In this document: piece after piece, positions 1 to 64,000 of the stretch | Numbering within the stretch: the first letter of the stretch is position 1 | How the letters are laid out: each line of letters opens with the position of its first letter | Source: Salidesulfovibrio onnuriiensis | GTDB lineage: Bacteria; Desulfobacterota; Desulfovibrionia; Desulfovibrionales; Desulfovibrionaceae | Reading direction: 5' to 3' | Length of the DNA: 64,000 nt | NCBI RefSeq assembly: GCF_008001235.1 | Contig: NZ_CP040751.1 | Span: forward strand, 62,001 to 126,000 | Made by a program: the position numbers and the translations under genes | The notes under the pieces: model-generated | Database searches by the model: none | The model's input: only the letters and a program-made list of their open reading frames with translations | What the model was told of the DNA's origin: nothing

Positions 1-510
1 TTCACGGCCAACGGCATTGTGGCGGGCTGGTACTTCGACACGGCGGGCGGGAGCGATTTCGCGCGCAACAGCAAGGCGCTCATCCTGCGCAACCGCGTCG
101 AGATCCGGGGCGAAACCTCCACGGGCGTCTTCTGCTACGGCAACGACGCCACCGTGGCGGGCAACGACATCATCGTCAGCGGCGGCGACAAATCCCGGGG
201 CATCATCCAGACCGGCTCGCGCGGCTTCTTCACGGCCAACCGGTTCCGGGGCAAGGGACAATACGCCATCTTCAACGTGCCTTTCGAAAAGCTCACGGCA
301 TCGACGAACATATTCGCCTGGAACGATTTCAAGGAATTCACGGGACTCAAGGGGCAGATGCTCCTGAGCGGCGACCTCAACCGCGTGCTGGGCCGCGTCA
401 TGGTCAAGGACAAGGGACGCGGCAACACCCAGGAGGACGTCCCGCCCGTGGGGCTTCCCGGCAGCGAGTTCGAGGGGGACGACTGGGAACCCGTGGAAAG
501 CCTGCCCTAA
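1..510 (+). CDS. Right-handed beta-helix protein, C-terminal part (5' truncated by window edge)
   Basis: The frame is open from the first base, so the start lies upstream of the window; 169 residues are visible. The short alternating pattern with repeated small and Asn/Gly-rich turns (FTANGI near residue 1, FTANRF near residue 76) is what right-handed parallel beta-helix proteins (pectate-lyase-like or periplasmic copper-binding-like) look like. The last 40 residues are acidic and Pro/Gly-rich and probably lie outside the helix. The product is probably exported, but the signal-peptide region is not in view. A role in polysaccharide binding or cleavage is possible but not shown. The next gene follows after 21 bases. 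Confidence 0.55.
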   Translation, partial: FTANGIVAGWYFDTAGGSDFARNSKALILRNRVEIRGETSTGVFCYGNDATVAGNDIIVSGGDKSRGIIQTGSRGFFTANRFRGKGQYAIFNVPFEKLTASTNIFAWNDFKEFTGLKGQMLLSGDLNRVLGRVMVKDKGRGNTQEDVPPVGLPGSEFEGDDWEPVESLP

Positions 511-531
511 AAACAACCCGTAGGAAAAACC

Positions 532-1107
532 ATGAGCAAAAGAATCAACATCGGCGACAATGCCTTCATTCTGCCCGAACCAATGACCGTGATTGGCACC
601 ATATACAACGGCAAGCCCAATTTCATGGCTGCGGCCTGGGTGACGCGCTGCAACTACAAACCCTGCCTCATGGCCATCTGCATCAACAAGGCTCACGCCA
701 CGTCCGAGGCCATCATCCGCAACGGCGAGTACAGCATCAACCTGGCCTCGGAATCCATGCTTGATAAAGTGGACGCGGCTGGTCTCATATCCGGACACAA
801 AGCGGACAAGTCGTCACTCTTCGAGGTGCATTACGGCGAACTCGAAAAGGCCCCCCTGGTCATGGAAGCTCCGCTGTCCTTGGAGATGAAACTCCACGAC
901 AAGCTCGAACTGCCTGTGGACATCATCTTCGTGGGCGAAGTCATGGCTTCCTGGACCGAAGAAAAATACATGACCGAAGGGTTCGTTGACGTCGAAAAGG
1001 TCCGGCCCTACACGCTGACCATGCCGGACAACCGTTACTGGAGTGTTGGCCGCCAGATAGGCTGCGCCTGGCATGACGGCAGGGAACTGAAAAACACGCT
1101 CAAGTGA
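532..1107 (+). CDS. Flavin reductase family protein (FMN-binding split barrel)
   Basis: 191 residues matching the flavin-reductase-like/flavoredoxin family: an N-terminal Pro-Glu-Pro-Met-Thr-Val segment, then FMAAAWVTR and a Cys-rich strand typical of the FMN-binding split barrel, and a C-terminal aromatic stretch (NRYWSVG). In sulfate reducers such proteins bind FMN and pass electrons between NAD(P)H or ferredoxin and small acceptors. The start has a purine-rich site (TAGGAAAA) just upstream. It lies 21 bases after the beta-helix gene but the two look functionally unrelated. The substrate cannot be told from sequence. Confidence 0.8.
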   Translation: MSKRINIGDNAFILPEPMTVIGTIYNGKPNFMAAAWVTRCNYKPCLMAICINKAHATSEAIIRNGEYSINLASESMLDKVDAAGLISGHKADKSSLFEVHYGELEKAPLVMEAPLSLEMKLHDKLELPVDIIFVGEVMASWTEEKYMTEGFVDVEKVRPYTLTMPDNRYWSVGRQIGCAWHDGRELKNTLK

Positions 1108-1111
1108 GACT

Positions 1112-1129
1112 TGCCGGGATATCCCGGCA
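1112..1129. terminator. Perfect palindromic hairpin after the flavin reductase gene
   Basis: An 18-base perfect palindrome (TGCCGGGATATCCCGGCA) begins 4 bases after the flavin reductase stop codon. It is followed only by a weak T-run, so it is a probable but not ideal Rho-independent terminator or 3' stabilising hairpin. Confidence 0.5.
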
Positions 1130-1190
1130 GACATTTCCCCTTCACCCGCACAACACCTCCCGAAAAAGTCAACTTTTTTTCATCTTGTTG

Positions 1191-1246
1191 TTGACATCTG
1201 CTGTCCTCTTTTTTAATTGATAACGAAATTCAATTTCAATAAGGAG
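1191..1246 (+). promoter_or_regulatory. Candidate promoter, palindromic operator and RBS of the DUF2325 gene
   Basis: A consensus -35 box TTGACA lies at 1191-1196, with A/T-rich sequence about 17 bases on (TTAATT/TAATTG, a poor -10). Downstream at 1225-1237 is a perfect inverted repeat GAAATT-C-AATTTC, and AAGGAG at 1241-1246 is a strong ribosome-binding site for the ATG at 1254. The palindrome sits where a repressor would block early transcription; it is loosely Fur-box-like, but that is inference. Confidence 0.45.
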
Positions 1247-1253
1247 TCACAAC

Positions 1254-1535
1254 ATGTGCGCGGCATTGATCGGCGGAATGGACAGGCTGAAGCGGGATTA
1301 CATGGATGAAGCCAAAAAACACGGCATCAAGCTGAAGTGCTACACCGGCAAGGAACGCAGCATCGGCGGCACCGTGGGAGAAGTGGATTTCGTGGTCATG
1401 TTCACCAACAAGGTCTCCCACAAGGCGCGCAAGGACATCCTCAAGGCCGTGAAGGGCAAGGACGTGCCCGTGTACATGCACCACTCCTGCGGAGTGAGCA
1501 CCCTGCGCAAATGCCTGGACGAGGCCGCCTGCTAG
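1254..1535 (+). CDS. DUF2325 domain-containing protein
   Basis: 93 residues spanning a whole DUF2325 domain: an N-terminal GG-containing strand followed by a basic helix, a central VDFVVMFTN strand, and a C-terminal HHSCGVSTLRKCL segment. Members are small Rossmann-like proteins of unknown function, and the conserved His-His-Ser-Cys near the end suggests metal or nucleotide binding. An optimal AAGGAG site fixes the start. The stop TAG overlaps the stop codon of the convergent cheV gene in a shared CTAG. The gene appears to be a single transcription unit with its own promoter and palindromic operator. Confidence 0.8.
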   Translation: MCAALIGGMDRLKRDYMDEAKKHGIKLKCYTGKERSIGGTVGEVDFVVMFTNKVSHKARKDILKAVKGKDVPVYMHHSCGVSTLRKCLDEAAC

Positions 1536-2491
1536 ACAGTGGTCGCCTTGGACGGATCCCAGTCCTTGACCAACGCGATGACCCGTCCCGTCAGGGCGTT
1601 GAACTCAGGCTTGGTGACCTGGTCATCGGCCTTGACCGATTCGCCCTTGTGCATGATGCCCTTTGAGATGAGCGAGGAGAACAGGCAGACCGGCAGCTCC
1701 TTCAGCACCGGGTCCTCCTTGATCCTGCGGGTCAGGGTGTAGCCGTCCATCTGGGGCATCTCCACATCCGAAACCACCACGTCCACATAGTCCAGGGGGC
1801 GCTTGCCCTCGGCCTGGGCCCGTTCCTTGATCTGCAGCAGCTTGTTCCAGGCCTCCTGGCCGTCCCCCACCACGGTGGGCTCGAAATTGGCCTGTTCGAA
1901 ATTCTGGCGCAGCACATTGCGCACCGAAGTGGAATCGTCGGCGATCAAGGCCCGGTACGTCTGCTCCGCCACGGTAATATCTCCCGCCACCATGGCGCTT
2001 CCGCCGTCCAGTTCGGCCAGGGCCAGCTCCAGGTCGAGCATCAGGGTGATATGGTCGCCGATCTCGATGGTGCCGGTGATGCAATTGGTGGAAAAATTCT
2101 TCACATACAGGCTGGGAGGCTGCACGTCCCTCCAGTTGATGCGGTGGATCATGGTCACCCCTGAGACCAGGAACCCGGTGACCGTGTTGTTGAACTCGGT
2201 CACAATGATGGGCTCGTTCTCCTCCTTGGGCTTGTCCATCTCCAGCCAGATGCTCAGGTCCACAACGGGCAGGATCAGGTCGCGCAGGGGAATGGTGCCC
2301 AGAAAACTCGGATGCGCGGCTGCCTCGGAGCCCTCCAGCCCTTCCGGAGCCTCCACCACCTCCACCACCTTGGCCACGTTGACGCCGAAGTAGTGGGTGG
2401 AAATCTCTTCCCCGTGCCGCTCGCGCACGAAAAATTCGATGATCTCAAGCTCGTTGGTGCCTGTTTCCAGAAGAATATCCTGTTTGCTCAT
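1532..2491 (-). CDS. cheV: Chemotaxis coupling protein CheV (CheW-receiver fusion)
   Basis: 319 residues. Residues 1 to about 170 form a CheW-like domain that couples receptors to CheA; residues about 185-310 form a response-regulator receiver domain with the acidic pair early, the phospho-acceptor Asp in VVVSDVEMP, a Thr/Ser strand (VCLFSS) and the Lys of TKPEF. CheV proteins dock chemoreceptors to CheA and are tuned by phosphorylation. The length is normal for the family. No other chemotaxis gene is nearby, so this is a stand-alone copy. It converges on the DUF2325 gene and the two stop codons overlap. Confidence 0.92.
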   Translation of the reverse strand: MSKQDILLETGTNELEIIEFFVRERHGEEISTHYFGVNVAKVVEVVEAPEGLEGSEAAAHPSFLGTIPLRDLILPVVDLSIWLEMDKPKEENEPIIVTEFNNTVTGFLVSGVTMIHRINWRDVQPPSLYVKNFSTNCITGTIEIGDHITLMLDLELALAELDGGSAMVAGDITVAEQTYRALIADDSTSVRNVLRQNFEQANFEPTVVGDGQEAWNKLLQIKERAQAEGKRPLDYVDVVVSDVEMPQMDGYTLTRRIKEDPVLKELPVCLFSSLISKGIMHKGESVKADDQVTKPEFNALTGRVIALVKDWDPSKATTV

Positions 2492-2619
2492 GGCCTTTCT
2501 CCTTGCGGACAGTCTTGCTTATGCACCACCTGTACATGAAATCCAGGGGCAGGAGTATTAGTTCTTTAAGATTCTAAAGCCGGTCCGGGCAACCGGCCCA
2601 GGCATTCAGCGTCGCGCAC

Positions 2620-2650
2620 AAAAAAACCGGCGGGCCGATGCCCGCCGGTT
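2620..2650 (-). terminator. Rho-independent terminator of the neuB-like operon
   Basis: On the minus strand a 10-bp GC-rich stem (AACCGGCGGG/CCCGCCGGTT) with a 6-base loop is followed by a run of T. It lies 28 bases past the stop of the synthase gene. Confidence 0.9.
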
Positions 2651-2677
2651 CCTCTCAATCATTTTCATGCGCCAAAA

Positions 2678-3769
2678 TCAGGAGGTGGCAGCGCCCGCGC
2701 ACTCCTCGCTCTCCCGAATCAACAGATCCCACTGCACGGGTTCCTCATGGCTCACGGCCCGTTTCAGGGTGGAACCAACCACCTCGTTCCAGTGCACCGG
2801 GGTCACGCCCACGCGCGGGCAGCGGGTGGTCAGGTCGGACTCGGAAAGCACGTGGCCGGCCGGAAGATCGCGGGAAAAGACAATGCACTTGCGCAGCTTC
2901 TTGGCGGCGGCCTGCTCTTCCGGGAAGACCTTCTTGCCCTTCACCGCCAGGGCCTTCTCCACCTCGCGAATCATGTCGGTCATGTCCGCCAGTTGACGGG
3001 GTTCCAGGGATGCCTGGTGATCCGTGCCCTTCATGGTCTTATCCATGGTGAAATGACGTTCCACCACGCAGGCGCCGAAGGCAACGGAGGCAACGGACGG
3101 GCCAAGCCCACGCTCGTGCCCGGAATATCCCACGGGCAGCTGATAGCGCTCGCGCAGGCTCTCAATGACCGGCAAACCGATCTGCTCTTCCGGGCAGGGA
3201 TAGGTGGAGTTGCAATGCAGCAGCACCAGATCGTCATGCACGGAACGGATGGTTTCCACGGCCGCGTCAATATCCTCCAGGGAACTCATTCCCGTGGACA
3301 GGATGATGGGAATGCGCGCCTGGGCGTACTTGTAGACCAGGGGCAGGTTGACCAGTTCCGCGGAACTGATCTTGAGCAGTTCCACGTTCAGGTCCAGGAT
3401 CTGCTGCAGGCTGGGTTCGTCCCAGGCCGAGGCGAAAAAGACCAGTCCCTTGGCCTCGGAGTATTCCTTGAGCTCCCCGATTTCCTCGATGGAAAGCTCC
3501 AGGGCGTCCCGGTGTTCCCCGTAGGTGGGGCCGAAGCTGTTGCAACCGGTATAGGGCGCGGCGCGGCCCTCGCGGGTCAGCAGCGCCTCGGTGCAGCGCT
3601 TCTGGAACTTGACCGCCTGGACACCGGCCTCGGCGGCCTTGTCGATCATCTCCTTGGCCAGGGCGATCTCACCTTGATGGTTGTTGCCGATCTCGGCCAC
3701 CACGAAACAAGGGTGCCCTTCACCGATGCCGACGCCGGAGCGTAGAGTAATGGACGTGACTTTCTGCAT
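2678..3769 (-). CDS. N-acetylneuraminate synthase family protein (NeuB-type with SAF domain)
   Basis: 363 residues. The N-terminal TIM barrel (about 1-290) carries family motifs: VAEIGNNHQG, AVKFQKR, STGMSS, LHCNSTYP, GYSGHE and ERHFTMD. Residues about 295-355 form the C-terminal SAF (antifreeze-like) domain that caps the active site of the partner subunit. The family condenses phosphoenolpyruvate with an N-acetylhexosamine or related sugar to give a nonulosonic acid such as Neu5Ac or legionaminic acid. The GHE variant resembles the animal Neu5Ac-9-phosphate synthase form. It follows the winged-helix gene by 2 bases, so the two are cotranscribed. No cytidylyltransferase is adjacent. A second paralog without SAF lies at 59832-60671. 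The exact product is unknown. Confidence 0.85.
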   Translation of the reverse strand: MQKVTSITLRSGVGIGEGHPCFVVAEIGNNHQGEIALAKEMIDKAAEAGVQAVKFQKRCTEALLTREGRAAPYTGCNSFGPTYGEHRDALELSIEEIGELKEYSEAKGLVFFASAWDEPSLQQILDLNVELLKISSAELVNLPLVYKYAQARIPIILSTGMSSLEDIDAAVETIRSVHDDLVLLHCNSTYPCPEEQIGLPVIESLRERYQLPVGYSGHERGLGPSVASVAFGACVVERHFTMDKTMKGTDHQASLEPRQLADMTDMIREVEKALAVKGKKVFPEEQAAAKKLRKCIVFSRDLPAGHVLSESDLTTRCPRVGVTPVHWNEVVGSTLKRAVSHEEPVQWDLLIRESEECAGAATS

Positions 3770-3771
3770 AA

Positions 3772-4431
3772 TTAGAATCTCACGATCTCGAAGCCGCGCG
3801 TATCCGCAACCGGCTTGATCTGTTCATAGATTTCGTCCTGCCTGCCGAATGAGGTGATCACCACGGCATCGCAGTCCACATGGTCGAGGACATGGGGCGC
3901 GGAAACCACATGTCCATGAAATATGAGCCCCTGCTTGCTCATGCTGCTGTCCAGCAACAGCATGACCTGGAACGGGGAATCCTTCAAAGCGGAAAGCACC
4001 ACTTCGCAGGTTTCCGAAGCGCCGAACAGCGCCAGCCGGGTCTTGCCCCGGTCGCAAAGGTCCTGGAGCTTGTCCAGCACGAAATCCTTGACCGTGGTGT
4101 ACAGCCGAATGGTTTCGGAGGAATAGTCCGAAAACATCCGGCGGCGGCGTTTTTCCCCGGCCTCGGTAAGGACATACCGGTAGCTTTTCCCGTTGACGGG
4201 CAGAAACTCCACGAGATCCTCGGCCTGGAGCTGCTTGAGGTACTGGTTGATCATGGCGCCGGAAAGATTCAGGCGGCGTCCCAGTTCATACTGGGAAAGG
4301 CCGGAGTCATGCGCCAGGGAGTCAAGAATGGCCAGGACGCGGGTGTTCTTGCTCGGCTTCAGGTAGGATCCCTCAGATATAAGCTGCTGGATGACCCTGT
4401 TGCTGGTATGTTCCATTTGTGTATTCAACAT
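3772..4431 (-). CDS. Winged-helix regulator fused to a Rossmann-like sensor domain
   Basis: 219 residues in two parts. Residues about 25-95 form a winged-helix DNA-binding domain (LSQYELGRRLNLSGAMINQYLKQL as the recognition region, then a wing with tyrosines), MarR/ArsR-like. After a helical linker, residues about 130-219 form a small alpha/beta domain beginning LALFGASET and including AVVITSFG, like the nucleotide- or CoA-binding N-domains of sugar acetyltransferases (PglD-like). A likely role is ligand-sensing repression of its own operon with the neuB-like gene. Its promoter carries a palindrome between the -35 and -10 boxes. The start is ambiguous (Met1 at 4431 or Met6); the ribosome-binding site is weak. 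Confidence 0.7.
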   Translation of the reverse strand: MLNTQMEHTSNRVIQQLISEGSYLKPSKNTRVLAILDSLAHDSGLSQYELGRRLNLSGAMINQYLKQLQAEDLVEFLPVNGKSYRYVLTEAGEKRRRRMFSDYSSETIRLYTTVKDFVLDKLQDLCDRGKTRLALFGASETCEVVLSALKDSPFQVMLLLDSSMSKQGLIFHGHVVSAPHVLDHVDCDAVVITSFGRQDEIYEQIKPVADTRGFEIVRF

Positions 4432-4487
4432 TCACTTGGTCAATGATTTGTGAACCGTATCCGCTTGCCACAGTTCACGAGTTTTCG

Positions 4488-4516
4488 AATGTAGTCCCCG
4501 GCGGGGAACCTGTCAA
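4488..4516 (-). promoter_or_regulatory. Promoter of the regulator-neuB operon with palindromic operator in the spacer
   Basis: Read on the minus strand: -35 TTGACA (4516-4511), a 17-base spacer, then -10 TACATT (4493-4488). Nearly the whole spacer (4494-4509) is an inverted repeat GTTCCCC-GC-CGGGGAC with one or two mismatches. A protein bound there would cover both boxes. The predicted leader is about 50 bases. Confidence 0.55.
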
Positions 4517-4712
4517 CACAAGCCGGGGACAGCCTCTCCCTCTCGTTCAAAGGCACGGTTTATCCGTTTCCTTTCTCATGCAATCGTTGACACATTGAAT
4601 AATCGGTCGATTGAAGGGTTTTCTTTACCCTGAAAACGTCATTCCACCGACGCGTCTTCATATCAATTCAAGATTCGTGCCCGGCACTTTCTTCCAGATA
4701 CAAGAGAAAAAA
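4517..4712. other. Intergenic stretch between regulator promoter and fadD terminator
   Basis: About 200 bases of low coding content between the divergent ends. I see no further gene, RNA or repeat in it beyond A/T-rich tracts. Confidence 0.4.
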
Positions 4713-4722
4713 AAGCCCCGCC

Positions 4723-6465
<1,743 letters not shown>

Positions 6466-6726
6466 TCGTGTATTCCTTCCCTCTCTATTCTGCGCCGAAA
6501 CGCATCGGCGCACGGTATAATAGCCCTCGTCCCGGGTCAACAGGCCCCAAAACGCAAAATCCCCCTCTCAATCCCGCTTTCAGGCAAAAAAACACCGCAC
6601 TTTATAATATCTCTAAAAACATTTTCCATTCCATATTCAAACATAGAGGAGCGGCCCGCGTGCCCTGTCACCCTGCGGGCCGAAACAAAAAACGCAACCA
6701 ACCCTATTTCCCTTGAGGAGGTCACC

Positions 6727-7473
6727 ATGCCCCGCTTGCTCGCCATCATAACCCTGCTCGCCACACTGGCCTTCCCGTCCATAGGCTCGGCGACAAACTT
6801 CGAAATCCTTACCGGCGAATGGGCGCCCTACGTTTCCGAATCCATGGAAGGCGGAGGGCCCACGGCCATCATCGTCACCGAGGCCCTCAAGGCCGCGGGC
6901 CATTCCGCCACCTTCAAGTACGTGCCCTGGGCGCGCACCGAGGCGCTGACCCAATCCGGCCAGGCCGTGGGCACCTTCCCGTGGTCGGCCACGGAAAAAT
7001 TTTCCCAGACCTGCCTGCAATCCACACCGCTGGCCAGCCAGAAGATGGTCTTCTTCTATCTCAAGGACAAGATGCCCGGATGGGACTACACCACCCTGGA
7101 TGCGCTCAAGAGCCTCAAGGTGGGCGGCTCGCGCGGATACACCTATGTGGAAATGTTCGAGGGAGCTGGCATCAAGCCCGACTATGCCGCGGACGTGAGC
7201 AAGTCCTTCAAGAAGCTTTTGGCCGGGCGCGTCGACGTGGTGCCCGAAAGCCAACTGGTGGGTTGGCAAACCATCAAGAGTGGTTTTGCAGCCGACGAGG
7301 GCAAGTTCGCCAATGCCGACACGCCCCTGTTCGTCAAGGCCCTCTATCTCCAGATCTCCAAGAAACATCCCGACGGACAGGCTCTGTTCGACGCCTTTGA
7401 AAAGGGCTTCCAGATGATCAAGGACAACGGCACCTACAAGGGCATCCTGGACAAGTACGGTTTGTCCGAATAG
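6727..7473 (+). CDS. Periplasmic substrate-binding protein, family 3 type
   Basis: 248 residues with a classic signal peptide (basic Met-Pro-Arg, hydrophobic core, cleavage after Gly-Ser-Ala near residue 22). The mature part is a family-3 extracellular solute-binding fold: FEILTGEWAPYV at the start, YVPWARTEA, a central VGGSRGYTYVEMFE, and the C-terminal IKDNGTYKGILDKYG characteristic of this family. No permease or ATPase genes are near, so it may be an orphan or signalling-type binding protein like those common in Desulfovibrio. A strong GAGGAGG-type site precedes the ATG at 6727. A long open frame continues upstream but is antisense to fadD and not real. Confidence 0.88.
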   Translation: MPRLLAIITLLATLAFPSIGSATNFEILTGEWAPYVSESMEGGGPTAIIVTEALKAAGHSATFKYVPWARTEALTQSGQAVGTFPWSATEKFSQTCLQSTPLASQKMVFFYLKDKMPGWDYTTLDALKSLKVGGSRGYTYVEMFEGAGIKPDYAADVSKSFKKLLAGRVDVVPESQLVGWQTIKSGFAADEGKFANADTPLFVKALYLQISKKHPDGQALFDAFEKGFQMIKDNGTYKGILDKYGLSE

Positions 7474-7484
7474 CCAAAAACGCT

Positions 7485-7660
7485 GATGATAAAGGTTGCC
7501 TCCGGCGGGTAGGGGGATAATCCCCCCTGCATCCCCTTTCAATAAACAGAGTCCGCTGCTCGCAATGCGAGCAGCGGACTCTGTTTATATGTCAGGTTTC
7601 CAAAGGATCGTGTCCTTTGGCGGGGTACAGGGGCAGCGCCCCGGCATGCCCTTTTAGGCT
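7485..7660. repeat. Intergenic repeat block: two related GC-rich units around a perfect 22-bp palindrome
   Basis: At 7542-7563 and 7567-7588 are the arms of a perfect 22-base inverted repeat with a 3-base loop, A/T-rich at both outer ends, able to act as a bidirectional terminator for the two convergent genes. On either side are similar units (about 7498-7535, CTCCGGCGGGTAGGGGG..., and 7613-7645, CTTTGGCGGGGTACAGGGG...), each with an internal G-run/C-run pair. The outer units look like copies of one degenerate intergenic repeat. Confidence 0.6.
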
Positions 7661-7667
7661 GTCTCGC

Positions 7668-8162
7668 CTATTCCACCACGGAAGCCTTGGTGATGACGAT
7701 GGGCTCAAGGGGAACGTTTTCATGGAAGCCGTGGTTGCCGGTTTCCACGGCCTTGATCTTGTCCACCACCTCGGTGCCTTCCACCACCTTGCCGAAGACG
7801 GCGTAACCCCAGCCCTGCGAGGTCTCGGCGCTAAAATTCAGGAAGCCGTTGTCCTGCACGTTGATGAAGAACTGGGCCGTGGCGGAATGCGGATCCATGG
7901 TCCGGGCCATGGCCACGGTGTACTTGTCGTTCTTCAGCCCGTTGTTGGCTTCGTTCTCGATGGGATCGCGGGTGGTCTTCTGGGACATGTCCTCGATCAT
8001 GCCGCCGCCCTGGACCATAAAGCCGTCGATGACGCGGTGGAAAATGGTGCCGTCGTAGAACCCTTCCTCCACGTATTGCTGGAAGTTGGCGGCGCTCTTC
8101 GGGGCCTTTTCCTCGTTCAGTTCCAGGACGATGTCGCCCATGGTGGTTTCAAGCTTGATCAT
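7668..8162 (-). CDS. ppiB: Peptidylprolyl isomerase, cyclophilin type
   Basis: 164 residues, the length of bacterial cytoplasmic cyclophilins. Motifs along the chain: the [19 protein letters not shown] box with the catalytic Arg, the [17 protein letters not shown] core, and [12 protein letters not shown] near the end. It catalyses cis-trans isomerisation of peptidyl-prolyl bonds. There is no signal peptide, so it is cytoplasmic. It lies 74 bases downstream of the CbiA/DsrN gene and could be read with it. Confidence 0.93.
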
Positions 8163-8236
8163 ATCAAAATCTCCTTTGGATCTATTTGCTGTTTGGAAAT
8201 TCGGCTCTACCAGACGCGGGGCAAGCTGGCAAACGT

Positions 8237-9640
8237 CTATTGCCCGGCCTTGAATTTCAACGCCGCGGCCACGAAACGCGGCGCCCAGTCCGGCACGGCC
8301 AGGGCGTGGATATGGTTGTACCCGGCAAAGGTGCTGTTGCTCACCAGCCCGTCGCAGCCGTCCAGCATTCCGTTGCCCCGCTCCATCTTCAGGGCGAAAC
8401 GCAGGTTGCCGGATTTGGCCGCCACGCAGCGCGAATAATGGAACTCATGGCCGCGCACGCGGGTTCCCCGTGCATAGAACGGGGTATCCGCAACGGCCTC
8501 GGCCTCGGTATATCCCAGACCCTGGGGCCGGGGACAGAACGAGGTGGCCACCGGAAAGACGCCGGCCATGGGATAGACGCTGCCGTCATACTCCAGGGTG
8601 TCGCACAGGTACATGAACCCGCCGCACTCGGCATAGATGGGCATTCCCGCTTCCGAAAAATTCTTCACATGGATGCGGGTCCGGGACTGGTTGGCCAGAC
8701 GCAGGGCAAGCGTTTCCGGAAACCCGCCGCCCAGGTACAGGCCGTGGATCTCGGGCCAGGGCTGGTCATCGAGCAGGGAAAGGCGCACCAGCTCGGCCCC
8801 GGCGCGCTCCAGGGCCTCCAGGTTCTCCTGATAATAGAACCACAGGGCCTCGTCGTGCACGTACCCGATGCGCACACATTTTTCGGCAGCGGGCTCGGGC
8901 CACAGGGGCGCTGGCTCGCCAAACTCGGGCGCGCTTTCCGCCACCCGCCACAGTGCGTCCAGGTCCAGCCACTCCCCGACCACATCGGCAATGGCGTCCA
9001 AAGCCTGGTCATGGCCGCCGTAGGAAGCCGGATCATACTCCTGGTCGGACATCAGGCCCATGTGCCGCTCGGGAATGGGGTTCTCCCTGAACTTGGGCAG
9101 CATGCCCAGCACGGGCACGTCGGTGTGCTCCTCTATGCTGCGGCGCAGGATGGCGCGATGTCGCTCACCGGCGGTGCGGTTGCAGATGACTCCGGCCAGT
9201 CTGAGACCGGGCTCGAAATGGGCGCACCCCTGCACGATGGCCGCCACCGTGCGGGTCATCTTGGTACAGTCGATGGCCAGCACCACAGGGGTTTCCAGCT
9301 GGCGGGCCAGCTCGGACGAGGAGCAGGAGCCCTGCTCGTCCTTGCCGTCGAACAGGCCGCGATTGCCCTCGATAAGACCCACATCGCAGCCCTGCATGCG
9401 TTCATGCACGAGGGAGCGCAAGGTTTCCCCGCTCAGGAAATAGGGATCGAGATTGGTGCAGAAACGCCGGGAGGCCAGGCCGAGCCAGGTCGCGTCAATG
9501 TAGTCCGGGCCCTTCTTGAACGAACGCACGGACTTGCCCGCACGGGTCCAGGCACGCGCCAGGCCGAGGCTGACGATGGTCTTGCCGGTGCCGCCGGACA
9601 ACCCGGCAATGAGAAGTCGAGGGAATGTAGCCACGCTCAT
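8237..9640 (-). CDS. cbiA: Cobyrinate a,c-diamide synthase family amidotransferase (CbiA, possibly DsrN)
   Basis: 467 residues. The N-terminal half is a P-loop synthetase domain ([10 protein letters not shown] at about residue 15, then KKGPDYID). The C-terminal half is a class I glutamine amidotransferase domain with nucleophile Cys in [10 protein letters not shown] and His in HEFHYS. CbiA amidates the a- and c-acetate chains of cobyrinate using ATP and glutamine. In sulfur bacteria the homolog DsrN amidates sirohaem, the DsrAB cofactor. Its position directly behind dsrD favours the DsrN role or a dual role. Start uncertain: ATG at 9640 chosen; an in-frame TTG at 9670 is possible. A terminator separates it from dsrD, so its expression may be partly uncoupled. 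Confidence 0.85.
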
Positions 9641-9742
9641 GTTCCAACAAAATATTCCGGCTCTTCCCAAAGGTAAAGAGCCGCAAGAGCCGTTTACCCA
9701 ATCCGCTCAAGGAACAAAGCAAATTAGGCTAGCGGCTCTTAC

Positions 9743-9783
9743 AAAAAAGCCTTGCCCAAGTACTGCACTGGACAAGGCCTTTG
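9743..9783 (-). terminator. Terminator of the dsrABD operon
   Basis: On the minus strand a stem built from AAGGCCTTGTCC and GGGCAAGGCTT with a loop of about 13 bases is followed by six T. It starts 22 bases past the dsrD stop and lies before the cbiA start. Confidence 0.85.
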
Positions 9784-9804
9784 TCGTCAAGACTATCTGA
9801 GACT

Positions 9805-10050
9805 CTATTCGCCTTCAGCAGCGGCCTGCTTGCCGACACCGGCCAGACCATACATGGTGGTGCTGCCGGATGACCAGAAGACCATCTTTTCTTCCTGCAC
9901 CAGAGCGGTCAGGACCTTCTTGACTTCGCGAGCTTTTGCATCGGGGAAAAGCTTGGTGAAGTCGTTGAAGTAGAATTTAGACTTGGATTTGGATTTTTCT
10001 TCGCAAAACTTGATGATTTCTGCTTTTGCGGATTCAAGTTCCAGAGGCAT
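9805..10050 (-). CDS. dsrD: Dissimilatory sulfite reductase-associated protein DsrD
   Basis: 81 residues, the size of DsrD from Desulfovibrio. It is a small winged-helix-fold protein: a Lys/Ser-rich N-terminal half with FYFNDFTKLFP, then VKKVLTALVQEEKMVFWSSGSTTMYGL. The family is now known to stimulate sulfite reduction by DsrAB rather than bind DNA. It is 65 bases downstream of dsrB in the same operon. Confidence 0.95.
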   Translation of the reverse strand: MPLELESAKAEIIKFCEEKSKSKSKFYFNDFTKLFPDAKAREVKKVLTALVQEEKMVFWSSGSTTMYGLAGVGKQAAAEGE

Positions 10051-10115
10051 AACATGCTCCTTGCTTTAAAATAGGGTGCGGCGGGATCGCCGCACCCCAA
10101 TAATTACCTATCGGC

Positions 10116-11261
10116 CTACCACTTGAACTGAGTGGTCTGACGCCAGGTGTAGTAAGCGGGATCGCGGAAGTCGTCGATCAGGTGTTCGGAGAACTCGAGG
10201 TCGCAAACTTCGAAGAAGCGTTCCCAACCGATACGGGTAGCCCAGTCGCCCAGGCGCTCGTACTTGTTGGCGCCTTCAGAGTAGGCGGTGAGGATACGCT
10301 TGATGACGTCGGTCATTTCAGGCCAACGCGGGGTGTTGTTCGGCAGGAACGGAACAACAACCTTGGAGAAGGCCGGCTTGGTGATGCGGTTGGAAACCTT
10401 ACCACCAACCATCAGTGCGATACCGTCGCCTTCCTTGTCCGCCAGGGGCAGGGAAGGACACATGGTGTAGCAGTTACCGCAGAACATGCAGCGTTCTTCC
10501 TTGATGGCCACGGTCTTGTAGTCCTTGCCATCGACTTCGACCTTGGACGGACGCACGGCGCCGGTGGGGCATGCAGCCACTGCCAGCGGGATTTCGCACA
10601 GGTTGTCCAGGTACTTGTGGTCGATGATGGGCGGCTTGCGGTGGATACCGAGGATAGCGATGTCGGAGCAGTGCACGGCGCCGCACATGTTCAGGCAGCA
10701 AGCCATGGAGATGCGCACCGGAGCGGGCAGCTTCATGTCGGTGAACTGGTCGAACACGGCGTCCATGGTGGCCTTAACGGTACCGGAAGCGTCGGTTGCC
10801 GGAGTGTGGCAGTGGACCCAGCCCTGGGTGTGGACGATGTTGGACACACCAGCGCCGGTGCCGCCCACGGGGAACTTGAAGGAACCGCCGGGGAACTTCT
10901 GGTCGTTGAGGAACTTCTTCAGATCCTTGGCCTTGCCTTCGTCTTCCACCATGAACTCGATGTTGTTACGAGTGGTGAAGCGCAGGTAGCCGTCGCACCA
11001 CTGGTCGGCGATGTCGCAGATCTCACGGATGTGAGTGACGGACATCAGACGTGCGGTACCGCAACGAACGGTGTATACGGCGTCGCCGGATTCGGCCACG
11101 TGCTTGAGCACACCGGGTTCCAGGATTTCATGGTAAACCCATTTGCCGAAGTTCTTCTTGATGACCGGCTGGAGGAACTCAGTGAAGTGCTGAGGCCCGA
11201 TGTCCGAGATCCGGTTTTCCATCGGTTTTTCAGGATTGTATCCAGAAGAGATAAAAGCCAT
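10116..11261 (-). CDS. dsrB: Dissimilatory sulfite reductase beta subunit
   Basis: 381 residues, full length. It carries a Cys-bearing HCHTPATD segment, the CCLNMCG box that ligates the [4Fe-4S]-sirohaem centre, and an inserted ferredoxin domain near residues 240-275 (CPTGAVRPS, then [13 protein letters not shown]). With DsrA it forms the cytoplasmic alpha2beta2 enzyme that reduces sulfite, handing the product to DsrC. In this family the beta subunit holds the catalytically active sirohaem. The gene follows dsrA by 15 bases. Confidence 0.98.
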
Positions 11262-11276
11262 GTCTGTTTCCCCCTT

Positions 11277-12596
11277 TTAGCGCTGGTGGCGTTTACGGAA
11301 GTCTTCGATGTCGCGTTCCCAACCGCCTTCAACCTCATCAGCCTTCCAGAAGATGTAGGGGTTGTGGCGCGGTTCCTGAACCATGCGTGCATCAATGGGC
11401 ACGCCAGCAGCATTGGCAAGGGCTGCGAAACCGAGGCGCTTCATGGTTTCACCGATGCGCTCGCGGTTCTTGCCTTCTTCCATCCACCAATCCCAAACGC
11501 CTTCAACGACGTCCTTGATGGCCTGGAAGTCATCGTCCTTGTTCACTTCGACGAACGGGACGAGCAGGGAGCCCATCTGCGGACCGTCGAGGATCGGGGC
11601 CTTTGCGCCGCAAAGGATGGAACAACCGGTGTCTTCACCGATGCGCAGTGCGCGCGGCATGGTGTTGATGCAGTGCATGCAACGGACACATTCCTTGTTG
11701 TCGATGGCCAGCTTGCCGCCTTCGAAGGTGATGGCGCCGGACGGACACAGGTTGACGACTTCCTTGACGATGTCGAACTTGCCCCAATCGCGGCCGGCGT
11801 GTGCGCCGGCGTTGGGTGCGATCTCGCCGCCAACGTAAGCGGCAACGGCTTCCTGGTCGACGCGGATGTTGTCGCGCCAGGTGCCGAGGAAGGAAAGGTC
11901 GGAGCGGGCAATGGCAGCCACGCAGCCGTTCGGGCAGGCGTCGAACTTGAACTTGAACTTGTACGGGAATGCCGGGCGGTGCAGTTCGTCCTGGTATTCC
12001 TGGGTCAGGTTGTAGCACAGTTCCTGAGAGTCGTAACAGGCGTATTCACAACGGGACATACCCATGCAGGCTGCCGGAGTACGCAGGTTGGAACCGGAAC
12101 CACCGAGGTCGTTGTTCATGTTGTGGGTCAGTTCGAAGAAGATTTCTTCGAGCTGCGGGGTCTGGGTGCCGAGCAGCACGATGTCGCCGGTGGCGCCATG
12201 CATGTTGGTCAGACCGGAACCGCGAAGTTCCCAGATGTCGCAAAGGTCGCGCAGGAACTTGGTGGTGTAGAACTTACCAGCAGGCTGGGCCACACGAATG
12301 GTATGGAAGTGAGCCACGCCGGGGAACTGTTCGGGCTGGTCGCAGTAACGACCGATGACGCCGCCGCCGTAACCGAAAACGCCGACGATACCGCCGTGTT
12401 TCCAGTGGGTTTCACCGTCGTTGTAGGACAACTCGAGAACACCGAGAAGATCGTCAGGGCAGTCAGCGGGAACCTGGTATTCAATGCCCTTCTCGTTCTT
12501 GGCGCGAGTTTCGGCCTCCTGTTTGACGTCGGACACAAAGCTGGGCCACGGGCCGCTTTCCAGCTGGTCCAACATAGGAGTTTTGTGTTTCGCCAT
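11277..12596 (-). CDS. dsrA: Dissimilatory sulfite reductase alpha subunit
   Basis: 439 residues, close to the Desulfovibrio protein. The sirohaem/[4Fe-4S] motif is present as C-x5-C (CMGMSRC) and C-x3-C (CPNGC), with a ferredoxin insert CPSGAITFE...CVRCMHC. The start MAKHKTPML at 12596 is preceded by GGAGG with an 8-base spacer; a short upstream in-frame ATG at 12611 overlaps that ribosome-binding site and is rejected. It is the first gene of dsrA-dsrB-dsrD, the core of sulfate respiration, with a promoter about 170 bases upstream. Confidence 0.98.
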   Translation of the reverse strand: MAKHKTPMLDQLESGPWPSFVSDVKQEAETRAKNEKGIEYQVPADCPDDLLGVLELSYNDGETHWKHGGIVGVFGYGGGVIGRYCDQPEQFPGVAHFHTIRVAQPAGKFYTTKFLRDLCDIWELRGSGLTNMHGATGDIVLLGTQTPQLEEIFFELTHNMNNDLGGSGSNLRTPAACMGMSRCEYACYDSQELCYNLTQEYQDELHRPAFPYKFKFKFDACPNGCVAAIARSDLSFLGTWRDNIRVDQEAVAAYVGGEIAPNAGAHAGRDWGKFDIVKEVVNLCPSGAITFEGGKLAIDNKECVRCMHCINTMPRALRIGEDTGCSILCGAKAPILDGPQMGSLLVPFVEVNKDDDFQAIKDVVEGVWDWWMEEGKNRERIGETMKRLGFAALANAAGVPIDARMVQEPRHNPYIFWKADEVEGGWERDIEDFRKRHQR

Positions 12597-12714
12597 TCCC
12601 TTAACCTCCATTGTTTGATTAAGATGTTGCCATCAACCGTTATACCGTCCGAGCGAAACGAAGACCAAGTCAAGCCAGGTTTCCCGGACGTCTGTCCTCC
12701 AAACGTAATAAACA

Positions 12715-12745
12715 ACGAATGATGGGAAAACACCCCATAATTCGT
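12715..12745 (-). promoter_or_regulatory. Leader stem-loop upstream of dsrA
   Basis: An inverted repeat with 12-bp arms and one mismatch (ACGAATGATGGG/CCCATAATTCGT, 7-base loop) lies about 120 bases before the dsrA start. On the minus strand it is followed by the T-rich TTGTTTATT. It could be an attenuator, a protein-binding site or an mRNA-stabilising hairpin in the dsr leader. Confidence 0.45.
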
Positions 12746-12763
12746 TAGATACGCAGGGTGCCC

Positions 12764-12793
12764 AATGTAATGGACGTTCCCCGCGCGTGTCAA
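12764..12793 (-). promoter_or_regulatory. Candidate dsrABD promoter
   Basis: Minus-strand TTGACA (12793-12788), 18-base spacer, TACATT (12769-12764). The same -10 hexamer is found at the neuB-operon promoter. It would give a leader of about 160 bases containing the stem-loop at 12715-12745. Confidence 0.45.
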
Positions 12794-12974
12794 CCCTTAA
12801 AACCCCGGAAACCCTTTGTCTATAAAGAAGATCGACCTTGTGCATTAATGCGCAAGTAGCCGAGGCTTGCCAATGATCGGCATGCAGAGTATCCACCTCT
12901 GGACATGATCGGCAAAATTGAAGGTTGAAAAACCGATACCCCAAAACCGATATCCTATCAAGCACCTCTGAAAA
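12794..12974. other. Divergent intergenic region between dsrA and the YkgJ gene
   Basis: No gene is seen here. Close to the plus-strand gene are two direct copies of AAAACCGATA (12929-12938 and 12943-12952), 14 bases apart, which could be a regulator site for the plus-strand operon. The whole gap between the two start codons is about 380 bases. Confidence 0.4.
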
Positions 12975-13652
12975 ATGGACACCCAAAACAAAAATACCTG
13001 CAAACAGTGCGGCAACTGCTGCCGGGAAGGCGGCCCCGCGCTGCATGTGGAAGACCTGGAAATCATCCGTTCGGGCCAGGGGCCGGACCTGGTTCACATC
13101 GTGACCCTGCGCCGGGGCGAGCATGCCTACGACCAGGTCACGAACAGCTTCGCGCCCCTCAAGGAGGAACTCCTCAAGCTCAAGGGCAGCCAGGGCACCT
13201 GGACCTGCACCTTCTACAGCAATGAGGCGGCCATGTGCACCATCTACGAGCACCGCCCCTCGGAATGCCGCGCCCTGAACTGCCGGGCCCCCGAGGAACT
13301 CTACGAGGTCTACACCCATGAACGGATTTCCCGCAGGGACCTGATCCCCCAGGGGCACCCCCTGCTGGAGCTCATCGACGAGCATGAACGGCAGTGTCCG
13401 GCCGAAGAGATCGCCCGGCTGGCCACTCCGGCGACAACGGGCGATGCCGAAGCAGCGGAGCGCCTGGCCCACATGGTGCGCTACGACGACGAAATCAGGA
13501 AGCTGGTGCCCGAAAAAAGCGGCATGGATCCGGAGGGAATGGACTTCTTCTTCGGCCGCCCGGTGCGCACCCTGCTCCGCCAATTCGCGACAGCCGTCAA
13601 CATCGAAAAGGGCGGCAAAATGGTTTTCCGGAAAATACCCAAAGGACAATAA
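12975..13652 (+). CDS. YkgJ family cysteine-cluster protein
   Basis: 225 residues. The N-terminus has CKQCGNCCREGG, and further on come a C near residue 78 (WTCTFY), CTIYEHRPSECR and NCRAPEE, the eight-Cys pattern of the YkgJ/UPF0153 zinc- or iron-chelating family. Its function is not established. The C-terminal third is unique and charged. It is cytoplasmic. It is followed after 4 bases by a small unknown gene and then an SGNH hydrolase, probably one operon. Confidence 0.85.
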   Translation: MDTQNKNTCKQCGNCCREGGPALHVEDLEIIRSGQGPDLVHIVTLRRGEHAYDQVTNSFAPLKEELLKLKGSQGTWTCTFYSNEAAMCTIYEHRPSECRALNCRAPEELYEVYTHERISRRDLIPQGHPLLELIDEHERQCPAEEIARLATPATTGDAEAAERLAHMVRYDDEIRKLVPEKSGMDPEGMDFFFGRPVRTLLRQFATAVNIEKGGKMVFRKIPKGQ

Positions 13653-13656
13653 TGAT

Positions 13657-13917
13657 ATGAAAGACGAACGCGGCATCTACTACACCCCGTCCCTGCAGGA
13701 TCCAGGCACCCGCATGTACGTGCGCGAAAACCAGGGGCAGGTTGAATTCCGGCTCTGGAACCCCTACCACCCCGAGGCATGGGAAAAGCACGGTTGGCTG
13801 CCCTATGCGGTCATCGAGGCCGCGGCGGAAAAGTACAAGGAGCGCGGCACGGACCGGAATCCCCTGGCGCTGTATGACTTGGCCGTGGCCAAGCGGCTCA
13901 TCGAGGACGAGGGGTAA
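13657..13917 (+). CDS. Small conserved-type hypothetical protein (86 aa)
   Basis: Not recognised. A compact soluble protein with a beta-rich N-half (GIYYTPSLQDPG, MYVRENQGQVEFRLWNPYHP) and a helical C-half (WLPYAVIEAAAEKYKERG, ALYDLAVAKRLIEDEG). The start at 13657 is supported by AAAGGA ten bases upstream and by its tight position 4 bases after the YkgJ gene; the frame is open further upstream only because of high GC. It is probably cotranscribed with its neighbours. Confidence 0.7.
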   Translation: MKDERGIYYTPSLQDPGTRMYVRENQGQVEFRLWNPYHPEAWEKHGWLPYAVIEAAAEKYKERGTDRNPLALYDLAVAKRLIEDEG

Positions 13918-13926
13918 CCGGGCGGC

Positions 13927-15000
13927 ATGCTCAAAAACCTGCTGACCATCATCGCTTCCATCGCCTGCTGCCTCCTTCTCTTGGAAGGAGGCCTGCGCTT
14001 ACTGCCGGTCAACGAGGGCCTGCTCACCCAGCCCGTGGATGAAGCCCATCCCATTGCCCACTTCAAGCCGAACCGCACCTCGACCTGGTCCCGCTTCGCC
14101 GACTTCTCCATGGTCAACACGGTCCATTCCAACAACTACGGGTTCCTCAACGACCAGGACTACGACCCGAAAGGCCGGCTCCCGCTGCTGGCCGTCATCG
14201 GCGACAGCTATGTGGAAGCGGCCATGATCCCCTATCAGGAAACCGTGCAGGGGCGCTTGGCCAGGGAACTGGAACAGCAGTGGCGGGTATACAGCTTCGG
14301 CATGTCCGGGGCGCCGCTCTCCCAGTATCTCGCCTATGCCCGCTATGCCCGGGATGAATTCCACCCGGCCAGGATGGTCTTCGTCATCGTGGGCAACGAC
14401 TTTGACGAAAGCCTGCTCAAGTACAAGAGCAGCGGAGGATTTCACTACTTTGCGGAAGACGGAACCGGTACCCTGGACCTGGTCAGGACCGACTATCATC
14501 CCTCGCTGCCGGTGCGCGTCCTGCGCCATTCCATGCTGGCCCGCTACATGGTCACCAACGCGCAGATGCAGACCCTGCTCCATCGCATTCAAAGCCTCGA
14601 CAAAAAGGCGGAGCAATTCGTGGGACAGACAGCCGCGCAAGTTTCACGGCAACGCCGGGACGATTCCCTCAAGGCCATAGACGAGTTCCTCAGGCTGGCG
14701 CCTGCATACTCAGGCCTGCCCCCCAAGGACATCATCCTGTTGCTGGACGGCATGCGCCCCCATCTCTACGCCGCGGATACGCTGAAAAAGGCGGAAGGCA
14801 GCTTTGTCGACCAGATGCGCAACCATCTTTCAAAAGAGGCTGTGCGGCTCGGCTTCAGCCTCATAGACATGCAGCCCCGGTTCATGGCCCACTACGACAC
14901 GCACGGCCAGCCATTCGAATTCCCCAAAGACGGCCACTGGAACAACCTGGGGCACCAGGTGGCGGCAGAGGCGGTTATTCAAAGCGGCCTGATTCGATAG
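13927..15000 (+). CDS. SGNH/GDSL hydrolase family protein with N-terminal membrane anchor
   Basis: 357 residues. Residues 5-20 are a hydrophobic anchor or uncleaved signal; the rest should be periplasmic. Catalytic blocks: GDSY (Ser94), a Gly at GMSGAP, GND (157-158), and a C-terminal DGHWNNLGH giving the Asp-His pair. Such proteins accompany MBOAT acyltransferases and add or remove O-acetyl groups on glycans. It faces the MBOAT gene head-on, with the stop codons 3 bases apart. A second SGNH gene lies just beyond MBOAT. Whether this one belongs to the glycan locus or to the YkgJ operon is unclear. Confidence 0.8.
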   Translation: MLKNLLTIIASIACCLLLLEGGLRLLPVNEGLLTQPVDEAHPIAHFKPNRTSTWSRFADFSMVNTVHSNNYGFLNDQDYDPKGRLPLLAVIGDSYVEAAMIPYQETVQGRLARELEQQWRVYSFGMSGAPLSQYLAYARYARDEFHPARMVFVIVGNDFDESLLKYKSSGGFHYFAEDGTGTLDLVRTDYHPSLPVRVLRHSMLARYMVTNAQMQTLLHRIQSLDKKAEQFVGQTAAQVSRQRRDDSLKAIDEFLRLAPAYSGLPPKDIILLLDGMRPHLYAADTLKKAEGSFVDQMRNHLSKEAVRLGFSLIDMQPRFMAHYDTHGQPFEFPKDGHWNNLGHQVAAEAVIQSGLIR

Positions 15001-15003
15001 GCA

Positions 15004-16398
15004 TCAGAACTGGAAATAGATGAACGGGGTGAAACCCGTGGGATAGAAGATCACCACCAGCCAGAGCAGGCTGAACAGCAGGGCTGGCGTATACCAGCCC
15101 TTTTTCGTGAGCAGCCAATCGGTCCTGGCCAGCCCTTTGGCCATGTGCAGCAGGGCCGTTCCGGCCACCACCGCCGCCACAAAGGGGTGTATCCAGATCA
15201 CGCCCGACCGGGGAACGAACATGCCTTCCAGGATGGTCCAGGCCGCCCCGAAGCTCTGGGCCCGGAAAAAGACCCAACCAACCACGGCCACGAGTATGGT
15301 ATAGCCCCAGCCGAGCAACCCGCTGACCAGGGTATGGGGAGGCCGGATCGATTCCTTGCCGAACACGAGACGTTCCGTCACCAGGCCCAGCCCGTGCAAG
15401 CCGCCCCAGAAGACAAAGGTCCAGGCGGCGCCGTGCCAGAGGCCCATGAGCAGCATGGTCAGCATCAGATTCAGGCTGGTCCTGGCCGCTCCTCCCCGAT
15501 TCCCCCCAAGGGGGATGTACAGATAGTCGCGCACCCAGGAGGAAAGCGAAATGTGCCAGCGCCTCCAGAATTCGGAAAAACTGCGCGACAGGTACGGAAA
15601 GTTGAAGTTCTCTCCCAGATCGTATCCCATCATACGGGCCGCGCCGATGGCCATGTCCGAATACCCGGAAAAATCGAAATAGATCTGGAGCGTGTAGGCG
15701 ACCACGCCCAGCCAGAGGGTGGACGTGTCCATCAAAGCGGAATTTTCGAACACGAAATCCACGTACATGGCCAGCCGGTCCGCCAGAAAAACCTTCTTGG
15801 TCAGACCGAAGGTGAACCGCCGAAAGCCCTCGTAGAGGTCATCCCGGTTCAGCGGCCTGGCCAGTGCGAGCTGCGGCAGGAAATGCGCGGCGCGCACGAT
15901 GGGCCCAGCCACCAGCTGCGGGAAAAAGGCCACGAACAATGCGAAGTCGAACAGGGACCTGCACACGGGCATTTTCCGCCGGTACACGTCTATGGTGTAG
16001 GACAGAGTCTGGAAGGTGTAAAAGGAGATGCCCACGGGCAGGATGATGTCCAGGGTTCCGGCGTGCAGCCCCACCTTCTCCAGCAAAGGCGCTGCGGACT
16101 CGATAAAGAAGTTGCAGTACTTGAAATAGCCCAGCAGGCCGAGGTTGACCACAAGGCTGGCCACCAGCAGCCATCTGCGTTTTCCCTTGTCTTCCGTGAT
16201 CTCCAGCGCCCGACCCACGCAATAGTCGGTCAGGGTGGAGAGCAGAATGAGGGACAGGAAACGGTAATCCCAATAGGCATAGAAGTAATAGCTGGCCGCC
16301 AACAGAAAGAGCTTGCGGCTCGTGTTGCTCCGGACCAAGGCGAGAAAGCCGCAGACGCAAAGGAAGAATATCAGGAATTCCAAAGAGGAAAACAACAT
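15004..16398 (-). CDS. MBOAT family O-acyltransferase (AlgI-like)
   Basis: 464 residues, polytopic with about 10-12 membrane spans. The MBOAT core is present: EFWRRWHISLSSWVRDYLY (279-293) and the catalytic His in GLWHGAAW (H322), with a second His in GGLHG (H335). The family passes acetyl groups from acetyl-CoA across the inner membrane for O-acetylation of exported polysaccharide, working with a periplasmic SGNH partner. Its start overlaps the stop of the upstream SGNH gene (TAATG), so translation is coupled. It is the last gene of the long minus-strand glycan operon. Confidence 0.92.
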   Translation of the reverse strand: MLFSSLEFLIFFLCVCGFLALVRSNTSRKLFLLAASYYFYAYWDYRFLSLILLSTLTDYCVGRALEITEDKGKRRWLLVASLVVNLGLLGYFKYCNFFIESAAPLLEKVGLHAGTLDIILPVGISFYTFQTLSYTIDVYRRKMPVCRSLFDFALFVAFFPQLVAGPIVRAAHFLPQLALARPLNRDDLYEGFRRFTFGLTKKVFLADRLAMYVDFVFENSALMDTSTLWLGVVAYTLQIYFDFSGYSDMAIGAARMMGYDLGENFNFPYLSRSFSEFWRRWHISLSSWVRDYLYIPLGGNRGGAARTSLNLMLTMLLMGLWHGAAWTFVFWGGLHGLGLVTERLVFGKESIRPPHTLVSGLLGWGYTILVAVVGWVFFRAQSFGAAWTILEGMFVPRSGVIWIHPFVAAVVAGTALLHMAKGLARTDWLLTKKGWYTPALLFSLLWLVVIFYPTGFTPFIYFQF

Positions 16399-17447
16399 TA
16401 CTCTTTTCCCTCCAGCAGCTTTCCCAGGGCCTCGGCCACCAGCGCATGCCCATGTTCATTCAGATGCCCCGCGCCGGGCCGGGAATTGGAAAAGCCGCGA
16501 GGGAAAAGGCCTTTTTTCCGGTAGAGGCGCACGAAGTCAGCGGACAGGTCGATGAACCCGACGCCCTTTCGCTTGCACAGCGCCTGAAAACGGCGCATCA
16601 GGTGCGCATCGCGGTCCTCGTCCCGCACGCTGTTCCCGCCGATTCTCGGCGTTGCCTCGGGAATGTAGATGAAGGCCAGCCAGCCCCGCCCCACGGCTTT
16701 CAGTTCCTCCAACATAAAATCCCAGGCCTTGTCCGGGGCCTCCTCACTGCGGCTCACGCCCACGGGACCGCCGGCTTCGGCCGTTTGCGGGCCGCAGGCA
16801 AAACGGAGGTCCTGGTCCTTGATCTCCCGATACGCCGCATGCAGAAAACCGAGGCGCAACTCATACACAAGCGGGGCGTAGTCCAGAGCCAGCCGCGAAG
16901 GCTCGCACAGGGATTCCTCGAACCGCCATGGGTCGGTCAAAAAGCGGCTGTGGCAGTCCACATGCCTGCCCGGAAGCACATCCTCCATTCCCGAGATCAG
17001 GATCACGTTGCCCCTGATATTGGGAAACTTCCCCTGTAACCGGGGGATCCGGTAGTAGTAGTCCGCCACATTCAGCCCGCCGCCGCCCACGGCAACCGCC
17101 TTCAAGGCCGGATTCCCGGCATTGAAGCGGGCAACGGCCCTGTCGCCGCTCGGGACCTGGACGGCGTCCACGTGGGAATCTCCCCAGAGAACGAAACAAG
17201 GCCGATCGGACAGCAGCAACACCGCGTCGTGTGCGTCCAGTCCCATGTCGCCCACGGGGATGTCGGCCCACCCCTCGCTTCGCCAGTGCACCGTGGTGCC
17301 GGGCTTGCGGACATACCCTTGCAGTACGTCGTCCCACACAACCGGGGTGATGCTGTTGAGAAAAAATGCGCTCACCGCCCAGATGAAGAGAAAGGAAAAC
17401 AGCAATCCCCCTCCCCAGCGAAGCACTATGCCCGACATGCCTCTCAT
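16398..17447 (-). CDS. Membrane-anchored SGNH-like acyl-transfer partner of MBOAT
   Basis: 349 residues with a single N-terminal membrane helix (about 8-30) and a periplasmic domain. SGNH features: WGDSHVDA with Ser91, a Gly-rich VGGGGLN block, and a C-terminal GAGHLNEHGH supplying the catalytic His. The usual GxND block is replaced by SGMED. It is AlgX/AlgJ- or PatB-like in context: translation is coupled to the MBOAT gene by a 1-base overlap and it overlaps the glycosyltransferase gene upstream by 4 bases. It probably transfers acetyl from the MBOAT protein to the glycan. Confidence 0.75.
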   Translation of the reverse strand: MRGMSGIVLRWGGGLLFSFLFIWAVSAFFLNSITPVVWDDVLQGYVRKPGTTVHWRSEGWADIPVGDMGLDAHDAVLLLSDRPCFVLWGDSHVDAVQVPSGDRAVARFNAGNPALKAVAVGGGGLNVADYYYRIPRLQGKFPNIRGNVILISGMEDVLPGRHVDCHSRFLTDPWRFEESLCEPSRLALDYAPLVYELRLGFLHAAYREIKDQDLRFACGPQTAEAGGPVGVSRSEEAPDKAWDFMLEELKAVGRGWLAFIYIPEATPRIGGNSVRDEDRDAHLMRRFQALCKRKGVGFIDLSADFVRLYRKKGLFPRGFSNSRPGAGHLNEHGHALVAEALGKLLEGKE

Positions 17448-18547
17448 CGCAGAACCTTGCTCAATAGGGATTCAATGGATTCGAACATGCGCGACAGGGA
17501 AAACCGCTCCACGATGCGGGCACGCGGATCCCCCGCCTGCCCCGCGCGGATTCGGGCCGTCATGTCCAGCATCCCCCGGGCAAGGGCCTCGGGGCTCCGG
17601 GGGGGCACCACAAGCCCGCAATCCCCCACCAGATGAGCAGCATCCCCCACATCCGTGGTCACGCAGGGAGTGCCGCAGGCCATGGCTTCGCCCAGCACAT
17701 TGGGAAAGCCCTCCGTCATGGAGGAAAGACAGCACAGATCCAGGGCGTTGTAGACCGCGGGCATGTCGGCACGGGGTCCGGCCCATATCAGACGCTCTCC
17801 GAGGGCAAGGGCGGGACCGCATTCCGCAAGCTCTTCCCGCAGGGGGCCGTCGCCCACACAGGCAAAGCGCAGGGTTTCATCCTGCTGCGCGGCCAATTCG
17901 GCGGCCTTGAAGAACGTTCCATGATCCTTCATGGGATCAAGCCGGGCCACCAGCCCCACCAGAAAAGCGTTTCCCGGGACCCTCAACTCGCGCCGCAGCG
18001 CCCTTCCCGCCTCCGGGTCGGGTGCAAACCGGTCCACGTCGAACCCGTTCGGCACAACAAGCATATTGCTCCCGTCCATGCCCCGAGACAGGGCGTGCCC
18101 CTTCCCGGCCTGCGAATTGACCATGATGCGGTCCGCAAGCGGAGAAAGACGAATCTCGAGCCAGGCCCCCAGCCGAGAGGCCCAACCGTACCGGGAAAGA
18201 TCCATGTCCGAGGAACGCACGGACCAGACGATGCGCGCGGGACGCAGGAGCGGCCTCAGGGCGGCGGCAAGTATGTTCGGGGTGCCAAGGAACGAACAGA
18301 CCGCGTCGGGCCCGAAGGAACGCACGGCGCGGACCAGCCGGAAGGAAAAAAACGGAAGGTCCCATCTCCCGGCCTTGTGAAGCTGGATGACCCGGACATT
18401 CTCCAGACGACGTTCCAGCGCGCCGCCGGGGTAATGCACGGCCACGGACACCTCGTGGCCGCGCGCGGCCAAGCCGTTGGCCGCATGAACCAGCTGGGTT
18501 TCGGCCCCGCCCACCTCAAGCGACGGGATCAGGAACAGGATACGCAT
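17444..18547 (-). CDS. Glycosyltransferase family 4 protein
   Basis: 367 residues, GT-B fold. The N-terminus MRILFLIPSLEVGGAE is the donor-fold start typical of GT4; the C-half has the E-x7-E motif (EGFPNVLGE) and ACGTPCVTTD. The start at 18547 is chosen for a GGAAG site 7 bases upstream; longer in-frame extensions overlap asnB. It transfers a sugar from a nucleotide donor with retention of configuration in cytoplasmic glycan assembly. It sits 14 bases after asnB. Confidence 0.9.
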   Translation of the reverse strand: MRILFLIPSLEVGGAETQLVHAANGLAARGHEVSVAVHYPGGALERRLENVRVIQLHKAGRWDLPFFSFRLVRAVRSFGPDAVCSFLGTPNILAAALRPLLRPARIVWSVRSSDMDLSRYGWASRLGAWLEIRLSPLADRIMVNSQAGKGHALSRGMDGSNMLVVPNGFDVDRFAPDPEAGRALRRELRVPGNAFLVGLVARLDPMKDHGTFFKAAELAAQQDETLRFACVGDGPLREELAECGPALALGERLIWAGPRADMPAVYNALDLCCLSSMTEGFPNVLGEAMACGTPCVTTDVGDAAHLVGDCGLVVPPRSPEALARGMLDMTARIRAGQAGDPRARIVERFSLSRMFESIESLLSKVLR

Positions 18548-18561
18548 GCGCCGTCTTCCGC

Positions 18562-20436
18562 TCACTCCGCCTCCCGCAGCCAGGCCTGGAACATGAGCAC
18601 ATCCCACAGGTAGTAGCTCCAGTGATCCTGACCGCCCAGATACTCGCGCCACATCCGGGAGACCATGGCGTGATCAATATATCCGTCGGCCCTGACGCAC
18701 TCCTCGGCGAGCAGGTCCGAAGCCCATTGGCGAAGCGGCCCGCGCAGCCACTCGCGGATGGGCACGCCGAAGCCCATCTTGGGACGCTCCACGATTTCCC
18801 TGGGCACGTGCTTGTACAGCACCTGTCGCAGCAGCCATTTGCTCTTGCCGTCCCGGACCTTGAGGTTCTGCGGCACGCGAGCGGCGAACTCCACCACCCT
18901 GTGGTCCAGGATCGGCACGCGGGCCTCCAGGCTCGCGGCCATGCTGGCCCTGTCCACCTTGGTCAGAATGTCGTCCGGCAGATAGCCCATGATGTCGTAG
19001 AGACTCATGTTCTTCCACCGGTCGTCGTCCCAGGCCAGGGCCGAAAAGGGGGTGGCCGGCTCCCGCGCCCCAAGCACGAATTCGTCTGGCCTTTTGAAGT
19101 GGGAGGTGAAATAGCGATACAATTCCCTGCAATCCGAAGCGCGCAGGGCATCCAGCCTCCAGCTCACCTTCTTGCCGAAGACGCCCAGAAGGTCGAAGCT
19201 GCGCAGGGGCAGCAGCGAGGCGGTCCCCGCCAGAAGCCCGCGCATCCAGACGGGAACCCGATTCATGGCCCGCCAGACCTTTTCGGTCCAGAAATAGCGG
19301 TCATAGCCGCAAAAAAGTTCATCCCCCCCGTCGCCGGACAGGGAAACCGTCACATGCTCCCGGGTCAGGCGGCTCAGGATGTAGGTGGGAATCTGCGAGG
19401 AATCGGCAAAGGGCTCGTCCCAGTACCGGGGCAGGTCCGGGATGACCCGAAGCAGGTCGTCCGGCGTGACGTACAGCTCGGTGTGGTCCGTGCCCAGGTG
19501 CGCGGCCACGGCGCTGGCGTGTTTCGCCTCGTCGAATTCCTCCACCCCGAATCCAATGGAAAAGGTCTTGACCGGACGGCCGCTGTCCGCCTGCATCAGC
19601 GCCACCACCGTGGAGGAATCGATGCCGCCGGACAGGAACGCCCCCAGCGGAACGTCGGAAAGCATGCGCTGGGAGACCGCATCGGAAAGCAGGGCCTCCA
19701 ACTGCTCTACTGCTTCCTGCGACGAGCACTCCAGTTGCGCGGCGCTCCCCCGGCCCCATACGGAAGCGGCGTCCCAATACCGCTTGAAATCTTCGCCCGC
19801 TGCGGAAAGGGTCACGATCTCGCCGGGCATGACCTTGCGGCATCCCCGGTAGATGGAATATGGGGCGGGAATGAAATTGTGCCTGAAATAGAGAGACAGG
19901 GCGTCACGATCGATGGAAGGAACGAACTCGGGATGCGCCTTGAGGGCCTTGAGTTCGGAGCCGAACACCCAGCCGCGACCGGCGGGAGAGTAGTACAGGG
20001 GTTTGATGCCCAGCCTGTCGCGCACCAGGAAAAGCTTTCGTTCCTGCCTGTCCCACAGGGCCATGGCGAACATGCCCACGAAACGCTCCAGGGCGGCCTC
20101 CAGCCCCCAGGCCGCAACAGCCGCCAGGATGGTTTCCGTATCCGAGGTGGATTTGTAGGGGTAGTCCGGCAATTCGCGGCGCAGGTCCATGTGGTTGTAG
20201 ACCTCGCCGTTGTAGGCGATGACGAACCGGCCGCAGGCGGAAGACATGGGCTGTCGCCCCAGGGAGGAGACGTCCAGGATGGAAAGACGCCGATGCCCCA
20301 GCCCGACTCCGGCCTCGGGGTCGAGCCACACATCGGAATCGTCCGGTCCGCGATGAACAAGAGCATCGGTCATGGCCCGGAGAACCGTTTCCCCCGGAGA
20401 CGGATCAAACGAAAACAGCCCAGTTATTCCGCACAT
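18562..20436 (-). CDS. asnB: Asparagine synthase (glutamine-hydrolysing), glycan-locus copy 1
   Basis: 624 residues. The N-terminal Ntn glutaminase begins MCGITG with Cys2; the C-terminal synthetase domain has the ATP-pyrophosphatase loop SGGIDSST and SGDGGDELFCGYDRY. Such AsnB paralogs inside O-antigen or capsule loci are thought to amidate uronic acids or other sugar carboxylates rather than make asparagine. A second copy lies at 35601-37490. It is 3 bases downstream of a methyltransferase gene in the same operon. Confidence 0.9.
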   Translation of the reverse strand: MCGITGLFSFDPSPGETVLRAMTDALVHRGPDDSDVWLDPEAGVGLGHRRLSILDVSSLGRQPMSSACGRFVIAYNGEVYNHMDLRRELPDYPYKSTSDTETILAAVAAWGLEAALERFVGMFAMALWDRQERKLFLVRDRLGIKPLYYSPAGRGWVFGSELKALKAHPEFVPSIDRDALSLYFRHNFIPAPYSIYRGCRKVMPGEIVTLSAAGEDFKRYWDAASVWGRGSAAQLECSSQEAVEQLEALLSDAVSQRMLSDVPLGAFLSGGIDSSTVVALMQADSGRPVKTFSIGFGVEEFDEAKHASAVAAHLGTDHTELYVTPDDLLRVIPDLPRYWDEPFADSSQIPTYILSRLTREHVTVSLSGDGGDELFCGYDRYFWTEKVWRAMNRVPVWMRGLLAGTASLLPLRSFDLLGVFGKKVSWRLDALRASDCRELYRYFTSHFKRPDEFVLGAREPATPFSALAWDDDRWKNMSLYDIMGYLPDDILTKVDRASMAASLEARVPILDHRVVEFAARVPQNLKVRDGKSKWLLRQVLYKHVPREIVERPKMGFGVPIREWLRGPLRQWASDLLAEECVRADGYIDHAMVSRMWREYLGGQDHWSYYLWDVLMFQAWLREAE

Positions 20437-20439
20437 AAT

Positions 20440-21270
20440 TTACACAGTCTTTTTTTTGAAGACATATTCGTTGCAGGCAATGCCTCCGCCGTTGGTTTTC
20501 AACCAGTCCAGCTCGAAGCCGCGATTCCTGCAGTATTCGAATATGGCCTCGGGCTTGGCGACTTCAAAGGGATACCCACCGACCCAATCCCGGACATCGG
20601 TCCAGATGGACATGCCCCGCTGCTGCCGCCTGTTCATCAGGTACTTGAAAGGATTTCGCAGCCTTGCAATCTGGATAAGGAGAGAGCGCCCCTCGTAGAA
20701 GAAAAAGGTCATCAGGCAGAGAAGAGTACGAGCCCATTCAGGAGATTTGACATACAATTTCTTGATCGCCCTCCACAACTCCGAATAACCGCCCTGATCG
20801 TTGTATATGGCAATGAAAAGGCTTCCGCCCGGCGCGACGCGCGAAACGGCGTTCTCCATCGCGTGCCACATTTCACCGGTGTGATGCAGCACCCCCCAGG
20901 AGTAAACAATGTCGAACCGGCCCAAATCGGCCATCGCCGCGTCATTGAGAACGGACCCCTGGAAAATCTCCCAGGAATCATCCCCGGGATGAAAGCGCTC
21001 CTTGAGATATCTGGCGCATTCCACGGAATTCGGGTCGAAGTCAAAGGAAACCACCCTTGCTCCCAGATCCCTGGCCGCGAGCGAGAACAGCCCGCTGCCG
21101 CAACCAATATCCAAAAAGGTCTTTCCCTCGAGCCCGTCGGGGAATCGAGCGAGTATGGAAGACCTGGCGTCGCCAATCTGTTCCGGGCTCAGGTTTGCGA
21201 TGAATTTAGACCAGTTCTGCCCAAAAGCGAAACGCTCTTCCAAGGGCATGTCGTTCGTACTTTCCTGCAT
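20440..21270 (-). CDS. Class I SAM-dependent methyltransferase
   Basis: 276 residues. SAM-binding motif I is FLDIGCGSGLFS, followed by VVSFDFDPNSVECAR and VYSWGVLHHTG, a UbiE/COQ5-type methyltransferase. The C-terminal third (FKYLMNRRQQRGM, then a GGYPFEVAKPE segment) resembles methyltransferases of surface-glycan loci. The start at 21270 is chosen for GAGGGG just upstream and a TGATG overlap with the upstream glycosyltransferase stop. The acceptor is unknown. Confidence 0.88.
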   Translation of the reverse strand: MQESTNDMPLEERFAFGQNWSKFIANLSPEQIGDARSSILARFPDGLEGKTFLDIGCGSGLFSLAARDLGARVVSFDFDPNSVECARYLKERFHPGDDSWEIFQGSVLNDAAMADLGRFDIVYSWGVLHHTGEMWHAMENAVSRVAPGGSLFIAIYNDQGGYSELWRAIKKLYVKSPEWARTLLCLMTFFFYEGRSLLIQIARLRNPFKYLMNRRQQRGMSIWTDVRDWVGGYPFEVAKPEAIFEYCRNRGFELDWLKTNGGGIACNEYVFKKKTV

Positions 21271-22367
21271 CAACCCCTCGCTCCAATAGCGTTTTTGAAA
21301 CATTGAATCCAAAGCTCCAGGACCTTTTCCTCGCGGAACCGTTCAGTGATCATCCTTCCGCTGGAGGCCAGCCGTTCGCGCAAGGCCCGATCGCCAAGCA
21401 GCACACCCAACGCCCCGCGAAGGTCATTCACATCGTTTGCCCGGACAAGCAAGCCGTCCTTGCCGTCGGTTATCAGATCCGCAGGCCCTCCGGGGCAATC
21501 GGCCGCAATGCACGGCAGCCCCGCAGCCATGGCCTCGGCAAGGACGTTGGGAAATCCTTCAAAACGGGAGGACAATACAAAGACGTCCCCCTGCGACAAA
21601 TCCGCATGCGGCGTGGACGTGCGTCCGGGAAAGGAGACACGTCCCTGAACACCGAGCTCTCGGGCCAGAGCTTCCAGCAGCCCCCGCTCCCGGCCTTCGC
21701 CGAACACGACTACGGACCATTCGGGATATTCATCCGCCAGACCGGCAAAGGCCCGCAACAAGAGATCAAAGCCTTTTTGCGCGTGAAGGCGTCCCATGGC
21801 CACAATGGCCGGCCTTTCAATCCGCACGGAAGGTTCCCCCGGTTGCGGAGCAAGCGCCGCGTTCGGAATGACCGATACGAACGCCCGGCGCAACCAACCA
21901 TATTCCCTGCCGATGCTTTCGGTCTGCACCACCAGGGCCGCCGCCCTGCCATAGGTTCTGCGGCGCAACCAGTCCCACAATCGACCCACGGAATGCATCG
22001 GATGCACCCGTTCGGAAACAACCACCGGGTATTTCCGGCCGGCAGCCAAAAGAGTCAGTACGTTGGTCTGCTCCATAAAGCTGACGACCACATCCGGAGA
22101 TTCGGAAACAATAGCGGAACGCAGGGCCCTGATGCGCTTCCAGTTGCTCAGCAGGGCGCCGACGATGTTCGGGGATCGGCCAGCCAGCCCCAGCGGCCTA
22201 AGGGCCACCGCCTCCGGCAACGGGTAGAACGGGGGGACGCTTCCGTCGTCCAGAGTCAGGACGGTCACCCGAAGCCCCTGACCATGCAGGCCCGCGGCCA
22301 GCCATGCCAGCACGGATTCCGCCCCTCCCATGGACAGGGAGGATATGACCAGCACGATCTTCTTCAT
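21270..22367 (-). CDS. Glycosyltransferase family 4 protein
   Basis: 365 residues with the N-terminal VISSLSMGGAESVL and the C-terminal SSRFEGFPNVLAEAMAAG box of GT4 (GT1_Gtf-like). The start at 22367 gives an ATGA overlap with the acetyltransferase gene stop; a longer reading frame runs antisense-like into that gene and is rejected. It is probably the second sugar-adding enzyme of this glycan. Translational coupling on both sides (ATGA upstream, TGATG downstream) indicates one polycistronic message. Confidence 0.9.
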   Translation of the reverse strand: MKKIVLVISSLSMGGAESVLAWLAAGLHGQGLRVTVLTLDDGSVPPFYPLPEAVALRPLGLAGRSPNIVGALLSNWKRIRALRSAIVSESPDVVVSFMEQTNVLTLLAAGRKYPVVVSERVHPMHSVGRLWDWLRRRTYGRAAALVVQTESIGREYGWLRRAFVSVIPNAALAPQPGEPSVRIERPAIVAMGRLHAQKGFDLLLRAFAGLADEYPEWSVVVFGEGRERGLLEALARELGVQGRVSFPGRTSTPHADLSQGDVFVLSSRFEGFPNVLAEAMAAGLPCIAADCPGGPADLITDGKDGLLVRANDVNDLRGALGVLLGDRALRERLASSGRMITERFREEKVLELWIQCFKNAIGARG

Positions 22368-22954
22368 CGATTCACATCCCGCTTGCGGATCAGTCTGGCC
22401 GGAACGCCCCCGACCACCGAATAGGGTTCCACATCCCGCGTGACCACCGCGCCTGCGGCCACGACGCTGCCCCTGCCTATGGTCGCGCCGCTGGTGACCA
22501 CGACGTTGGCGCCAATCCAAACGTCGTCCTCCACCACAATGGGAGCGAAAACCAGCCCCTGGGACTTGATGGACCGGTCCGTGCGGGCGAACACGTGGTT
22601 CGAGGTGTCCATAACCACGTTGGGACCCACCATCACCTCGTTGCCGAGCGTCAGTGGCGCGTCCCCGCAGGAGCCCAGCCGCACGTTCTTGTTCAGGTAG
22701 CAGTTGCTGCCTATCGACATGGCCGAATTGCAGCAGTACAGGGAACAGTTGCTCTCTATGACCACGCCGTTTCCCAGGGAAAGATTGGATAGCCTGTCGA
22801 TGAACACGCCCGACTCTATTTCAAACATCCGTCCGTCCGCCATGAAGGGCCGGTAGGCATTGCGGCGCAGAAAAACCCCGAGCCGGCCGGGTACGCACCG
22901 TGCAAAGGCCTGCAGGAGCTCCAACGGCATCCGAACCACTGACTCCATCTTCAT
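22364..22954 (-). CDS. Left-handed beta-helix acyltransferase (hexapeptide repeat)
   Basis: 196 residues, with hexapeptide repeats throughout the middle and the C-terminal part (VVEDDVWIGANVVVTSGA, then IGRGSVVAAGAVVTRDV) and the C-terminal GVPARLIR cap of the maltose/galactoside O-acetyltransferase (LacA/NodL) group. It acetylates a sugar hydroxyl with acetyl-CoA in the cytoplasm; active as a trimer. The start follows a GAGGAAAAA site. The catalytic His is likely in DTSNHVFA. Confidence 0.87.
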   Translation of the reverse strand: MKMESVVRMPLELLQAFARCVPGRLGVFLRRNAYRPFMADGRMFEIESGVFIDRLSNLSLGNGVVIESNCSLYCCNSAMSIGSNCYLNKNVRLGSCGDAPLTLGNEVMVGPNVVMDTSNHVFARTDRSIKSQGLVFAPIVVEDDVWIGANVVVTSGATIGRGSVVAAGAVVTRDVEPYSVVGGVPARLIRKRDVNR

Positions 22955-23011
22955 TTTTTCCTCCCCGACTCGTCAATGCGATCGACTGTTCGCTCCACAG
23001 TGTTCCTCATC

Positions 23012-24490
23012 CTACTTCCCGAAGGCGTAAAGTTCAAAAGGTCCGCTCCTGACGAGCCGTTGCAATCCTTCCAGACCGAGTTCCTCCAGGGAGGCATAGT
23101 CCCTGTCCAGCACCAGGTGAGTCAGGCCATGCCTTGCCGCCAGCGTCTCCACGCGTTCGAGAAACACCGGAAACCAGGGCTCAATGCGGTCCACGCCGGA
23201 AGAGTGCCCGCCCTGAAAGATGGCCTTGCGCGTGGTATAGGCCAGATAGTCGCTGTAAGAGGACGGAAGGGCCATGACCCTGGCCCCTTCGAGCCCCTTG
23301 ACGGCCTCCACGATGACGGCGAAATCATCGCTGATGATGCCCGAGGGAGCCGTCTTGTCGTCAAGGCTTCGGACCGCGAGAAACAGATGACGAAAATGCC
23401 AGACGCCCACCAGCAGGCTCAGGGCCGCGACCGGGAAGGAGCCCGCGCTGATCCCGAGGGCACACAGGGCCATCATCGGAGGCAAAGCGTACTTGATGTA
23501 CTTGGTCCCGTCTCCTATGCCGCGAAGCCAGGGGAAGACGAGCGTCGCAAGTCCGAAGAAAAACGTTGCGAACATGATCTGCGCAAGGAGACCCTGTACA
23601 GGGCCCGTGAGAACGCAAGCGGCCACAGCGGCCGGAACGACCCAGAGGGAACTGATGAGCATCCGGCGCACATTCAGGGCCAGCATCCGCCACCCCCTGG
23701 CATTGTAGAACAGACCCCGAAGGTTGTCCGGATCCCCGTAGACCGGGGAATGCCTGACCTGATGGCCGCTCATTCGCTTCCAGTTTCTCGACCAGAACCG
23801 TATGTACTGCAGGTGGGCCTCCATGAGCTGGACAAACTGCTTCCCGCCCACGAGGAACGCCCCGAGATATGCGCCGGGCAGCAGCAGGAACCACCCCCAT
23901 TCCCCCTGCGCCAGGGTGAGGAAGGGAAGCAGGAACCAGCACAGCTGCATGGTCAGCTTGTGCGTGAGGACCAGGAGCACGCCCAGGATCAGGGCGGGGA
24001 CATACCACACCCAGGAAAAGGAAACGGCGAGCCAGGCGGTGAACAGAAAGGAGAAAAACACGAAGCTCGCCAGCGGGCGGGACGTCATGCACTGGTATTC
24101 GCTCATCAGTTGGGGAGACGTGGCGTACAGCACCAGGGCGATCCAGGCGGGCAGGGGCCCGCCCAGGAGAAAAACGCCGCCCCACAGCCCCATGGCGATC
24201 ACATAGTCCAGAAGATGATTGATGACCCAATAGTACTTCCGGAGCCAGGACGGCGGGAAGAGGCTGATGAACACCGTGAACATGGGAGGATAATTCTGAA
24301 CCTCATCCTCCAGAAGAAATATCCCCGGGACCTTGATGGGCAGCCGTCTTTCCTTCCGGAACACTTCCGAACAGAGAAGAAAGTAATGGGCGTCGGGCCC
24401 CCTGGTCTGGGCCTTCCAGAGCGGGAGGAGGCGGCATCCGAAGAAGAGCAGCGTCCCCAGCAGCAGTTGCACGATCATCAATACGTCCAT
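23012..24490 (-). CDS. Polytopic membrane protein, possible GT-C glycosyltransferase
   Basis: 492 residues with about 10 hydrophobic spans and a C-terminal soluble part (about 385-492). An acidic loop early on (KAQTRGPDAHYFLLCSEV) sits where GT-C enzymes such as ArnT/PMT carry a catalytic Asp. The C-terminal domain is alpha/beta and ends LVRSGPFELYAF. I do not recognise a named family; a GT-C transferase using a polyprenyl-phosphate sugar is the best guess, and a polymerase-like role (Wzy) is the alternative. The gene is in the glycan operon, between the ABC exporter and the acetyltransferase. Confidence 0.5.
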   Translation of the reverse strand: MDVLMIVQLLLGTLLFFGCRLLPLWKAQTRGPDAHYFLLCSEVFRKERRLPIKVPGIFLLEDEVQNYPPMFTVFISLFPPSWLRKYYWVINHLLDYVIAMGLWGGVFLLGGPLPAWIALVLYATSPQLMSEYQCMTSRPLASFVFFSFLFTAWLAVSFSWVWYVPALILGVLLVLTHKLTMQLCWFLLPFLTLAQGEWGWFLLLPGAYLGAFLVGGKQFVQLMEAHLQYIRFWSRNWKRMSGHQVRHSPVYGDPDNLRGLFYNARGWRMLALNVRRMLISSLWVVPAAVAACVLTGPVQGLLAQIMFATFFFGLATLVFPWLRGIGDGTKYIKYALPPMMALCALGISAGSFPVAALSLLVGVWHFRHLFLAVRSLDDKTAPSGIISDDFAVIVEAVKGLEGARVMALPSSYSDYLAYTTRKAIFQGGHSSGVDRIEPWFPVFLERVETLAARHGLTHLVLDRDYASLEELGLEGLQRLVRSGPFELYAFGK

Positions 24491-24518
24491 TCGTTCTCCG
24501 AATCCTAGCGCCGTCAGG

Positions 24519-26279
24519 CTAGGACTGCATGGCCCACATTGCGGCGAATCGTCCGTTCATTTTCAACAGATCCTCGAAACTTCCCTGCTCGATGATCCGC
24601 CCGTCCTCCAGGTAGTAGACCCAGTCCGCCTTGCGGATGGTGGACAGCCGGTGGGCAATGGCCAATATGGACAACTCGCCGTGAAGTTCCTCCACGTTCT
24701 TCATGACCTCGCGCTCGGACTCGGAGTCAAGGGCGCTGGTGGCCTCGTCGAGGATGAGAAGTCTCTTCTCGCCCAGCAGGGCGCGCCCCAGGCCGATGCG
24801 CTGTTTCTGACCGCCCGACAGTTTCACTCCCCTGTCGCCCACGGCCGTTTCATAGCCCTGTTCCAGGGACTGAACAAATTCGTGGGCATGGGCCTTCCGG
24901 GCCGCCTGGACAATCTCCTCATCCGTGGCGGTTTCATCGCCCCAGCGCATGTTCTCCATGATGCTGGCGTTGAAGAGCAGGCTCTCCTGCCCCACGTATC
25001 CGACCACCCTGCGCCAGGAGCCAAGAGAAATTCCTGAAAGACTTTTACCGTTGACCAGCACCTCTCCGGAACCGGCATCCACCAGCCCCATGACCGTATC
25101 GACCAGGGTGGACTTCCCGGCTCCGGACGCCCCGGCAATGGCCACAAAGGCCCCCTGGGGAATGGACAGGGTGATGTTCTTGAGGACCGGAGTATTTCCG
25201 TAGGAAACCGAAACATCCCTGAACTCCACGGCGGGAAGGGCTTCGTCCCATTCCAGGGAACCCTCGCCCGTGTGCTCCTGCTCCGCAAGGGCGGCGCGGT
25301 AGACTTCGAGGGTATTCGCATAGCCCGGGAAAAGGCTCTTGAGCAGCTGGACGCTCTGAAGCATCTGGCTCATCTTCGGGTACAGCCGGACAAACAGGGC
25401 CAGCAGGATGGCCGCCTCTCCGGTGCCGAGCCCCATCTCCCGGGTCCCGTAAACCAGGGTGAAAAGCAAAACAATGATGCCGGTGAATTCGAATATGCAC
25501 CGGACGATAACGGGATCCACCAGGTACGGGACGCCGACCTTGCGAATGCCTTCGACGGCTTTCCCGAACAGGCCGCCCGCCTTGCCCTCGGCCGCCGACA
25601 CCTTCAAGAACTTGGCGGCCGACCAGAATTCGTAGCCTGAACTTTGAAAATTCGAATTGGCCTGACTCAATGCACATCCCAGCCGGAATGCCCGCTTCTG
25701 AAAAGGCTTGACCACAAGCACGATGCAGCAACCGGCAAGAATGAGCCCGAGGGTGACGGGCAGGGAAACCCCCACCGCCGCAACCAGGATAAGAACCGCC
25801 CCCACCATGCAGCACCAGATCTGCTGCAGCGAGGCGAAGACCATGCCCATCCTGTCTATCTCCGCATAGAAGACATTCATGATCGCCCCGGACTTGCGGT
25901 TGACGAAAAAACTCCATTTGGCGCCGTAGATGGCGCGAAACAGCTCGTTGCGCCAATAGGCGCGATAATCGTGCTGCAGCTTGGATCCCAGCCACCAGGC
26001 CGACAGCAGCAGCGAATACTGCACGGCGAACGCGACCACCACCACGCAGACCGTTGACGTGAGATTGACGGGAATGCCGAGAAAGGCCATGGACTGCCCG
26101 TACACCCTCATGATCGTACTCCCGCCGTCCGCGACAGCGATCCCCAGAAGGGAGAGGGTCGGAAGCAGGAGAAGGAGCCCGGATGTCTCGGCAATGCTGC
26201 TCACGGCAAAAAGCACCAGCATGCACAGGGTCTTTGCCCATCCGTTCCGGGCGAGGATGTCGAGGATGAAGGATTTCAT
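24519..26279 (-). CDS. ABC exporter, fused permease-ATPase (MsbA/PglK-like)
   Basis: 586 residues. Six membrane spans (about 15-310) are followed by an ATPase with Walker A GASGAGKST, signature LSGGQKQR, Walker B LLILDEATSALD and an AHRLST switch His. Homologs in glycan loci flip lipid-linked oligosaccharides (PglK) or export lipid A (MsbA). The start at 26279 is set by the ATGA overlap with the radical SAM gene upstream. No Wzx flippase is visible in the locus, so this is the likely exporter for its glycan. Confidence 0.9.
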   Translation of the reverse strand: MKSFILDILARNGWAKTLCMLVLFAVSSIAETSGLLLLLPTLSLLGIAVADGGSTIMRVYGQSMAFLGIPVNLTSTVCVVVVAFAVQYSLLLSAWWLGSKLQHDYRAYWRNELFRAIYGAKWSFFVNRKSGAIMNVFYAEIDRMGMVFASLQQIWCCMVGAVLILVAAVGVSLPVTLGLILAGCCIVLVVKPFQKRAFRLGCALSQANSNFQSSGYEFWSAAKFLKVSAAEGKAGGLFGKAVEGIRKVGVPYLVDPVIVRCIFEFTGIIVLLFTLVYGTREMGLGTGEAAILLALFVRLYPKMSQMLQSVQLLKSLFPGYANTLEVYRAALAEQEHTGEGSLEWDEALPAVEFRDVSVSYGNTPVLKNITLSIPQGAFVAIAGASGAGKSTLVDTVMGLVDAGSGEVLVNGKSLSGISLGSWRRVVGYVGQESLLFNASIMENMRWGDETATDEEIVQAARKAHAHEFVQSLEQGYETAVGDRGVKLSGGQKQRIGLGRALLGEKRLLILDEATSALDSESEREVMKNVEELHGELSILAIAHRLSTIRKADWVYYLEDGRIIEQGSFEDLLKMNGRFAAMWAMQS

Positions 26280-27241
26280 CGGGAGCCGCCCTTCAGCAAC
26301 CGCAGCCTGGAAGCAACCCCTCCGGCCACCCCTCCGAGATGCTTCCCGAACGTCCTCCAGTAGGAGGGGGTGCCCACACACGAACGGCAACTCGCGTACA
26401 CGTTCTTGTTCCTGGCCAGATTCCGGCGCACCTCGACCATTGCCGGGTTGTTCAGCACATCGTCCAACGTACTGAAGTTATCGACATGCTCGACAAACAG
26501 GTCTTTCTGCACGTTCATGCAGCACGGGATCTGCATGCCGTCGGCGGTGAAGTCCAGGTTCCAGTATGGGGAAAAGCACTTCCCGCCGACGCCGGCATCC
26601 ATGCGGTTGGCGAAGTTGACGTTCATCTTCTTCCAGATGATGTTGTCGGAAGGCACGCCGCAGGATTGGGAGAACTCCGCCAGCAGGGGAATGGTGGGCC
26701 TGTTCTCGTCATTGATGAGAAACTGGGGATGGACCGTGCATTTTCCGGAGGCCAGGATGGAAAGATTGCGGCGCACCACCTCGAAATCCCCGCCGATGCG
26801 GTACCTGCCGTAGCTCTCCTCATCGTGCCCATCCGTGGAACATATCACCTTGCAATGATCCATGGAGGCCAGCTTCCTGGCCTTTTCCTCGGAATAATTC
26901 AGGTTGGTGGACAGCCAGACGGGCAGGGGGCGCAGCTTCTCCAGCATCTCGAAGATGTCAGGATGCAGAATGGGTTCGCCGTAAAGGTTCATGACGTAAT
27001 GATTGGCCACGGGCCGGGTCAGGTCGACAATCCTGTTGAACGTGTCGAGGGGAAGGAGCTTGTTGCTCCTGGTCAGCCTCTTTTCCGTGGTGGGGCAATA
27101 GGGGCAACGGAGGTTGCAGACGGCCGTCGGCTCTATCAGGATTCCCAGCACGGCGTCTCCGGGAGAAAGCATGGCCTTCCCGGTATGTATATTCCACAGG
27201 TTCCGTATGTCGCTTTTCAGCGTTTTCATCGTCTTGCTCAT
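26276..27241 (-). CDS. Radical SAM/SPASM domain protein
   Basis: 321 residues. The [4Fe-4S]-SAM motif is C42-x3-C46-x2-C49 (CNLRCPYC). The C-terminal SPASM region has Cys at GGKCFSPYW, a CC pair (IPCCMN) and CRSC, for auxiliary clusters. Members in glycan loci are poorly characterised; substrates can be peptides, sugars or alcohols. The start could be Met1 or Met5. It is one of four radical SAM genes in this operon and overlaps the ABC exporter gene by 4 bases. Confidence 0.88.
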   Translation of the reverse strand: MSKTMKTLKSDIRNLWNIHTGKAMLSPGDAVLGILIEPTAVCNLRCPYCPTTEKRLTRSNKLLPLDTFNRIVDLTRPVANHYVMNLYGEPILHPDIFEMLEKLRPLPVWLSTNLNYSEEKARKLASMDHCKVICSTDGHDEESYGRYRIGGDFEVVRRNLSILASGKCTVHPQFLINDENRPTIPLLAEFSQSCGVPSDNIIWKKMNVNFANRMDAGVGGKCFSPYWNLDFTADGMQIPCCMNVQKDLFVEHVDNFSTLDDVLNNPAMVEVRRNLARNKNVYASCRSCVGTPSYWRTFGKHLGGVAGGVASRLRLLKGGSR

Positions 27242-27278
27242 TGGTGGTTTCCGTATGGTCTCATGCAGTCAAAACTGT

Positions 27279-28076
27279 CTATAGCGCCTTTCTTGCCAAA
27301 ATCGAGACCGAAGTCTCACGAAGGGGTACGATGGATTCAATGATGAACCCGGCCTCCATGAGCGGGAAAACATAGCTTTCCAGCTCGTAGATCCTCAACT
27401 GCTTGTTGTAGGAGGCGGTGTACTCCGAATGGGTGATGGGAACGATCCAGCCCCCGGGGGTGAAACGGGCATGGCGCTTTTCCCCGCGGACGAACCGCTT
27501 GGCGTAGTTCTTCACGATCTCCCAGACATCCCGCAGGCTCGGCTCAAGATTGGCGCGGACAAGCTCCAGCAACCCCGCCTGGGTGGTGGGCACGGTGTGC
27601 ACTGTCCTTCCGCCCGGGGCAAGGGCCTTGTGCATGCAGGACGCAAGACGGGGCAGGTCGGAGATATGCTCCATCAGGTAATCCGAAAAAATCAGGGAAT
27701 ACCGCTCTCCGCAGCTGTCGAGATGCTCAAAGAGATCCCCGGCGCGAAGGGTGACGTTGTTCACGCCGACAGAATCCAGAACCCTTTGCCCGGCTACGAC
27801 CGACGGCTCGCTGGTGTTGAATCCATGATAGGGCGCGTCCATATCGATGCCCACCACTTCCCTGGCGTGCCGGCTCCAGAGCAGTGACTTGAAGCCGAGC
27901 CCGCAGCCAAGCTCCAGGACCGGCTTGTCGTCCAGCTCCAGCAGGGCTGGCTGCAGCATGGTCTGGAGCTGGAATTCCAGTGTCCGGACCCTGCAGTAGT
28001 CAGGGCCGACAAAGGGCTCGAACTCCCTGCCACACTGGGAGACAACATTTTCAAACGTCTTCATGCACATTACCAT
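27279..28076 (-). CDS. Class I SAM-dependent methyltransferase
   Basis: 265 residues. Motif I VLELGCGLGFKS is followed by VVGIDMDAPYHG and an acidic YSLIFSDYLMEHI block. The C-terminal 80 residues (RFTPGGWIVPITHSEYTASYNKQ) are unlike standard UbiE enzymes. Start alternatives are ATGs at 28076, 28070 and 28064; an AAGGA site fits 28070 best. The acceptor is probably a sugar in the same glycan. Confidence 0.82.
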   Translation of the reverse strand: MVMCMKTFENVVSQCGREFEPFVGPDYCRVRTLEFQLQTMLQPALLELDDKPVLELGCGLGFKSLLWSRHAREVVGIDMDAPYHGFNTSEPSVVAGQRVLDSVGVNNVTLRAGDLFEHLDSCGERYSLIFSDYLMEHISDLPRLASCMHKALAPGGRTVHTVPTTQAGLLELVRANLEPSLRDVWEIVKNYAKRFVRGEKRHARFTPGGWIVPITHSEYTASYNKQLRIYELESYVFPLMEAGFIIESIVPLRETSVSILARKAL

Positions 28077-28079
28077 CCT

Positions 28080-29111
28080 TCACTCGCCTCGTTTCATGAA
28101 ATGCCCGTCCACCAACCGGCACAGGGCGAACTGGCGGATGCCCCACCATTTCAACACGGGCAATCCGCTCCGCACCATCCGATTCCAGAAATTCAGATAG
28201 GCCTGATAGGCCTTTCCCGCCCAGAAACAGCCTATTTTTTCCAGCCTGGAGAAAAACGGCCAGGCAATGCGGCCATGATACCACAGCCGGGTCTCATGCC
28301 TGAGGCAGTCGAAGCCGGCCTGCTCCAGCCAGCCCCGGAAGGCCTTGGGCCGCAGCGCCGGGTGCAGGGGGAGCACCTCCTGCCAGTGTTCGTGGCTGTT
28401 GAGCCTCCGCAGATAACACTGGCGGCTTTTGCTGCTCGTGAAAAAATCCATGGCCTCGAGCGGGTGGAAATACACCGACACGCACGGGGTCGAGATCGAG
28501 AGCACGCCCCCCGGCTTCAGGACCCGGGCGATCTCGGCCAAATAGTCATGGGGCCTTTCCAGATGCTCGATGACTTCGCAGCTGATGACGGCATCCACGG
28601 AATCGTCTTCCAAGGGAATGTTGTATGCCCCCACCTGGGCCAGTCGCAGATCGAAACCGCCGTCATGATTGTCCCGTGCGATCTCAAGGGACCGCCTCTC
28701 CAGGTCGAAACCGTAGTAGGTACGTATCCTGTCCCCCGGGAGAGAACCGAGGTAGGGAATCTGGCCGCAGCCGACATCGGCCACGACCGCGTCGTTCAAC
28801 AACGGGGCCAACCACTCGCCGTGCAGATCTGCGAAGACGATGCTGTCGGTGCGCGCCACCCGGTCCACCTCGCTTTCGATGGGTGCGCCGTTAAGAACGC
28901 CCCGGCGCACATCGTGCAGGCTGGAAGGTGGAGTGGCCGCCATGTTCAGGTCCACATCGCCGATTTCTTCCAGAACGACGATTCCGTCCTCCACCGCATA
29001 GCTTCTGCCGCATCCCGCACAGACCACGGTCCCCCCGCCTTCCGGCACGAGGGGATGACGGCATGCAATGCAATGAAGGCCTATGTGGTTATTAAAATTT
29101 TCCATCTTCAT
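28080..29111 (-). CDS. Methyltransferase with N-terminal zinc ribbon
   Basis: 343 residues. A Trm112-like zinc ribbon (CIAC at about 14-17, CAGC at about 32-35) precedes a class I methyltransferase domain with motif I VVADVGCGQIPYLG and post-motif DAVISCEVIEHL. The C-terminal about 100 residues are rich in aromatic and basic residues (FLRRLNSHEHW-like, SRLEKIGCFW). The start at 29111 has GGAGAA 7 bases upstream. It lies 3 bases before the next methyltransferase gene, suggesting two methylations of one glycan. Confidence 0.85.
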   Translation of the reverse strand: MKMENFNNHIGLHCIACRHPLVPEGGGTVVCAGCGRSYAVEDGIVVLEEIGDVDLNMAATPPSSLHDVRRGVLNGAPIESEVDRVARTDSIVFADLHGEWLAPLLNDAVVADVGCGQIPYLGSLPGDRIRTYYGFDLERRSLEIARDNHDGGFDLRLAQVGAYNIPLEDDSVDAVISCEVIEHLERPHDYLAEIARVLKPGGVLSISTPCVSVYFHPLEAMDFFTSSKSRQCYLRRLNSHEHWQEVLPLHPALRPKAFRGWLEQAGFDCLRHETRLWYHGRIAWPFFSRLEKIGCFWAGKAYQAYLNFWNRMVRSGLPVLKWWGIRQFALCRLVDGHFMKRGE

Positions 29112-29183
29112 GTCTGTTCTCCGCGAACCGTATCCGGCCGCCCGCCACGGCCCGGCGCACCAACATGCGAAAGCCGGGATTCA

Positions 29184-30476
29184 CTATTCCGCCAACAGTT
29201 CGCTGTAGACGGCTGCCCGGATACGCTCCACCTTCCTGAGCTCGTGCTTTTCCAGGGCGAGCGCCCGCGCCGCCGTACCAAGCCTGGAGGCCTCGGCATC
29301 ATCCTCCAGCCACTGCTCCAGCACGCCGACAACCGCCTCGACATCGCCCTCCCTAGCCAGGAGGCCAGTCTCGCCGGTACGCACAAGTTCGGAATGCCAC
29401 TCGACATCGTACGCAACCACGGGACGGCCCGAGGCGCAGGCCTCGATCAGGCTGAATCCCCCCATCAGGGCGAGATTGGCATCACTCCGCTTGCGAACAT
29501 CAAGCGCCAGATCATGCGCTATGTACCCGGTAAAGACGATGCGGTCTCCGTATCCGCTTTCCGCGACCCTTTGCTTCATGGCCTCAAGCTGCCGCCCTTC
29601 CCCGCAAATAAGCACATGGACATCACGACGCCGTGCCGAAATGCCCAGAGCGATTTTAACGATATCCTCGCTATAGTTTTCCAACTCCAGACGGCCAATC
29701 GACGAAACCAGACGGCAATCGCCGGGCAGTCCGAATTCGCTCCGCACATCGGTGGCCGGAAGTGCGGTCAGAACGTCCATGTCCATCCCGTGGGGAATGA
29801 CCCTGATGTTCTCTTCCGGACACCCCGCGGAAACGAAATGGGGGACCAGGGAGGCGCGGATGGGGAGAAGCCTGTGGACGCGCCGGACAAGAAACCGCTC
29901 CACCGCGTCGGCCGGGAGCCGGGAGCCGAACACCCTCGGTATGGAACCCGGCTGCAGGGCCTCCCGCTTCTGAAAATCGGCATGCACCGAGATGACCCAA
30001 GGGCATCGGAAGAGCCTTGCAAACAGAAAACCCAGAATGCCGGCCCAATACGGGTCATAGGCGCGGATCAGCCTAATTTCGCATTTCCTGGCTTCCAGCA
30101 GTATATCCTTGAGCAACAGCATGACGCCGCTGAACAGAAAATACCGGATGGCCCGGTCAATGATCGTCCATTCGCCCAGGTCCAATTTCAGGGAACCACT
30201 CCTGCAAAAGCACCAGACCATGATGTTCCTGTCGAAAATCCCCTCGGAGGATTTCCCGTCATGCGTCAGCAGGTTGTCGAGACTTCCGAATTTCCGGAGC
30301 GTTTCCTGCACGGATCCCGCTGCTGAGATCCGGAGAATGGCCGACGGCTTCTCCGCCTTGCCGCTCATAGAAACATGCAGATACAGAAAAGCGTTGAAGA
30401 CAAGCAGCAAAGACCCCGCCACCAGATCGAGCGGAACGAAAACAACGGCTTTCAATATTCTGGACAGCAAACGCAC
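29184..30476 (-). CDS. Glycosyltransferase, GT4-like
   Basis: 430 residues, GTG start at 30476. Residues about 10-35 are hydrophobic and basic at the edge, suggesting membrane association. The donor-binding half has VSSIGRLELENYSEDIVK, VHVLICGEGRQLE and MGGFSLIEACASGRPVVAYD, a divergent GT4 acceptor motif. The assignment to a glycosyltransferase is firm, the linkage is unknown. A 72-base gap separates it from the methyltransferase downstream and a 9-base gap from the radical SAM gene upstream. Confidence 0.82.
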   Translation of the reverse strand: MRLLSRILKAVVFVPLDLVAGSLLLVFNAFLYLHVSMSGKAEKPSAILRISAAGSVQETLRKFGSLDNLLTHDGKSSEGIFDRNIMVWCFCRSGSLKLDLGEWTIIDRAIRYFLFSGVMLLLKDILLEARKCEIRLIRAYDPYWAGILGFLFARLFRCPWVISVHADFQKREALQPGSIPRVFGSRLPADAVERFLVRRVHRLLPIRASLVPHFVSAGCPEENIRVIPHGMDMDVLTALPATDVRSEFGLPGDCRLVSSIGRLELENYSEDIVKIALGISARRRDVHVLICGEGRQLEAMKQRVAESGYGDRIVFTGYIAHDLALDVRKRSDANLALMGGFSLIEACASGRPVVAYDVEWHSELVRTGETGLLAREGDVEAVVGVLEQWLEDDAEASRLGTAARALALEKHELRKVERIRAAVYSELLAE

Positions 30477-30485
30477 ACCTCGTCG

Positions 30486-31814
30486 CTATGAGCCGACACC
30501 CAACACGGCGGCCATCTTTTTGAGTTTTCTCTTCAGCAAAACCACCCGGTATTGCCACGGCGTATATCCGAACCTGTCCTTGACCTGCATCAGGTATTCC
30601 TTGGAGACATGCAGCGTGGGGAACATGGGCGCAACCCGACAGTCCACGTAGGCGTCCAGCCCCAGTTCTCCCTCGAACAATCCCAACTCCCTGTACTGAT
30701 CGTACAGGGGGGTGCCGCGAAGAGGCCGCACAAACTGCACGCAGGAAATGTCGAACCGCTGGGAATGGAGCTCCATTTCGGCAAGCGTTTCCCTGGTATC
30801 CCAGGGGAACCCGATCATGTAATTCATGTCGGCGATAATGTCCGCCTGGCGGCAAAGCCTGACGGCCTCATCGAAATCCTCCAGGTTCTTGCCCTTTTTC
30901 AGCTGCTTGAGCGCCTCGGGATTGGTGGTCTCGAACCCGAAGGCCATGCGTTTGCACCCGGCGCGCCTCAGAAGGGTCATCAACTCCTCGTTCTTGCATA
31001 TTTCCAGACGGCCGTCCGTCCCCCACGTAAACTCAAGCCCGTTTTCTATGATGGCTTCGCACAGCTTGGCGCAAAACTTCGTATCCACGAGCATGTTCAG
31101 GTCGTGCAGCCAGATGTGTTCGAAGTTTCCATGAACAAGCACCTTCAACTCATCGATGATGTCTTCGATCCTGCGTTTCCGATGCCCGGTGTTGTTATAG
31201 AAACAAAAGCCGCACTGATAAGGGCAGCCTCTGGATATCTCCACAAAGGCCTGCTTGTAGGCCGACAGGTCCACCTTTTTCAGATACTCAGCCGAAGACA
31301 CCAGATGATGCAGGTCGTGCAGGAACGGCTGCTTGCCCGTGTCCAGGATTTCTCCCGACTCAGTCCTGTAGAGGACGCCCGGGAAATCGAACTTCCGGCA
31401 ATGGATATCCCTTTCAAACTCGCCAAGCACCTTTTCGATCACCAGTTCCCGCTCATACAGCCTGATGACCACGTCAACGGCCTCTTCCCGGTCCATGAGC
31501 TCATGCTCAAGCTGCTCATAGGGATCGTTAAGAATGACGATCGTGCGTTTCCCGGCCGCCTTGGCCGCCCGTACGTACTCCAAGTGCACATCGAATCCCT
31601 CAAGAAGGGGCACCCAGACCGCTACCACGTCATACGGATCGACATCGAACTCCCGGCCGTTTTCGCCCACGGACAGCACATCCACATCGCGCCCTTTTCC
31701 CGCACAATAGGCGGCGGCCAGGTAAATATTGCAAGGCAGCCTCGCTTCATGGGGCCTGCCGCTGCTGTTTTCGTCGCAAACGTATTCAGTATTTCTGATA
31801 AAAACCGTTTTCAT
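30486..31814 (-). CDS. B12-binding domain radical SAM protein
   Basis: 442 residues. The N-terminal 130 residues look like a cobalamin-binding Rossmann domain (CNIYLAAAYCAGKGRDVDVLS, then VVAVWVPLLEGF), although the classical DxHxxG box is not evident. The radical SAM motif is C197-x3-C201-x2-C204 (GCPYQCGFC). The core continues with FGFETTNPEALKQLKKG and NYMIGFPWDT, as in class B methylases and cyclases. It may methylate or rearrange an unactivated carbon of the sugar or lipid. The ATGA overlap with the upstream radical SAM gene implies coupled translation. Confidence 0.82.
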   Translation of the reverse strand: MKTVFIRNTEYVCDENSSGRPHEARLPCNIYLAAAYCAGKGRDVDVLSVGENGREFDVDPYDVVAVWVPLLEGFDVHLEYVRAAKAAGKRTIVILNDPYEQLEHELMDREEAVDVVIRLYERELVIEKVLGEFERDIHCRKFDFPGVLYRTESGEILDTGKQPFLHDLHHLVSSAEYLKKVDLSAYKQAFVEISRGCPYQCGFCFYNNTGHRKRRIEDIIDELKVLVHGNFEHIWLHDLNMLVDTKFCAKLCEAIIENGLEFTWGTDGRLEICKNEELMTLLRRAGCKRMAFGFETTNPEALKQLKKGKNLEDFDEAVRLCRQADIIADMNYMIGFPWDTRETLAEMELHSQRFDISCVQFVRPLRGTPLYDQYRELGLFEGELGLDAYVDCRVAPMFPTLHVSKEYLMQVKDRFGYTPWQYRVVLLKRKLKKMAAVLGVGS

Positions 31815-32926
31815 TGGCTATTCCTTTTATGGCCGCGCCAGTCCCGGGCCAGGGGATACAGTCCCTGCCCCGGGCAGAGACGGCAGAGTTGCAAGCTGTT
31901 CGAGGAGGTGCTCACGTCCCTTCTCAGGGTTCCGTACTTTTCCCCGTTCCAGACTTCGGCAAGCGTTTGATCCAAGAGATTTCCCAGAACCCTCTTTCCT
32001 TTCGGGTCCCTGCAGCAGGCCACGACATCGCCGTTCACCTGGACCGTGATCGACGAATAGATCTCACCGCAATGGTTGTCCGGACGGGTCCGGGGAACGA
32101 CCTTACCCTGCTTGAGTTTGTCCTCGTCATAAATCCTGTAGGCCGGATCGGAGGGCAGGTAGGTTTCCGCCTGGTCAGCCGTTCTCAGGCAAGTGCCGAT
32201 AATGTTGTATTCATCCACGCCCACCTTTTCGCAGTAGGCGATGAAGTCTTCGAGTTCGTGCTCATTGTGCCGCATGAGGATGAAGCCGAGCGTGATCTTC
32301 ATGTCCCGGCTGTCCATGCCCCGTGCGTTCCTCAGCTCTATGGTCCTTTCCAGGTTCGCCCGCACCGCGGACAGGTCGCTGCCCCTGCGATAGGTTCCGT
32401 GGGTTTCCTGGCTGAAGCCGCCTGTCTGGAAATTGACCTCGCCAATGCCGCTGTCCACAAGCCGCTCGGGATCAACCACATCGCCGTTGGTGCAGGTGGT
32501 CACCCATATCCCCTTGTCGGCCGCGTACCGAATCATGCGGTAGGCGTCCCTGTTCAGAAACGGTTCCCCCATGAAGTAAAAGTACAGCTGATTGAGATTG
32601 CCGTCGAACCTGTCCAGAATACGGATGAAATCGTCAAAGGACAGGAAGCCTTTCTTGCGCCCCAGATCGTTGGTCCCGGTCTCGCAGATGGTGCACTTGA
32701 GGTTGCAGGCATTTGTGGGTTCGATGCCCAGGTTGACGGGGGACCCGAGGCATTTTTCGCTCCTGCGCCATGCTGAAAAGGCGCACAGAAGATAGTTGAA
32801 CCGCTGCCCGAAACTGGCATCCGCCAGCACGACCAGCTTGCACAGGGACAAGAACTTGTATGCGGGAAGAATCAGCCTGAAAAGCCAACCGGTCTGACGG
32901 ATTTTTTCCTTCAAATTTCTTAACAT
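31811..32926 (-). CDS. Radical SAM/SPASM domain protein
   Basis: 371 residues. The N-terminal 60 residues contain a hydrophobic helix and Cys; the radical SAM motif is C74-x3-C78-x2-C81 (CNLKCTIC). The SPASM domain has CGEIYSS, a CC pair (VVACCRDP), and a final CRLC. The start is preceded by GGGAG about 9 bases upstream. Substrate unknown. It is paired by a 4-base overlap with the B12-type radical SAM gene. Confidence 0.88.
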   Translation of the reverse strand: MLRNLKEKIRQTGWLFRLILPAYKFLSLCKLVVLADASFGQRFNYLLCAFSAWRRSEKCLGSPVNLGIEPTNACNLKCTICETGTNDLGRKKGFLSFDDFIRILDRFDGNLNQLYFYFMGEPFLNRDAYRMIRYAADKGIWVTTCTNGDVVDPERLVDSGIGEVNFQTGGFSQETHGTYRRGSDLSAVRANLERTIELRNARGMDSRDMKITLGFILMRHNEHELEDFIAYCEKVGVDEYNIIGTCLRTADQAETYLPSDPAYRIYDEDKLKQGKVVPRTRPDNHCGEIYSSITVQVNGDVVACCRDPKGKRVLGNLLDQTLAEVWNGEKYGTLRRDVSTSSNSLQLCRLCPGQGLYPLARDWRGHKRNSQ

Positions 32927-32962
32927 GACTGTTTACTCCCGGCGAAATCCCACTCCAGATCC

Positions 32963-34036
32963 TCAGGCATGAGGAATATTCCTGCCTTCCACAAGGGTCT
33001 CGGCGACCCCTCGCATGATGGTTCCGCTTTTGTAGGCGAAGCGGGGCTCCACGTCTTCTCCCAGGACATGCTTCCGTATCAGAATGTCGGGTTCGTTGTA
33101 CCCGACCATGGCCCGCAGGGAGGTGGTTCCGGAAAAACGGGGATTGATCTCGAAAATGTAATCCTTGCCGTCCACATGGCGGCACTGAATGTTGATGGCG
33201 CCCCGGCACCCCATTTCAAGGGCGATCCTTTCGCAGTCGGCGGTGACTTCCGGGTAGGGGCCGATCTCTCCCTGGGAAACGCCGCTGCTGATGGCCAACG
33301 TGGCACCCAGGCCTTGGTTTCCGGTCCTGTTGGCCGTCTTGATGCGGTTGCTCAGCCCGGAAAGAATGGCACGCTTCACGGCAATGGAATTGATGAAGTT
33401 GCCGTCCATGTCGCACAGCACCCCCACGGTGAACTCCGACTCCACGGTGCCCACGTATTCCTGGACGATGAACGGTCCCAGGTTGTCCAGCAGCCACGTT
33501 CCCAAAAAATCAACTTCCTCACGGGTCTGGGCCAGATAGATGTTGGCGGAGCCGCCACCGCCCACGGAAGGCTTCAGCACGGCGGGGAAGAAATCCACCG
33601 CACGCAGTTGCTCATGGTTCTCTATCTGCACGGTCTGGGGCATGTGGAAGCCGTGCTCCGTGAGCCAATGAAAAGTCTTGAACTTATCCATGCAGACTTC
33701 AATGAGCTCGGTGGGATTGATGGGCAGGAAGATGCCTTCAGCCTCAATGCGTTCCCTGTTGGCGGCAAAGGCTTTCAGCTCCGGCTCGCTGCCGTGGAAC
33801 AGGGCCTTGACGCCATGCTTGCGGCAAACCCGCAGCAACGCATCCACGTAATCGGGCGCGGTTGCCGGAGGCAGGATATACGGGTGATCGACCTCGGCAA
33901 GTCCCTTGCTGCAGGGGCTCATATCCCCGCCCACGATTTCATAGGGAGTTTCAGCGAGTTGCAATGCCTTGAGAATCTGCTCGCCGTGTCCACCACCACC
34001 GATACCAGTGACCATCACCGTCAATTTCTCGCTCAT
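32963..34036 (-). CDS. ATP-grasp domain protein (carbamoyl-phosphate-synthase-like)
   Basis: 357 residues. An N-terminal Rossmann-like pre-ATP-grasp domain (VMVTGIGGGGHGEQIL) is followed by ATP-grasp motifs AVLKPSVGGGGS, IVQEYVG and IFEINPRFSGT, the metal-binding Asn/Glu pair. ATP-grasp ligases join a carboxylate to an amine or thiol by an acyl-phosphate. In a glycan locus it may attach an amino acid to a sugar. The start at 34036 is chosen because GGAG is 6 bases upstream and it overlaps the phosphoesterase stop as ATGA. Confidence 0.85.
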   Translation of the reverse strand: MSEKLTVMVTGIGGGGHGEQILKALQLAETPYEIVGGDMSPCSKGLAEVDHPYILPPATAPDYVDALLRVCRKHGVKALFHGSEPELKAFAANRERIEAEGIFLPINPTELIEVCMDKFKTFHWLTEHGFHMPQTVQIENHEQLRAVDFFPAVLKPSVGGGGSANIYLAQTREEVDFLGTWLLDNLGPFIVQEYVGTVESEFTVGVLCDMDGNFINSIAVKRAILSGLSNRIKTANRTGNQGLGATLAISSGVSQGEIGPYPEVTADCERIALEMGCRGAINIQCRHVDGKDYIFEINPRFSGTTSLRAMVGYNEPDILIRKHVLGEDVEPRFAYKSGTIMRGVAETLVEGRNIPHA

Positions 34037-34731
34037 ACCATGCTCCATGGGATCGACACGCGATCGTCCCTTTTGAAATTCTCACGGACGGAATCGTGTA
34101 CATTCACATATCTATTCAACATCTCAGCAACATCGAGTTCAAAACGATACAGTTCATAATCCCCGGAAACAGTATCGTAGACACCAAATGTCCCCAGAGC
34201 GCCCTTATCGCGCGGCAGCCCGCAGGAACCGACATTGACCGCCACGGTCCTCCCGGAACGCCACGCATGCAGACGGTGGGTATGCCCCATAAAAACCGCA
34301 TCGTATCCCGAGCTTTCCCAATCGGGGGCCTGCTGGTCGGGGTACAGGCGTCCCTGCAAGGGATCTTCCGCCGTCCCATGGACAAAAAGCAGCCGTCTTC
34401 CGTCCAGGACCTCGGAATGCACGGGGCTCAATGACATCAGCATTTCTTTTTGCCTTTCCGACAACTGCGGCCTCTGGGCCTCAAGGCCGTAAACAGCATC
34501 CCTCTCCGGCTCCAAAGGCAACCGTCCCATAAGCATGGCTTCATGATTCCCGAGGAGCAATACGGCCCGGGCTTCGGTCAGGAGGCCGAGGCACTCCGTC
34601 CCCTGGGGGAAATATCCGAAAACATCCCCAAGGCAGACGAGCCGGTCCACATTGAGTGAACGCAACTTCTCCAGACAGCTCTCCAAGGCGGGCAGATTGC
34701 CATGAACATCGGAAAAAATGCCTAGTCTCAC
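34033..34731 (-). CDS. Metallophosphoesterase (YfcE/MJ0936-like)
   Basis: 232 residues, GTG start at 34731 behind GGGGGAG. All metal-binding blocks of the calcineurin-like fold are present: DVHGN, GDVFGYFP, GNHE and GHTHR. It would hydrolyse a phosphate monoester or diester. Placed in a glycan operon with an ATP-grasp gene it could remove a phosphate from a sugar intermediate, or it may be a housekeeping phosphatase. Coupled to the ATP-grasp gene by a 4-base overlap. Confidence 0.88.
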   Translation of the reverse strand: MRLGIFSDVHGNLPALESCLEKLRSLNVDRLVCLGDVFGYFPQGTECLGLLTEARAVLLLGNHEAMLMGRLPLEPERDAVYGLEAQRPQLSERQKEMLMSLSPVHSEVLDGRRLLFVHGTAEDPLQGRLYPDQQAPDWESSGYDAVFMGHTHRLHAWRSGRTVAVNVGSCGLPRDKGALGTFGVYDTVSGDYELYRFELDVAEMLNRYVNVHDSVRENFKRDDRVSIPWSMV

Positions 34732-34740
34732 GGGCTCCCC

Positions 34741-35616
34741 CTATCCCTGACGAATGGCTTCCGCCATCTCGACTATTCCCGACTCAAGAGTCACTTCCGG
34801 GGCCCAGCCCAGAAGCCGGGCGGCCCTGGAAATATCAAAACACCCCCTGTAATTCTCCTGGGGGTCCTCTTTCCCCGACGGCTCAACCACGCTGGCGCAC
34901 CCCGGAATGGAATCCACGACCAGGTGCGCAAGTTCTTTCATGGGAACGCATCTGCTCCCGGCGATATTGAACGGCCCGGATACGGGTAGGCGCAAGGCGG
35001 CCTCAACAGCTGCTGCCACATCCGAAGCATGGACGAACGCCTGGCTCCGCCGGCCGCTGCCGTGATACTGAAGAGGGTGTCCGGCCAAGGCCTTTTCAAT
35101 GAAAATTCGTAAAACGGTCCTGCTCCTCTGCCCGACTCCATAAGGAGCGCAAATACGCAGGGACACGGCCCTCTCCGCAGCCTCCTCCATCACTTTTTCC
35201 CCTGCTATCTTGGAAAGGGAGTATGGATTCCCGTCATCCAGGGCAGTGGACTCTCCGCCCCCCTGCTCACGGTAGACACTGGAGGAAGAGGCAAAAACAA
35301 CATCCGCGCCCGTGGCTCCGGCAAACGCTGCGATCAGCCGGTCGATTTCCATGTTGTACCCTGCCACCCTTTCGGCTTCGGGGCCCACGAGCGAGGAAGG
35401 CAGCGCCGCGGCGCAATGCACCACCGCATCAAAAGTACCCAAGGACACAAGCCCCTGGTGCCCACCGGAAAGAATATCCAGTATGGCGGCCTCTCCGGGG
35501 ACCGGGCCGGAAGGGTGTCGCCGATATGTCCCGACAACCCCGTACCCGCTGTCGGCAAGCAGTCGCGAAACCGCGGAACCAACCAGGCCAGCTGCGCCCG
35601 TTACCAGGACCCGCAT
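34741..35616 (-). CDS. NAD-dependent epimerase/dehydratase family protein
   Basis: 291 residues, extended SDR. N-terminal VLVTGAAGLVGSAV is the NAD-binding Gly-rich motif; VFASSSSVYREQG is the Ser block and NPYSLSKIAGE is the Y-x3-K catalytic pair. C-terminal substrate region includes HASDVAAAVEAAL and FNIAG. It changes or dehydrates a nucleotide sugar. The start at 35616 has a GGGGGGGAG site and overlaps the end of asnB by 16 bases. Confidence 0.9.
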   Translation of the reverse strand: MRVLVTGAAGLVGSAVSRLLADSGYGVVGTYRRHPSGPVPGEAAILDILSGGHQGLVSLGTFDAVVHCAAALPSSLVGPEAERVAGYNMEIDRLIAAFAGATGADVVFASSSSVYREQGGGESTALDDGNPYSLSKIAGEKVMEEAAERAVSLRICAPYGVGQRSRTVLRIFIEKALAGHPLQYHGSGRRSQAFVHASDVAAAVEAALRLPVSGPFNIAGSRCVPMKELAHLVVDSIPGCASVVEPSGKEDPQENYRGCFDISRAARLLGWAPEVTLESGIVEMAEAIRQG

Positions 35617-37490
35617 GCTCCCCCCCGTAACACGCCGATGAAGTGCGAAAGCGACAACAGGCTCCAAATGAGAAGACGTCTGTTTTTATGGCCCTCGAAA
35701 TGCTCGCCGAGCAGCACTTTCACCACGTCATAGTCCAGCACCTTGTAAATTTCAGCCTTCTCATCCAGCAGCAGGCCTTTGACATACTCGATGCTCTCGC
35801 CCTTGAACCAGCTCGCGTCGGGGGCGGAAAAGCCCTGCTTTTTGCGTTCCACCACTTCCCTGGGAACATGCCTGCTGAGCGCCTTGCGAAGAATGCTCTT
35901 TCCATCGGAAGGCTGATTAAAGTATTTCTGCCGCTTGCCGGGTTCGTTTTCGTCGATTCGCGCCATTTCCCCGAGATTGCCCAACTTCAGTTTGGCCGGT
36001 ATTTTCATGGCGAAATCCACAAGATCATTGTCCAGAAAGGGGACCCGGGTCTCGAGCGAATGCGCCATGGAAAGCCTGTCTTCCACCAGCAGCAAGCCAT
36101 GCAGGAAGGTTCTGGCCTCGAAGTACAGGGAATGATTGACGTAGTCGGAAGGGCTCGTCAGGGAAATGTCCCGTCGGGTGAATACGTCCCGGAAGATGTC
36201 GCGGGTATTGACGAGCTTGACCTCATCCCAGACCGGAGCGAACGCTTTTGCGATTTCCTCCCTGGACAGCAGGCGTTGCCAGTAGCCGTAGTACTTGTCC
36301 ACATAATGCTCGAAATCGTCGTTGACCGCAGCCTGGTAGTAGCGCCAGGGATATCCGCCGAACAGTTCGTCGCCGCCCGTACCAGCAAGAACGACCTTGC
36401 CGAACTTGCTGGCCAGCTGCGCCACATAGAAATTGGGATAGCTCTGTCCCACCCGGGGTTCTTCCAGGTGGTATGCAAGCCGGGGTAGGCAGCGTTCCAT
36501 GTCCCCGCTTTTGAGGACCATCTCGTAGTGCTCGGTCTTGAACAACGCGCTCAGGGCCTCGGCCTTGTCCCGCTCGTCGAAGGCCAGCTCAAGGCCCGAG
36601 GCCGACGACAGGTCGAATCCGCAGGTAAAAGTCTTGATATAAGGCATCTGCTGGGCGGCCAGGGCCGTGATCGCCCCGGAGTCGATGCCGCCCGAAAGAT
36701 AGGCGCAGACCTCCACGTCGCTGACCAGCTGGCGGTTGACGGCCTGCCTGAAGAGGTGGTCCAATTCCTCCACGTACTCCTCTTCGCTCCTGGGCTCCGC
36801 CGGTTCGTCAAAATCGTAGTCCCAATAGCGGGTCAGGCGCAACTCGGGCTGCTCCAGGGACAGCCAGCCGTAATGCGCTGCCGGAACAAGCCGGATCTGT
36901 TTTTCCAACGTCCTGTCCGTAAAAATATTCTGGAAGGTGAAATATTCCACCAGCGCTTCCAGATCGATACCGCTCTTGGCGTGGGGATGCGCCAGAATGG
37001 CCTTCTGCTCCGAACCAAACAGGAAATACTTGCCAAAGGTGGCGTAATACAGGGGCTTGATGCCGTAACGGTCCCGGGCCAGGAAAAGCCGCCTGTACTG
37101 CTTGTCCCAGACCGCAAAGGCGAACATGCCGTTGAATCGGTTCACGCAGGATTCGCCCCATTGGGCAAATGCGTTCAGGACAACCTCGGTGTCCGAAGTG
37201 GATCGGAACTTCCAGCCGAGGGCCTCCAGCTCCAACTTGAGCTCGGGGAAATTGTAGACCTCCCCATTGTAGCTGATGATATACCTTCCGCAGGTGGACT
37301 GCATGGGCTGGCTGCCGGCCGGGGAAAGATCTATGATGGCCAGGCGCCGATGACCGAGGCCGACGCCTCCGTGAACCACATGGCCCTCCGCGTCCGGACC
37401 GCGATGGAAGATGGCGTCGGTCATCCGTCGCAGGTTCACCAGAGCGACAGGCTCCCCATCAAGGTGCATTATGCCGGCGATACCACACAT
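35601..37490 (-). CDS. asnB: Asparagine synthase (glutamine-hydrolysing), glycan-locus copy 2
   Basis: 629 residues with Cys2 glutaminase (MCGIAG) and synthetase loop SGGIDSGAI, plus LAGTGGDELFGGYPW. It resembles copy 1 in domain layout but differs in sequence, so the two probably act on different substrates. Such enzymes in surface-glycan clusters are linked to amidation of sugar carboxyl groups. The start codon directly follows the aminotransferase stop. Its C-terminus overlaps the epimerase start. Confidence 0.9.
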   Translation of the reverse strand: MCGIAGIMHLDGEPVALVNLRRMTDAIFHRGPDAEGHVVHGGVGLGHRRLAIIDLSPAGSQPMQSTCGRYIISYNGEVYNFPELKLELEALGWKFRSTSDTEVVLNAFAQWGESCVNRFNGMFAFAVWDKQYRRLFLARDRYGIKPLYYATFGKYFLFGSEQKAILAHPHAKSGIDLEALVEYFTFQNIFTDRTLEKQIRLVPAAHYGWLSLEQPELRLTRYWDYDFDEPAEPRSEEEYVEELDHLFRQAVNRQLVSDVEVCAYLSGGIDSGAITALAAQQMPYIKTFTCGFDLSSASGLELAFDERDKAEALSALFKTEHYEMVLKSGDMERCLPRLAYHLEEPRVGQSYPNFYVAQLASKFGKVVLAGTGGDELFGGYPWRYYQAAVNDDFEHYVDKYYGYWQRLLSREEIAKAFAPVWDEVKLVNTRDIFRDVFTRRDISLTSPSDYVNHSLYFEARTFLHGLLLVEDRLSMAHSLETRVPFLDNDLVDFAMKIPAKLKLGNLGEMARIDENEPGKRQKYFNQPSDGKSILRKALSRHVPREVVERKKQGFSAPDASWFKGESIEYVKGLLLDEKAEIYKVLDYDVVKVLLGEHFEGHKNRRLLIWSLLSLSHFIGVLRGGACGSW

Positions 37491-38591
37491 TTAACCAACC
37501 TCTTCCGCGAGCAATCGTACAACGGTGTCCAGCTCCTCCCGAGTCATTTCGTGAAAAAGAGGAAGGGTGAGGCACTGTTCAAAGGCCCTGCGGCTGCCTT
37601 GCATGGCGCCGTGGAGCCGAACCTTGTCGTTGGCATTGAAGGCCTTGTGCATGTGCAGGGAATAGGTACCGATCTGGACCTCGACCCCCTTCTCCCGCAT
37701 GGAGGCCATGACCCTGTCCCGTTCGTCCACAAACACGCAAAACGATTGGTAGGAATGAAGGCCGCCCTCAGTGACCGTCGGCAGGGAAATTCCCGGCAGC
37801 GACTTCAAGGCCTCCTGGTACAGTGCGGCCAGTTGACGCCGACGGTCCAGGAGTTCTTCCACCATGTCCATCTGGGACAGGCCTACAGCAGCCAGTATGT
37901 TGGAAAGTTTGAGATTTGTACCGATGCGGTCAAAACTGGTGCACTGTCGCGACTCATGCACGCCCATGCCGAAATGCTTGAAGGAAAGCATCCACTCCGC
38001 CCACTCGGCATTGCCGGTGGTGACCAGCCCGCCCTCACCGGTGGTGACGAACTTGCGGGGATGACAGCTGAACACGGAGATGTCCGCGCAGGCCCCCACC
38101 ATTCTGCCCTTGAATTCGGCCCCGAGGGCACAGGCGGCATCCTCGATTACAAACAGGCCATGCTTCTTTTTAATGGTGCTCAGGCGATCATAATCCACGG
38201 GATTGCCGAACAGGGAAACGGGGATTACGGCCTTGGTCGCAGGCGTCACCGCCGCCTCCAGGGCATCGTAATCGATGACCATGGTCTGCGGATCCACATC
38301 CACGATGACAGGGGTTGCACCCACAAGGGCCACGGCCGAAGCGGTGGCCGGGTAGGTGTAGTCCGGCACGATGACCTCGTCCCCATCGGAAACACCGAGA
38401 CAGCGCAGGGCCATTTCAAGTCCCGTGGTGCAGGAGGTCACGGCCAGGCAATGAGCGACTCCGAGGTACCGGGCAACCACGGTTTCCAGTTCCCTGGTTA
38501 CCGGGCCTTCGGTAAGGAACCCGGAGTCAAGCACCTCGTTGACGCGCCTTTTGGCATCGCCGGTAATGTAGGGTCGAATCAGGGGGATCAT
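37491..38591 (-). CDS. DegT/DnrJ/EryC1/StrS family aminotransferase
   Basis: 366 residues. PLP-dependent sugar aminotransferase: VTSCTTGLEMAL near the start, EDAACALGAEFKG, and the PLP Lys in CHPRKFVTTGEGG. It turns a keto group of a nucleotide sugar into an amine. The start MIPLIRPYI at 38591 has GGAAG upstream; a 35-residue upstream extension is rejected. Its product could feed the neighbouring glycosyltransferases. Confidence 0.92.
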   Translation of the reverse strand: MIPLIRPYITGDAKRRVNEVLDSGFLTEGPVTRELETVVARYLGVAHCLAVTSCTTGLEMALRCLGVSDGDEVIVPDYTYPATASAVALVGATPVIVDVDPQTMVIDYDALEAAVTPATKAVIPVSLFGNPVDYDRLSTIKKKHGLFVIEDAACALGAEFKGRMVGACADISVFSCHPRKFVTTGEGGLVTTGNAEWAEWMLSFKHFGMGVHESRQCTSFDRIGTNLKLSNILAAVGLSQMDMVEELLDRRRQLAALYQEALKSLPGISLPTVTEGGLHSYQSFCVFVDERDRVMASMREKGVEVQIGTYSLHMHKAFNANDKVRLHGAMQGSRRAFEQCLTLPLFHEMTREELDTVVRLLAEEVG

Positions 38592-38610
38592 GTTTCTTCC
38601 CAGCCAATGA

Positions 38611-39519
38611 TTAACGTTTGACGGCAACGACAGTGATGCCGGAATTCTGGATATCCATGTGTTCAATGTCGAGCCCGGCCTGATCACAATATGCACGCAC
38701 CTGCTCGGGAGTACTCCGGATGCAGTTCAACGGACGAAACCAATCGAAATTAATGTGATTCATCTCGCCGATGTCCATATTTTTGTCATAGAACATCTTG
38801 CAAATGTGCCAATAAAAAAGGCGTTGGATATCAATCTTACCTTTCGGAATACCCAACAAAGACACGTCTTCGGGTATATCGATGGTAGTGTTCAGGTCAC
38901 CTAAAGTCTTGCCGAGTTTTGTCAGAGACTCTAGGGCTTCCCAAGCCTGCTCGTTGTCCATGGGGGTAAGCTGTTCACGTATGTAGTCATCAGTGTACTC
39001 ACGGACCGGACTCTTCTTGACGTATACATAAAAGAGAAAGTGTCCACCGATCTTAAGCTTATGAGACAGACTGCCAACAGCCTCCTCCACCGAATCGGTA
39101 TGGTGAAGTACTCCTTCGGAAAAAATCATATCTACAGACTCATCGGGAATGTCGATATGCATGAGATCGTTCTGCATGAAACGCCCCTCAAACCCATGCT
39201 CTTTGAAACGCTTGGCGGCGACTTCCACGGAGGAACTAATATCCACCCCGATATACTCATGTTGTGCGAGCAAGTCACCGAAAAGCAAAAGAGCGGAGTA
39301 ACTGGCACCGCACCCGGCATCAAGAATAACCTTACGCCCCTCGCCCAACATAGCTGCCAGTTTGGGGCGATCCCCTCCACAGTAACGCTCCAACAGCCAC
39401 TGTTCTGTTCTAGCCTTGAAAGCTTCGCTTTCGTAGGTATCTCGTTTGCTCCACTTAAAGCCGAATGTATCGGCAGTCTGGGACTGTTCCTTGGATGTCT
39501 TGGCATTTTGAGCAATCAT
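38611..39519 (-). CDS. Class I SAM-dependent methyltransferase, A/T-richer than its neighbours
   Basis: 302 residues. Motif I is VILDAGCGASYSALLL, followed by YIGVDISSSVEVAAKRF and MIFSEGVLHHTDSVE. The C-terminal region includes a W-rich segment (FYWHICKMFYDKNMD). The start at 39519 is preceded by GGAGG with an 8-base spacer; the upstream TTG start is inside that site. The coding sequence is visibly richer in A/T than the genes on both sides, hinting at separate acquisition. Confidence 0.85.
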   Translation of the reverse strand: MIAQNAKTSKEQSQTADTFGFKWSKRDTYESEAFKARTEQWLLERYCGGDRPKLAAMLGEGRKVILDAGCGASYSALLLFGDLLAQHEYIGVDISSSVEVAAKRFKEHGFEGRFMQNDLMHIDIPDESVDMIFSEGVLHHTDSVEEAVGSLSHKLKIGGHFLFYVYVKKSPVREYTDDYIREQLTPMDNEQAWEALESLTKLGKTLGDLNTTIDIPEDVSLLGIPKGKIDIQRLFYWHICKMFYDKNMDIGEMNHINFDWFRPLNCIRSTPEQVRAYCDQAGLDIEHMDIQNSGITVVAVKR

Positions 39520-39549
39520 TTTCAGTTCCTCCAAATATCGATAAAAAAT

Positions 39550-40470
39550 CTATCTCGCATAAGTACGGCCGAGGTAGCCGCTTTTCATATAGTACATCTT
39601 CCAGTGGTCGCACCCGTCGCAAGGGTTCACTCCGTCCAAAGAGGCCTGCAGGTGCTTCTTGCGCAACTCGACATAGGGCTCGCCCTGCCAGACGCCTGCT
39701 ATGCCGTCCTTGGAAACATCCCCCAGCGGCGAACCGTCCACCAGACGCGTCCAGTCATGATTGCAACAGGCTACCTGCCCGTTCCAGTAAACCACCATAT
39801 CGGAGAACGGCTTAAAACAGGGAAGCCGCTTCTCGAAATCGGGCAAGGGCTCGTCGATGCTGCCAGGCTTGCCGTCCGTTGAATGTTCCACATAGACGCG
39901 CACCCGGTCCACGATGGGACGCCAATAGTCCACAAATGCATCCATGCCGGGCTTGTGCTCCGGCGTTTCAACGGCGCTTACCTGCACCTGAGTCCCGACG
40001 CCCCGCTCGTCGCGGCGCCTCACGAAATCAAGGACATTCTGCATGGTCTTTTCAAAATCGGCGCCACGCCTGCTGGCGTTGTACAGCTCCGGATCCCGTG
40101 TATCGAGGGAAAAGGAAATGAAGGCCAGATCGAGATCAAGAATCCTCTCAATGTTCTCACTTGAGAGCAGCGAGGCATTGGTGGTGAACTGAATCTCTCC
40201 CACCGCCTTTTCCTGGGCGAGACTCAAAATTTCAAACCACTGCGGGTGCAGCAGGCTTTCCCCCCGGAAGAACGGAACAAAGGCCACAGGAGCATGGCCC
40301 GCCATCTCGTTCAGCAGTTCCTTGGCCAGGGCCGTATCCAGAAAACCGCGTTCCTTTTCCATGTAGCAACGCGGACAAAAGGTACAGTTGAGATTGCAGC
40401 GATTGGTCAGTTCGAGCGTCACCCGTGTGGGGAACCGCCCGGGATCGCCCGGGAGCTTATATTCCATCAC
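39550..40470 (-). CDS. Radical SAM/SPASM domain protein
   Basis: 306 residues. Motif C25-x3-C29-x2-C32 (CNLNCTFC) with extra Cys35 (CPRCY). SPASM-like C-terminal Cys: CFKPFSD, ACCNHDW and CDGCDHW. It resembles the radical SAM proteins of sugar-modifying and peptide-maturing systems; substrate unknown. It is the second gene of the minus-strand glycan run, after the winged-helix regulator (82-base gap). Confidence 0.87.
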   Translation of the reverse strand: MMEYKLPGDPGRFPTRVTLELTNRCNLNCTFCPRCYMEKERGFLDTALAKELLNEMAGHAPVAFVPFFRGESLLHPQWFEILSLAQEKAVGEIQFTTNASLLSSENIERILDLDLAFISFSLDTRDPELYNASRRGADFEKTMQNVLDFVRRRDERGVGTQVQVSAVETPEHKPGMDAFVDYWRPIVDRVRVYVEHSTDGKPGSIDEPLPDFEKRLPCFKPFSDMVVYWNGQVACCNHDWTRLVDGSPLGDVSKDGIAGVWQGEPYVELRKKHLQASLDGVNPCDGCDHWKMYYMKSGYLGRTYAR

Positions 40471-40552
40471 CGACCTCCATTCGGATTGCAGACGAGGCTC
40501 TTGCCCCAGAAGCAGGAGCGAAACACCGTGATGGTTTGTTTATGAATCTTCA

Positions 40553-41077
40553 TTATACGACCTTCCAATGCGGGCGATTCAGGAAAAGCTCTCTTTTCCC
40601 CTCGAAAGCCTCCGCAGTCACATCCACAACCCGCACCACCCTGTCGATCTTGCCTTCAGTGATCTTGCGCAGATTGTCGAGCTGCTGCCGGTCCACATCG
40701 CCCACCACCAGCACGTCAATGATGCCCGAGTCCTTCCCCTGGGCGTAATCATCAAGGATATAGACCGAATCCACCTTGCCGAGACTGGCCATGACATCAT
40801 CGATCAGCCTGTCGATGCCAAGGGACTTTCTCACGATGGAGCTGATCTCCGGAAAGAAGGGATGCTTCCTGTTGGCGCGAAAATACACGCTCCGTCCGTT
40901 CTGCTCCCGCTCCAGGTACCCGGCCTCGCTCAGGCTGTCGAGCTCGCCCTTGATGGCGTTGGGAGAGACCTGGAATTCCGAAGACAACTCCCGGAGATAG
41001 CAGGAAACCTCCGGGTTCAGGAACAACTTGAGCAAAAGCTTGATGCGCGTCTTTGACGTAAACAGTTCGGTCAACAT
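40553..41077 (-). CDS. Winged-helix regulator with degenerate nucleotidyltransferase-like domain
   Basis: 174 residues from the Met at 41077 (Met at 41083 is equally possible). Residues 1-70 form a winged helix (LTSKTRIKLLLKLFLNP-type start, VSPNAIKGELDSLSEAGYLE recognition helix). Residues about 95-165 match the minimal nucleotidyltransferase fold, but the usual GSxARG...D-x-D is replaced by DDYAQGKDSGIIDVLVVG, so catalysis is doubtful. Genes like this often head glycan loci. It lies upstream of the whole 26-kb operon and may control it. Confidence 0.7.
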   Translation of the reverse strand: MLTELFTSKTRIKLLLKLFLNPEVSCYLRELSSEFQVSPNAIKGELDSLSEAGYLEREQNGRSVYFRANRKHPFFPEISSIVRKSLGIDRLIDDVMASLGKVDSVYILDDYAQGKDSGIIDVLVVGDVDRQQLDNLRKITEGKIDRVVRVVDVTAEAFEGKRELFLNRPHWKVV

Positions 41078-41151
41078 GTGCATTTTCGTACAAAAAAACT
41101 GAACAAAAAACAAGCACAATTCAGTTCTATAGGAGGCGCGCGATCCGTATC

Positions 41152-41198
41152 TTCCCGATTCGGGAAATTCCCCCGGTTTTTCCTATTAAAATTAGGGG
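41152..41198 (-). promoter_or_regulatory. Palindromic regulatory region upstream of the glycan-locus regulator
   Basis: A perfect 7-1-7 inverted repeat (TTCCCGA-T-TCGGGAA, 41152-41166) lies about 75 bases before the regulator start, and an A/T-rich near-palindrome (CCTATTAAAATTAGG, 41182-41196) follows. These are good candidates for autoregulatory operators. No clear minus-strand -35/-10 pair was found; TATAGA at 41131-41126 is the best -10. Confidence 0.45.
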
Positions 41199-41208
41199 GC
41201 GTTCCCCA

Positions 41209-41236
41209 TTGTCATTCCACTTGTCCACGGTATGAT
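41209..41236 (+). promoter_or_regulatory. Sigma-70-type promoter of a candidate small RNA
   Basis: TTGTCA (41209-41214), 16-base spacer, TATGAT (41231-41236): five of six matches in each box. It reads rightwards into a stretch with no protein gene, ending in an intrinsic terminator at 41354. Confidence 0.6.
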
Positions 41237-41242
41237 ACATTC

Positions 41243-41354
41243 ATCAGCACCTCGGATATCTCCGGGATTTGATTGCTGGTGGCATTGTCCATGACTCGCT
41301 CCCCTTCCATGGCAATGCCACTCAAATGGGACTTCACAGTGAAGTCCCTTTTTT
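41243..41354 (+). ncRNA. Candidate small RNA (about 110 nt)
   Basis: Start placed 6-7 bases after the TATGAT box. The transcript would hold a stem-loop at 41279-41322 (GTGGCATTG paired with CAATGCCAC, extended by CCATG/CATGG with one bulged base, and a C-rich loop ACTCGCTCCCCTTC) and then a terminator hairpin. The loop is complementary to ribosome-binding sequences of the form AAGGGGAG, as in many antisense RNAs. No convincing open frame is present on this strand. The partner genes are unknown. Confidence 0.5.
41328..41354 (+). terminator. Intrinsic terminator of the candidate small RNA
   Basis: Perfect 9-bp stem GGGACTTCA/TGAAGTCCC with a 3-base loop followed by six T. Confidence 0.85.
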
Positions 41355-41390
41355 GTTTGGGACTGGCGGGCACCGCCCCCCGTTGCGACA

Positions 41391-41427
41391 GAAAAATCCC
41401 CGCAGGCCCAAGGGCGAACGGGGATTT
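41391..41427 (-). terminator. Intrinsic terminator of the MBL-fold hydrolase gene
   Basis: On the minus strand AAATCCCCG pairs with CGGGGATTT around an inner GGCCC/GGGCC-type stem, followed by five T. It lies 40 bases past the stop at 41467. Confidence 0.75.
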
Positions 41428-41466
41428 CATTCCGCAGGGGCGTTTTCCGCCCGCATTCATCCGAGG

Positions 41467-42264
41467 CTAGCTCGGGACCGCCACGGCTTCCCGCTTGATG
41501 GCCGCCTCCTCGATGTTGGCCGGAATCTGCTCCACGGCTGCGTACTTGGGTTCATGCAGGGGCAACAGGTAGTCGGCCATGGTCTTGGCCCGCACCAGGA
41601 TATTGTAGGCCTTCTTGGCGTTGGTGTTGGTCCCGGGCGGAATGACCTCCATTTCCATGGCCTTGACCTCGGCCGGGGGATAGAGGTTTTCCAGGATGGT
41701 GCAGAAACCGCAGATCATGAACGAGCCCACGGCCGTATCCACGATCACGGACATGCCTCCGCGCGTGTGGGCCGGGGTGCGCACCATGCGGATGCCGGGC
41801 AGGATCTCGATGTCGGTCTTGAGCACCACGATCTGGCCGTTGGCCTCGATTTCCTCGATGTGATCCTCCAGGTACCGGAAATCCAGCGGATGCGGGTTGT
41901 GGATGTTGTGCAGTTCCTTTTCATGCACATAAAACTTGGCGTTCGTACATTTGTAGTCGTTTTCGCAATGGTCGCTGTGCAGGTGGGTGTGCAGGACAAT
42001 ATCGATGTCCTCGGGTTTGAGCCCGTGCTTGGCCAGCCCTTCCTCGAAAGTGTAGATCTTGCCGCCGATGGCCCTTTCCCGGTCTTCCGAGACCACGGGG
42101 TGGGCCTCCCCCGTGTCCACGAGAATGTTCTTCGAAGCCCCCTTGATGAGCCAGGCATAGATGGGAATGGTGAACGGGGTGCCGTAGCCGTGCTGATAGG
42201 TCATCATGCCCTTGTCGAAAACCTTGGTGCCCAAAACAATGGGATGGATGGTGTAATGCGACAT
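41467..42264 (-). CDS. MBL-fold metallo-hydrolase (N-acyl-homoserine-lactonase-like)
   Basis: 265 residues. The zinc motif HTHLHSDHCEND (H-x-H-x-D-H) is followed by a downstream His (TPAHTRGG), an Asp and a final His (LLPLHEPKY). It resembles the AHL-lactonase-type subgroup of beta-lactamase-fold enzymes, though substrate is uncertain. The start at 42264 follows AGGAGG with a 5-base spacer; the longer frame upstream crosses the nagA terminator and is rejected. Confidence 0.88.
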   Translation of the reverse strand: MSHYTIHPIVLGTKVFDKGMMTYQHGYGTPFTIPIYAWLIKGASKNILVDTGEAHPVVSEDRERAIGGKIYTFEEGLAKHGLKPEDIDIVLHTHLHSDHCENDYKCTNAKFYVHEKELHNIHNPHPLDFRYLEDHIEEIEANGQIVVLKTDIEILPGIRMVRTPAHTRGGMSVIVDTAVGSFMICGFCTILENLYPPAEVKAMEMEVIPPGTNTNAKKAYNILVRAKTMADYLLPLHEPKYAAVEQIPANIEEAAIKREAVAVPS

Positions 42265-42333
42265 TCTCTCCTCCTGGCTAAAGGGGTTTGCCGCAAGTAT
42301 GACCCATGCACGGCAGAAGTCAAGACGGAGACG

Positions 42334-42365
42334 AAAAAACGGGCCGGAGTCCCCACTCCGGCCCG
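42334..42365 (-). terminator. Intrinsic terminator of nagA
   Basis: Ten-bp GC-rich stem (CGGGCCGGAG/CTCCGGCCCG) with a 6-base loop followed on the minus strand by six T. It lies about 55 bases past the nagA stop. Confidence 0.9.
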
Positions 42366-42419
42366 CAATCAGGACGGCCATGGCTACGAGGGAGACCGTC
42401 CAGGTGAGGGAGTTCGAAA

Positions 42420-43547
42420 TTATCGCTGCCCGCGCTTGAACACGGATACCACGTTCAGGTCGTCGTCCAGCGCCACCATGTCCGCGAAATACCCGGGCTC
42501 GATCCTGCCCAGTTCGTGGTCCAGGCCCACGGCCATGGCCGGATACAGGGAGGCCATGCGCAGGGCTTCCTCAAGCTCGATGCCCACGTGGTTGACGCAG
42601 TTCTTCACGGCCACGTCCATGGTCAGCACGGAACCGCCCAGGGTGCCGTCCGCGGAAAGGCACTTGCCGTCCTTGACAAAGACGGCGTGGCCGCCCAGTT
42701 GGAATTCGGTCTGATTCGTCCCCACCGGAGCCACGGCATCGGTGATCAGGAACAGCTTCTCGCCGAGGATGCGCTTGGCCAGCTCGATGTTGTCCCAGGC
42801 CACATGCACGCCGTCGGCAATGATGCCGGTCCAGGGGCGCTCCAGATACACAGCGCCCACCAGGCCCGGCTCCCGGCCCATGAGGGGCTCCATGCCGTTG
42901 AACAGGTGGGTGGCCATGGTCATGCCGTTACGGAAGGCCTCGCGCGCCACGGTACAGGGTGTGGCGCTGTGCCCGGCCGAGACGCGGATGCCCGCATCCG
43001 TCAGCTGTTTCACGTATTCCGTCCCCGCGTTTTCCGGGGCCATGGTCATCATGCGCACCACCTCGGGGCCGTGCTCGGCCACCAGGGAAAGCACCTTGGA
43101 ATCGGGCTGGCGCACCAGGGATTCGTTGTGGATGCCCCGGCGCTTCCTGCTCAGGTACGGGCCTTCCAGATGCACGCCCAGCACGCATTCGGGCCGCGCG
43201 TCGCGGTAGGCGTCCACCACCTCGACGGCCTTGAGCATGTCCTCGTCCGTGGCCGTGACCAGGGTGGGCAAAAAGGAGGTGCAGCCCGTGGGCAGGAGTG
43301 CCTTGGCCATGATGTCCAGGGTCTCGACGCTGACGTCGTCGTTGAACATTCTGCCGCCGCAACCGTTGATCTGCAGGTCGATATAGCCGGGAGCAAGGGA
43401 GAGACCCTGCAAATCAACGATCGCGGCATGGTCGGGAACGGCATCGTTCGCCACGACGCCGGAGATCTTTCCGTCTTCCACGAGCACTGCCTTGCCTGCC
43501 AGCACGGCATTGCCCGCATATATGGTGCAATTGGTAAACGCTTGCAT
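42420..43547 (-). CDS. nagA: N-acetylglucosamine-6-phosphate deacetylase
   Basis: 375 residues, usual NagA length. Motifs: HLEGPYLSRKRRG metal ligands, GHSATPC, THLFNGMEPL and ITDAVAPVGT, then LSADGTLGGSVLTMD with the catalytic Asp region. It removes acetate from GlcNAc-6-P to give glucosamine-6-P for NagB. The start at 43547 (MQAFTNCTI) fits; the frame remains open upstream through nagB but is not coding. It is 5 bases after nagB and is cotranscribed. Confidence 0.95.
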   Translation of the reverse strand: MQAFTNCTIYAGNAVLAGKAVLVEDGKISGVVANDAVPDHAAIVDLQGLSLAPGYIDLQINGCGGRMFNDDVSVETLDIMAKALLPTGCTSFLPTLVTATDEDMLKAVEVVDAYRDARPECVLGVHLEGPYLSRKRRGIHNESLVRQPDSKVLSLVAEHGPEVVRMMTMAPENAGTEYVKQLTDAGIRVSAGHSATPCTVAREAFRNGMTMATHLFNGMEPLMGREPGLVGAVYLERPWTGIIADGVHVAWDNIELAKRILGEKLFLITDAVAPVGTNQTEFQLGGHAVFVKDGKCLSADGTLGGSVLTMDVAVKNCVNHVGIELEEALRMASLYPAMAVGLDHELGRIEPGYFADMVALDDDLNVVSVFKRGQR

Positions 43548-43552
43548 GATAC

Positions 43553-44350
43553 CTACTTGGGATCCTTTATGTTTTCCGCTTCTATTTGCTGGAAGTAGCG
43601 CAAGGTCTTGACCCGCAGCTCGCGTACGGCGTCCCGGTCGCAGACCAGCACGGCCCGGCGGTGCATCTGCATGGCCGAAACCGTCCAGAGGTGATTGATG
43701 CCCTCTTCCACGGCATGACGCACGGCCAGGGCCTTGCTCATACCCGTTGCCAGGACAAGCATTTCCTCGGCGTCCAGCAGGGTGCCCACGCCCACGGTCA
43801 GGGCCAGTTCGGGCACGTTTTCCACCTGACCGCCGAAGAAGCGGGCATTGGCCCGCCGCGTTTCCAGGGTCAGGTCCTTGTCCCGGGTGCGCGAGGAAAG
43901 CGACGAAGTGGGCTCGTTGAAGGCGATATGCCCGTCCGAGCCGACGCCGCCCACCCACAGGTTCACCCCGCCGTACGAGGCCATTTTCTCCTCGTAGCGG
44001 CGGCATTCGGCCGCCAGGTCCGGGGCGTTGCCGTTCAGCAGGTTGATGTTTTCGGGACGCAGGTCCACATGGTCGAAAAAGTTCATGTGCATGTAGGACC
44101 GGTAACTTTCGGGATGGTCCGCGGGCAGGCCCACGTATTCATCCATGTTGAAGGTCACCACATGCTTCAGGCTCAGGCCTTCCTCACGGTGCATGCGCAC
44201 CAGTTCCCCGTACATGGGCAGGGGAGTGCCGCCCGTGGGCAGGCCGAGCACGAACGGCCGTTCCGGGCCGGGCTCGAACAGCCGGATTCTGCGGGCCACA
44301 TAGCGGGCCGCCCACCAGCCAACATTATCGTTCAAGGGAATCAGTCTCAT
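43553..44350 (-). CDS. nagB: Glucosamine-6-phosphate deaminase
   Basis: 265 residues, typical length. [16 protein letters not shown] phosphate-binding loop, [16 protein letters not shown] with catalytic Asp/Glu, [14 protein letters not shown] with the active-site His, and [10 protein letters not shown]. It converts glucosamine-6-P to fructose-6-P and ammonia. It is the first gene of the nagB-nagA operon, divergent from nagE-ptsHI. Confidence 0.96.
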
Positions 44351-44594
44351 GGAACCGCCTCCTGTTCATGTGCTGTAAACCCATTCTGGGCTGTCTCTAG
44401 CCCCGTCGGCGAACCGCTGGCAACAGGGGTGAAGATATTTCAGTGAGAAAAAAAACCAAAAAAAGTTGAGAGCGACTCCATGTCGACATAAACCGTTCCT
44501 TAAGTGAGGGCTTTTTTCCCTATTGCCGGGGCGGCACAGAGGTGACAGCCGAGCCGGGAATGATCACAAAACATTCTTTTTCGAGGAGAGGTTT
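44351..44594. promoter_or_regulatory. Divergent nagB/nagE control region
   Basis: 244 bases without a gene. It holds an inverted repeat TTTC-AGTGA-GAAA (44438-44450), resembling NagC/ROK-type operators, and a perfect 10-base palindrome ATGTCGACAT (44480-44489). A ROK regulator gene is close by. No clear consensus promoter was identified; a TTGAGA at 44465-44470 could be a -35 for nagE. A GAGGAGAGG site precedes the nagE ATG. Confidence 0.45.
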
Positions 44595-46450
44595 ATGAGG
44601 ATTCTAGAAAAGCTTCAGAAGCTCGGCCGGGCGCTCATGCTGCCCATCGCGGTGCTTCCCGTTGCGGCGCTCATGCTGCGCCTGGGGCTGGGGACCTGCT
44701 GGACATGCCTTTCGTGTTCCAGGCCGGTAACGCCATTTTCAGCAACCTGCCGCTCATCTTCGGCATCGGCGTGGCCGTGGGCCTGTCCAAGGACAACGCC
44801 GGGGCAGCGGCCCTGGCCGGCGGCGTGGGCTATCTGGTCTTCACCGCGGCCATCGGCAGCCTGAACGACAAGATCGACATGGGCGTGCTGTCCGGTATCA
44901 TCATGGGCATCACCGCGGGCATCATGTACAACAAGTTCAACCGCGTGAAGCTGGTTGACTGGCTGGCCTTCTTCGGCGGCAAGCGTTTCGTGCCCATCGT
45001 CACGTCCGGCTGCGCCCTGGTGCTGGCATTCGCCTTCAGCTTCATCTGGCCCCCGGTCCAGGCCGGCATCAACGCCGTCGCCAACTGGATCATCGGTTCC
45101 GGCGAGCTGGGCACCTTTGTCTACGGCACCATGAACCGCCTGCTCATCCCCACGGGCCTGCACCACATCCTCAACAACATGGTCTGGTTCCAGTTCGGTG
45201 AATTCACCAACGCCGCAGGCGAGATCGTGCGCGGCGACCTGCACCGCTTCTTTGCGGGCGACCCGACTGCGGGCAACTTCATGGCCGGTTTCTTCCCGGT
45301 GATGATGTTCGGCCTTCCGGCTGCCTGTCTGGCCATGTTTACCACCGCGCGCAAGGACAAGCGCGCCATGGTCGGCGGCGTGCTCTTCTCCGTGGCCTTC
45401 ACCGCGTTCCTCACCGGCGTGACCGAGCCCGTGGAATACCTGTTCATGTTCCTGGCTCCGGCCCTGTACGGTCTGCACGCAATTCTCACCGGCATCTCCC
45501 TGGCCGTGTGCACGGCCATGGGCGTCAAGATGGGCTTCGGCTTCTCGGCCGGCGCCATCGACTACGTGCTCAACTACGGCCTGGGCACCAACGTGATGAT
45601 GCTCCTGGTCATCGGCGCGGCCTATTTCGCGCTCTACTACTTTGTCTTTGTATTCGCCATCAAGGCCTTCAACCTGCAGACCCCGGGCCGTGAGGACGAG
45701 GACGCCGACGCGGCCGTGGCCTCCACCGGCGACAAGGAAATCGCCGTGCTGGCCAAGGAATGCGCCGCGGCCCTGGGCGGACTCGCCAACCTGGAATCAG
45801 TGGACTCCTGCATCACCCGCCTGCGCCTGACCGTTCACAACCCCGCAAAGGTGGACGAGGTCCAGCTCAAGCGCCTGGGCGCCAAGGGCGTGGTCAAGGT
45901 CGGCGAAAAGGGCGTGCAGGTGGTGCTGGGCACCCATGCCGAACTGGTTGCCGAATCGATCCGCGACCTGGGCAAGGGCGCCCCTTCCGGCAACGGCGTC
46001 ATGAAACTGCTCGCACCGGTTGACGGCGAGATCGTTCCCATCGAAAATACCCCGGACCCGGTCTTTGCGGAAAAAACCGTGGGCGACGGCGTGGCCATCG
46101 TTCCCACCGGCGACAAGATGGTGGCTCCGGCGGACGGAACCATCGGCAAGATATTCGAAACCAACCACGCCTTCAGCATGATCACGGACGGCGGCCTGGA
46201 AGTGTTCGTTCACTTCGGCATCGACACCGTGGAGCTGAAGGGCGAAGGGTTCACCCGCCTGGCCGAGCCCGGCGCAAAGGTCAGCAAGGGCGATCCCATC
46301 ATCGGATTCGACCTGGCCCTGCTCAAGGAAAAGGCCAAGTCCGTGATCACCCCGGTGGTGGTTTCCAACTGCGAGGACTTCGGTGAAATGACCAAGGCGA
46401 CCGGCAAGGTGCGTGCTGGAATGAGCACCATCCTGGCCGTGGAAAAGTAG
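44595..46450 (+). CDS. nagE: PTS N-acetylglucosamine transporter EIICBA (NagE), reading frame broken near its start
   Basis: Residues 1-33 (MRILEKLQKLGRALMLPIAV...) are encoded in one frame from the ATG at 44595, with GAGGAGAGG upstream. The rest, from DLLDMPFVFQAG on, is in the -1 frame, so one base is missing in the run TGGGGACC at 44690-44695, or the ribosome slips back there. Domains: IIC (about 1-375), IIB with the phospho-Cys in VDSCITRL, and IIA with the phospho-His in VHFGIDTVEL. It imports and phosphorylates GlcNAc for NagA and NagB. It would be about 618 residues if read as one protein. Confidence 0.85.
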
Positions 46451-46491
46451 ACAACGATTCAACGTCGAAACAACGATTTAATGATCATAGA

Positions 46492-46514
46492 GGGGGCCGG
46501 CTTGTCCGGCCCCC
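46492..46514 (+). other. Strong stem-loop between nagE and ptsH
   Basis: Nine-bp GC stem GGGGGCCGG/CCGGCCCCC with a 5-base loop, and no T-run after it. It is a likely mRNA-stabilising or processing hairpin or a partial terminator separating nagE from ptsHI. Confidence 0.6.
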
Positions 46515-46534
46515 GGGATTCAAGGTGATTTTCA

Positions 46535-46783
46535 ATGGCATCCAATACCGTTACCATCCAGACCGAAAACGGCCTGCACACCCGTCCGGCCGCAGAATTC
46601 GTCAAGCTTGCAAAGAGCTTTGACAGCGACATAACCATCCGCGTGGGCGACAAGGACGCCAGCGCCAAGAGCCTGTTCAAGCTCCAGCTGCTGGGCATGT
46701 CCAAGGGCTCCGAACTGCATATCGAATCCAGCGACCAGTCCGCTGTGGACGCCCTGTGCGATTTCGTGGCCAACCTGGACTAG
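46535..46783 (+). CDS. ptsH: Phosphocarrier protein HPr
   Basis: 82 residues. The phospho-His lies in NGLHTRPAAEF (His15 position) and the serine site is in AKSLFKLQLLGM (Ser46). It passes phosphate from enzyme I to NagE. The sequence looks close to enteric HPr in these two blocks. It is 84 bases downstream of nagE and 15 bases before ptsI. Confidence 0.96.
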   Translation: MASNTVTIQTENGLHTRPAAEFVKLAKSFDSDITIRVGDKDASAKSLFKLQLLGMSKGSELHIESSDQSAVDALCDFVANLD

Positions 46784-46798
46784 ACAGCGGTACGCGTC

Positions 46799-48523
46799 AT
46801 GACGACTACACTCACAGGCATCGCCGTTTCCCCCGGTCTGGCCACGGCCCCGGCCCTGGTGCTCCGCACCCAGGCCCCGGCCTTTGACCGCTCCCCCATC
46901 CCCGAAGGCTCGGCCAACAGGGAGCTGGCGCGGCTCAAGGCAGCCATGGCCGCCTCGGCCGAGCAGCTCACCTCCATCATGGAGCGTGTGCGCGTCAAGA
47001 TGGGCGAGGAACAGGCCGCCATCTTCGAGGGCCATCTCATGATCCTCGAGGACGAGGAACTGGCCGAAGCCCTGGAGGAAAAGATCCGGGACCAGCGGCA
47101 CAACGCCCCGGCGGCCGTGGAAGCGGTCTGCGAGGAACACGCCACGGCCCTGGAACAACTGGACGATGAATATCTCCGCGCCCGCGCCGTCGACATGCGC
47201 GACATGTCCCGGCGCGTGGTGCTCAACTGTCTGGGCATCGTGCCCACCAGCCTGAGCACCATCGACACCGAAGTGGTGCTGGTGGCCGACGACCTGACCC
47301 CGTCCCAGACCGCGGTCCTGGACCCGGCCATGGTCAGGGCCATCATCACGGAGAAAGGCAACCGCACCTCCCACACGGCCATCATGGCCGCCTCCATGGA
47401 GATTCCGGCCATTGTCGGCACTCCGGCCGCGCTCTCCAGCATCAGCGACGGCGACATGGTGGCCGTGGATGCGGAGGCCAATGTCATTCTCGTGAACCCG
47501 TCCGGCGAGGAGCTGCAGGCCTTTGACGAGCGCCGCGCCTCCTTTGAAAGGGAACGGGAGGAGCTGGCCGCCCTGCGCGACCTGCCCGCCGTGACCACGG
47601 ATGGGGTGCGCATCAAGCTGGCCGCCAACGTGGGCTCGCCCGAAGACGCCGCGCCCGCTGCCGCCAAGGGAGCCGAAGGCGTGGGCCTCTACCGCGTGGA
47701 GTTCCTGTTCATGGAACGCACGGAAAGCCCCAGCGAGGAAGAACAGTACAAGGCCTTCAAATCCGTGGTGGAGACCATGGGAGACCATCCCGTGGTCATC
47801 CGCACGCTGGATGTGGGCGGCGACAAGGATCTGCCATACATGGCCCTGCCCCACGAGGAAAACCCCTTCCTGGGCTGCAGGGGCATCCGGCTCTGCTTCG
47901 AGCGCACCAAGGTCTTCCAGACCCAGCTCCGCGCCATGCTGCGGGCGGGGATGCACGGCAACGTGCGCATCATGGTGCCCATGATCGCATCGCTGGACGA
48001 AGTGCGCGCCTTCAAAGAGGCCCTGGCCCAAGCCGCGGCCTCTCTGGAGGCGGAAGGCGTGGAATACGCCAGGGACCTGCCCCTTGGCATCATGGTGGAA
48101 ACGCCCGCGGCAGCGCTGCTGGCTCACCTCTTCGCCAAGGAAGTGGACTTCTTCAGCATCGGCACCAACGACCTGACCCAGTACACCCTGGCGGTCGACC
48201 GCATGAACACGCGCATCGCCGACCTGTATGAGCCCCTGTCCCCGGCCGTGCTCCAGGCCATCAAGCTGGCGGCCGACGCCGCGCGCCAGGAAGGCAAGGG
48301 CATCTGTGTCTGCGGGCAGATGGCGGGAGAGGTCGCTTCGGCCCTGCTGCTCATCGGCATGGGCGTCCACGAACTGAGCATGAGCGCGGTGCACATTCCC
48401 CGCATCAAGAAGGCCGTGCGCGAGCACAGCAGCGAGGAACTGCAACAGCTGGCCGAAACCATTCTGGCCCTGCCCACGGCGGCGGAGGTCAAGGCCGCGC
48501 TGGACAAGCTGCTCAACAAATAG
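46799..48523 (+). CDS. ptsI: Phosphoenolpyruvate--protein phosphotransferase (enzyme I)
   Basis: 574 residues, full length. The active His is in GNRTSHTAIMA; the C-terminal PEP-binding domain has RTLDVGGDKDLPY, GCRGIRL, MVPMI, GTNDLTQYTLAVDR and CGQMAGE. It takes phosphate from PEP and gives it to HPr. With nagE and ptsH it makes the PTS chain for GlcNAc self-contained in this locus. Confidence 0.96.
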   Translation: MTTTLTGIAVSPGLATAPALVLRTQAPAFDRSPIPEGSANRELARLKAAMAASAEQLTSIMERVRVKMGEEQAAIFEGHLMILEDEELAEALEEKIRDQRHNAPAAVEAVCEEHATALEQLDDEYLRARAVDMRDMSRRVVLNCLGIVPTSLSTIDTEVVLVADDLTPSQTAVLDPAMVRAIITEKGNRTSHTAIMAASMEIPAIVGTPAALSSISDGDMVAVDAEANVILVNPSGEELQAFDERRASFEREREELAALRDLPAVTTDGVRIKLAANVGSPEDAAPAAAKGAEGVGLYRVEFLFMERTESPSEEEQYKAFKSVVETMGDHPVVIRTLDVGGDKDLPYMALPHEENPFLGCRGIRLCFERTKVFQTQLRAMLRAGMHGNVRIMVPMIASLDEVRAFKEALAQAAASLEAEGVEYARDLPLGIMVETPAAALLAHLFAKEVDFFSIGTNDLTQYTLAVDRMNTRIADLYEPLSPAVLQAIKLAADAARQEGKGICVCGQMAGEVASALLLIGMGVHELSMSAVHIPRIKKAVREHSSEELQQLAETILALPTAAEVKAALDKLLNK

Positions 48524-48545
48524 AACAATCCACACGCGACATAAG

Positions 48546-48588
48546 AACAGGCCCCGATGCGTTCCACGCGGACGCATCGGGGCCTGTT
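48546..48588. terminator. Bidirectional terminator between ptsI and the ROK regulator
   Basis: Perfect 17-bp stem (AACAGGCCCCGATGCGT and its complement) with a 9-base loop. A T-run follows on the plus strand and a shorter one on the minus strand, so it can end both convergent units. Confidence 0.85.
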
Positions 48589-48609
48589 TGCCTGTATCGG
48601 CAAAAATCC

Positions 48610-49830
48610 CTATTCGACGAGATGGATGTTGCAGTTCTGATGCAACTGCTGCAGGACCAGCGCGCCTGCCCCGCGTGCATAGTTCTCGGCCTGCCAGGGC
48701 TGGATGATCAGTTCGGGCATGCTGCCGAAAACCTCGCAGCGCCGTTCCTTCATGGCCCGGACCAGGGGTTCGAAAAGCATGTCCTTGGCCAGGTAGCCCT
48801 TGCCGGTGATGACCACCTTTTCCGGGTCCAGGAGCCGGGTCAGGTCGGAAATGCGGTAACCGATGACCTTGCCCGCCCTGCGGATGATCTCCTCCAGGGA
48901 GGGTTCGCCAGCCTTGGCCGCATCCACGACGTCCTCCAGGGTGATCTCCTCGGCCTTCTTGCCCATCTCCCAGATGCCCTGCTTCACCAGCTTGCGGGCG
49001 TCACGCATGATGGAATAGGTGGAGGCCACTGCCTCCAGGCAGCCGTTCAGGCCGCAGCGGCAGGCCGTACCCTTGGAACTGCCCCGGATGTGGCCCAGTT
49101 CCCCGGCCATGCCCTTGTGCCCGCGCACCAGGCGGCCGTCGGCAAAGATGCCCAGGCCCACGCCATGTTCCAGGGTAACCACCAGAAAATCGTCGCAGCC
49201 GCGCGCCTCGCCGAACCAGTGCTCATAGATGGCCAGGGCGTTGGAGCTGTTCTCGATAAAGGTCTCGAAGCCGGTGCGTTTTTCCACCAGTTCACGGAAG
49301 GGCACGTTCGACCAGTTGAAGCCCTGGTTGAAGCCCGGATGAAAATGGACCACACCGGTGTGGGCGTTGACCAGGCCGGGAATGCCCAGGCCCAGGCCGG
49401 AAATGTCGTCGGGCAGGAAGCCGTGGCTGATGCAGCAGGCGCGCACGGACTCGGCCACGCGGTCGGCCACCTGCACCGGGTCGGTGACGTCCGCCTCCAG
49501 AGGCAGTTCATGGGAGGCCAGCACGCGGGCCTCCAGGTTGATGACCACCACGCTGATGCGGTCCGAGGACACATAGACCCCGGCCACGAAGGCGCCGTCC
49601 GGATTGAGTGCCAGAAGCACGGGAGGACGGCCCGTGGTGGTGCCCAGGGCCTCCTTCTCGAAAATCAGGTTGTCCTTGATGAGCTCGGCGGTGATGGCCG
49701 TGACCGTGGCCTGGCTCAATCCGGTCTGGGCGGCGATATCACGGCGGGAAATGGTCCCGGCCAGCCGAATGGTCCGAAGCACGTTGCAGCGGTTCATGGC
49801 CCGCATGAGATCTCTGTTGGCTGCTGGCAT
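48610..49830 (-). CDS. ROK family transcriptional regulator (NagC/XylR-like)
   Basis: 406 residues from the Met at 49830. An N-terminal helix-turn-helix (ISRRDIAAQTGLSQATVTAIT) is followed by a ROK sugar-kinase-like domain with the zinc motif CRCGLNGCLE, GLGIPGLV and DFLVVTLEHGVG. ROK repressors of the NagC type bind GlcNAc-6-P and control nag genes. A GTG at 49863 that overlaps the cysC stop is a possible alternative start. It most likely regulates the adjacent nag/pts genes. Confidence 0.87.
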   Translation of the reverse strand: MPAANRDLMRAMNRCNVLRTIRLAGTISRRDIAAQTGLSQATVTAITAELIKDNLIFEKEALGTTTGRPPVLLALNPDGAFVAGVYVSSDRISVVVINLEARVLASHELPLEADVTDPVQVADRVAESVRACCISHGFLPDDISGLGLGIPGLVNAHTGVVHFHPGFNQGFNWSNVPFRELVEKRTGFETFIENSSNALAIYEHWFGEARGCDDFLVVTLEHGVGLGIFADGRLVRGHKGMAGELGHIRGSSKGTACRCGLNGCLEAVASTYSIMRDARKLVKQGIWEMGKKAEEITLEDVVDAAKAGEPSLEEIIRRAGKVIGYRISDLTRLLDPEKVVITGKGYLAKDMLFEPLVRAMKERRCEVFGSMPELIIQPWQAENYARGAGALVLQQLHQNCNIHLVE

Positions 49831-49862
49831 GGCTTGCTCTTTCCAGTTCCAGGTGGTTGTCA

Positions 49863-50465
49863 CTAACGGCCGACCCTGCTGATGACGAAATCGAAAACCG
49901 CCTGAACCGAATCCTCCACGGCCATCCCGGCGGTCTCCATGCGAAATTCGGGTGCGGCCGGTTCCTCATAGGGGGCGGAAATTCCCGTGTAGTTCTTGAT
50001 CTTCCCCTCGCGGGCCATCTTGTAATACCCCTTGGCGTCCCGCTCCTCGCAGACCTCCACTGGGCACTGCACATATATCTCGTGAAAATCATCCGCGCCG
50101 ACAATATTCCTGGCCTTGGTCCTGTCCGCCGCGAGCGGGGAAATGAAGGCGCACAGGCAAATGGTGCCGTTTTCCACAAACAGCTTGGCAACCTCGGCAA
50201 TACGGCGCAGGTTCTCGGCCCGGCCCTCGGGGGAAAAGCTCAGGTCGCCGCACAGGCCGTGGCGCACATTGTCGCCGTCAAAGACCACGCACTTGAGTCC
50301 CTGGTCGAAAAGCCTCTTTTCCACGCCGTGGGCAATGGTGGATTTCCCAGAGCCGGAAAGCCCGGTAAACCAGAAGACCGCACTTTTATGGAGATTCTGT
50401 TCCTCCCGGTCCGCCCGGCAGACCTCACCGCGAAAACAACAGATATTCTGTTCTGACTTTTTCAT
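49863..50465 (-). CDS. cysC: Adenylylsulfate kinase
   Basis: 200 residues. P-loop GLSGSGKST near residue 35 and the APS-kinase core FDGDNVRHGL...RIAEVAKL, CAFISPLAADR and DFHEIYVQCPVEVC. It phosphorylates APS to PAPS. A sulfate respirer does not need PAPS for respiration, so a sulfate donor for sulfated glycans or small molecules is likely. It is the last gene of the second glycan operon, 14 bases after the ABC exporter. No sulfotransferase is visible in the window. Confidence 0.93.
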   Translation of the reverse strand: MKKSEQNICCFRGEVCRADREEQNLHKSAVFWFTGLSGSGKSTIAHGVEKRLFDQGLKCVVFDGDNVRHGLCGDLSFSPEGRAENLRRIAEVAKLFVENGTICLCAFISPLAADRTKARNIVGADDFHEIYVQCPVEVCEERDAKGYYKMAREGKIKNYTGISAPYEEPAAPEFRMETAGMAVEDSVQAVFDFVISRVGR

Positions 50466-50479
50466 TATTTTCCCTGTCC

Positions 50480-52273
50480 CTAGGATTCACAGGCCCCGGA
50501 GTCTTCCCCGGCTTCCCGGAACTGCATGGAATACAGCTTATCGTACAATTCGCATCGCCCCAGCAATTCCTCATGGCTGCCCACATCCACGATCTCGCCC
50601 TGCTGCATGACCACGATGCGGTCCGCATTGATGACCGTGGAAAGCCGGTGCGCGATGACAATGCTGGTGCGGGACTTCATGAGGTTGTCCAGGGCCTTCT
50701 GCACAATGCGCTCGGACTCTGTGTCCAGGGCGCTGGTGGCCTCGTCAAGGATCAGCAACTGCGGATTCTTGAACAGGGCGCGGGCAATGGTGAGGCGCTG
50801 CTTCTGGCCACCGGAAAGGCGCGTTCCCCGCTCTCCCACAACCGTATCATACCCTTCCGGCAAATTTTCAATAAATTCATGCGCATACGCAGCCTTGGCC
50901 GCAAGCGCCACCGCTTCCCGATCGATGTCGTCGTGACCATAGGCAATATTCTGCGCAACCGAGGAATTGAACAGAAAGGTATCCTGGGAAACCATGCCCA
51001 TACCCAGACGCAGCTTACCGAGATCATACTGCCCCAACTCGATTCCGTTGAGCCGCAGGGAGCCTTCCTGCACGTCGTAGAAACGCGGAATCAGATTGGC
51101 CAGGGTGGTCTTGCCCGACCCGCTTGGCCCCACCAGGGCCACACATTCGCCCCGCCGGATAGTCAGGTTGAAATCCTTGAGAACCGGAGAGATGCATGAT
51201 TCGTAGCTGAAGGTGATATTTCCGATCTCCAGGGACTCAAATTCCTCGGGGAAGGGAAGAACGCCGCCCGACTCCACCTTGACGTTCGGGTCGTCCAGCA
51301 AACCGAAGACGCGCTCTGCGCAGGCCAACGACTTCTGGATCATGCGGTTGGAGTTGTCCAGCTTCTTGACTGGCTCATACAAGACGGCCAAACCCACGAT
51401 AAAGGAAAACAGGGTACCCGGGGTCATGGAGCCCTCAACCACCTGGAGGCCGCCGTACCAGATCACGAGACTGATGCCCAGGCCGCTGATGAGTTCCATC
51501 ATTCGCGAGGAAGCTTCGCTGGCCAGCACCTGTTTCTTCGAGATGGTCACTATCTCCGCGGAATGCCCCTTGAAACCGCTGCTTTCCCGCTTTTCGGTAT
51601 TGAAGGTCTTGATGACCCGTATCCCGGACAAAGTCTCCTGTACCACGGAATTGATCTCCGCAGCCTGAACCGCCAAACGTCTGCCGAGCTTCCGCAACCT
51701 CTTGCCGAAGTAAATGAACGGATAAATGACAACCGGCAGAACGATCAGAGCCCAAAAGGCCAAGTGGACGTCCTGGTAGACGACCACCCCGATGACGAAA
51801 ATCAGCTTGAGAACTTCCCGCACGATCATCACCATATGCGGCACCGATTCCCGGATGCCGGCGACATCACCCAGGATGCGGGACATGAGCACACCGACAC
51901 GGCTTGCCTCGAAATACTTGAACGGCAAGGCCACCACCTTTGCGAACAGGTCGTTGCGCAGCTGTTCAAGCACCCGGTAGCCCGCTATGCACATGAGATA
52001 GTTCTGAATAAAACGGACATTGCTTTTCACAAAGACAATGCCGAATGCCACGATGGGAATGATCAGCAGCATCTGACTGTCTTTGCTTATGAAAATCTCG
52101 TCGATGGCCGGCTTGACAATGTACACGAGTGCGCCATCACAGGCGCTGTAAAAGGAGGACATCGCCAGGGAGATGAGCACGTACCACTTGTAGGGCTTGA
52201 AATATTCCCAGCAACGCCGAAGAAGATACTTGCTGGAAAAAAGATGTATGTTGTCCAGATTTGTGTGAGACAT
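50480..52273 (-). CDS. ABC exporter (MsbA-like lipid A/lipid-glycan flippase)
   Basis: 597 residues. Six membrane spans in residues about 25-320, then the ATPase with Walker A GPSGSGKTT, signature LSGGQKQR, Walker B LLILDEATSALD and H-loop IAHRLST. This is the arrangement of MsbA. It flips lipid A or lipid-linked glycans across the inner membrane. It is the second MsbA-type exporter in the window. A 96-base gap separates it from the upstream glycosyltransferase. Confidence 0.92.
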   Translation of the reverse strand: MSHTNLDNIHLFSSKYLLRRCWEYFKPYKWYVLISLAMSSFYSACDGALVYIVKPAIDEIFISKDSQMLLIIPIVAFGIVFVKSNVRFIQNYLMCIAGYRVLEQLRNDLFAKVVALPFKYFEASRVGVLMSRILGDVAGIRESVPHMVMIVREVLKLIFVIGVVVYQDVHLAFWALIVLPVVIYPFIYFGKRLRKLGRRLAVQAAEINSVVQETLSGIRVIKTFNTEKRESSGFKGHSAEIVTISKKQVLASEASSRMMELISGLGISLVIWYGGLQVVEGSMTPGTLFSFIVGLAVLYEPVKKLDNSNRMIQKSLACAERVFGLLDDPNVKVESGGVLPFPEEFESLEIGNITFSYESCISPVLKDFNLTIRRGECVALVGPSGSGKTTLANLIPRFYDVQEGSLRLNGIELGQYDLGKLRLGMGMVSQDTFLFNSSVAQNIAYGHDDIDREAVALAAKAAYAHEFIENLPEGYDTVVGERGTRLSGGQKQRLTIARALFKNPQLLILDEATSALDTESERIVQKALDNLMKSRTSIVIAHRLSTVINADRIVVMQQGEIVDVGSHEELLGRCELYDKLYSMQFREAGEDSGACES

Positions 52274-52369
52274 ATATATGGTGGGTTAATTGATATCAAA
52301 ATCCGCCTGCGCCGTTTCCAGGGCACAGGCGATGGGAGTATGCCGAATCGCGCCGAAAGCGTCCAGTCG

Positions 52370-53548
52370 TTATTCCCGGCGGTTCAAAACGTCCCGCATG
52401 AAATCGAGACAGTCCTTTGCCCGCTGTTTCCATGTATGGGCAATTGCCTCTTCCCGGCAATTACTCTGCAGGCTGCGGGCAAGCCCCTGGCTGCCCGCGA
52501 GGCGCTCCACGGCCCGGGCAAGGGCCCTCGGGGCCGTGTCTTCGGCAAAGACCGCATTTTTCCCGTCCTCCAGCACCGCGCTGATGGCCGGAACCGGGGT
52601 GACCACCATGGGCAGCCCGAGGCCCATGGCTTCGTATAGTTTGATGGGAGAAAAAAACTCCGCCCTGGAATTCTGCGGGATAACGAAAATATGGCAATTC
52701 CGCAGCCGCGCGGCCAGTTCAACCGGCGAAAGGTGTCCGAAAAACTCGATACGGCCCCTTCCTCCCGGGATCCCGGCCGCCATTGTCCGCAGCCGTGTCA
52801 GCTCCTCGCCGGGATTGCCACCCATGACCAGCAGCCGAAAACGCTCGGGCAGGTGGCGCATGGCCTCCACCAGATCGTGAATGCCCTTGGCCTCATAGAG
52901 GCTGCCCGCATAGGCCAGATTCACCTGTCCGGACAAGTCAACATCGGGCACCGGCGAAAAGATCTGTTCATTGAACCCCATGGGAGCGGAAAACACCGGA
53001 ACGTCCGGTGCGTAAAACGCCTCGAGATCGTCCGCAAGCAATGGACTGATGACCACCACGCCGTCGAGCTGATCCAGCAGTTCAAGCTCAAGCCTTCTGA
53101 ACCGCTCCTCCCGGCCCGTGCCGTTTCGGCGGTGCTGCTCGGCCAGGATCTCGTGCATCTCGAAGAACAGGGGGCGCTTCAAACCGAAACGCCTTTTGAG
53201 GCGTGCCAGCATCAGGGCTTCCTTGATGTCCCGGGAATAAAAGACCGTTCCCGGCCCCGCCGCAAACCAGGCGGCGGCCATCTTGGCTCGGAAATTCACG
53301 CCATAGATTCCCTTGTGCCCGCCATAAAGGGATTTCAGATTCAATGCATCGACGGGCACAAGTCCATAGGCATTTTCCAATTCCCGGCGATACGCGGCGT
53401 GATCCCGCTGTCCCTTGAAACCCGGAAACAGGGTGGTACGCACCCCGGCCGAAGCAAAGGCGTAAGCCATGGTCAAGGACTGAAGCGAATTGGCCGCCCG
53501 CGAGGGAAGGATGAACTTCTTGGCGAAATAAAGCTGTTTGATATGCAT
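52370..53548 (-). CDS. Glycosyltransferase, GT4 type
   Basis: 392 residues from the Met at 53548 (weak ribosome-binding site). The N-half begins KQLYFAKKFILPS-like and has FPGFKGQRDHAAY; the C-half carries LAYAGSLYEAKGIHDL, RLLVMGGN and the IKLYEAMGLGLP acceptor motif, in which an E is followed by the usual GLP turn. It probably adds a sugar to the same glycan as the heptosyltransferase upstream. A longer frame overlapping the GT9 gene is rejected. Confidence 0.85.
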   Translation of the reverse strand: MHIKQLYFAKKFILPSRAANSLQSLTMAYAFASAGVRTTLFPGFKGQRDHAAYRRELENAYGLVPVDALNLKSLYGGHKGIYGVNFRAKMAAAWFAAGPGTVFYSRDIKEALMLARLKRRFGLKRPLFFEMHEILAEQHRRNGTGREERFRRLELELLDQLDGVVVISPLLADDLEAFYAPDVPVFSAPMGFNEQIFSPVPDVDLSGQVNLAYAGSLYEAKGIHDLVEAMRHLPERFRLLVMGGNPGEELTRLRTMAAGIPGGRGRIEFFGHLSPVELAARLRNCHIFVIPQNSRAEFFSPIKLYEAMGLGLPMVVTPVPAISAVLEDGKNAVFAEDTAPRALARAVERLAGSQGLARSLQSNCREEAIAHTWKQRAKDCLDFMRDVLNRRE

Positions 53549-53580
53549 GACGATGCGGGACAATACCCCGGCGGCGGGAC

Positions 53581-54633
53581 TCAGTCCATACCCTGGAAAA
53601 AGAAGGACTCCAGGCGCTTGAAAATTGCCTCGGGCTCCAGTTCGTAGAGACATTCCAGAGTGCCCAGACGGCATTCGGACTTATTGCAGCCCAGGCATGG
53701 ATTATTGCCGTGCTCGTTACGGATGTATGCATGATCCTCGGACGGGAAGGTCCAGCCGCCCGGCTTGTTGGAGCCCTGAATGATCAGGGACCGGGTGCCC
53801 ACGGCAACGGCAAAGTGACGCGGGGATGAACAGTTGCCGAAATGCCCGTTGGCCCGCTCAAGGATGGCAGCCATCTGGCGCAGGGTGGTCTGGTCCTGCG
53901 GGACCAGGCACTGGGAGGGATTGCCCGCCTGTGCCACGATGTTGTCCACCACGTCTTTCTCGCCCGGGCCGTAAAGCATGAGCATGCGGACCTGTGGATA
54001 CTTTTCAGCCACCATGCGAATGAGCTTGGCGTAATATTCCTCGGGCCATTTTCGGGTAATGCGTCGATGGGTGGCGTCGATGGTCAGCAGAAAAGCGTCC
54101 GCCCCCACTCCCAGGGAGGAAAGATAGTCCCGGGCCCAGGCCTTCTCGAGTTCCGTGAGAAACAACTCGGGGCGCTGGCCGTCCCATTCCACCCCCAGGG
54201 GACCGAGCACTCCGGCCTTGGCCTTGGAGGCATACCCTTTGCCCTCATTGCCGTAGAGGTTGTAAAATAGCCGGTTGTACCACTTGGGTTTGTAGGTGAG
54301 CCGGATCGGGGCTCCGCTGAGAAACACGCCCAGTTTGAGCCGGATAAGCTGCTGAAAGTCGACGACAAGGTCGTAGTTTTCACGGCGTATGCCAGAATAC
54401 AGGGAAAGCATTCCGGATAATCCCGCAGCCTTGTCGATGACCCAGACCTTGCTGAGCAGCGGGTTGTTCTCCAGCACGGGGGTGCATTTCCTCTCGGTCA
54501 GAAAATGCAACTCGGCATCGGGAAAACGCTCGTGCAACAGACGGATACAGGGTGTGGCCAACAGGACATCACCGATTTGATGCTGTTGGCAGACAAGAAT
54601 TTTCCCAGGTTGAATGGTTGTGGTTGACTGCAT
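53581..54633 (-). CDS. Glycosyltransferase family 9 (heptosyltransferase-like)
   Basis: 350 residues. N-terminal ILVCQQHQIGDVLLATPC is the GT9 start, with AELHFLTERK next; the C-half has LMLYGPGEKDVV, a helix-rich acceptor domain and GNCSSPRHFAVAVGT. The family adds heptose from ADP-heptose to the LPS inner core, but members in glycan loci can use other donors. A GmhA-like gene lies in the same operon. It overlaps no neighbour; a 32-base gap separates it from the next glycosyltransferase. Confidence 0.88.
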   Translation of the reverse strand: MQSTTTIQPGKILVCQQHQIGDVLLATPCIRLLHERFPDAELHFLTERKCTPVLENNPLLSKVWVIDKAAGLSGMLSLYSGIRRENYDLVVDFQQLIRLKLGVFLSGAPIRLTYKPKWYNRLFYNLYGNEGKGYASKAKAGVLGPLGVEWDGQRPELFLTELEKAWARDYLSSLGVGADAFLLTIDATHRRITRKWPEEYYAKLIRMVAEKYPQVRMLMLYGPGEKDVVDNIVAQAGNPSQCLVPQDQTTLRQMAAILERANGHFGNCSSPRHFAVAVGTRSLIIQGSNKPGGWTFPSEDHAYIRNEHGNNPCLGCNKSECRLGTLECLYELEPEAIFKRLESFFFQGMD

Positions 54634-54674
54634 ATGAAAAACTTGCGGCTGACATAGGCCAGCCGACAGTTGAT

Positions 54675-55676
54675 TTATTTGATTCCGAAAATCTGTTTCA
54701 GCTTTCTAAAGGTCTTTTCCCTGGCCCAGAGCCGGTCCATACGCTTCAGCTCCTTGTACACGATTTCGTACTCGTTGGGCACTGGATCGGAAATGTCCGC
54801 TTCCGGTGTCTTGACGAATAGCGCCCTCACTTCGGAGTCCCCCTGCAGGAAGCGGAAACCATGCCGAGCTGCGACGTGAACGAGATGGGGAAGGGAGAAA
54901 TAATGCGAATGGGCCAGCTGCAGGGTATGCAGAATGTCATTTTCCTGGCGGGCGGGCCAGCTGAGGACGCCGGGAACCGAAAGAAACAGATGTCCGCCGT
55001 CGGGAAGAATTTCGCGCATGATCTCGAATTCGCCATCCAAATCATTGATGTGCTCAAGAACATGCATATACATAAGCAGATCAGGCTTGTCCCCAAGCTT
55101 AAGCAATTCGGTTGAAGGACCGACAAACACATCGCTCAGACCCAGCTCCTCTCTGGCGAACCGGATACCCGCCGCGTCGTAGTCCGTACCCGCAACACGG
55201 CATTCCTTGCCCACGAACTGGCTCAGAAGCGCCCCGAAATGCATGCCCACCTCGCACACAAACCTGGGGGTTCCGCCAAGCATGCCCATAATGGTTTCAT
55301 AGTCCGCGCGGGCGATTTCGATGTTCTGGCGATAAACCTCGCTGTTGCCACGAAATCCTGGATTATAAAGGTCTCTGTATTCATGGGAGTAAAATCCCGA
55401 CAGGGACTTCTGGTCCAGTCGCCTTCTCTGGTACATCATGCCGCAGTCGCGGCACAAAACAATCTGCACAGGCAGGAAATCGCGGTCAAAATTGGACACC
55501 ACCCCGTGAACATCGCTCCCGCAACACGGACATGACACCTGTTCAAAGGAGTATTCTCCACTGGCGATCTTGGACAAGACCTGATCGCGTATAGCCTTGC
55601 GCCCACCTTTGATACGCTTCACACGACGAGCTTTGGGCTTGGTGTATTCTGATGATAATATCGACTTATATTGCAT
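54675..55676 (-). CDS. Methyltransferase with N-terminal zinc ribbon
   Basis: 333 residues. Two Cys pairs, CPCC and CRDC, about 26 residues apart, form a zinc ribbon; a class I methyltransferase domain follows, with VCEVGMHFGALLSQF and YMHVLEHINDL. Such proteins (methyltransf_13/12-type) are common in sugar-methylating gene clusters. The sequence starts MQYKSILSSEY. It sits 14 bases after the Gfo/Idh gene. Confidence 0.82.
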   Translation of the reverse strand: MQYKSILSSEYTKPKARRVKRIKGGRKAIRDQVLSKIASGEYSFEQVSCPCCGSDVHGVVSNFDRDFLPVQIVLCRDCGMMYQRRRLDQKSLSGFYSHEYRDLYNPGFRGNSEVYRQNIEIARADYETIMGMLGGTPRFVCEVGMHFGALLSQFVGKECRVAGTDYDAAGIRFAREELGLSDVFVGPSTELLKLGDKPDLLMYMHVLEHINDLDGEFEIMREILPDGGHLFLSVPGVLSWPARQENDILHTLQLAHSHYFSLPHLVHVAARHGFRFLQGDSEVRALFVKTPEADISDPVPNEYEIVYKELKRMDRLWAREKTFRKLKQIFGIK

Positions 55677-55690
55677 TGAATCAGCTCAGG

Positions 55691-56704
55691 TTAATCTATT
55701 CCCACGCAGTTCCGGATCTCCAGCGCCAGCCGGTGGCCCTCCACCACCCGGGACAGATTGGTTTTCGGCTCGGCCCCGCTCCTCACGCAGTCCACAAAAT
55801 GCCGGATTTCCTCCACGAACATCTCGTTGCGATCGAACGAGGAGAAGTCCTCCTTCCGCGTGCCCTGCTCCACGTGTTCCACGGTGACCAGGCTTCGCAT
55901 GCCGTCCCAGCGGACAAAGCCGTTCTCGGCATGGATGGTGATGGTGCGCACGGGGGGACGCTGCACAAACGACATCTGCAGCGTCACGGGAAAGGGACGA
56001 CCGTCCAGCCGGTATTCCATGAGCGAGCAGACCGTGTCCTCCACATCCATGTCCAGGGAGGAAAGCTTGCCGCCCGAGGCAAAGACCTTCTCGGGCCTGC
56101 CGAACATGGCGGCCACCAGATCCAGCTCGTGGATCTCGGAGAGCACGGCCCCGCCGCCCAGGTCCTTCCGGCCCGCGTAGAATTCGTTGTATTTCTCGTA
56201 ACTGTGCCAGGAGGGCATGTAGGAGTTGAGCTGCACGTGCATGGAATGCATGCGGCCCGCGGCCTGCTCCTCGACCAGATCCATGAAGCGCTGAACGCCC
56301 GGGTGAAAGCGGAACATGTAGCCCACCATGACCGGCGTATGCTTTTCCTCCATGAGGGCCAGCAGTTCGTCCAGTCCTTCGCTGTCGGCAGAGACCGGCT
56401 TTTCCAGGAAGACCGGGACGCCGGCCCGCACCAGTGCCGTGGTCTGATCCATGTGGGCGCTGGTGGGCGAGGCGATGATCGCGCAGTCCGGCTGCCAGGC
56501 AACGCCCTCCTCCAGGCTGGAGAAACGGGCAATGCCGTATTTTTCCATTATATCCACGGAATAGTCGGGCTGCAGGTCAAAGCCGATCTCGAAGGCACGG
56601 TCCGTATGACGCACGGCCCCGAGCTGGGCGTCGGGCATGACGCTCAGCAGGTTGCGCAGATGGCGCTGGCCCACGCCGCCAAGCCCGAGAAAAAGCGCCT
56701 TCAT
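55691..56704 (-). CDS. Gfo/Idh/MocA family oxidoreductase
   Basis: 337 residues. The N-terminal Rossmann motif is LGLGGVGQRHLRN, and the family catalytic EKP is in VFLEKPVSAD, with the substrate-binding His region ending in HRLALEIRN. Such NAD(P)-dependent enzymes oxidise or reduce sugars or sugar nucleotides. It is the first gene downstream of the class III aminotransferase, one base apart, implying tight coupling, possibly making the keto acceptor for that enzyme. Confidence 0.9.
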   Translation of the reverse strand: MKALFLGLGGVGQRHLRNLLSVMPDAQLGAVRHTDRAFEIGFDLQPDYSVDIMEKYGIARFSSLEEGVAWQPDCAIIASPTSAHMDQTTALVRAGVPVFLEKPVSADSEGLDELLALMEEKHTPVMVGYMFRFHPGVQRFMDLVEEQAAGRMHSMHVQLNSYMPSWHSYEKYNEFYAGRKDLGGGAVLSEIHELDLVAAMFGRPEKVFASGGKLSSLDMDVEDTVCSLMEYRLDGRPFPVTLQMSFVQRPPVRTITIHAENGFVRWDGMRSLVTVEHVEQGTRKEDFSSFDRNEMFVEEIRHFVDCVRSGAEPKTNLSRVVEGHRLALEIRNCVGID

Positions 56705-56705
56705 G

Positions 56706-58043
56706 CTACACCTTCTTTCCTTTGCGGGTGTAGGAGTTGAAATCGGCCACCTTGCGGAAAACCGGACGAACCGGAATGCCGTCGATCTGTGAGCGCAGGT
56801 CCAGGCCCTTGTCCACGATCTTCTTGAACCCGGTCAGGGCGCGTTCGTAGGCCTTCAGGGTGCGTTCGATGTCTTCGTCCTTGTGGGCCCAGGAAAGGGC
56901 GTGATAGGCGGCCCAGAGAATGCCGTCGTAAAGCAGTTCCTGCTGGATGTAGGACTTCATTTCCAGGTCGTTGTACCTGTCCTGCCCGTCAAAGGTGATG
57001 ACCGTGCGGCAGGGGTAGCCCACGCACTGGAAGAAATCGGCAACCCCGATCTCCTCGGCCAGCGTGTTGAAGCCGTCTTTCAACTTTTCGCCCACCTTCC
57101 AGAGATGGCCGGGCACGTCCTCGCGCTGGATCTTTGGAATGCAGGCGTTGGCTGCGGCCAGGCCGATGCAGTCGCCGCCATAGGTAAAGGAGAAAAAAGT
57201 CTGCTCCAGGGCGAAGAGGTAGTCCTTCTTGCCGCAGATGGCCGAAAGCGGGATGCCGTTCGATACCGCCTTGGCCAGCGAGGTCAGGTCCGGGGTTACG
57301 CCGGTGAGTTCCTGGGCTCCGCCGATGGCGAAGCGGAAACCGGTGATGATCTCGTCGAACATGAGCAGCGCGCCGTAGTGATGGGCCATCTTCTTGACCT
57401 CGGCCAGGAAGTTGTCCTTGGGCTCCAGGACGGTGAGCGGCTCCATGATGACAATGGCCACCTCGCCCGGGTGGGCCTTGAAGATGCTCTCCAGACTGTC
57501 CAGGTCGTTGTAGTTGAACGAATGGGCAAGCTGCTTGTTGAACTCGGGGACGCCGCTGTTCAGGTCGGTGTTGGCGATATACCAGTCATGCCAGCCGTGG
57601 TAGCCGCAATAGGCGATGTGTTCGCGGCCGGTGACCGCCCGGGCGATGCGCACGCCCACGCTGGTGGCGTCGGCCCCGTTCTTGCCGAAGCGGACCGCCT
57701 CGGCGCAGGGAACCGTCTCGATGATCTTTTCGGTCACCTCCACTTCCAGCTCATTCATGAGGCTGAAGGTGGAACCCAGCTCAAGCTGCTCCACTACCGC
57801 GCGGTTCACGTCGTCGTCGGCATAGCCGAGGATGATGGGGTGGCAGGCCATGACGTAGTCCAGGAACTGATTCCCGTCCACATCCCAGACGTTGGCGCCC
57901 TTGCCGCGGTGCAGGTACTTGGGCGCCACGCCTTCCACAAACTGGGTCACGCCCTTGGAAAAGGTCTGGCTGCCGGCGGGTACGACCTTCTGCGCCCGGG
58001 CGTATATCTCGTCGGATTTGGCAATGCTGAATTTCTTACTCAT
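56706..58043 (-). CDS. Class III PLP-dependent aminotransferase (glutamate-1-semialdehyde-aminomutase-like)
   Basis: 445 residues. FGKNGADATSVGVRIAR, YHGWHDWY, DEIITGFR and the PLP-binding Lys of TSLAKAVSNGIPLSA. It resembles HemL-type aminomutases and amino-sugar aminotransferases. The start MSKKFSIAK at 58043 is preceded by GGAGGAG and overlaps the cytidylyltransferase stop by 8 bases. Within this operon it likely installs an amino group on a sugar or ulosonic-acid precursor rather than making aminolevulinate. Confidence 0.85.
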   Translation of the reverse strand: MSKKFSIAKSDEIYARAQKVVPAGSQTFSKGVTQFVEGVAPKYLHRGKGANVWDVDGNQFLDYVMACHPIILGYADDDVNRAVVEQLELGSTFSLMNELEVEVTEKIIETVPCAEAVRFGKNGADATSVGVRIARAVTGREHIAYCGYHGWHDWYIANTDLNSGVPEFNKQLAHSFNYNDLDSLESIFKAHPGEVAIVIMEPLTVLEPKDNFLAEVKKMAHHYGALLMFDEIITGFRFAIGGAQELTGVTPDLTSLAKAVSNGIPLSAICGKKDYLFALEQTFFSFTYGGDCIGLAAANACIPKIQREDVPGHLWKVGEKLKDGFNTLAEEIGVADFFQCVGYPCRTVITFDGQDRYNDLEMKSYIQQELLYDGILWAAYHALSWAHKDEDIERTLKAYERALTGFKKIVDKGLDLRSQIDGIPVRPVFRKVADFNSYTRKGKKV

Positions 58044-58719
58044 CGTCTCCTCCCATGGGGCAACCGGCCGCCTTCCAACGGTCATAGTCCTCCGGGGTGT
58101 CTATTTCGATCAGTTTATCCCGGGTCGTCTCATCCAGAAAATAGGGATGGGTGTCGGCGCAGATCATCTCGGAATTGAGGCTGTCCAGCGCGCGGGCCCG
58201 AAAGCAGTATACATAATGGTAGTGGATCCAGGCCGGGGGAAGGTCCTGGCGTCGGAAGCAATCGTTTTCCACGTATTGCGCCAGCTTACCGGCGTCTTCA
58301 TCATACTTCCAGCAGTTGAAGGGATGCGTCTTCACGGGCACGAAGGTGCACAGGCTGTCGCAGGATGCGGAATCGATAAGCGCCTTGGCGTTTTCGAAAT
58401 GCCTTCTGTTCTTAAACAGCACCGGCAGGTAGAACAGCCAGAGAACGTCGTCGGGCTCGATGTCCATGGTCGCCACCACATGGTCGAAGACCTGGTGGAT
58501 GGAAACGGCCGGTCCGGCCAGCTCCCCGGGACGTTCATGAACTTCGTAGGCATGCCTGGAAGCATACTCGCTTATCACCGGGTCGTCCGTGGAGACGATG
58601 ACGCGGTCGAACCAGTCCACCGTGTCCACGAAATCGGCGGTGATGTCGAAAAACTTGCGATTCTTGAACTTGAACCCGACGCTGCCCATGCGGGCGGGAA
58701 TGATCGCTATGTGCTTCAT
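58036..58719 (-). CDS. Cytidylyltransferase (NeuA/CMP-sugar synthetase family)
   Basis: 227 residues. MKHIAIIPARMGS at the N-terminus is the CTP-binding loop of NeuA-like enzymes, though the usual GSKGIPRKN is replaced by GSVGFKFKN. Further on: VDTVDWFDRVIVSTDDP, SIHQVFDHVVA and LFYLPVLFKNRRHFE, and EIDTPEDYD near the end. It would activate a sialic-acid-like sugar as the CMP derivative. Its start overlaps the formyltransferase stop (TGATG). Confidence 0.82.
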   Translation of the reverse strand: MKHIAIIPARMGSVGFKFKNRKFFDITADFVDTVDWFDRVIVSTDDPVISEYASRHAYEVHERPGELAGPAVSIHQVFDHVVATMDIEPDDVLWLFYLPVLFKNRRHFENAKALIDSASCDSLCTFVPVKTHPFNCWKYDEDAGKLAQYVENDCFRRQDLPPAWIHYHYVYCFRARALDSLNSEMICADTHPYFLDETTRDKLIEIDTPEDYDRWKAAGCPMGGDDE

Positions 58720-59825
58720 CACTTTTCCTGTTGCACCTTGCCGGGGGTGCTGGTCATTGACGCCACCTTGGGGACAGCCGTACGAGCCTCGGCCAGGATG
58801 GCCCACGGCGTGTGCAGAGTCGTATTGACTGAAAGGAAGTCGGCCGAGACCAGGGACTGGCCGTCCACGACCACGGTGGGAATCACCAGCATGTTCTCCA
58901 GCATGAACACTCGGGCCTCGCCTTTGTCGGTAAAACCGACGACCCTTCCCTTGAGAAAGGGATGATTCGGCCGCGGCAATGGTTCAAGCCGGGCCTCGGG
59001 GATATGAAAGCGACGCTCGCCCGCATAGGTGAAGGCCCCGGGATAGGGGGCACCGAAGGCGCGGATAAAACGCTCGACCGCAACATCGCTCCAGTTCCAA
59101 TCGATGGCCCCGTTCTGCTCGGTATACAACCGGGGGAGATACGTGCTCTCCTCCTCGCTCTGCGGATGACAAGGAACCGCACCTTGCCTGCAGAACGAAA
59201 GGAATTCCCGCAGCAACTCCAGGTAGACCCTGTTGGTGCCCACCAGATAATCATGCGGGGTAGGGAATTCCTTTTCCAGCTCGGTCCGTTTCTGGACGAT
59301 GACCGCCCCGGTGTCAATGCCTTCATCCAACACGTGGACCGTGGCTGAAACCTCTTTGCTGTTGTTGAGGATTCGCCAGGAAAAAGTGCCGCCGCCGCGT
59401 TCGGCGGGAAGCATACTGGGGTGGATATTGAAAATGAACCCGTTTACCGCCCGTATGAAATCACGTTTGATAATACTCCGACAGCTCAGGGAAAAACCAG
59501 CGGTAACACCCTCCTCCCTGAGCACCTCCAGGGAATCGGGGGTGTTGACAGTCGAGGTCTCGAACACGCGCAGACCCAGACGCTCCGCGGTCTCAAAGAC
59601 GTTCTTGTAAAGCTCGGGCGAGGTCAGCAGAGTGGCATCCCGGACATGCTGATCGCGCGGATGCGTCATGATGAGGGGGTTGGGAAAGCCTGACTCCACC
59701 AGCATTTCCGCGAAGGAGCACAAATGGAAACCGGAACCCAAAAGGACAAACCGAAGGTCCTTTTGGGCCGGTATATTCATTGTGCCGCTCGCGACTTGTA
59801 ATGAGCCGTTTTCGAGCGCTGTCAT
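58719..59825 (-). CDS. Formyltransferase family protein
   Basis: 368 residues. The methionyl-tRNA-formyltransferase-like core is seen: FNIHPSMLPAERGGG (Asn-His catalytic pair), ATVHVLDEGIDTGAVI (His and Asp). The first 90 residues form the N10-formyl-THF-binding fold (LRFVLLGSGFHLCSF). The C-terminal part (about 235-368) resembles the OB-like FMT extension. In this operon it is more likely a sugar N-formyltransferase than a tRNA enzyme. The start at 59825 lacks a good ribosome-binding site but is 6 bases after the synthase stop; Met16 is an alternative. Confidence 0.8.
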   Translation of the reverse strand: MTALENGSLQVASGTMNIPAQKDLRFVLLGSGFHLCSFAEMLVESGFPNPLIMTHPRDQHVRDATLLTSPELYKNVFETAERLGLRVFETSTVNTPDSLEVLREEGVTAGFSLSCRSIIKRDFIRAVNGFIFNIHPSMLPAERGGGTFSWRILNNSKEVSATVHVLDEGIDTGAVIVQKRTELEKEFPTPHDYLVGTNRVYLELLREFLSFCRQGAVPCHPQSEEESTYLPRLYTEQNGAIDWNWSDVAVERFIRAFGAPYPGAFTYAGERRFHIPEARLEPLPRPNHPFLKGRVVGFTDKGEARVFMLENMLVIPTVVVDGQSLVSADFLSVNTTLHTPWAILAEARTAVPKVASMTSTPGKVQQEK

Positions 59826-59831
59826 AGTGAT

Positions 59832-60671
59832 TTAAGACGGTGTGTTGATGGGAGCCAGCTTCTTTCTGATGGAGGCTTCCTTCTCACCGATCTGCTTTTC
59901 AGGGCTGCCAAGGGCCTTTTCCACGGTGCGGATCATGCGCACCAGGCGCTGAAAACCACCTATTTCCACGGAAGCGGCCTGGTCGGAGCCATACATGGCG
60001 CGATCCAAGGTGATGTGGCGCTCGATGGAGGATGCCCCCAATGCTGCGGCGGCCACGGACACCGTCAGACCCACCTCATGGCCGCTCCAACCCACGTTGC
60101 AGCCGAAACGTTCGCGCAGGGTGCCCATGACACGCAGGTTGGCGTCCTCGTCCGGCATGGGATAGGTGGACACGCAATGCATAAGTTCAAACGGGCAACC
60201 ATGCTTGCGGAAAATATCCACTGCGGTCTGAATTTCCTCCACGGTGTGCATGCCGGTGGAAATAAAGGTATGGCGCTTCTTGGCTGCGATCTTCTCCAGC
60301 AGCGGAAGATTGGTCAGCATGGCCGAGGCGACCTTGTCGTACTTGATGTCAAAGCTGTGCAGGAAATCCTGGGCGTCCAGGTCCCATGCCGAAGCAAACC
60401 AGTGAATGCCCTTTTCCTTGCAGTAACGATCAATCTCCTCGTATCCTTCGCGATCGAACTCCAAGCCTTCCTTCTGTTCACGCTGGGTGGTTCCCCAGGG
60501 GCTTTCGCGCGGGGAATCCAGAAATTCCTGGGTGTACACGTTGTCGATGGTCCGCTTCTGAAATTTGACGGCATCGGCTCCGGCTTCAACAGCGCCATCA
60601 ATGAGCTTCTTGGTAATATCGAGGTCACCGTTGTGGTTGATGCCAATTTCACCGATTATGAAAATGCTCAT
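59832..60671 (-). CDS. N-acetylneuraminate synthase family protein lacking the SAF domain
   Basis: 279 residues, TIM barrel only. IGEIGINHNGD, AVKFQKRT, STGMHT, LMHCVSTYP, GWSGHE and ERHITLDRAMYGSDQA are clear family motifs. It ends right after the barrel (EASIRKKLAPINTPS), where the 2678-3769 paralog continues into a SAF domain. The family condenses PEP with an aldose or N-acyl-hexosamine. The missing SAF cap implies a different or altered substrate site. The gene has an AGGAGGAAGG site upstream and belongs to the second glycan operon. Confidence 0.87.
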   Translation of the reverse strand: MSIFIIGEIGINHNGDLDITKKLIDGAVEAGADAVKFQKRTIDNVYTQEFLDSPRESPWGTTQREQKEGLEFDREGYEEIDRYCKEKGIHWFASAWDLDAQDFLHSFDIKYDKVASAMLTNLPLLEKIAAKKRHTFISTGMHTVEEIQTAVDIFRKHGCPFELMHCVSTYPMPDEDANLRVMGTLRERFGCNVGWSGHEVGLTVSVAAAALGASSIERHITLDRAMYGSDQAASVEIGGFQRLVRMIRTVEKALGSPEKQIGEKEASIRKKLAPINTPS

Positions 60672-60696
60672 GGAACCTTCCTCCTGTGAGAAATAC

Positions 60697-61968
60697 CTAA
60701 TTTATAAGAGATTGTAGAAAATCTGCGTATGTGTCCACGACGGAGCGTCCAGAACTGCCACCGTATACGTAATACTTAATCATCTGCTGCAACGATTTCT
60801 CGTCATACAGGTTTTCGGCCCTGCGTTCAACGAGCTTGTTGACCATGACCGTGAAATCCTCATAACTGCCCGGATTGGCATCAAAACCAAAGCCACGAAG
60901 CGCCATTTTGACAGAGGTGGCGTACTCCAGGAGAATTACGGGCTTATTGCGCACGAAGGCGTCCATGAACACGCTGGAACAACAGCCGACGCTCAGATCC
61001 GCCCAGGAGATCAACTGGTTCGTGGGTATGGCGTCTTCCGCCAAATATCTTTTATAGGCCCGAAGCATCTTGGACTGACGGTGGCTCACCCCCCTGGCAT
61101 TGCCCTTGATCTTCAATTCGACGCAGGGATGCTTGGCCAGAAAGTCGATGGCGCGGAACTGTTCCTCCGCATTGATCCATTCCACAAACCTTCCGTTGAC
61201 GGACATGTCTCCCTTCTCAAGGATAACCAGCACCTTGAGACGGCCGGTCTTCGACGCCGGGGCCGGATACATGTTGCAGAGTTCGCGGACCCATTCCGGG
61301 TCGAACCTCGGTAGTCCGAAGACATGCAGCCTACCGGGATTATCCACATCTGCGTCGGCAAGCTCCCGCTGCCACTCGTCGTTGACCACCACATGGTCAA
61401 AACAACTCACCAGCGGCCTGGCGGTAACCGAGGAAAGGATAATCTCCTGCCCTTCGGGGTCGGCATGCCCGTAATGGAACTGAAAACCATGGGGGAGGCT
61501 CACGGTGGGGAAGCCTTTTTTTTTCGCCTCTTCGATCAGGGCCAGCGCATTCGAACTCTGATTATGATCGGTTATGAACACAGACCCTTCGGGAGCCCGG
61601 CTGATGACCTGGACGGCATGTTCCATGGGCGCAGTGCGGTCCACCAGCTTGCGATACAGAAACTTACGCGCTTTTCGGCGCACCAGCTTTCCCAGCGGCG
61701 CGGCGGAAAGCCAATGCAACACGGAGCGAAACCCTCCGTAGAGATAGGGGGCCTCAAGAACAACCCCCTGCCGGGCCAGGAATTGAAGACGTTTATCCCG
61801 CCGGGGCTCTATGGAAGGATCGGCTTCATAGGCGATATATCTGATGCGAGAAGGCTCGACTCCCTTGCGAAGGAGCCCCCAGATCACGGGAACGACATGA
61901 TCGATATCGTTGTAGTGCCTTGCGAAAAAGAGAAACTGGGAAGCCTGCGCGCCGTCAGCCGCTAGCAT
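60697..61968 (-). CDS. Hypothetical protein, GT-B-like (CDP-glycerol transferase-like)
   Basis: 423 residues. Not clearly recognised. The second half (LKVLVILEKGDMSVN, VELKIKGNARG, ISWADLSVGCCSSVFMDAF, VRNKPVILLEY) follows the donor-domain pattern of TagB/CDP-glycerol glycerophosphotransferase-like and Kdo-transferase-like GT-B enzymes, where a Ser/Cys turn before DAF and a nearby Glu bind the donor. The first half is cytoplasmic and rich in aromatic residues. It may transfer the CMP-activated sugar made by its neighbours. The start overlaps the GmhA-like stop. Confidence 0.5.
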   Translation of the reverse strand: MLAADGAQASQFLFFARHYNDIDHVVPVIWGLLRKGVEPSRIRYIAYEADPSIEPRRDKRLQFLARQGVVLEAPYLYGGFRSVLHWLSAAPLGKLVRRKARKFLYRKLVDRTAPMEHAVQVISRAPEGSVFITDHNQSSNALALIEEAKKKGFPTVSLPHGFQFHYGHADPEGQEIILSSVTARPLVSCFDHVVVNDEWQRELADADVDNPGRLHVFGLPRFDPEWVRELCNMYPAPASKTGRLKVLVILEKGDMSVNGRFVEWINAEEQFRAIDFLAKHPCVELKIKGNARGVSHRQSKMLRAYKRYLAEDAIPTNQLISWADLSVGCCSSVFMDAFVRNKPVILLEYATSVKMALRGFGFDANPGSYEDFTVMVNKLVERRAENLYDEKSLQQMIKYYVYGGSSGRSVVDTYADFLQSLIN

Positions 61969-62558
61969 GCATCAAACTCCGGGTCGCAGAGCATGCGCTC
62001 CACCAGTTCGCAAAGGATGTGGCCCGCCGCAATGTGGGTTTCCTGAATGCGGGGCGTGCAGCCGGACGGGGCCTTGAAGCAGGTGCACATGTCGTGCAGC
62101 GTGCAGGCGTTTTCTCCGGTCATGGCATAGCTGACCATGCCCATCTTTTCGGCCGCCTCCACGCAGGCCACAATGTTGGGCGAATTGCCGCTGGTGGAGA
62201 TACCGATGAACACGTCGCCTTCGCGGCCCAGCGCCTTGATCTCGCGCAGGAACACGTCCCGGTAATCGTAGTCGTTGCCCACGGCGGTGAGAATGGAGTT
62301 GTTGGCGCCCAGAGCCAGCCCAGAGAGCGGCTCCCGCTCCATGGTAAAGCGGGACACGAACTCCCCGGCCAGATGAATGCTGTCGGCAAAGCTGCCGCCG
62401 TTGCCCGCAAAGACGACCTTCCCACCCTTGCGCAGACTTTCGGCCACGGCAAGGCTCATGTCGCGAATCACGCTTATTTGATCGGATTCAAGCAGCCTTT
62501 GTTTGACGTCGATGCTGTCCTGAATCCGGGAAATGATGAGTTCATTCAAGGTTGCCAT
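61962..62558 (-). CDS. gmhA: SIS-domain sugar isomerase (GmhA-like)
   Basis: 198 residues. GNGGSFADSIHLAGEF, ISTSGNSPNIV and the end GCTPRIQETHIAAGHILCELVE, with catalytic Glu/His positions, match phosphoheptose isomerase GmhA, which converts sedoheptulose-7-P to D-manno-heptose-7-P. In this operon it may supply a heptose-type or related sugar, or it may use another ketose-phosphate. GAGGATATAGCC precedes the start. It overlaps the next gene by 7 bases. Confidence 0.85.
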   Translation of the reverse strand: MATLNELIISRIQDSIDVKQRLLESDQISVIRDMSLAVAESLRKGGKVVFAGNGGSFADSIHLAGEFVSRFTMEREPLSGLALGANNSILTAVGNDYDYRDVFLREIKALGREGDVFIGISTSGNSPNIVACVEAAEKMGMVSYAMTGENACTLHDMCTCFKAPSGCTPRIQETHIAAGHILCELVERMLCDPEFDAC

Positions 62559-62597
62559 GGCTATATCCTCATATATAAAAAATGGTTCGTCCGGGGA

Positions 62598-63425
62598 CTA
62601 CCAGCAGGTGCGGCCGCCGTCCACGGACAGGTTGGCTCCGGTCATGTAGGACGAGGCGTCCGAGATCAGGAAAAGCACCGCCCCCTTGTACTCGTCCACC
62701 GCAGCCATACGTCCCATGGGAATCAGGTTGGTGAGCCGGCCCACGAAGTCGTCGGGCTGGCCGGCGTACACGCCGCCCGGGGCCAGGGAATTGACCCGCA
62801 CACCCTTCTGAGCCCAGTAGGTGGCCATGTATTTGGTCAGGCCCATAAGCCCGTGCTTGACGATACTGTAAGTCACGGGTTTGACCGGCTGCTCTTTCTC
62901 GTCCAGGCCTTCCTGGCGGTAAATGCGCTGGTCCGGAGCAATGACGCCCAGGTCCGAGGCGATGTTCAGGATGGAGCCTCCGCCGTTTTCTGCCATGTGG
63001 CTGCCAATTACCTGGGCGCACAGAAAGGCCCCGGTCAGCCCGACGGCTATGTCGCTGTTCCACATGTCCAATGCGAAATTCTCGAAACGGCTCCAGGAAA
63101 ACCCCTTGGAAGCGTCCACCTTGGGATCGTTGGCCGCGTTGTTGATGAGCCCGTGCACCCCGCCGTGGGCGGAAAGCACCTCGGCGAAAGCCTGCTCAAT
63201 CGATGCGCGATCCGTAATGTCCACCCGTGCGCCGGAGCAGCGCCCCTCGTGGGATTCACCCAGCCCCCTGGCAACATCGTCGGCATTGGGGATAATGTCC
63301 CAGAGCACGGCCGTGCCTCCGGCCTCCATGACGGCCTCGGCATGCTTGCGCCCCAGCAGGCCGCAGCCGCCGGTAATGATCACCACCTTACCCTTCAGGG
63401 CGTAGCGGTCCATGACACTTTCCAT
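62598..63425 (-). CDS. Short-chain dehydrogenase/reductase
   Basis: 275 residues. NAD(P)-binding VVIITGGCGLLGRK, LINNAAN, the Ser region (SILNIASDLG) and the Y-x3-K pair (YSIVKHG), ending in VDGGRTCW. It oxidises or reduces a hydroxyl or keto group on a sugar. The start at 63425 (ATG after GGAG with an 8-base spacer) is preferred to the later ATG at 63413. Long upstream open frame is a GC artefact. It resembles the PtmA-like reductases of nonulosonate clusters. Confidence 0.87.
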   Translation of the reverse strand: MESVMDRYALKGKVVIITGGCGLLGRKHAEAVMEAGGTAVLWDIIPNADDVARGLGESHEGRCSGARVDITDRASIEQAFAEVLSAHGGVHGLINNAANDPKVDASKGFSWSRFENFALDMWNSDIAVGLTGAFLCAQVIGSHMAENGGGSILNIASDLGVIAPDQRIYRQEGLDEKEQPVKPVTYSIVKHGLMGLTKYMATYWAQKGVRVNSLAPGGVYAGQPDDFVGRLTNLIPMGRMAAVDEYKGAVLFLISDASSYMTGANLSVDGGRTCW

Positions 63426-63447
63426 ATATCTGCTCCTTGAAATTTCG

Positions 63448-64000
63448 CTAGCCCAACCAATCCTGGACCATGGCGCCATAGCGGGCCACAGCACCGGCGT
63501 GGTCGCCGTCCTCGGCCCGTGCGGTCTGCAGGATGTAGTTGCCTGTGTACCCGGCCTCTTCCAGGCCCCGGATGGTTTCTCCAATCTCGGCCACCCCCGC
63601 GCCCAAGGGAACGGTTGTTCCAAAGTCGGGAAGCCTGTCCTTGATGTGCACGTTGAGGATGCGATCGGTATAGAGGGCGAGTTCCTCTCGACACTTAAAG
63701 CCGAAGGCTGCGCTGTTGCCGGTGTCCAGGTTGACCCCGAAGCAGGCTTCGTCGAGCCTGCGGATAAAACGGTTCAACTCGCCGGGCTGGTAATCGGACT
63801 CGAAAACGATGCCCAACCCGTGCTCGACCAGGAAAGGTCTCACGTTCTTCATTTCCGCGACAAGCCCGTCTTCCATGGCGCGGTCCTCCAGGCGTCCGTC
63901 GTCCACCAGGGGAATGCAGATGAACTTGCATTGAATGCGGCGGCAGGCCTCAAGGACATTCTGCATGTCGCTGACCAGCTGTTCGCGCTCGCTCCCCTTT
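63448..64000 (-). CDS. Sugar phosphate isomerase/epimerase, TIM barrel (5' end outside the window)
   Basis: The visible 184 residues stay open to the right edge; a Met at 63966 exists but the upstream codons remain coding (EREQLVSD), so the true start is probably beyond the window. The family's metal-binding blocks are present: FVNLDTGNSAAFG (Asp/Glu region) and ILNVHIKDR. It is a xylose-isomerase-like AP-endonuclease-family-2 protein; isomerises or epimerises a sugar phosphate or keto-sugar. It is 22 bases upstream of the SDR gene in the same operon. Confidence 0.75.
   Translation of the reverse strand, partial: KGSEREQLVSDMQNVLEACRRIQCKFICIPLVDDGRLEDRAMEDGLVAEMKNVRPFLVEHGLGIVFESDYQPGELNRFIRRLDEACFGVNLDTGNSAAFGFKCREELALYTDRILNVHIKDRLPDFGTTVPLGAGVAEIGETIRGLEEAGYTGNYILQTARAEDGDHAGAVARYGAMVQDWLG

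Follow-up and report, generated by a model that had tools for sequence, protein, structure and literature searches.

A nine-gene operon of Salidesulfovibrio onnuriiensis proposed to make a CMP-activated, N-formylated amino ulosonic acid

Which sugar could be made by a locus in which a NeuB-family synthase and a NeuA-like protein stand beside a class III aminotransferase (AT3) and a formyltransferase? The window, by which we mean the whole 64,000-nucleotide stretch of DNA analysed, ends in nine tightly packed minus-strand genes (ORFs, Pfam and NCBIfam), which run from a TIM-barrel protein to a Gfo/Idh oxidoreductase with gaps of -8 to +39 nt between successive genes; at three junctions the genes overlap, by 7, 1 and 8 nt. 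This gene set is a true bacterial operon. The eight families named in the preliminary description were all recovered by Pfam and NCBIfam where it had placed them, on the minus strand, and their tight packing stands, but the gene count rises from eight to nine because a 423-aa ORF between the SIS and NeuB genes had gone unmentioned. The series reads as follows:

63448 to 64000 (cut by the window end), minus strand: TIM-barrel protein, sugar isomerase/epimerase-like (PF01261, 4.8e-14)
62598 to 63413, minus strand: SDR oxidoreductase (PF13561, 1.3e-40)
61962 to 62558, minus strand: GmhA-like SIS sugar-phosphate isomerase (PF13580, 3.2e-23)
60697 to 61968, minus strand: 423-aa probable GT-B glycosyltransferase (no family above cut-off)
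59832 to 60671, minus strand: short NeuB-family synthase, 279 aa, no SAF domain (PF03102, 1.6e-76)
58719 to 59825, minus strand: N-formyltransferase, ArnA/Fmt-like (PF00551, 3.4e-15; PF02911, 1.9e-9)
58036 to 58719, minus strand: divergent NeuA-like candidate CMP-ulosonate synthetase (PF02348, 1.7e-5)
56706 to 58043, minus strand: class III (GSA-type) aminotransferase, AT3, 445 aa (PF00202, 4.7e-39)
55691 to 56704, minus strand: Gfo/Idh/MocA oxidoreductase, accessory (PF01408, 4.5e-18)
54675 to 55676, minus strand: SAM methyltransferase, next in the series (PF13489, 5.3e-12)
53581 to 54633, minus strand: GT9 glycosyltransferase (PF01075, 8e-15)
52370 to 53674 (mechanical start), minus strand: GT4 glycosyltransferase (PF13692, 4.9e-23)
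50480 to 52273, minus strand: ABC exporter (PF00664/PF00005)
49863 to 50465, minus strand: APS kinase, end of the series (PF01583)

The TIM-barrel gene is whole just past the window (285 aa; L006:12449-13306, minus strand), where it adjoins a divergent ORF. The downstream continuation, from the methyltransferase through the GT9, GT4 and ABC exporter genes to the APS kinase, begins 14 nt from the Gfo/Idh gene.

The model we propose, to which we give about an even chance, is that the operon follows a phosphorylated route like those to Kdn and Kdo, whose product is a CMP-activated, N-formylated amino 3-deoxy-2-ulosonic acid, and that a dedicated glycosyltransferase delivers this sugar to a surface glycan. 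The SIS protein would convert a ketose phosphate into an aldose phosphate, which the short NeuB would condense with PEP, and a HAD phosphatase, most likely an orphan encoded elsewhere in the genome, would strip the phosphate. The SDR, possibly the Gfo/Idh protein, would oxidise one hydroxyl, isomerisation or epimerisation beside the resulting carbonyl may fall to the TIM-barrel protein, the AT3 would install the amine and the formyltransferase would cap it; the NeuA-like enzyme would then activate the sugar with CTP and the 423-aa protein would transfer it. The basis in hand consists of the gene families, their packing and co-occurrence, fusions in relatives, core motifs and the predicted NeuA fold; we infer all the substrates, the sequence of the reactions, the site of the amine and the number of carbons in the product.

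The NeuB protein belongs to its superfamily by PF03102 (1.6e-76), by its core motifs and by alignments to 6ncs and 8h2c, and it stops directly after the NeuB domain, without the C-terminal SAF domain; 79 of its 80 relatives are equally short behind the core. In NCBIfam it stays under the equivalog cut-offs of both NnaB (270.4 versus 399.65) and PseI (203.2 versus 340.25). A HAD-type gene lies within 1.5 kb in 46 of the 80 short-NeuB loci and a SIS gene within 2 kb in 22; at the same distances, neither was found near any of 26 NeuBs closer to PseI or to the long reference (0/26 and 0/26). This linkage points away from the UDP-sugar route of Pse and Leg and towards a phosphorylated one of the Kdn/Kdo kind, whose logic a short NeuB with such usual neighbours resembles. 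A phosphorylated NeuB acceptor would also explain the SIS gene. The earlier remark that the set matches no nameable pathway was too strong, since this logic fits the combination of short NeuB, HAD and SIS.

An ordinary route to Neu5Ac, legionaminic acid or pseudaminic acid run by divergent enzymes would account for the clear NeuB family membership, but it is very improbable in view of the scores below both equivalog cut-offs, the missing SAF domain and the gene content of the series. Indeed, Pfam and NCBIfam found no NDP-sugar 4,6-dehydratase, DegT aminotransferase, GNAT or UDP-sugar hydrolase (PseG) among the nine genes, and Pfam found no NeuC epimerase/hydrolase. A Pse/Leg-type set was rejected for the nine genes on the absence of these signature enzymes and of a PseI-type SAF synthase, and a Neu5Ac-type set on the absence of NeuC and the NeuB score under the NnaB cut-off. 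The Kdo8N route is marked by the DegT-type KdnA and the metal alcohol dehydrogenase KdnB, and neither family occurs among the nine genes. That PseB/PseC, a UDP-hydrolase and an N-acetyltransferase are missing, as first described, is true of the series, but ~6-11 kb past the end of the window there is a distinct Pse set that looks complete, and a PseA/HisH/HisF-like set likewise lies just outside. Gene-set comparison supports the initial proposal of one pathway that would lead to a CMP-activated, aminated, N-acylated ulosonic acid without a standard Neu, Leg or Pse set.

Window-like sets occur in 4 of the 80 short-NeuB loci. L074 holds a HAD, short NeuB, TIM, formyltransferase, NeuA, AT3 (75%), Gfo/Idh and SDR; L137 a SIS, short NeuB, TylF-type methyltransferase, TIM, GNAT, NeuA, AT3 (71%), SDR and a polysialyltransferase-like protein (PF07388); L135 is as L137 up to the AT3, then the contig ends; and L121 has a short NeuB and, 5 kb further, NeuA-SDR-AT3-TIM-SIS genes that abut or overlap. 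These four distant loci share the short NeuB, NeuA-like protein, AT3 and TIM barrel, and most add an SDR, a SIS and an acyltransferase gene, a GNAT taking the place of the formyltransferase in two Chloroflexi/SAR202 loci. With the window's counted, TIM-barrel homologues are present in 5/5 clusters and Gfo/Idh in two (the window's and L074); the latter was not found in L121, L137 or L135, whose contig ends early. In Paramagnetospirillum caucaseum the order NeuB-formyltransferase-NeuA-AT3-Gfo/Idh is the same, the first two being separated by a TIM gene, so the grouping in the window is not due to chance. The AT3s of the five window-like clusters form one clade (SH-aLRT 100), and the AT3 and CMP-synthetase clades span Paramagnetospirillum, Chloroflexi/SAR202 and Pelagibacteraceae clusters. 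A search of 297 genomes of the phylum for the NeuA-like protein (E up to 1e-20) gave a match in one genome alone, that of the window; with the set in 4/80 loci, the support comes from few independent examples, and TIM and SDR genes are often near short NeuBs even without an AT3.

Against the model, Pfam detected no HAD phosphatase gene in the window series itself. The phosphatase of the proposed route would most likely be an orphan HAD of the same genome (G000:C1:621790-622275), which groups with most of the HADs linked to short NeuBs, falling among 40 of them. It lies ~500 kb from the series, next to an ORF with the look of an efflux pump. A second HAD of the genome, which is KdsC-like, groups with four further linked HADs, so these HADs are not all of one kind. 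As for the SIS protein, its nearest solved chain is 2xbl, a phosphoheptose isomerase, and it scores under the GmhA equivalog level (PRK13936, the best model, 1.7e-49, 168.3 bits versus 276; TIGR00441, 155.9 versus 209.45). Our comparison sequence was L187, the other SIS of this genome and a putative GmhA, with the motifs placed on what we take to be the substrate-binding residues of GmhA: RIQExH and STSGNS are retained, and GGSF and N replace GGSA and D. Also against the model, the SIS proteins of L074, L121, L135 and L137 do not share these two changes.

The NeuA-like protein matches PF02348 weakly (25.2 bits, just over the cut-off of 22.6), and its predicted model (pLDDT 89) matches CMP-NeuAc, CMP-Kdn and CMP-Pse synthetases, including the CMP-Kdn synthetase 9t4z. 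It falls in a separate clade of eight (support 99) that lacks two features of most relatives, a stretch of about six residues behind KN and the PTSP-like motif; the activity of this clade may therefore differ. The match to 9t4z would also suit a product that is plain or lightly modified Kdn made from mannose 6-phosphate, the AT3, formyltransferase and Gfo/Idh protein making a separate amino sugar of the same glycan. Short NeuBs without an AT3 are far commoner than those with one (10 of the 80 loci have an AT3 scoring above 150 bits no more than 10 kb away), and the HAD of L084, which also speaks for the phosphorylated route of our model, has the Kdn-9-phosphate phosphatase model as its top match, below the cut-off of that model. 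We nevertheless hold such a division of labour unlikely: the AT3 and NeuA-like genes overlap by 8 nt, stand in a single gene run in 5/5 window-like clusters and fall in matching clades across the five, and cytidylyltransferase-AT3 fusions exist in relatives.

The formyltransferase carries the NIHPS and DEGIDTG motifs; ArnA is its best solved match, and PseJ and ArnA are both among its solved relatives. These two transfer formyl onto an amino sugar, as the window enzyme would, but act on UDP-linked precursors. The 423-aa protein, whose low-confidence predicted model (pLDDT 53.9) has GT-B-like structural matches and whose two relatives both lie near ulosonic-acid genes, is probably a GT-B glycosyltransferase and a candidate user of the CMP-sugar.

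The AT3 starts at the ATG at 58043 behind GGGAGGAG, contains the LAKA motif and stays below the HemL equivalog level (TIGR00713, 236.6 bits versus 527.3; PRK06209, 2.3e-122, 408.7 versus 486). It was rightly singled out as not of the DegT type, but it is less atypical than supposed: of 197 other genomes of the phylum, 15 carry relatives (E up to 1e-110), for the most part within Pse-type clusters, and the published Legionella pneumophila Sg6 annotation offers a precedent (PMC3694923). Among 16 Desulfobacterota AT3 loci, ten have PseB, five a cytidylyltransferase-AT3 fusion, which a sixth (L168) very likely shares, and one (L173) an AT3-SDR fusion. Because of this last fusion, we propose that the SDR would be the redox partner of the AT3, a better placement than its former role as precursor maker; it matches the PtmA model at 2.6e-30, below the cut-off.

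Might the operon instead tailor the pseudaminic acid of the neighbouring Pse cluster, for example by 8-amination and formylation, the short NeuB and SIS being minor or spare? The Pse and PseA/HisH/HisF-like sets past the window, the frequency of PseB beside AT3s and the C8 tailoring of Pse by EpaA-EpaB, demonstrated by NMR in the published account (PMC12053666), favour this idea, but we find it improbable, as the window AT3 sits outside the clade of the Pse-cluster AT3s, a NeuB and a candidate CMP synthetase are encoded within the cluster itself, and no PseB match appeared in the fetched flanks of L074, L121, L135 and L137, which have a short NeuB. The AT3 clade nearest the window's (support 83) has 4/4 members beside a short NeuB and an SDR and 3/4 (L011, L173, L174) beside split transketolase genes, so a sugar-phosphate substrate is possible. 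Amination would then come first: from a keto-sugar phosphate the SDR and AT3 would make the amino sugar phosphate that the short NeuB condenses with PEP, in the same order as in the Pse and Leg routes; the cytidylyltransferase-AT3 fusions suggest a late step, though they belong to another AT3 clade than the window's, and we give this order little credence. In the CMP-amino-ulosonic acids known to us, Kdo8N apart, the amine is already present on a UDP- or GDP-linked precursor, ahead of the NeuB step.

The product of the operon is most likely an undescribed acidic surface sugar, related to sialic acid and made by a different enzyme set. It is doubtful that it represents a new class of ulosonic acid, in which the substrate of the SIS and short NeuB would be a sugar phosphate different from mannose 6-phosphate, the SDR-AT3-formyltransferase trio would yield an undescribed formamido-ulosonic acid and the CMP synthetase would form a clade of its own, also phage-carried; with heptose 7-phosphate as substrate, the chain would have ten carbons. 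If the model is true, it would give a function to many short-NeuB genes that now bear the family name alone.

Among known systems, the O-antigen cluster of L. pneumophila Sg6/Sg12 (Lp6_762-775) has an annotated class III aminotransferase beside an acylneuraminate cytidylyltransferase, so that such enzymes in ulosonic-acid clusters have a precedent; it is Pse-type, with PseG, DegT, CapD and GNAT, and no SIS, TIM or formyltransferase is named in the published passages compared (PMC3694923). The sfmABCDE genes of Shewanella oneidensis, for a flagellin modification in which a nonulosonic acid is believed to be present, likewise encode, by their description, a NeuB-domain protein of 290 aa together with an SDR-like protein of the 3-oxoacyl-ACP-reductase type, but a TPP enzyme, a methyltransferase and an ATP-grasp protein replace the SIS, TIM, AT3 and formyltransferase, and the five genes as described comprise no CMP synthetase, with a maf gene nearby (PMC3765264). 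In Acinetobacter prophages, EpaA and EpaB, an SDR and a CTP_transf-AKR fusion, are described as converting Pse to its 8-epimer (PMC12053666); the SDR, the cytidylyltransferase-fused tailoring enzyme acting on an ulosonic acid and the phage carriage are alike, but the partner is an aldo-keto reductase and not an aminotransferase, and it epimerises without aminating. In Bacteroides thetaiotaomicron and Prymnesium parvum, whose route to CMP-Kdn is compared here by its published description, Kdn-9-P synthase, phosphatase and CMP-Kdn synthetase follow the same logic (PMC6200933), and KdsC/Kdn-9-phosphatase-type HADs are linked to many relatives of the window NeuB; the window adds the AT3, SDR, TIM, formyltransferase and Gfo/Idh proteins, has a divergent NeuA-like protein and has no HAD in the series. 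If our model is true, the sialic acid family would gain a branch in which a phosphorylated Kdn-like route is combined with a class III aminotransferase and with N-acylation by either a formyltransferase or a GNAT, the two being interchangeable.

Gene calling and family profiles place nine genes on the minus strand between position 55691 and the end of the window, in the transcription order TIM gene (PF01261 isomerase/epimerase-like, cut by the window end), SDR, GmhA-like SIS gene, a gene for a 423-aa protein, NeuB, formyltransferase, NeuA-like cytidylyltransferase, class III aminotransferase (AT3) and Gfo/Idh/MocA oxidoreductase (GFO). The families and order of the preliminary description stand, and its count of eight becomes nine with the 423-aa protein. 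Intergenic distances range from -8 to +39 nt, and the series is a real operon, extended downstream by a methyltransferase, GT9, GT4, an ABC exporter and an APS kinase; upstream of the TIM gene, the next notable ORF is divergent. Two members are delimited as follows:

Start most likely at 58043, behind GGGAGGAG, minus strand: AT3, 445 aa
Whole beyond the window end, minus strand: TIM gene, 285 aa

A HemL heme enzyme was rejected as the identity of AT3, whose score lies far under the equivalog cut-off. A chance neighbourhood was likewise rejected, the gene set recurring in other phyla. The AT3s of the window and of four other loci form a single clade (SH-aLRT 100), and these five gene sets are here called window-like; the other four are:

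L074, Paramagnetospirillum caucaseum SO-1: HAD-type phosphatase, short NeuB, TIM, formyltransferase, NeuA (56%), AT3 (75%), GFO, SDR
L137 and L135, Chloroflexi/SAR202: SIS, short NeuB, methyltransferase, TIM, GNAT, NeuA (48-50%), AT3 (71%)
L121, Pelagibacteraceae: short NeuB and, 5 kb further, NeuA, SDR, AT3, TIM, SIS, with a 1-nt gap or overlaps of 4-7 nt

The SIS gene of L074 lies 6 kb off on the opposite strand, and in L121 a formyltransferase-domain gene is on the opposite strand; L137 additionally holds an SDR and a gene resembling polysialyltransferases (PF07388, 26.4 bits against a cut-off of 23.3). In L137 and L135 the SIS gene is preceded by an ORF of 113 aa, without a Pfam match and called HAD by sequence reading alone. 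The GFO is present in only two of the five sets, a point against the pathway proposed here. At the level of sequence, there is cross-phylum support for reading the operon as one pathway, most likely one that makes a CMP-ulosonic acid in a way not yet described. No characterised pathway with this gene set was found in the literature covered, mainly open papers from the parts of long hit lists that were read, and this absence is a weak sign of novelty.

The nature of the substrate is suggested by the synthase. The window NeuB has 279 aa and scores under both equivalog cut-offs (NnaB and PseI). Among its relatives from the genome scan (the best 80 of at least 556), the ORF ends no more than 20 residues past the aligned core in 79, so that the C-terminal SAF domain has no room, and 58 residues past it in the remaining one; a solved NeuB chain, 6ncs, has 290 residues. 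Around these best 80 of at least 556 relatives we found a HAD-type gene within 1.5 kb at 46 loci, a count pooling three references (KdsC-type, HAD-IIIA and the 113-aa ORF that Pfam does not match); 37 loci have a match to the KdsC-type reference by itself. Among the loci with more than 1.5 kb on both sides the proportion was 36/58. A SIS gene lay within 2 kb in 22/80, a CMP-transferase within 3 kb in 56/80, a TIM gene within 6 kb in 28/80 and an SDR within 10 kb in 51/80. As a control, 26 NeuBs with full flanks, drawn from 149 loci and called "long" because PseI or the long NeuB was their better-matching reference, whatever their actual length, had neither HAD nor SIS nearby; they are mostly Pse-type, PseB lying near 19 of them. 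The HAD of the Omnitrophota locus L084, used as a reference, has as its best NCBIfam match the Kdn-9-phosphate phosphatase (99.8 bits, cut-off 180), followed by the KdsC subfamily (93.8 bits, cut-off 106.95), and Kdn-9-P synthase reportedly takes a phosphorylated aldose as substrate (PMC6200933). From this likeness and the HAD/SIS linkage, absent from the controls, we infer that the substrate of the short NeuB is most likely a phosphorylated aldose.

Such a product would require a phosphatase, and no HAD gene occurs in the window series. The whole genome, a single contig of 3.89 Mb (C1), gives two HAD matches:

C1:621790-622275 (L188:5791-6276): orphan HAD, 161 aa, Kdn-9-P/KdsC-type, with a neighbouring ORF resembling an RND efflux pump by its sequence
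C1:2593459: KdsC-like HAD, the second match

In a tree of 46 rows the orphan HAD groups with 40 HADs from short-NeuB loci (SH-aLRT 100), and the KdsC-like one with four others, also from short-NeuB loci but of the HAD-IIIA kind. Since it clusters with the 40, the orphan HAD appears the better candidate for the missing phosphatase.

The closest solved relatives of the SIS protein are phosphoheptose isomerases, and the window SIS retains the RIQExH motif. GGSF and N are found in 10/26 aligned SIS, namely the window's and nine linked to short NeuBs, at positions where the other SIS of the genome (L187) has GGSA and D. The window SIS may act on a substrate other than sedoheptulose 7-phosphate. That it is the genome's sole GmhA for LPS heptose was rejected in view of the other SIS, at C1:3307388, and of the two altered positions common to the nine. 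The two changes do not occur together in the SIS of L074, L121, L135 and L137 and are thus no marker of the window-like set.

The AlphaFold model of the NeuA-like protein (pLDDT 89) best matches CMP-NeuAc, CMP-Kdn and CMP-Pse synthetases. The protein belongs to a clade of eight (support 99) made up of the window-like sets, L084, a viral contig and one phage record:

L013:8989-9630, uncultured phage LR756508 (484 kb): NeuA-like gene among ORFs reading like glycosyltransferases and sulfotransferases

The clade label was assigned from the alignment motif, not blind, in a tree that left out three rows of less than 170 residues and a duplicate window copy from 78 and that gave long-branch warnings, including for L121 and for the joining of L120 with the clade. 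Compared with most aligned relatives, the members of the clade are some six residues shorter behind the KN motif and have lost the PTSP-like motif, carrying KNR and RRQD or RYQD instead. Viral contigs queried with the NeuA-like protein gave no relative; locus L065 came up via NeuB instead. AT3 of the window clade, the NeuA-like clade and a short NeuB are found together in four of the 80 loci of the best relatives (of at least 556) of the window NeuB.

In the phylum, the NeuA-like protein is confined to the window genome (1/297 genomes, E <=1e-20), a rarity that supports recent transfer; base composition gives such transfer no support, since the GC content across the nine-gene series plus methyltransferase (0.53-0.63) does not stand out clearly from that of the window (0.56-0.63, 4-kb steps). 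The organism is judged to be a sulfate reducer from DsrA and DsrB within the window. Its genome has five NeuB-family matches, and just right of the window lie:

L007:655-6253: PseF, PseG and PseI above equivalog cut-offs, DegT and PseB assigned by sequence reading
L006:15839-18406: PseA/WbuX-type amidotransferase above cut-off, with HisF-like and HisH-like ORFs assigned by sequence reading

The pseudaminic acid gene set (DegT, PseF, PseB, PseG, PseI) is apparently complete and is a second ulosonic-acid system, separate from the window series. A long NeuB (363 aa) lies at 2678-3769, close to the left window end; the minus strand at 26276-34731 holds genes that look like those of radical SAM proteins, an ATP-grasp (carbamoyl phosphate synthase-like) protein and a YfcE-like phosphodiesterase; and a second glycan locus, L009:2730-17948, holds, mostly by sequence reading, two more NeuB genes with formyltransferase-like, cytidylyltransferase-like and radical SAM-like ORFs.

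The 423-aa protein matches no family above cut-off. Two of 246 other genomes of the phylum hold a relative, in each case with genes for ulosonic acids no more than 10 kb away; plasmids and viral contigs gave none, and profile comparison with the polysialyltransferase-like protein of L137 revealed no relation (probability 0.1). Its model gives GT-B-like matches, only a hint of a GT-B nature since the model is poor (pLDDT 53.9); by gene position it is the best transferase candidate. Among the solved relatives of the formyltransferase is PseJ, a formyltransferase. N-formylated legionaminic acid has been proposed for Halorubrum, with a predicted formyltransferase gene (PMC6137143), and Geobacillus flagellin glycosylation islands contain formyltransferase genes (PMC5109656).

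In the model we propose, the short NeuB would condense a phosphorylated aldose, the orphan HAD may supply the phosphatase in trans, the SDR (oxidation), AT3 (amination) and NeuA-like protein (CMP activation) would act on the sugar, and the 423-aa protein would transfer the sugar; amination may come before or after the NeuB step. Against this model counts that most short-NeuB neighbourhoods lack AT3: of the best 80 (of at least 556) relatives, 10 have one (>150 bits) no further than 10 kb away. For amination tied to oxidation and CMP activation speak the AT3 fusions: an AT3-SDR protein of 742 aa in L173 (Desulfobacterota), and an SpsF-type cytidylyltransferase with AT3 in a single ORF in 5/16 Desulfobacterota loci (L169-L172 and L183; in L169 at 8205-10256, confirmed by Pfam). 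L168 is probably a sixth: its ORF equals that of L169 in length (683 aa), and the alignment with AT3 extends past the ORF end. The cytidylyltransferase fusions belong to AT3 clades other than the window's. Three of the six (L168-L170) lie inside Pse-type clusters, possibly as a third-amine branch of Pse.

The sister AT3 group (L011, L143, L173, L174; joint support 83) has split transketolase genes in three of four, L143 giving no transketolase match in the fetched locus. Split transketolase, AT3 (SDR-fused in L173), SDR and short NeuB at L173:7166-12144 and L011:9749-15361 make up another uncharacterised layout. On haloarchaeal plasmids (L014, L015), AT3 relatives (41-44%) lie near DegT aminotransferases in surroundings that look catabolic or transport-related rather than like glycan clusters.

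AT3 is not special to the window-like set, given the Pse-type clusters that hold it (PseB in 10/16 Desulfobacterota AT3 loci) and the class III aminotransferase reported in the ulosonic-acid cluster of Legionella Sg6 (PMC3694923). Predicted ulosonic-acid tailoring genes are also carried by phages: viral contig L018 has a cytidylyltransferase-AT3 fusion at 507-2543 and, 1.7 kb away, the gene of a large terminase subunit, and 14/17 AT3-bearing viral contigs have a NeuB-family match in the fetched flank. A characterised parallel is the prophage-borne EpaA/EpaB pair, a cytidylyltransferase-AKR fusion and an SDR, shown by NMR to convert Pse to its 8-epimer (PMC12053666): here too a tailoring enzyme is fused to a cytidylyltransferase, with an AKR in place of the aminotransferase.
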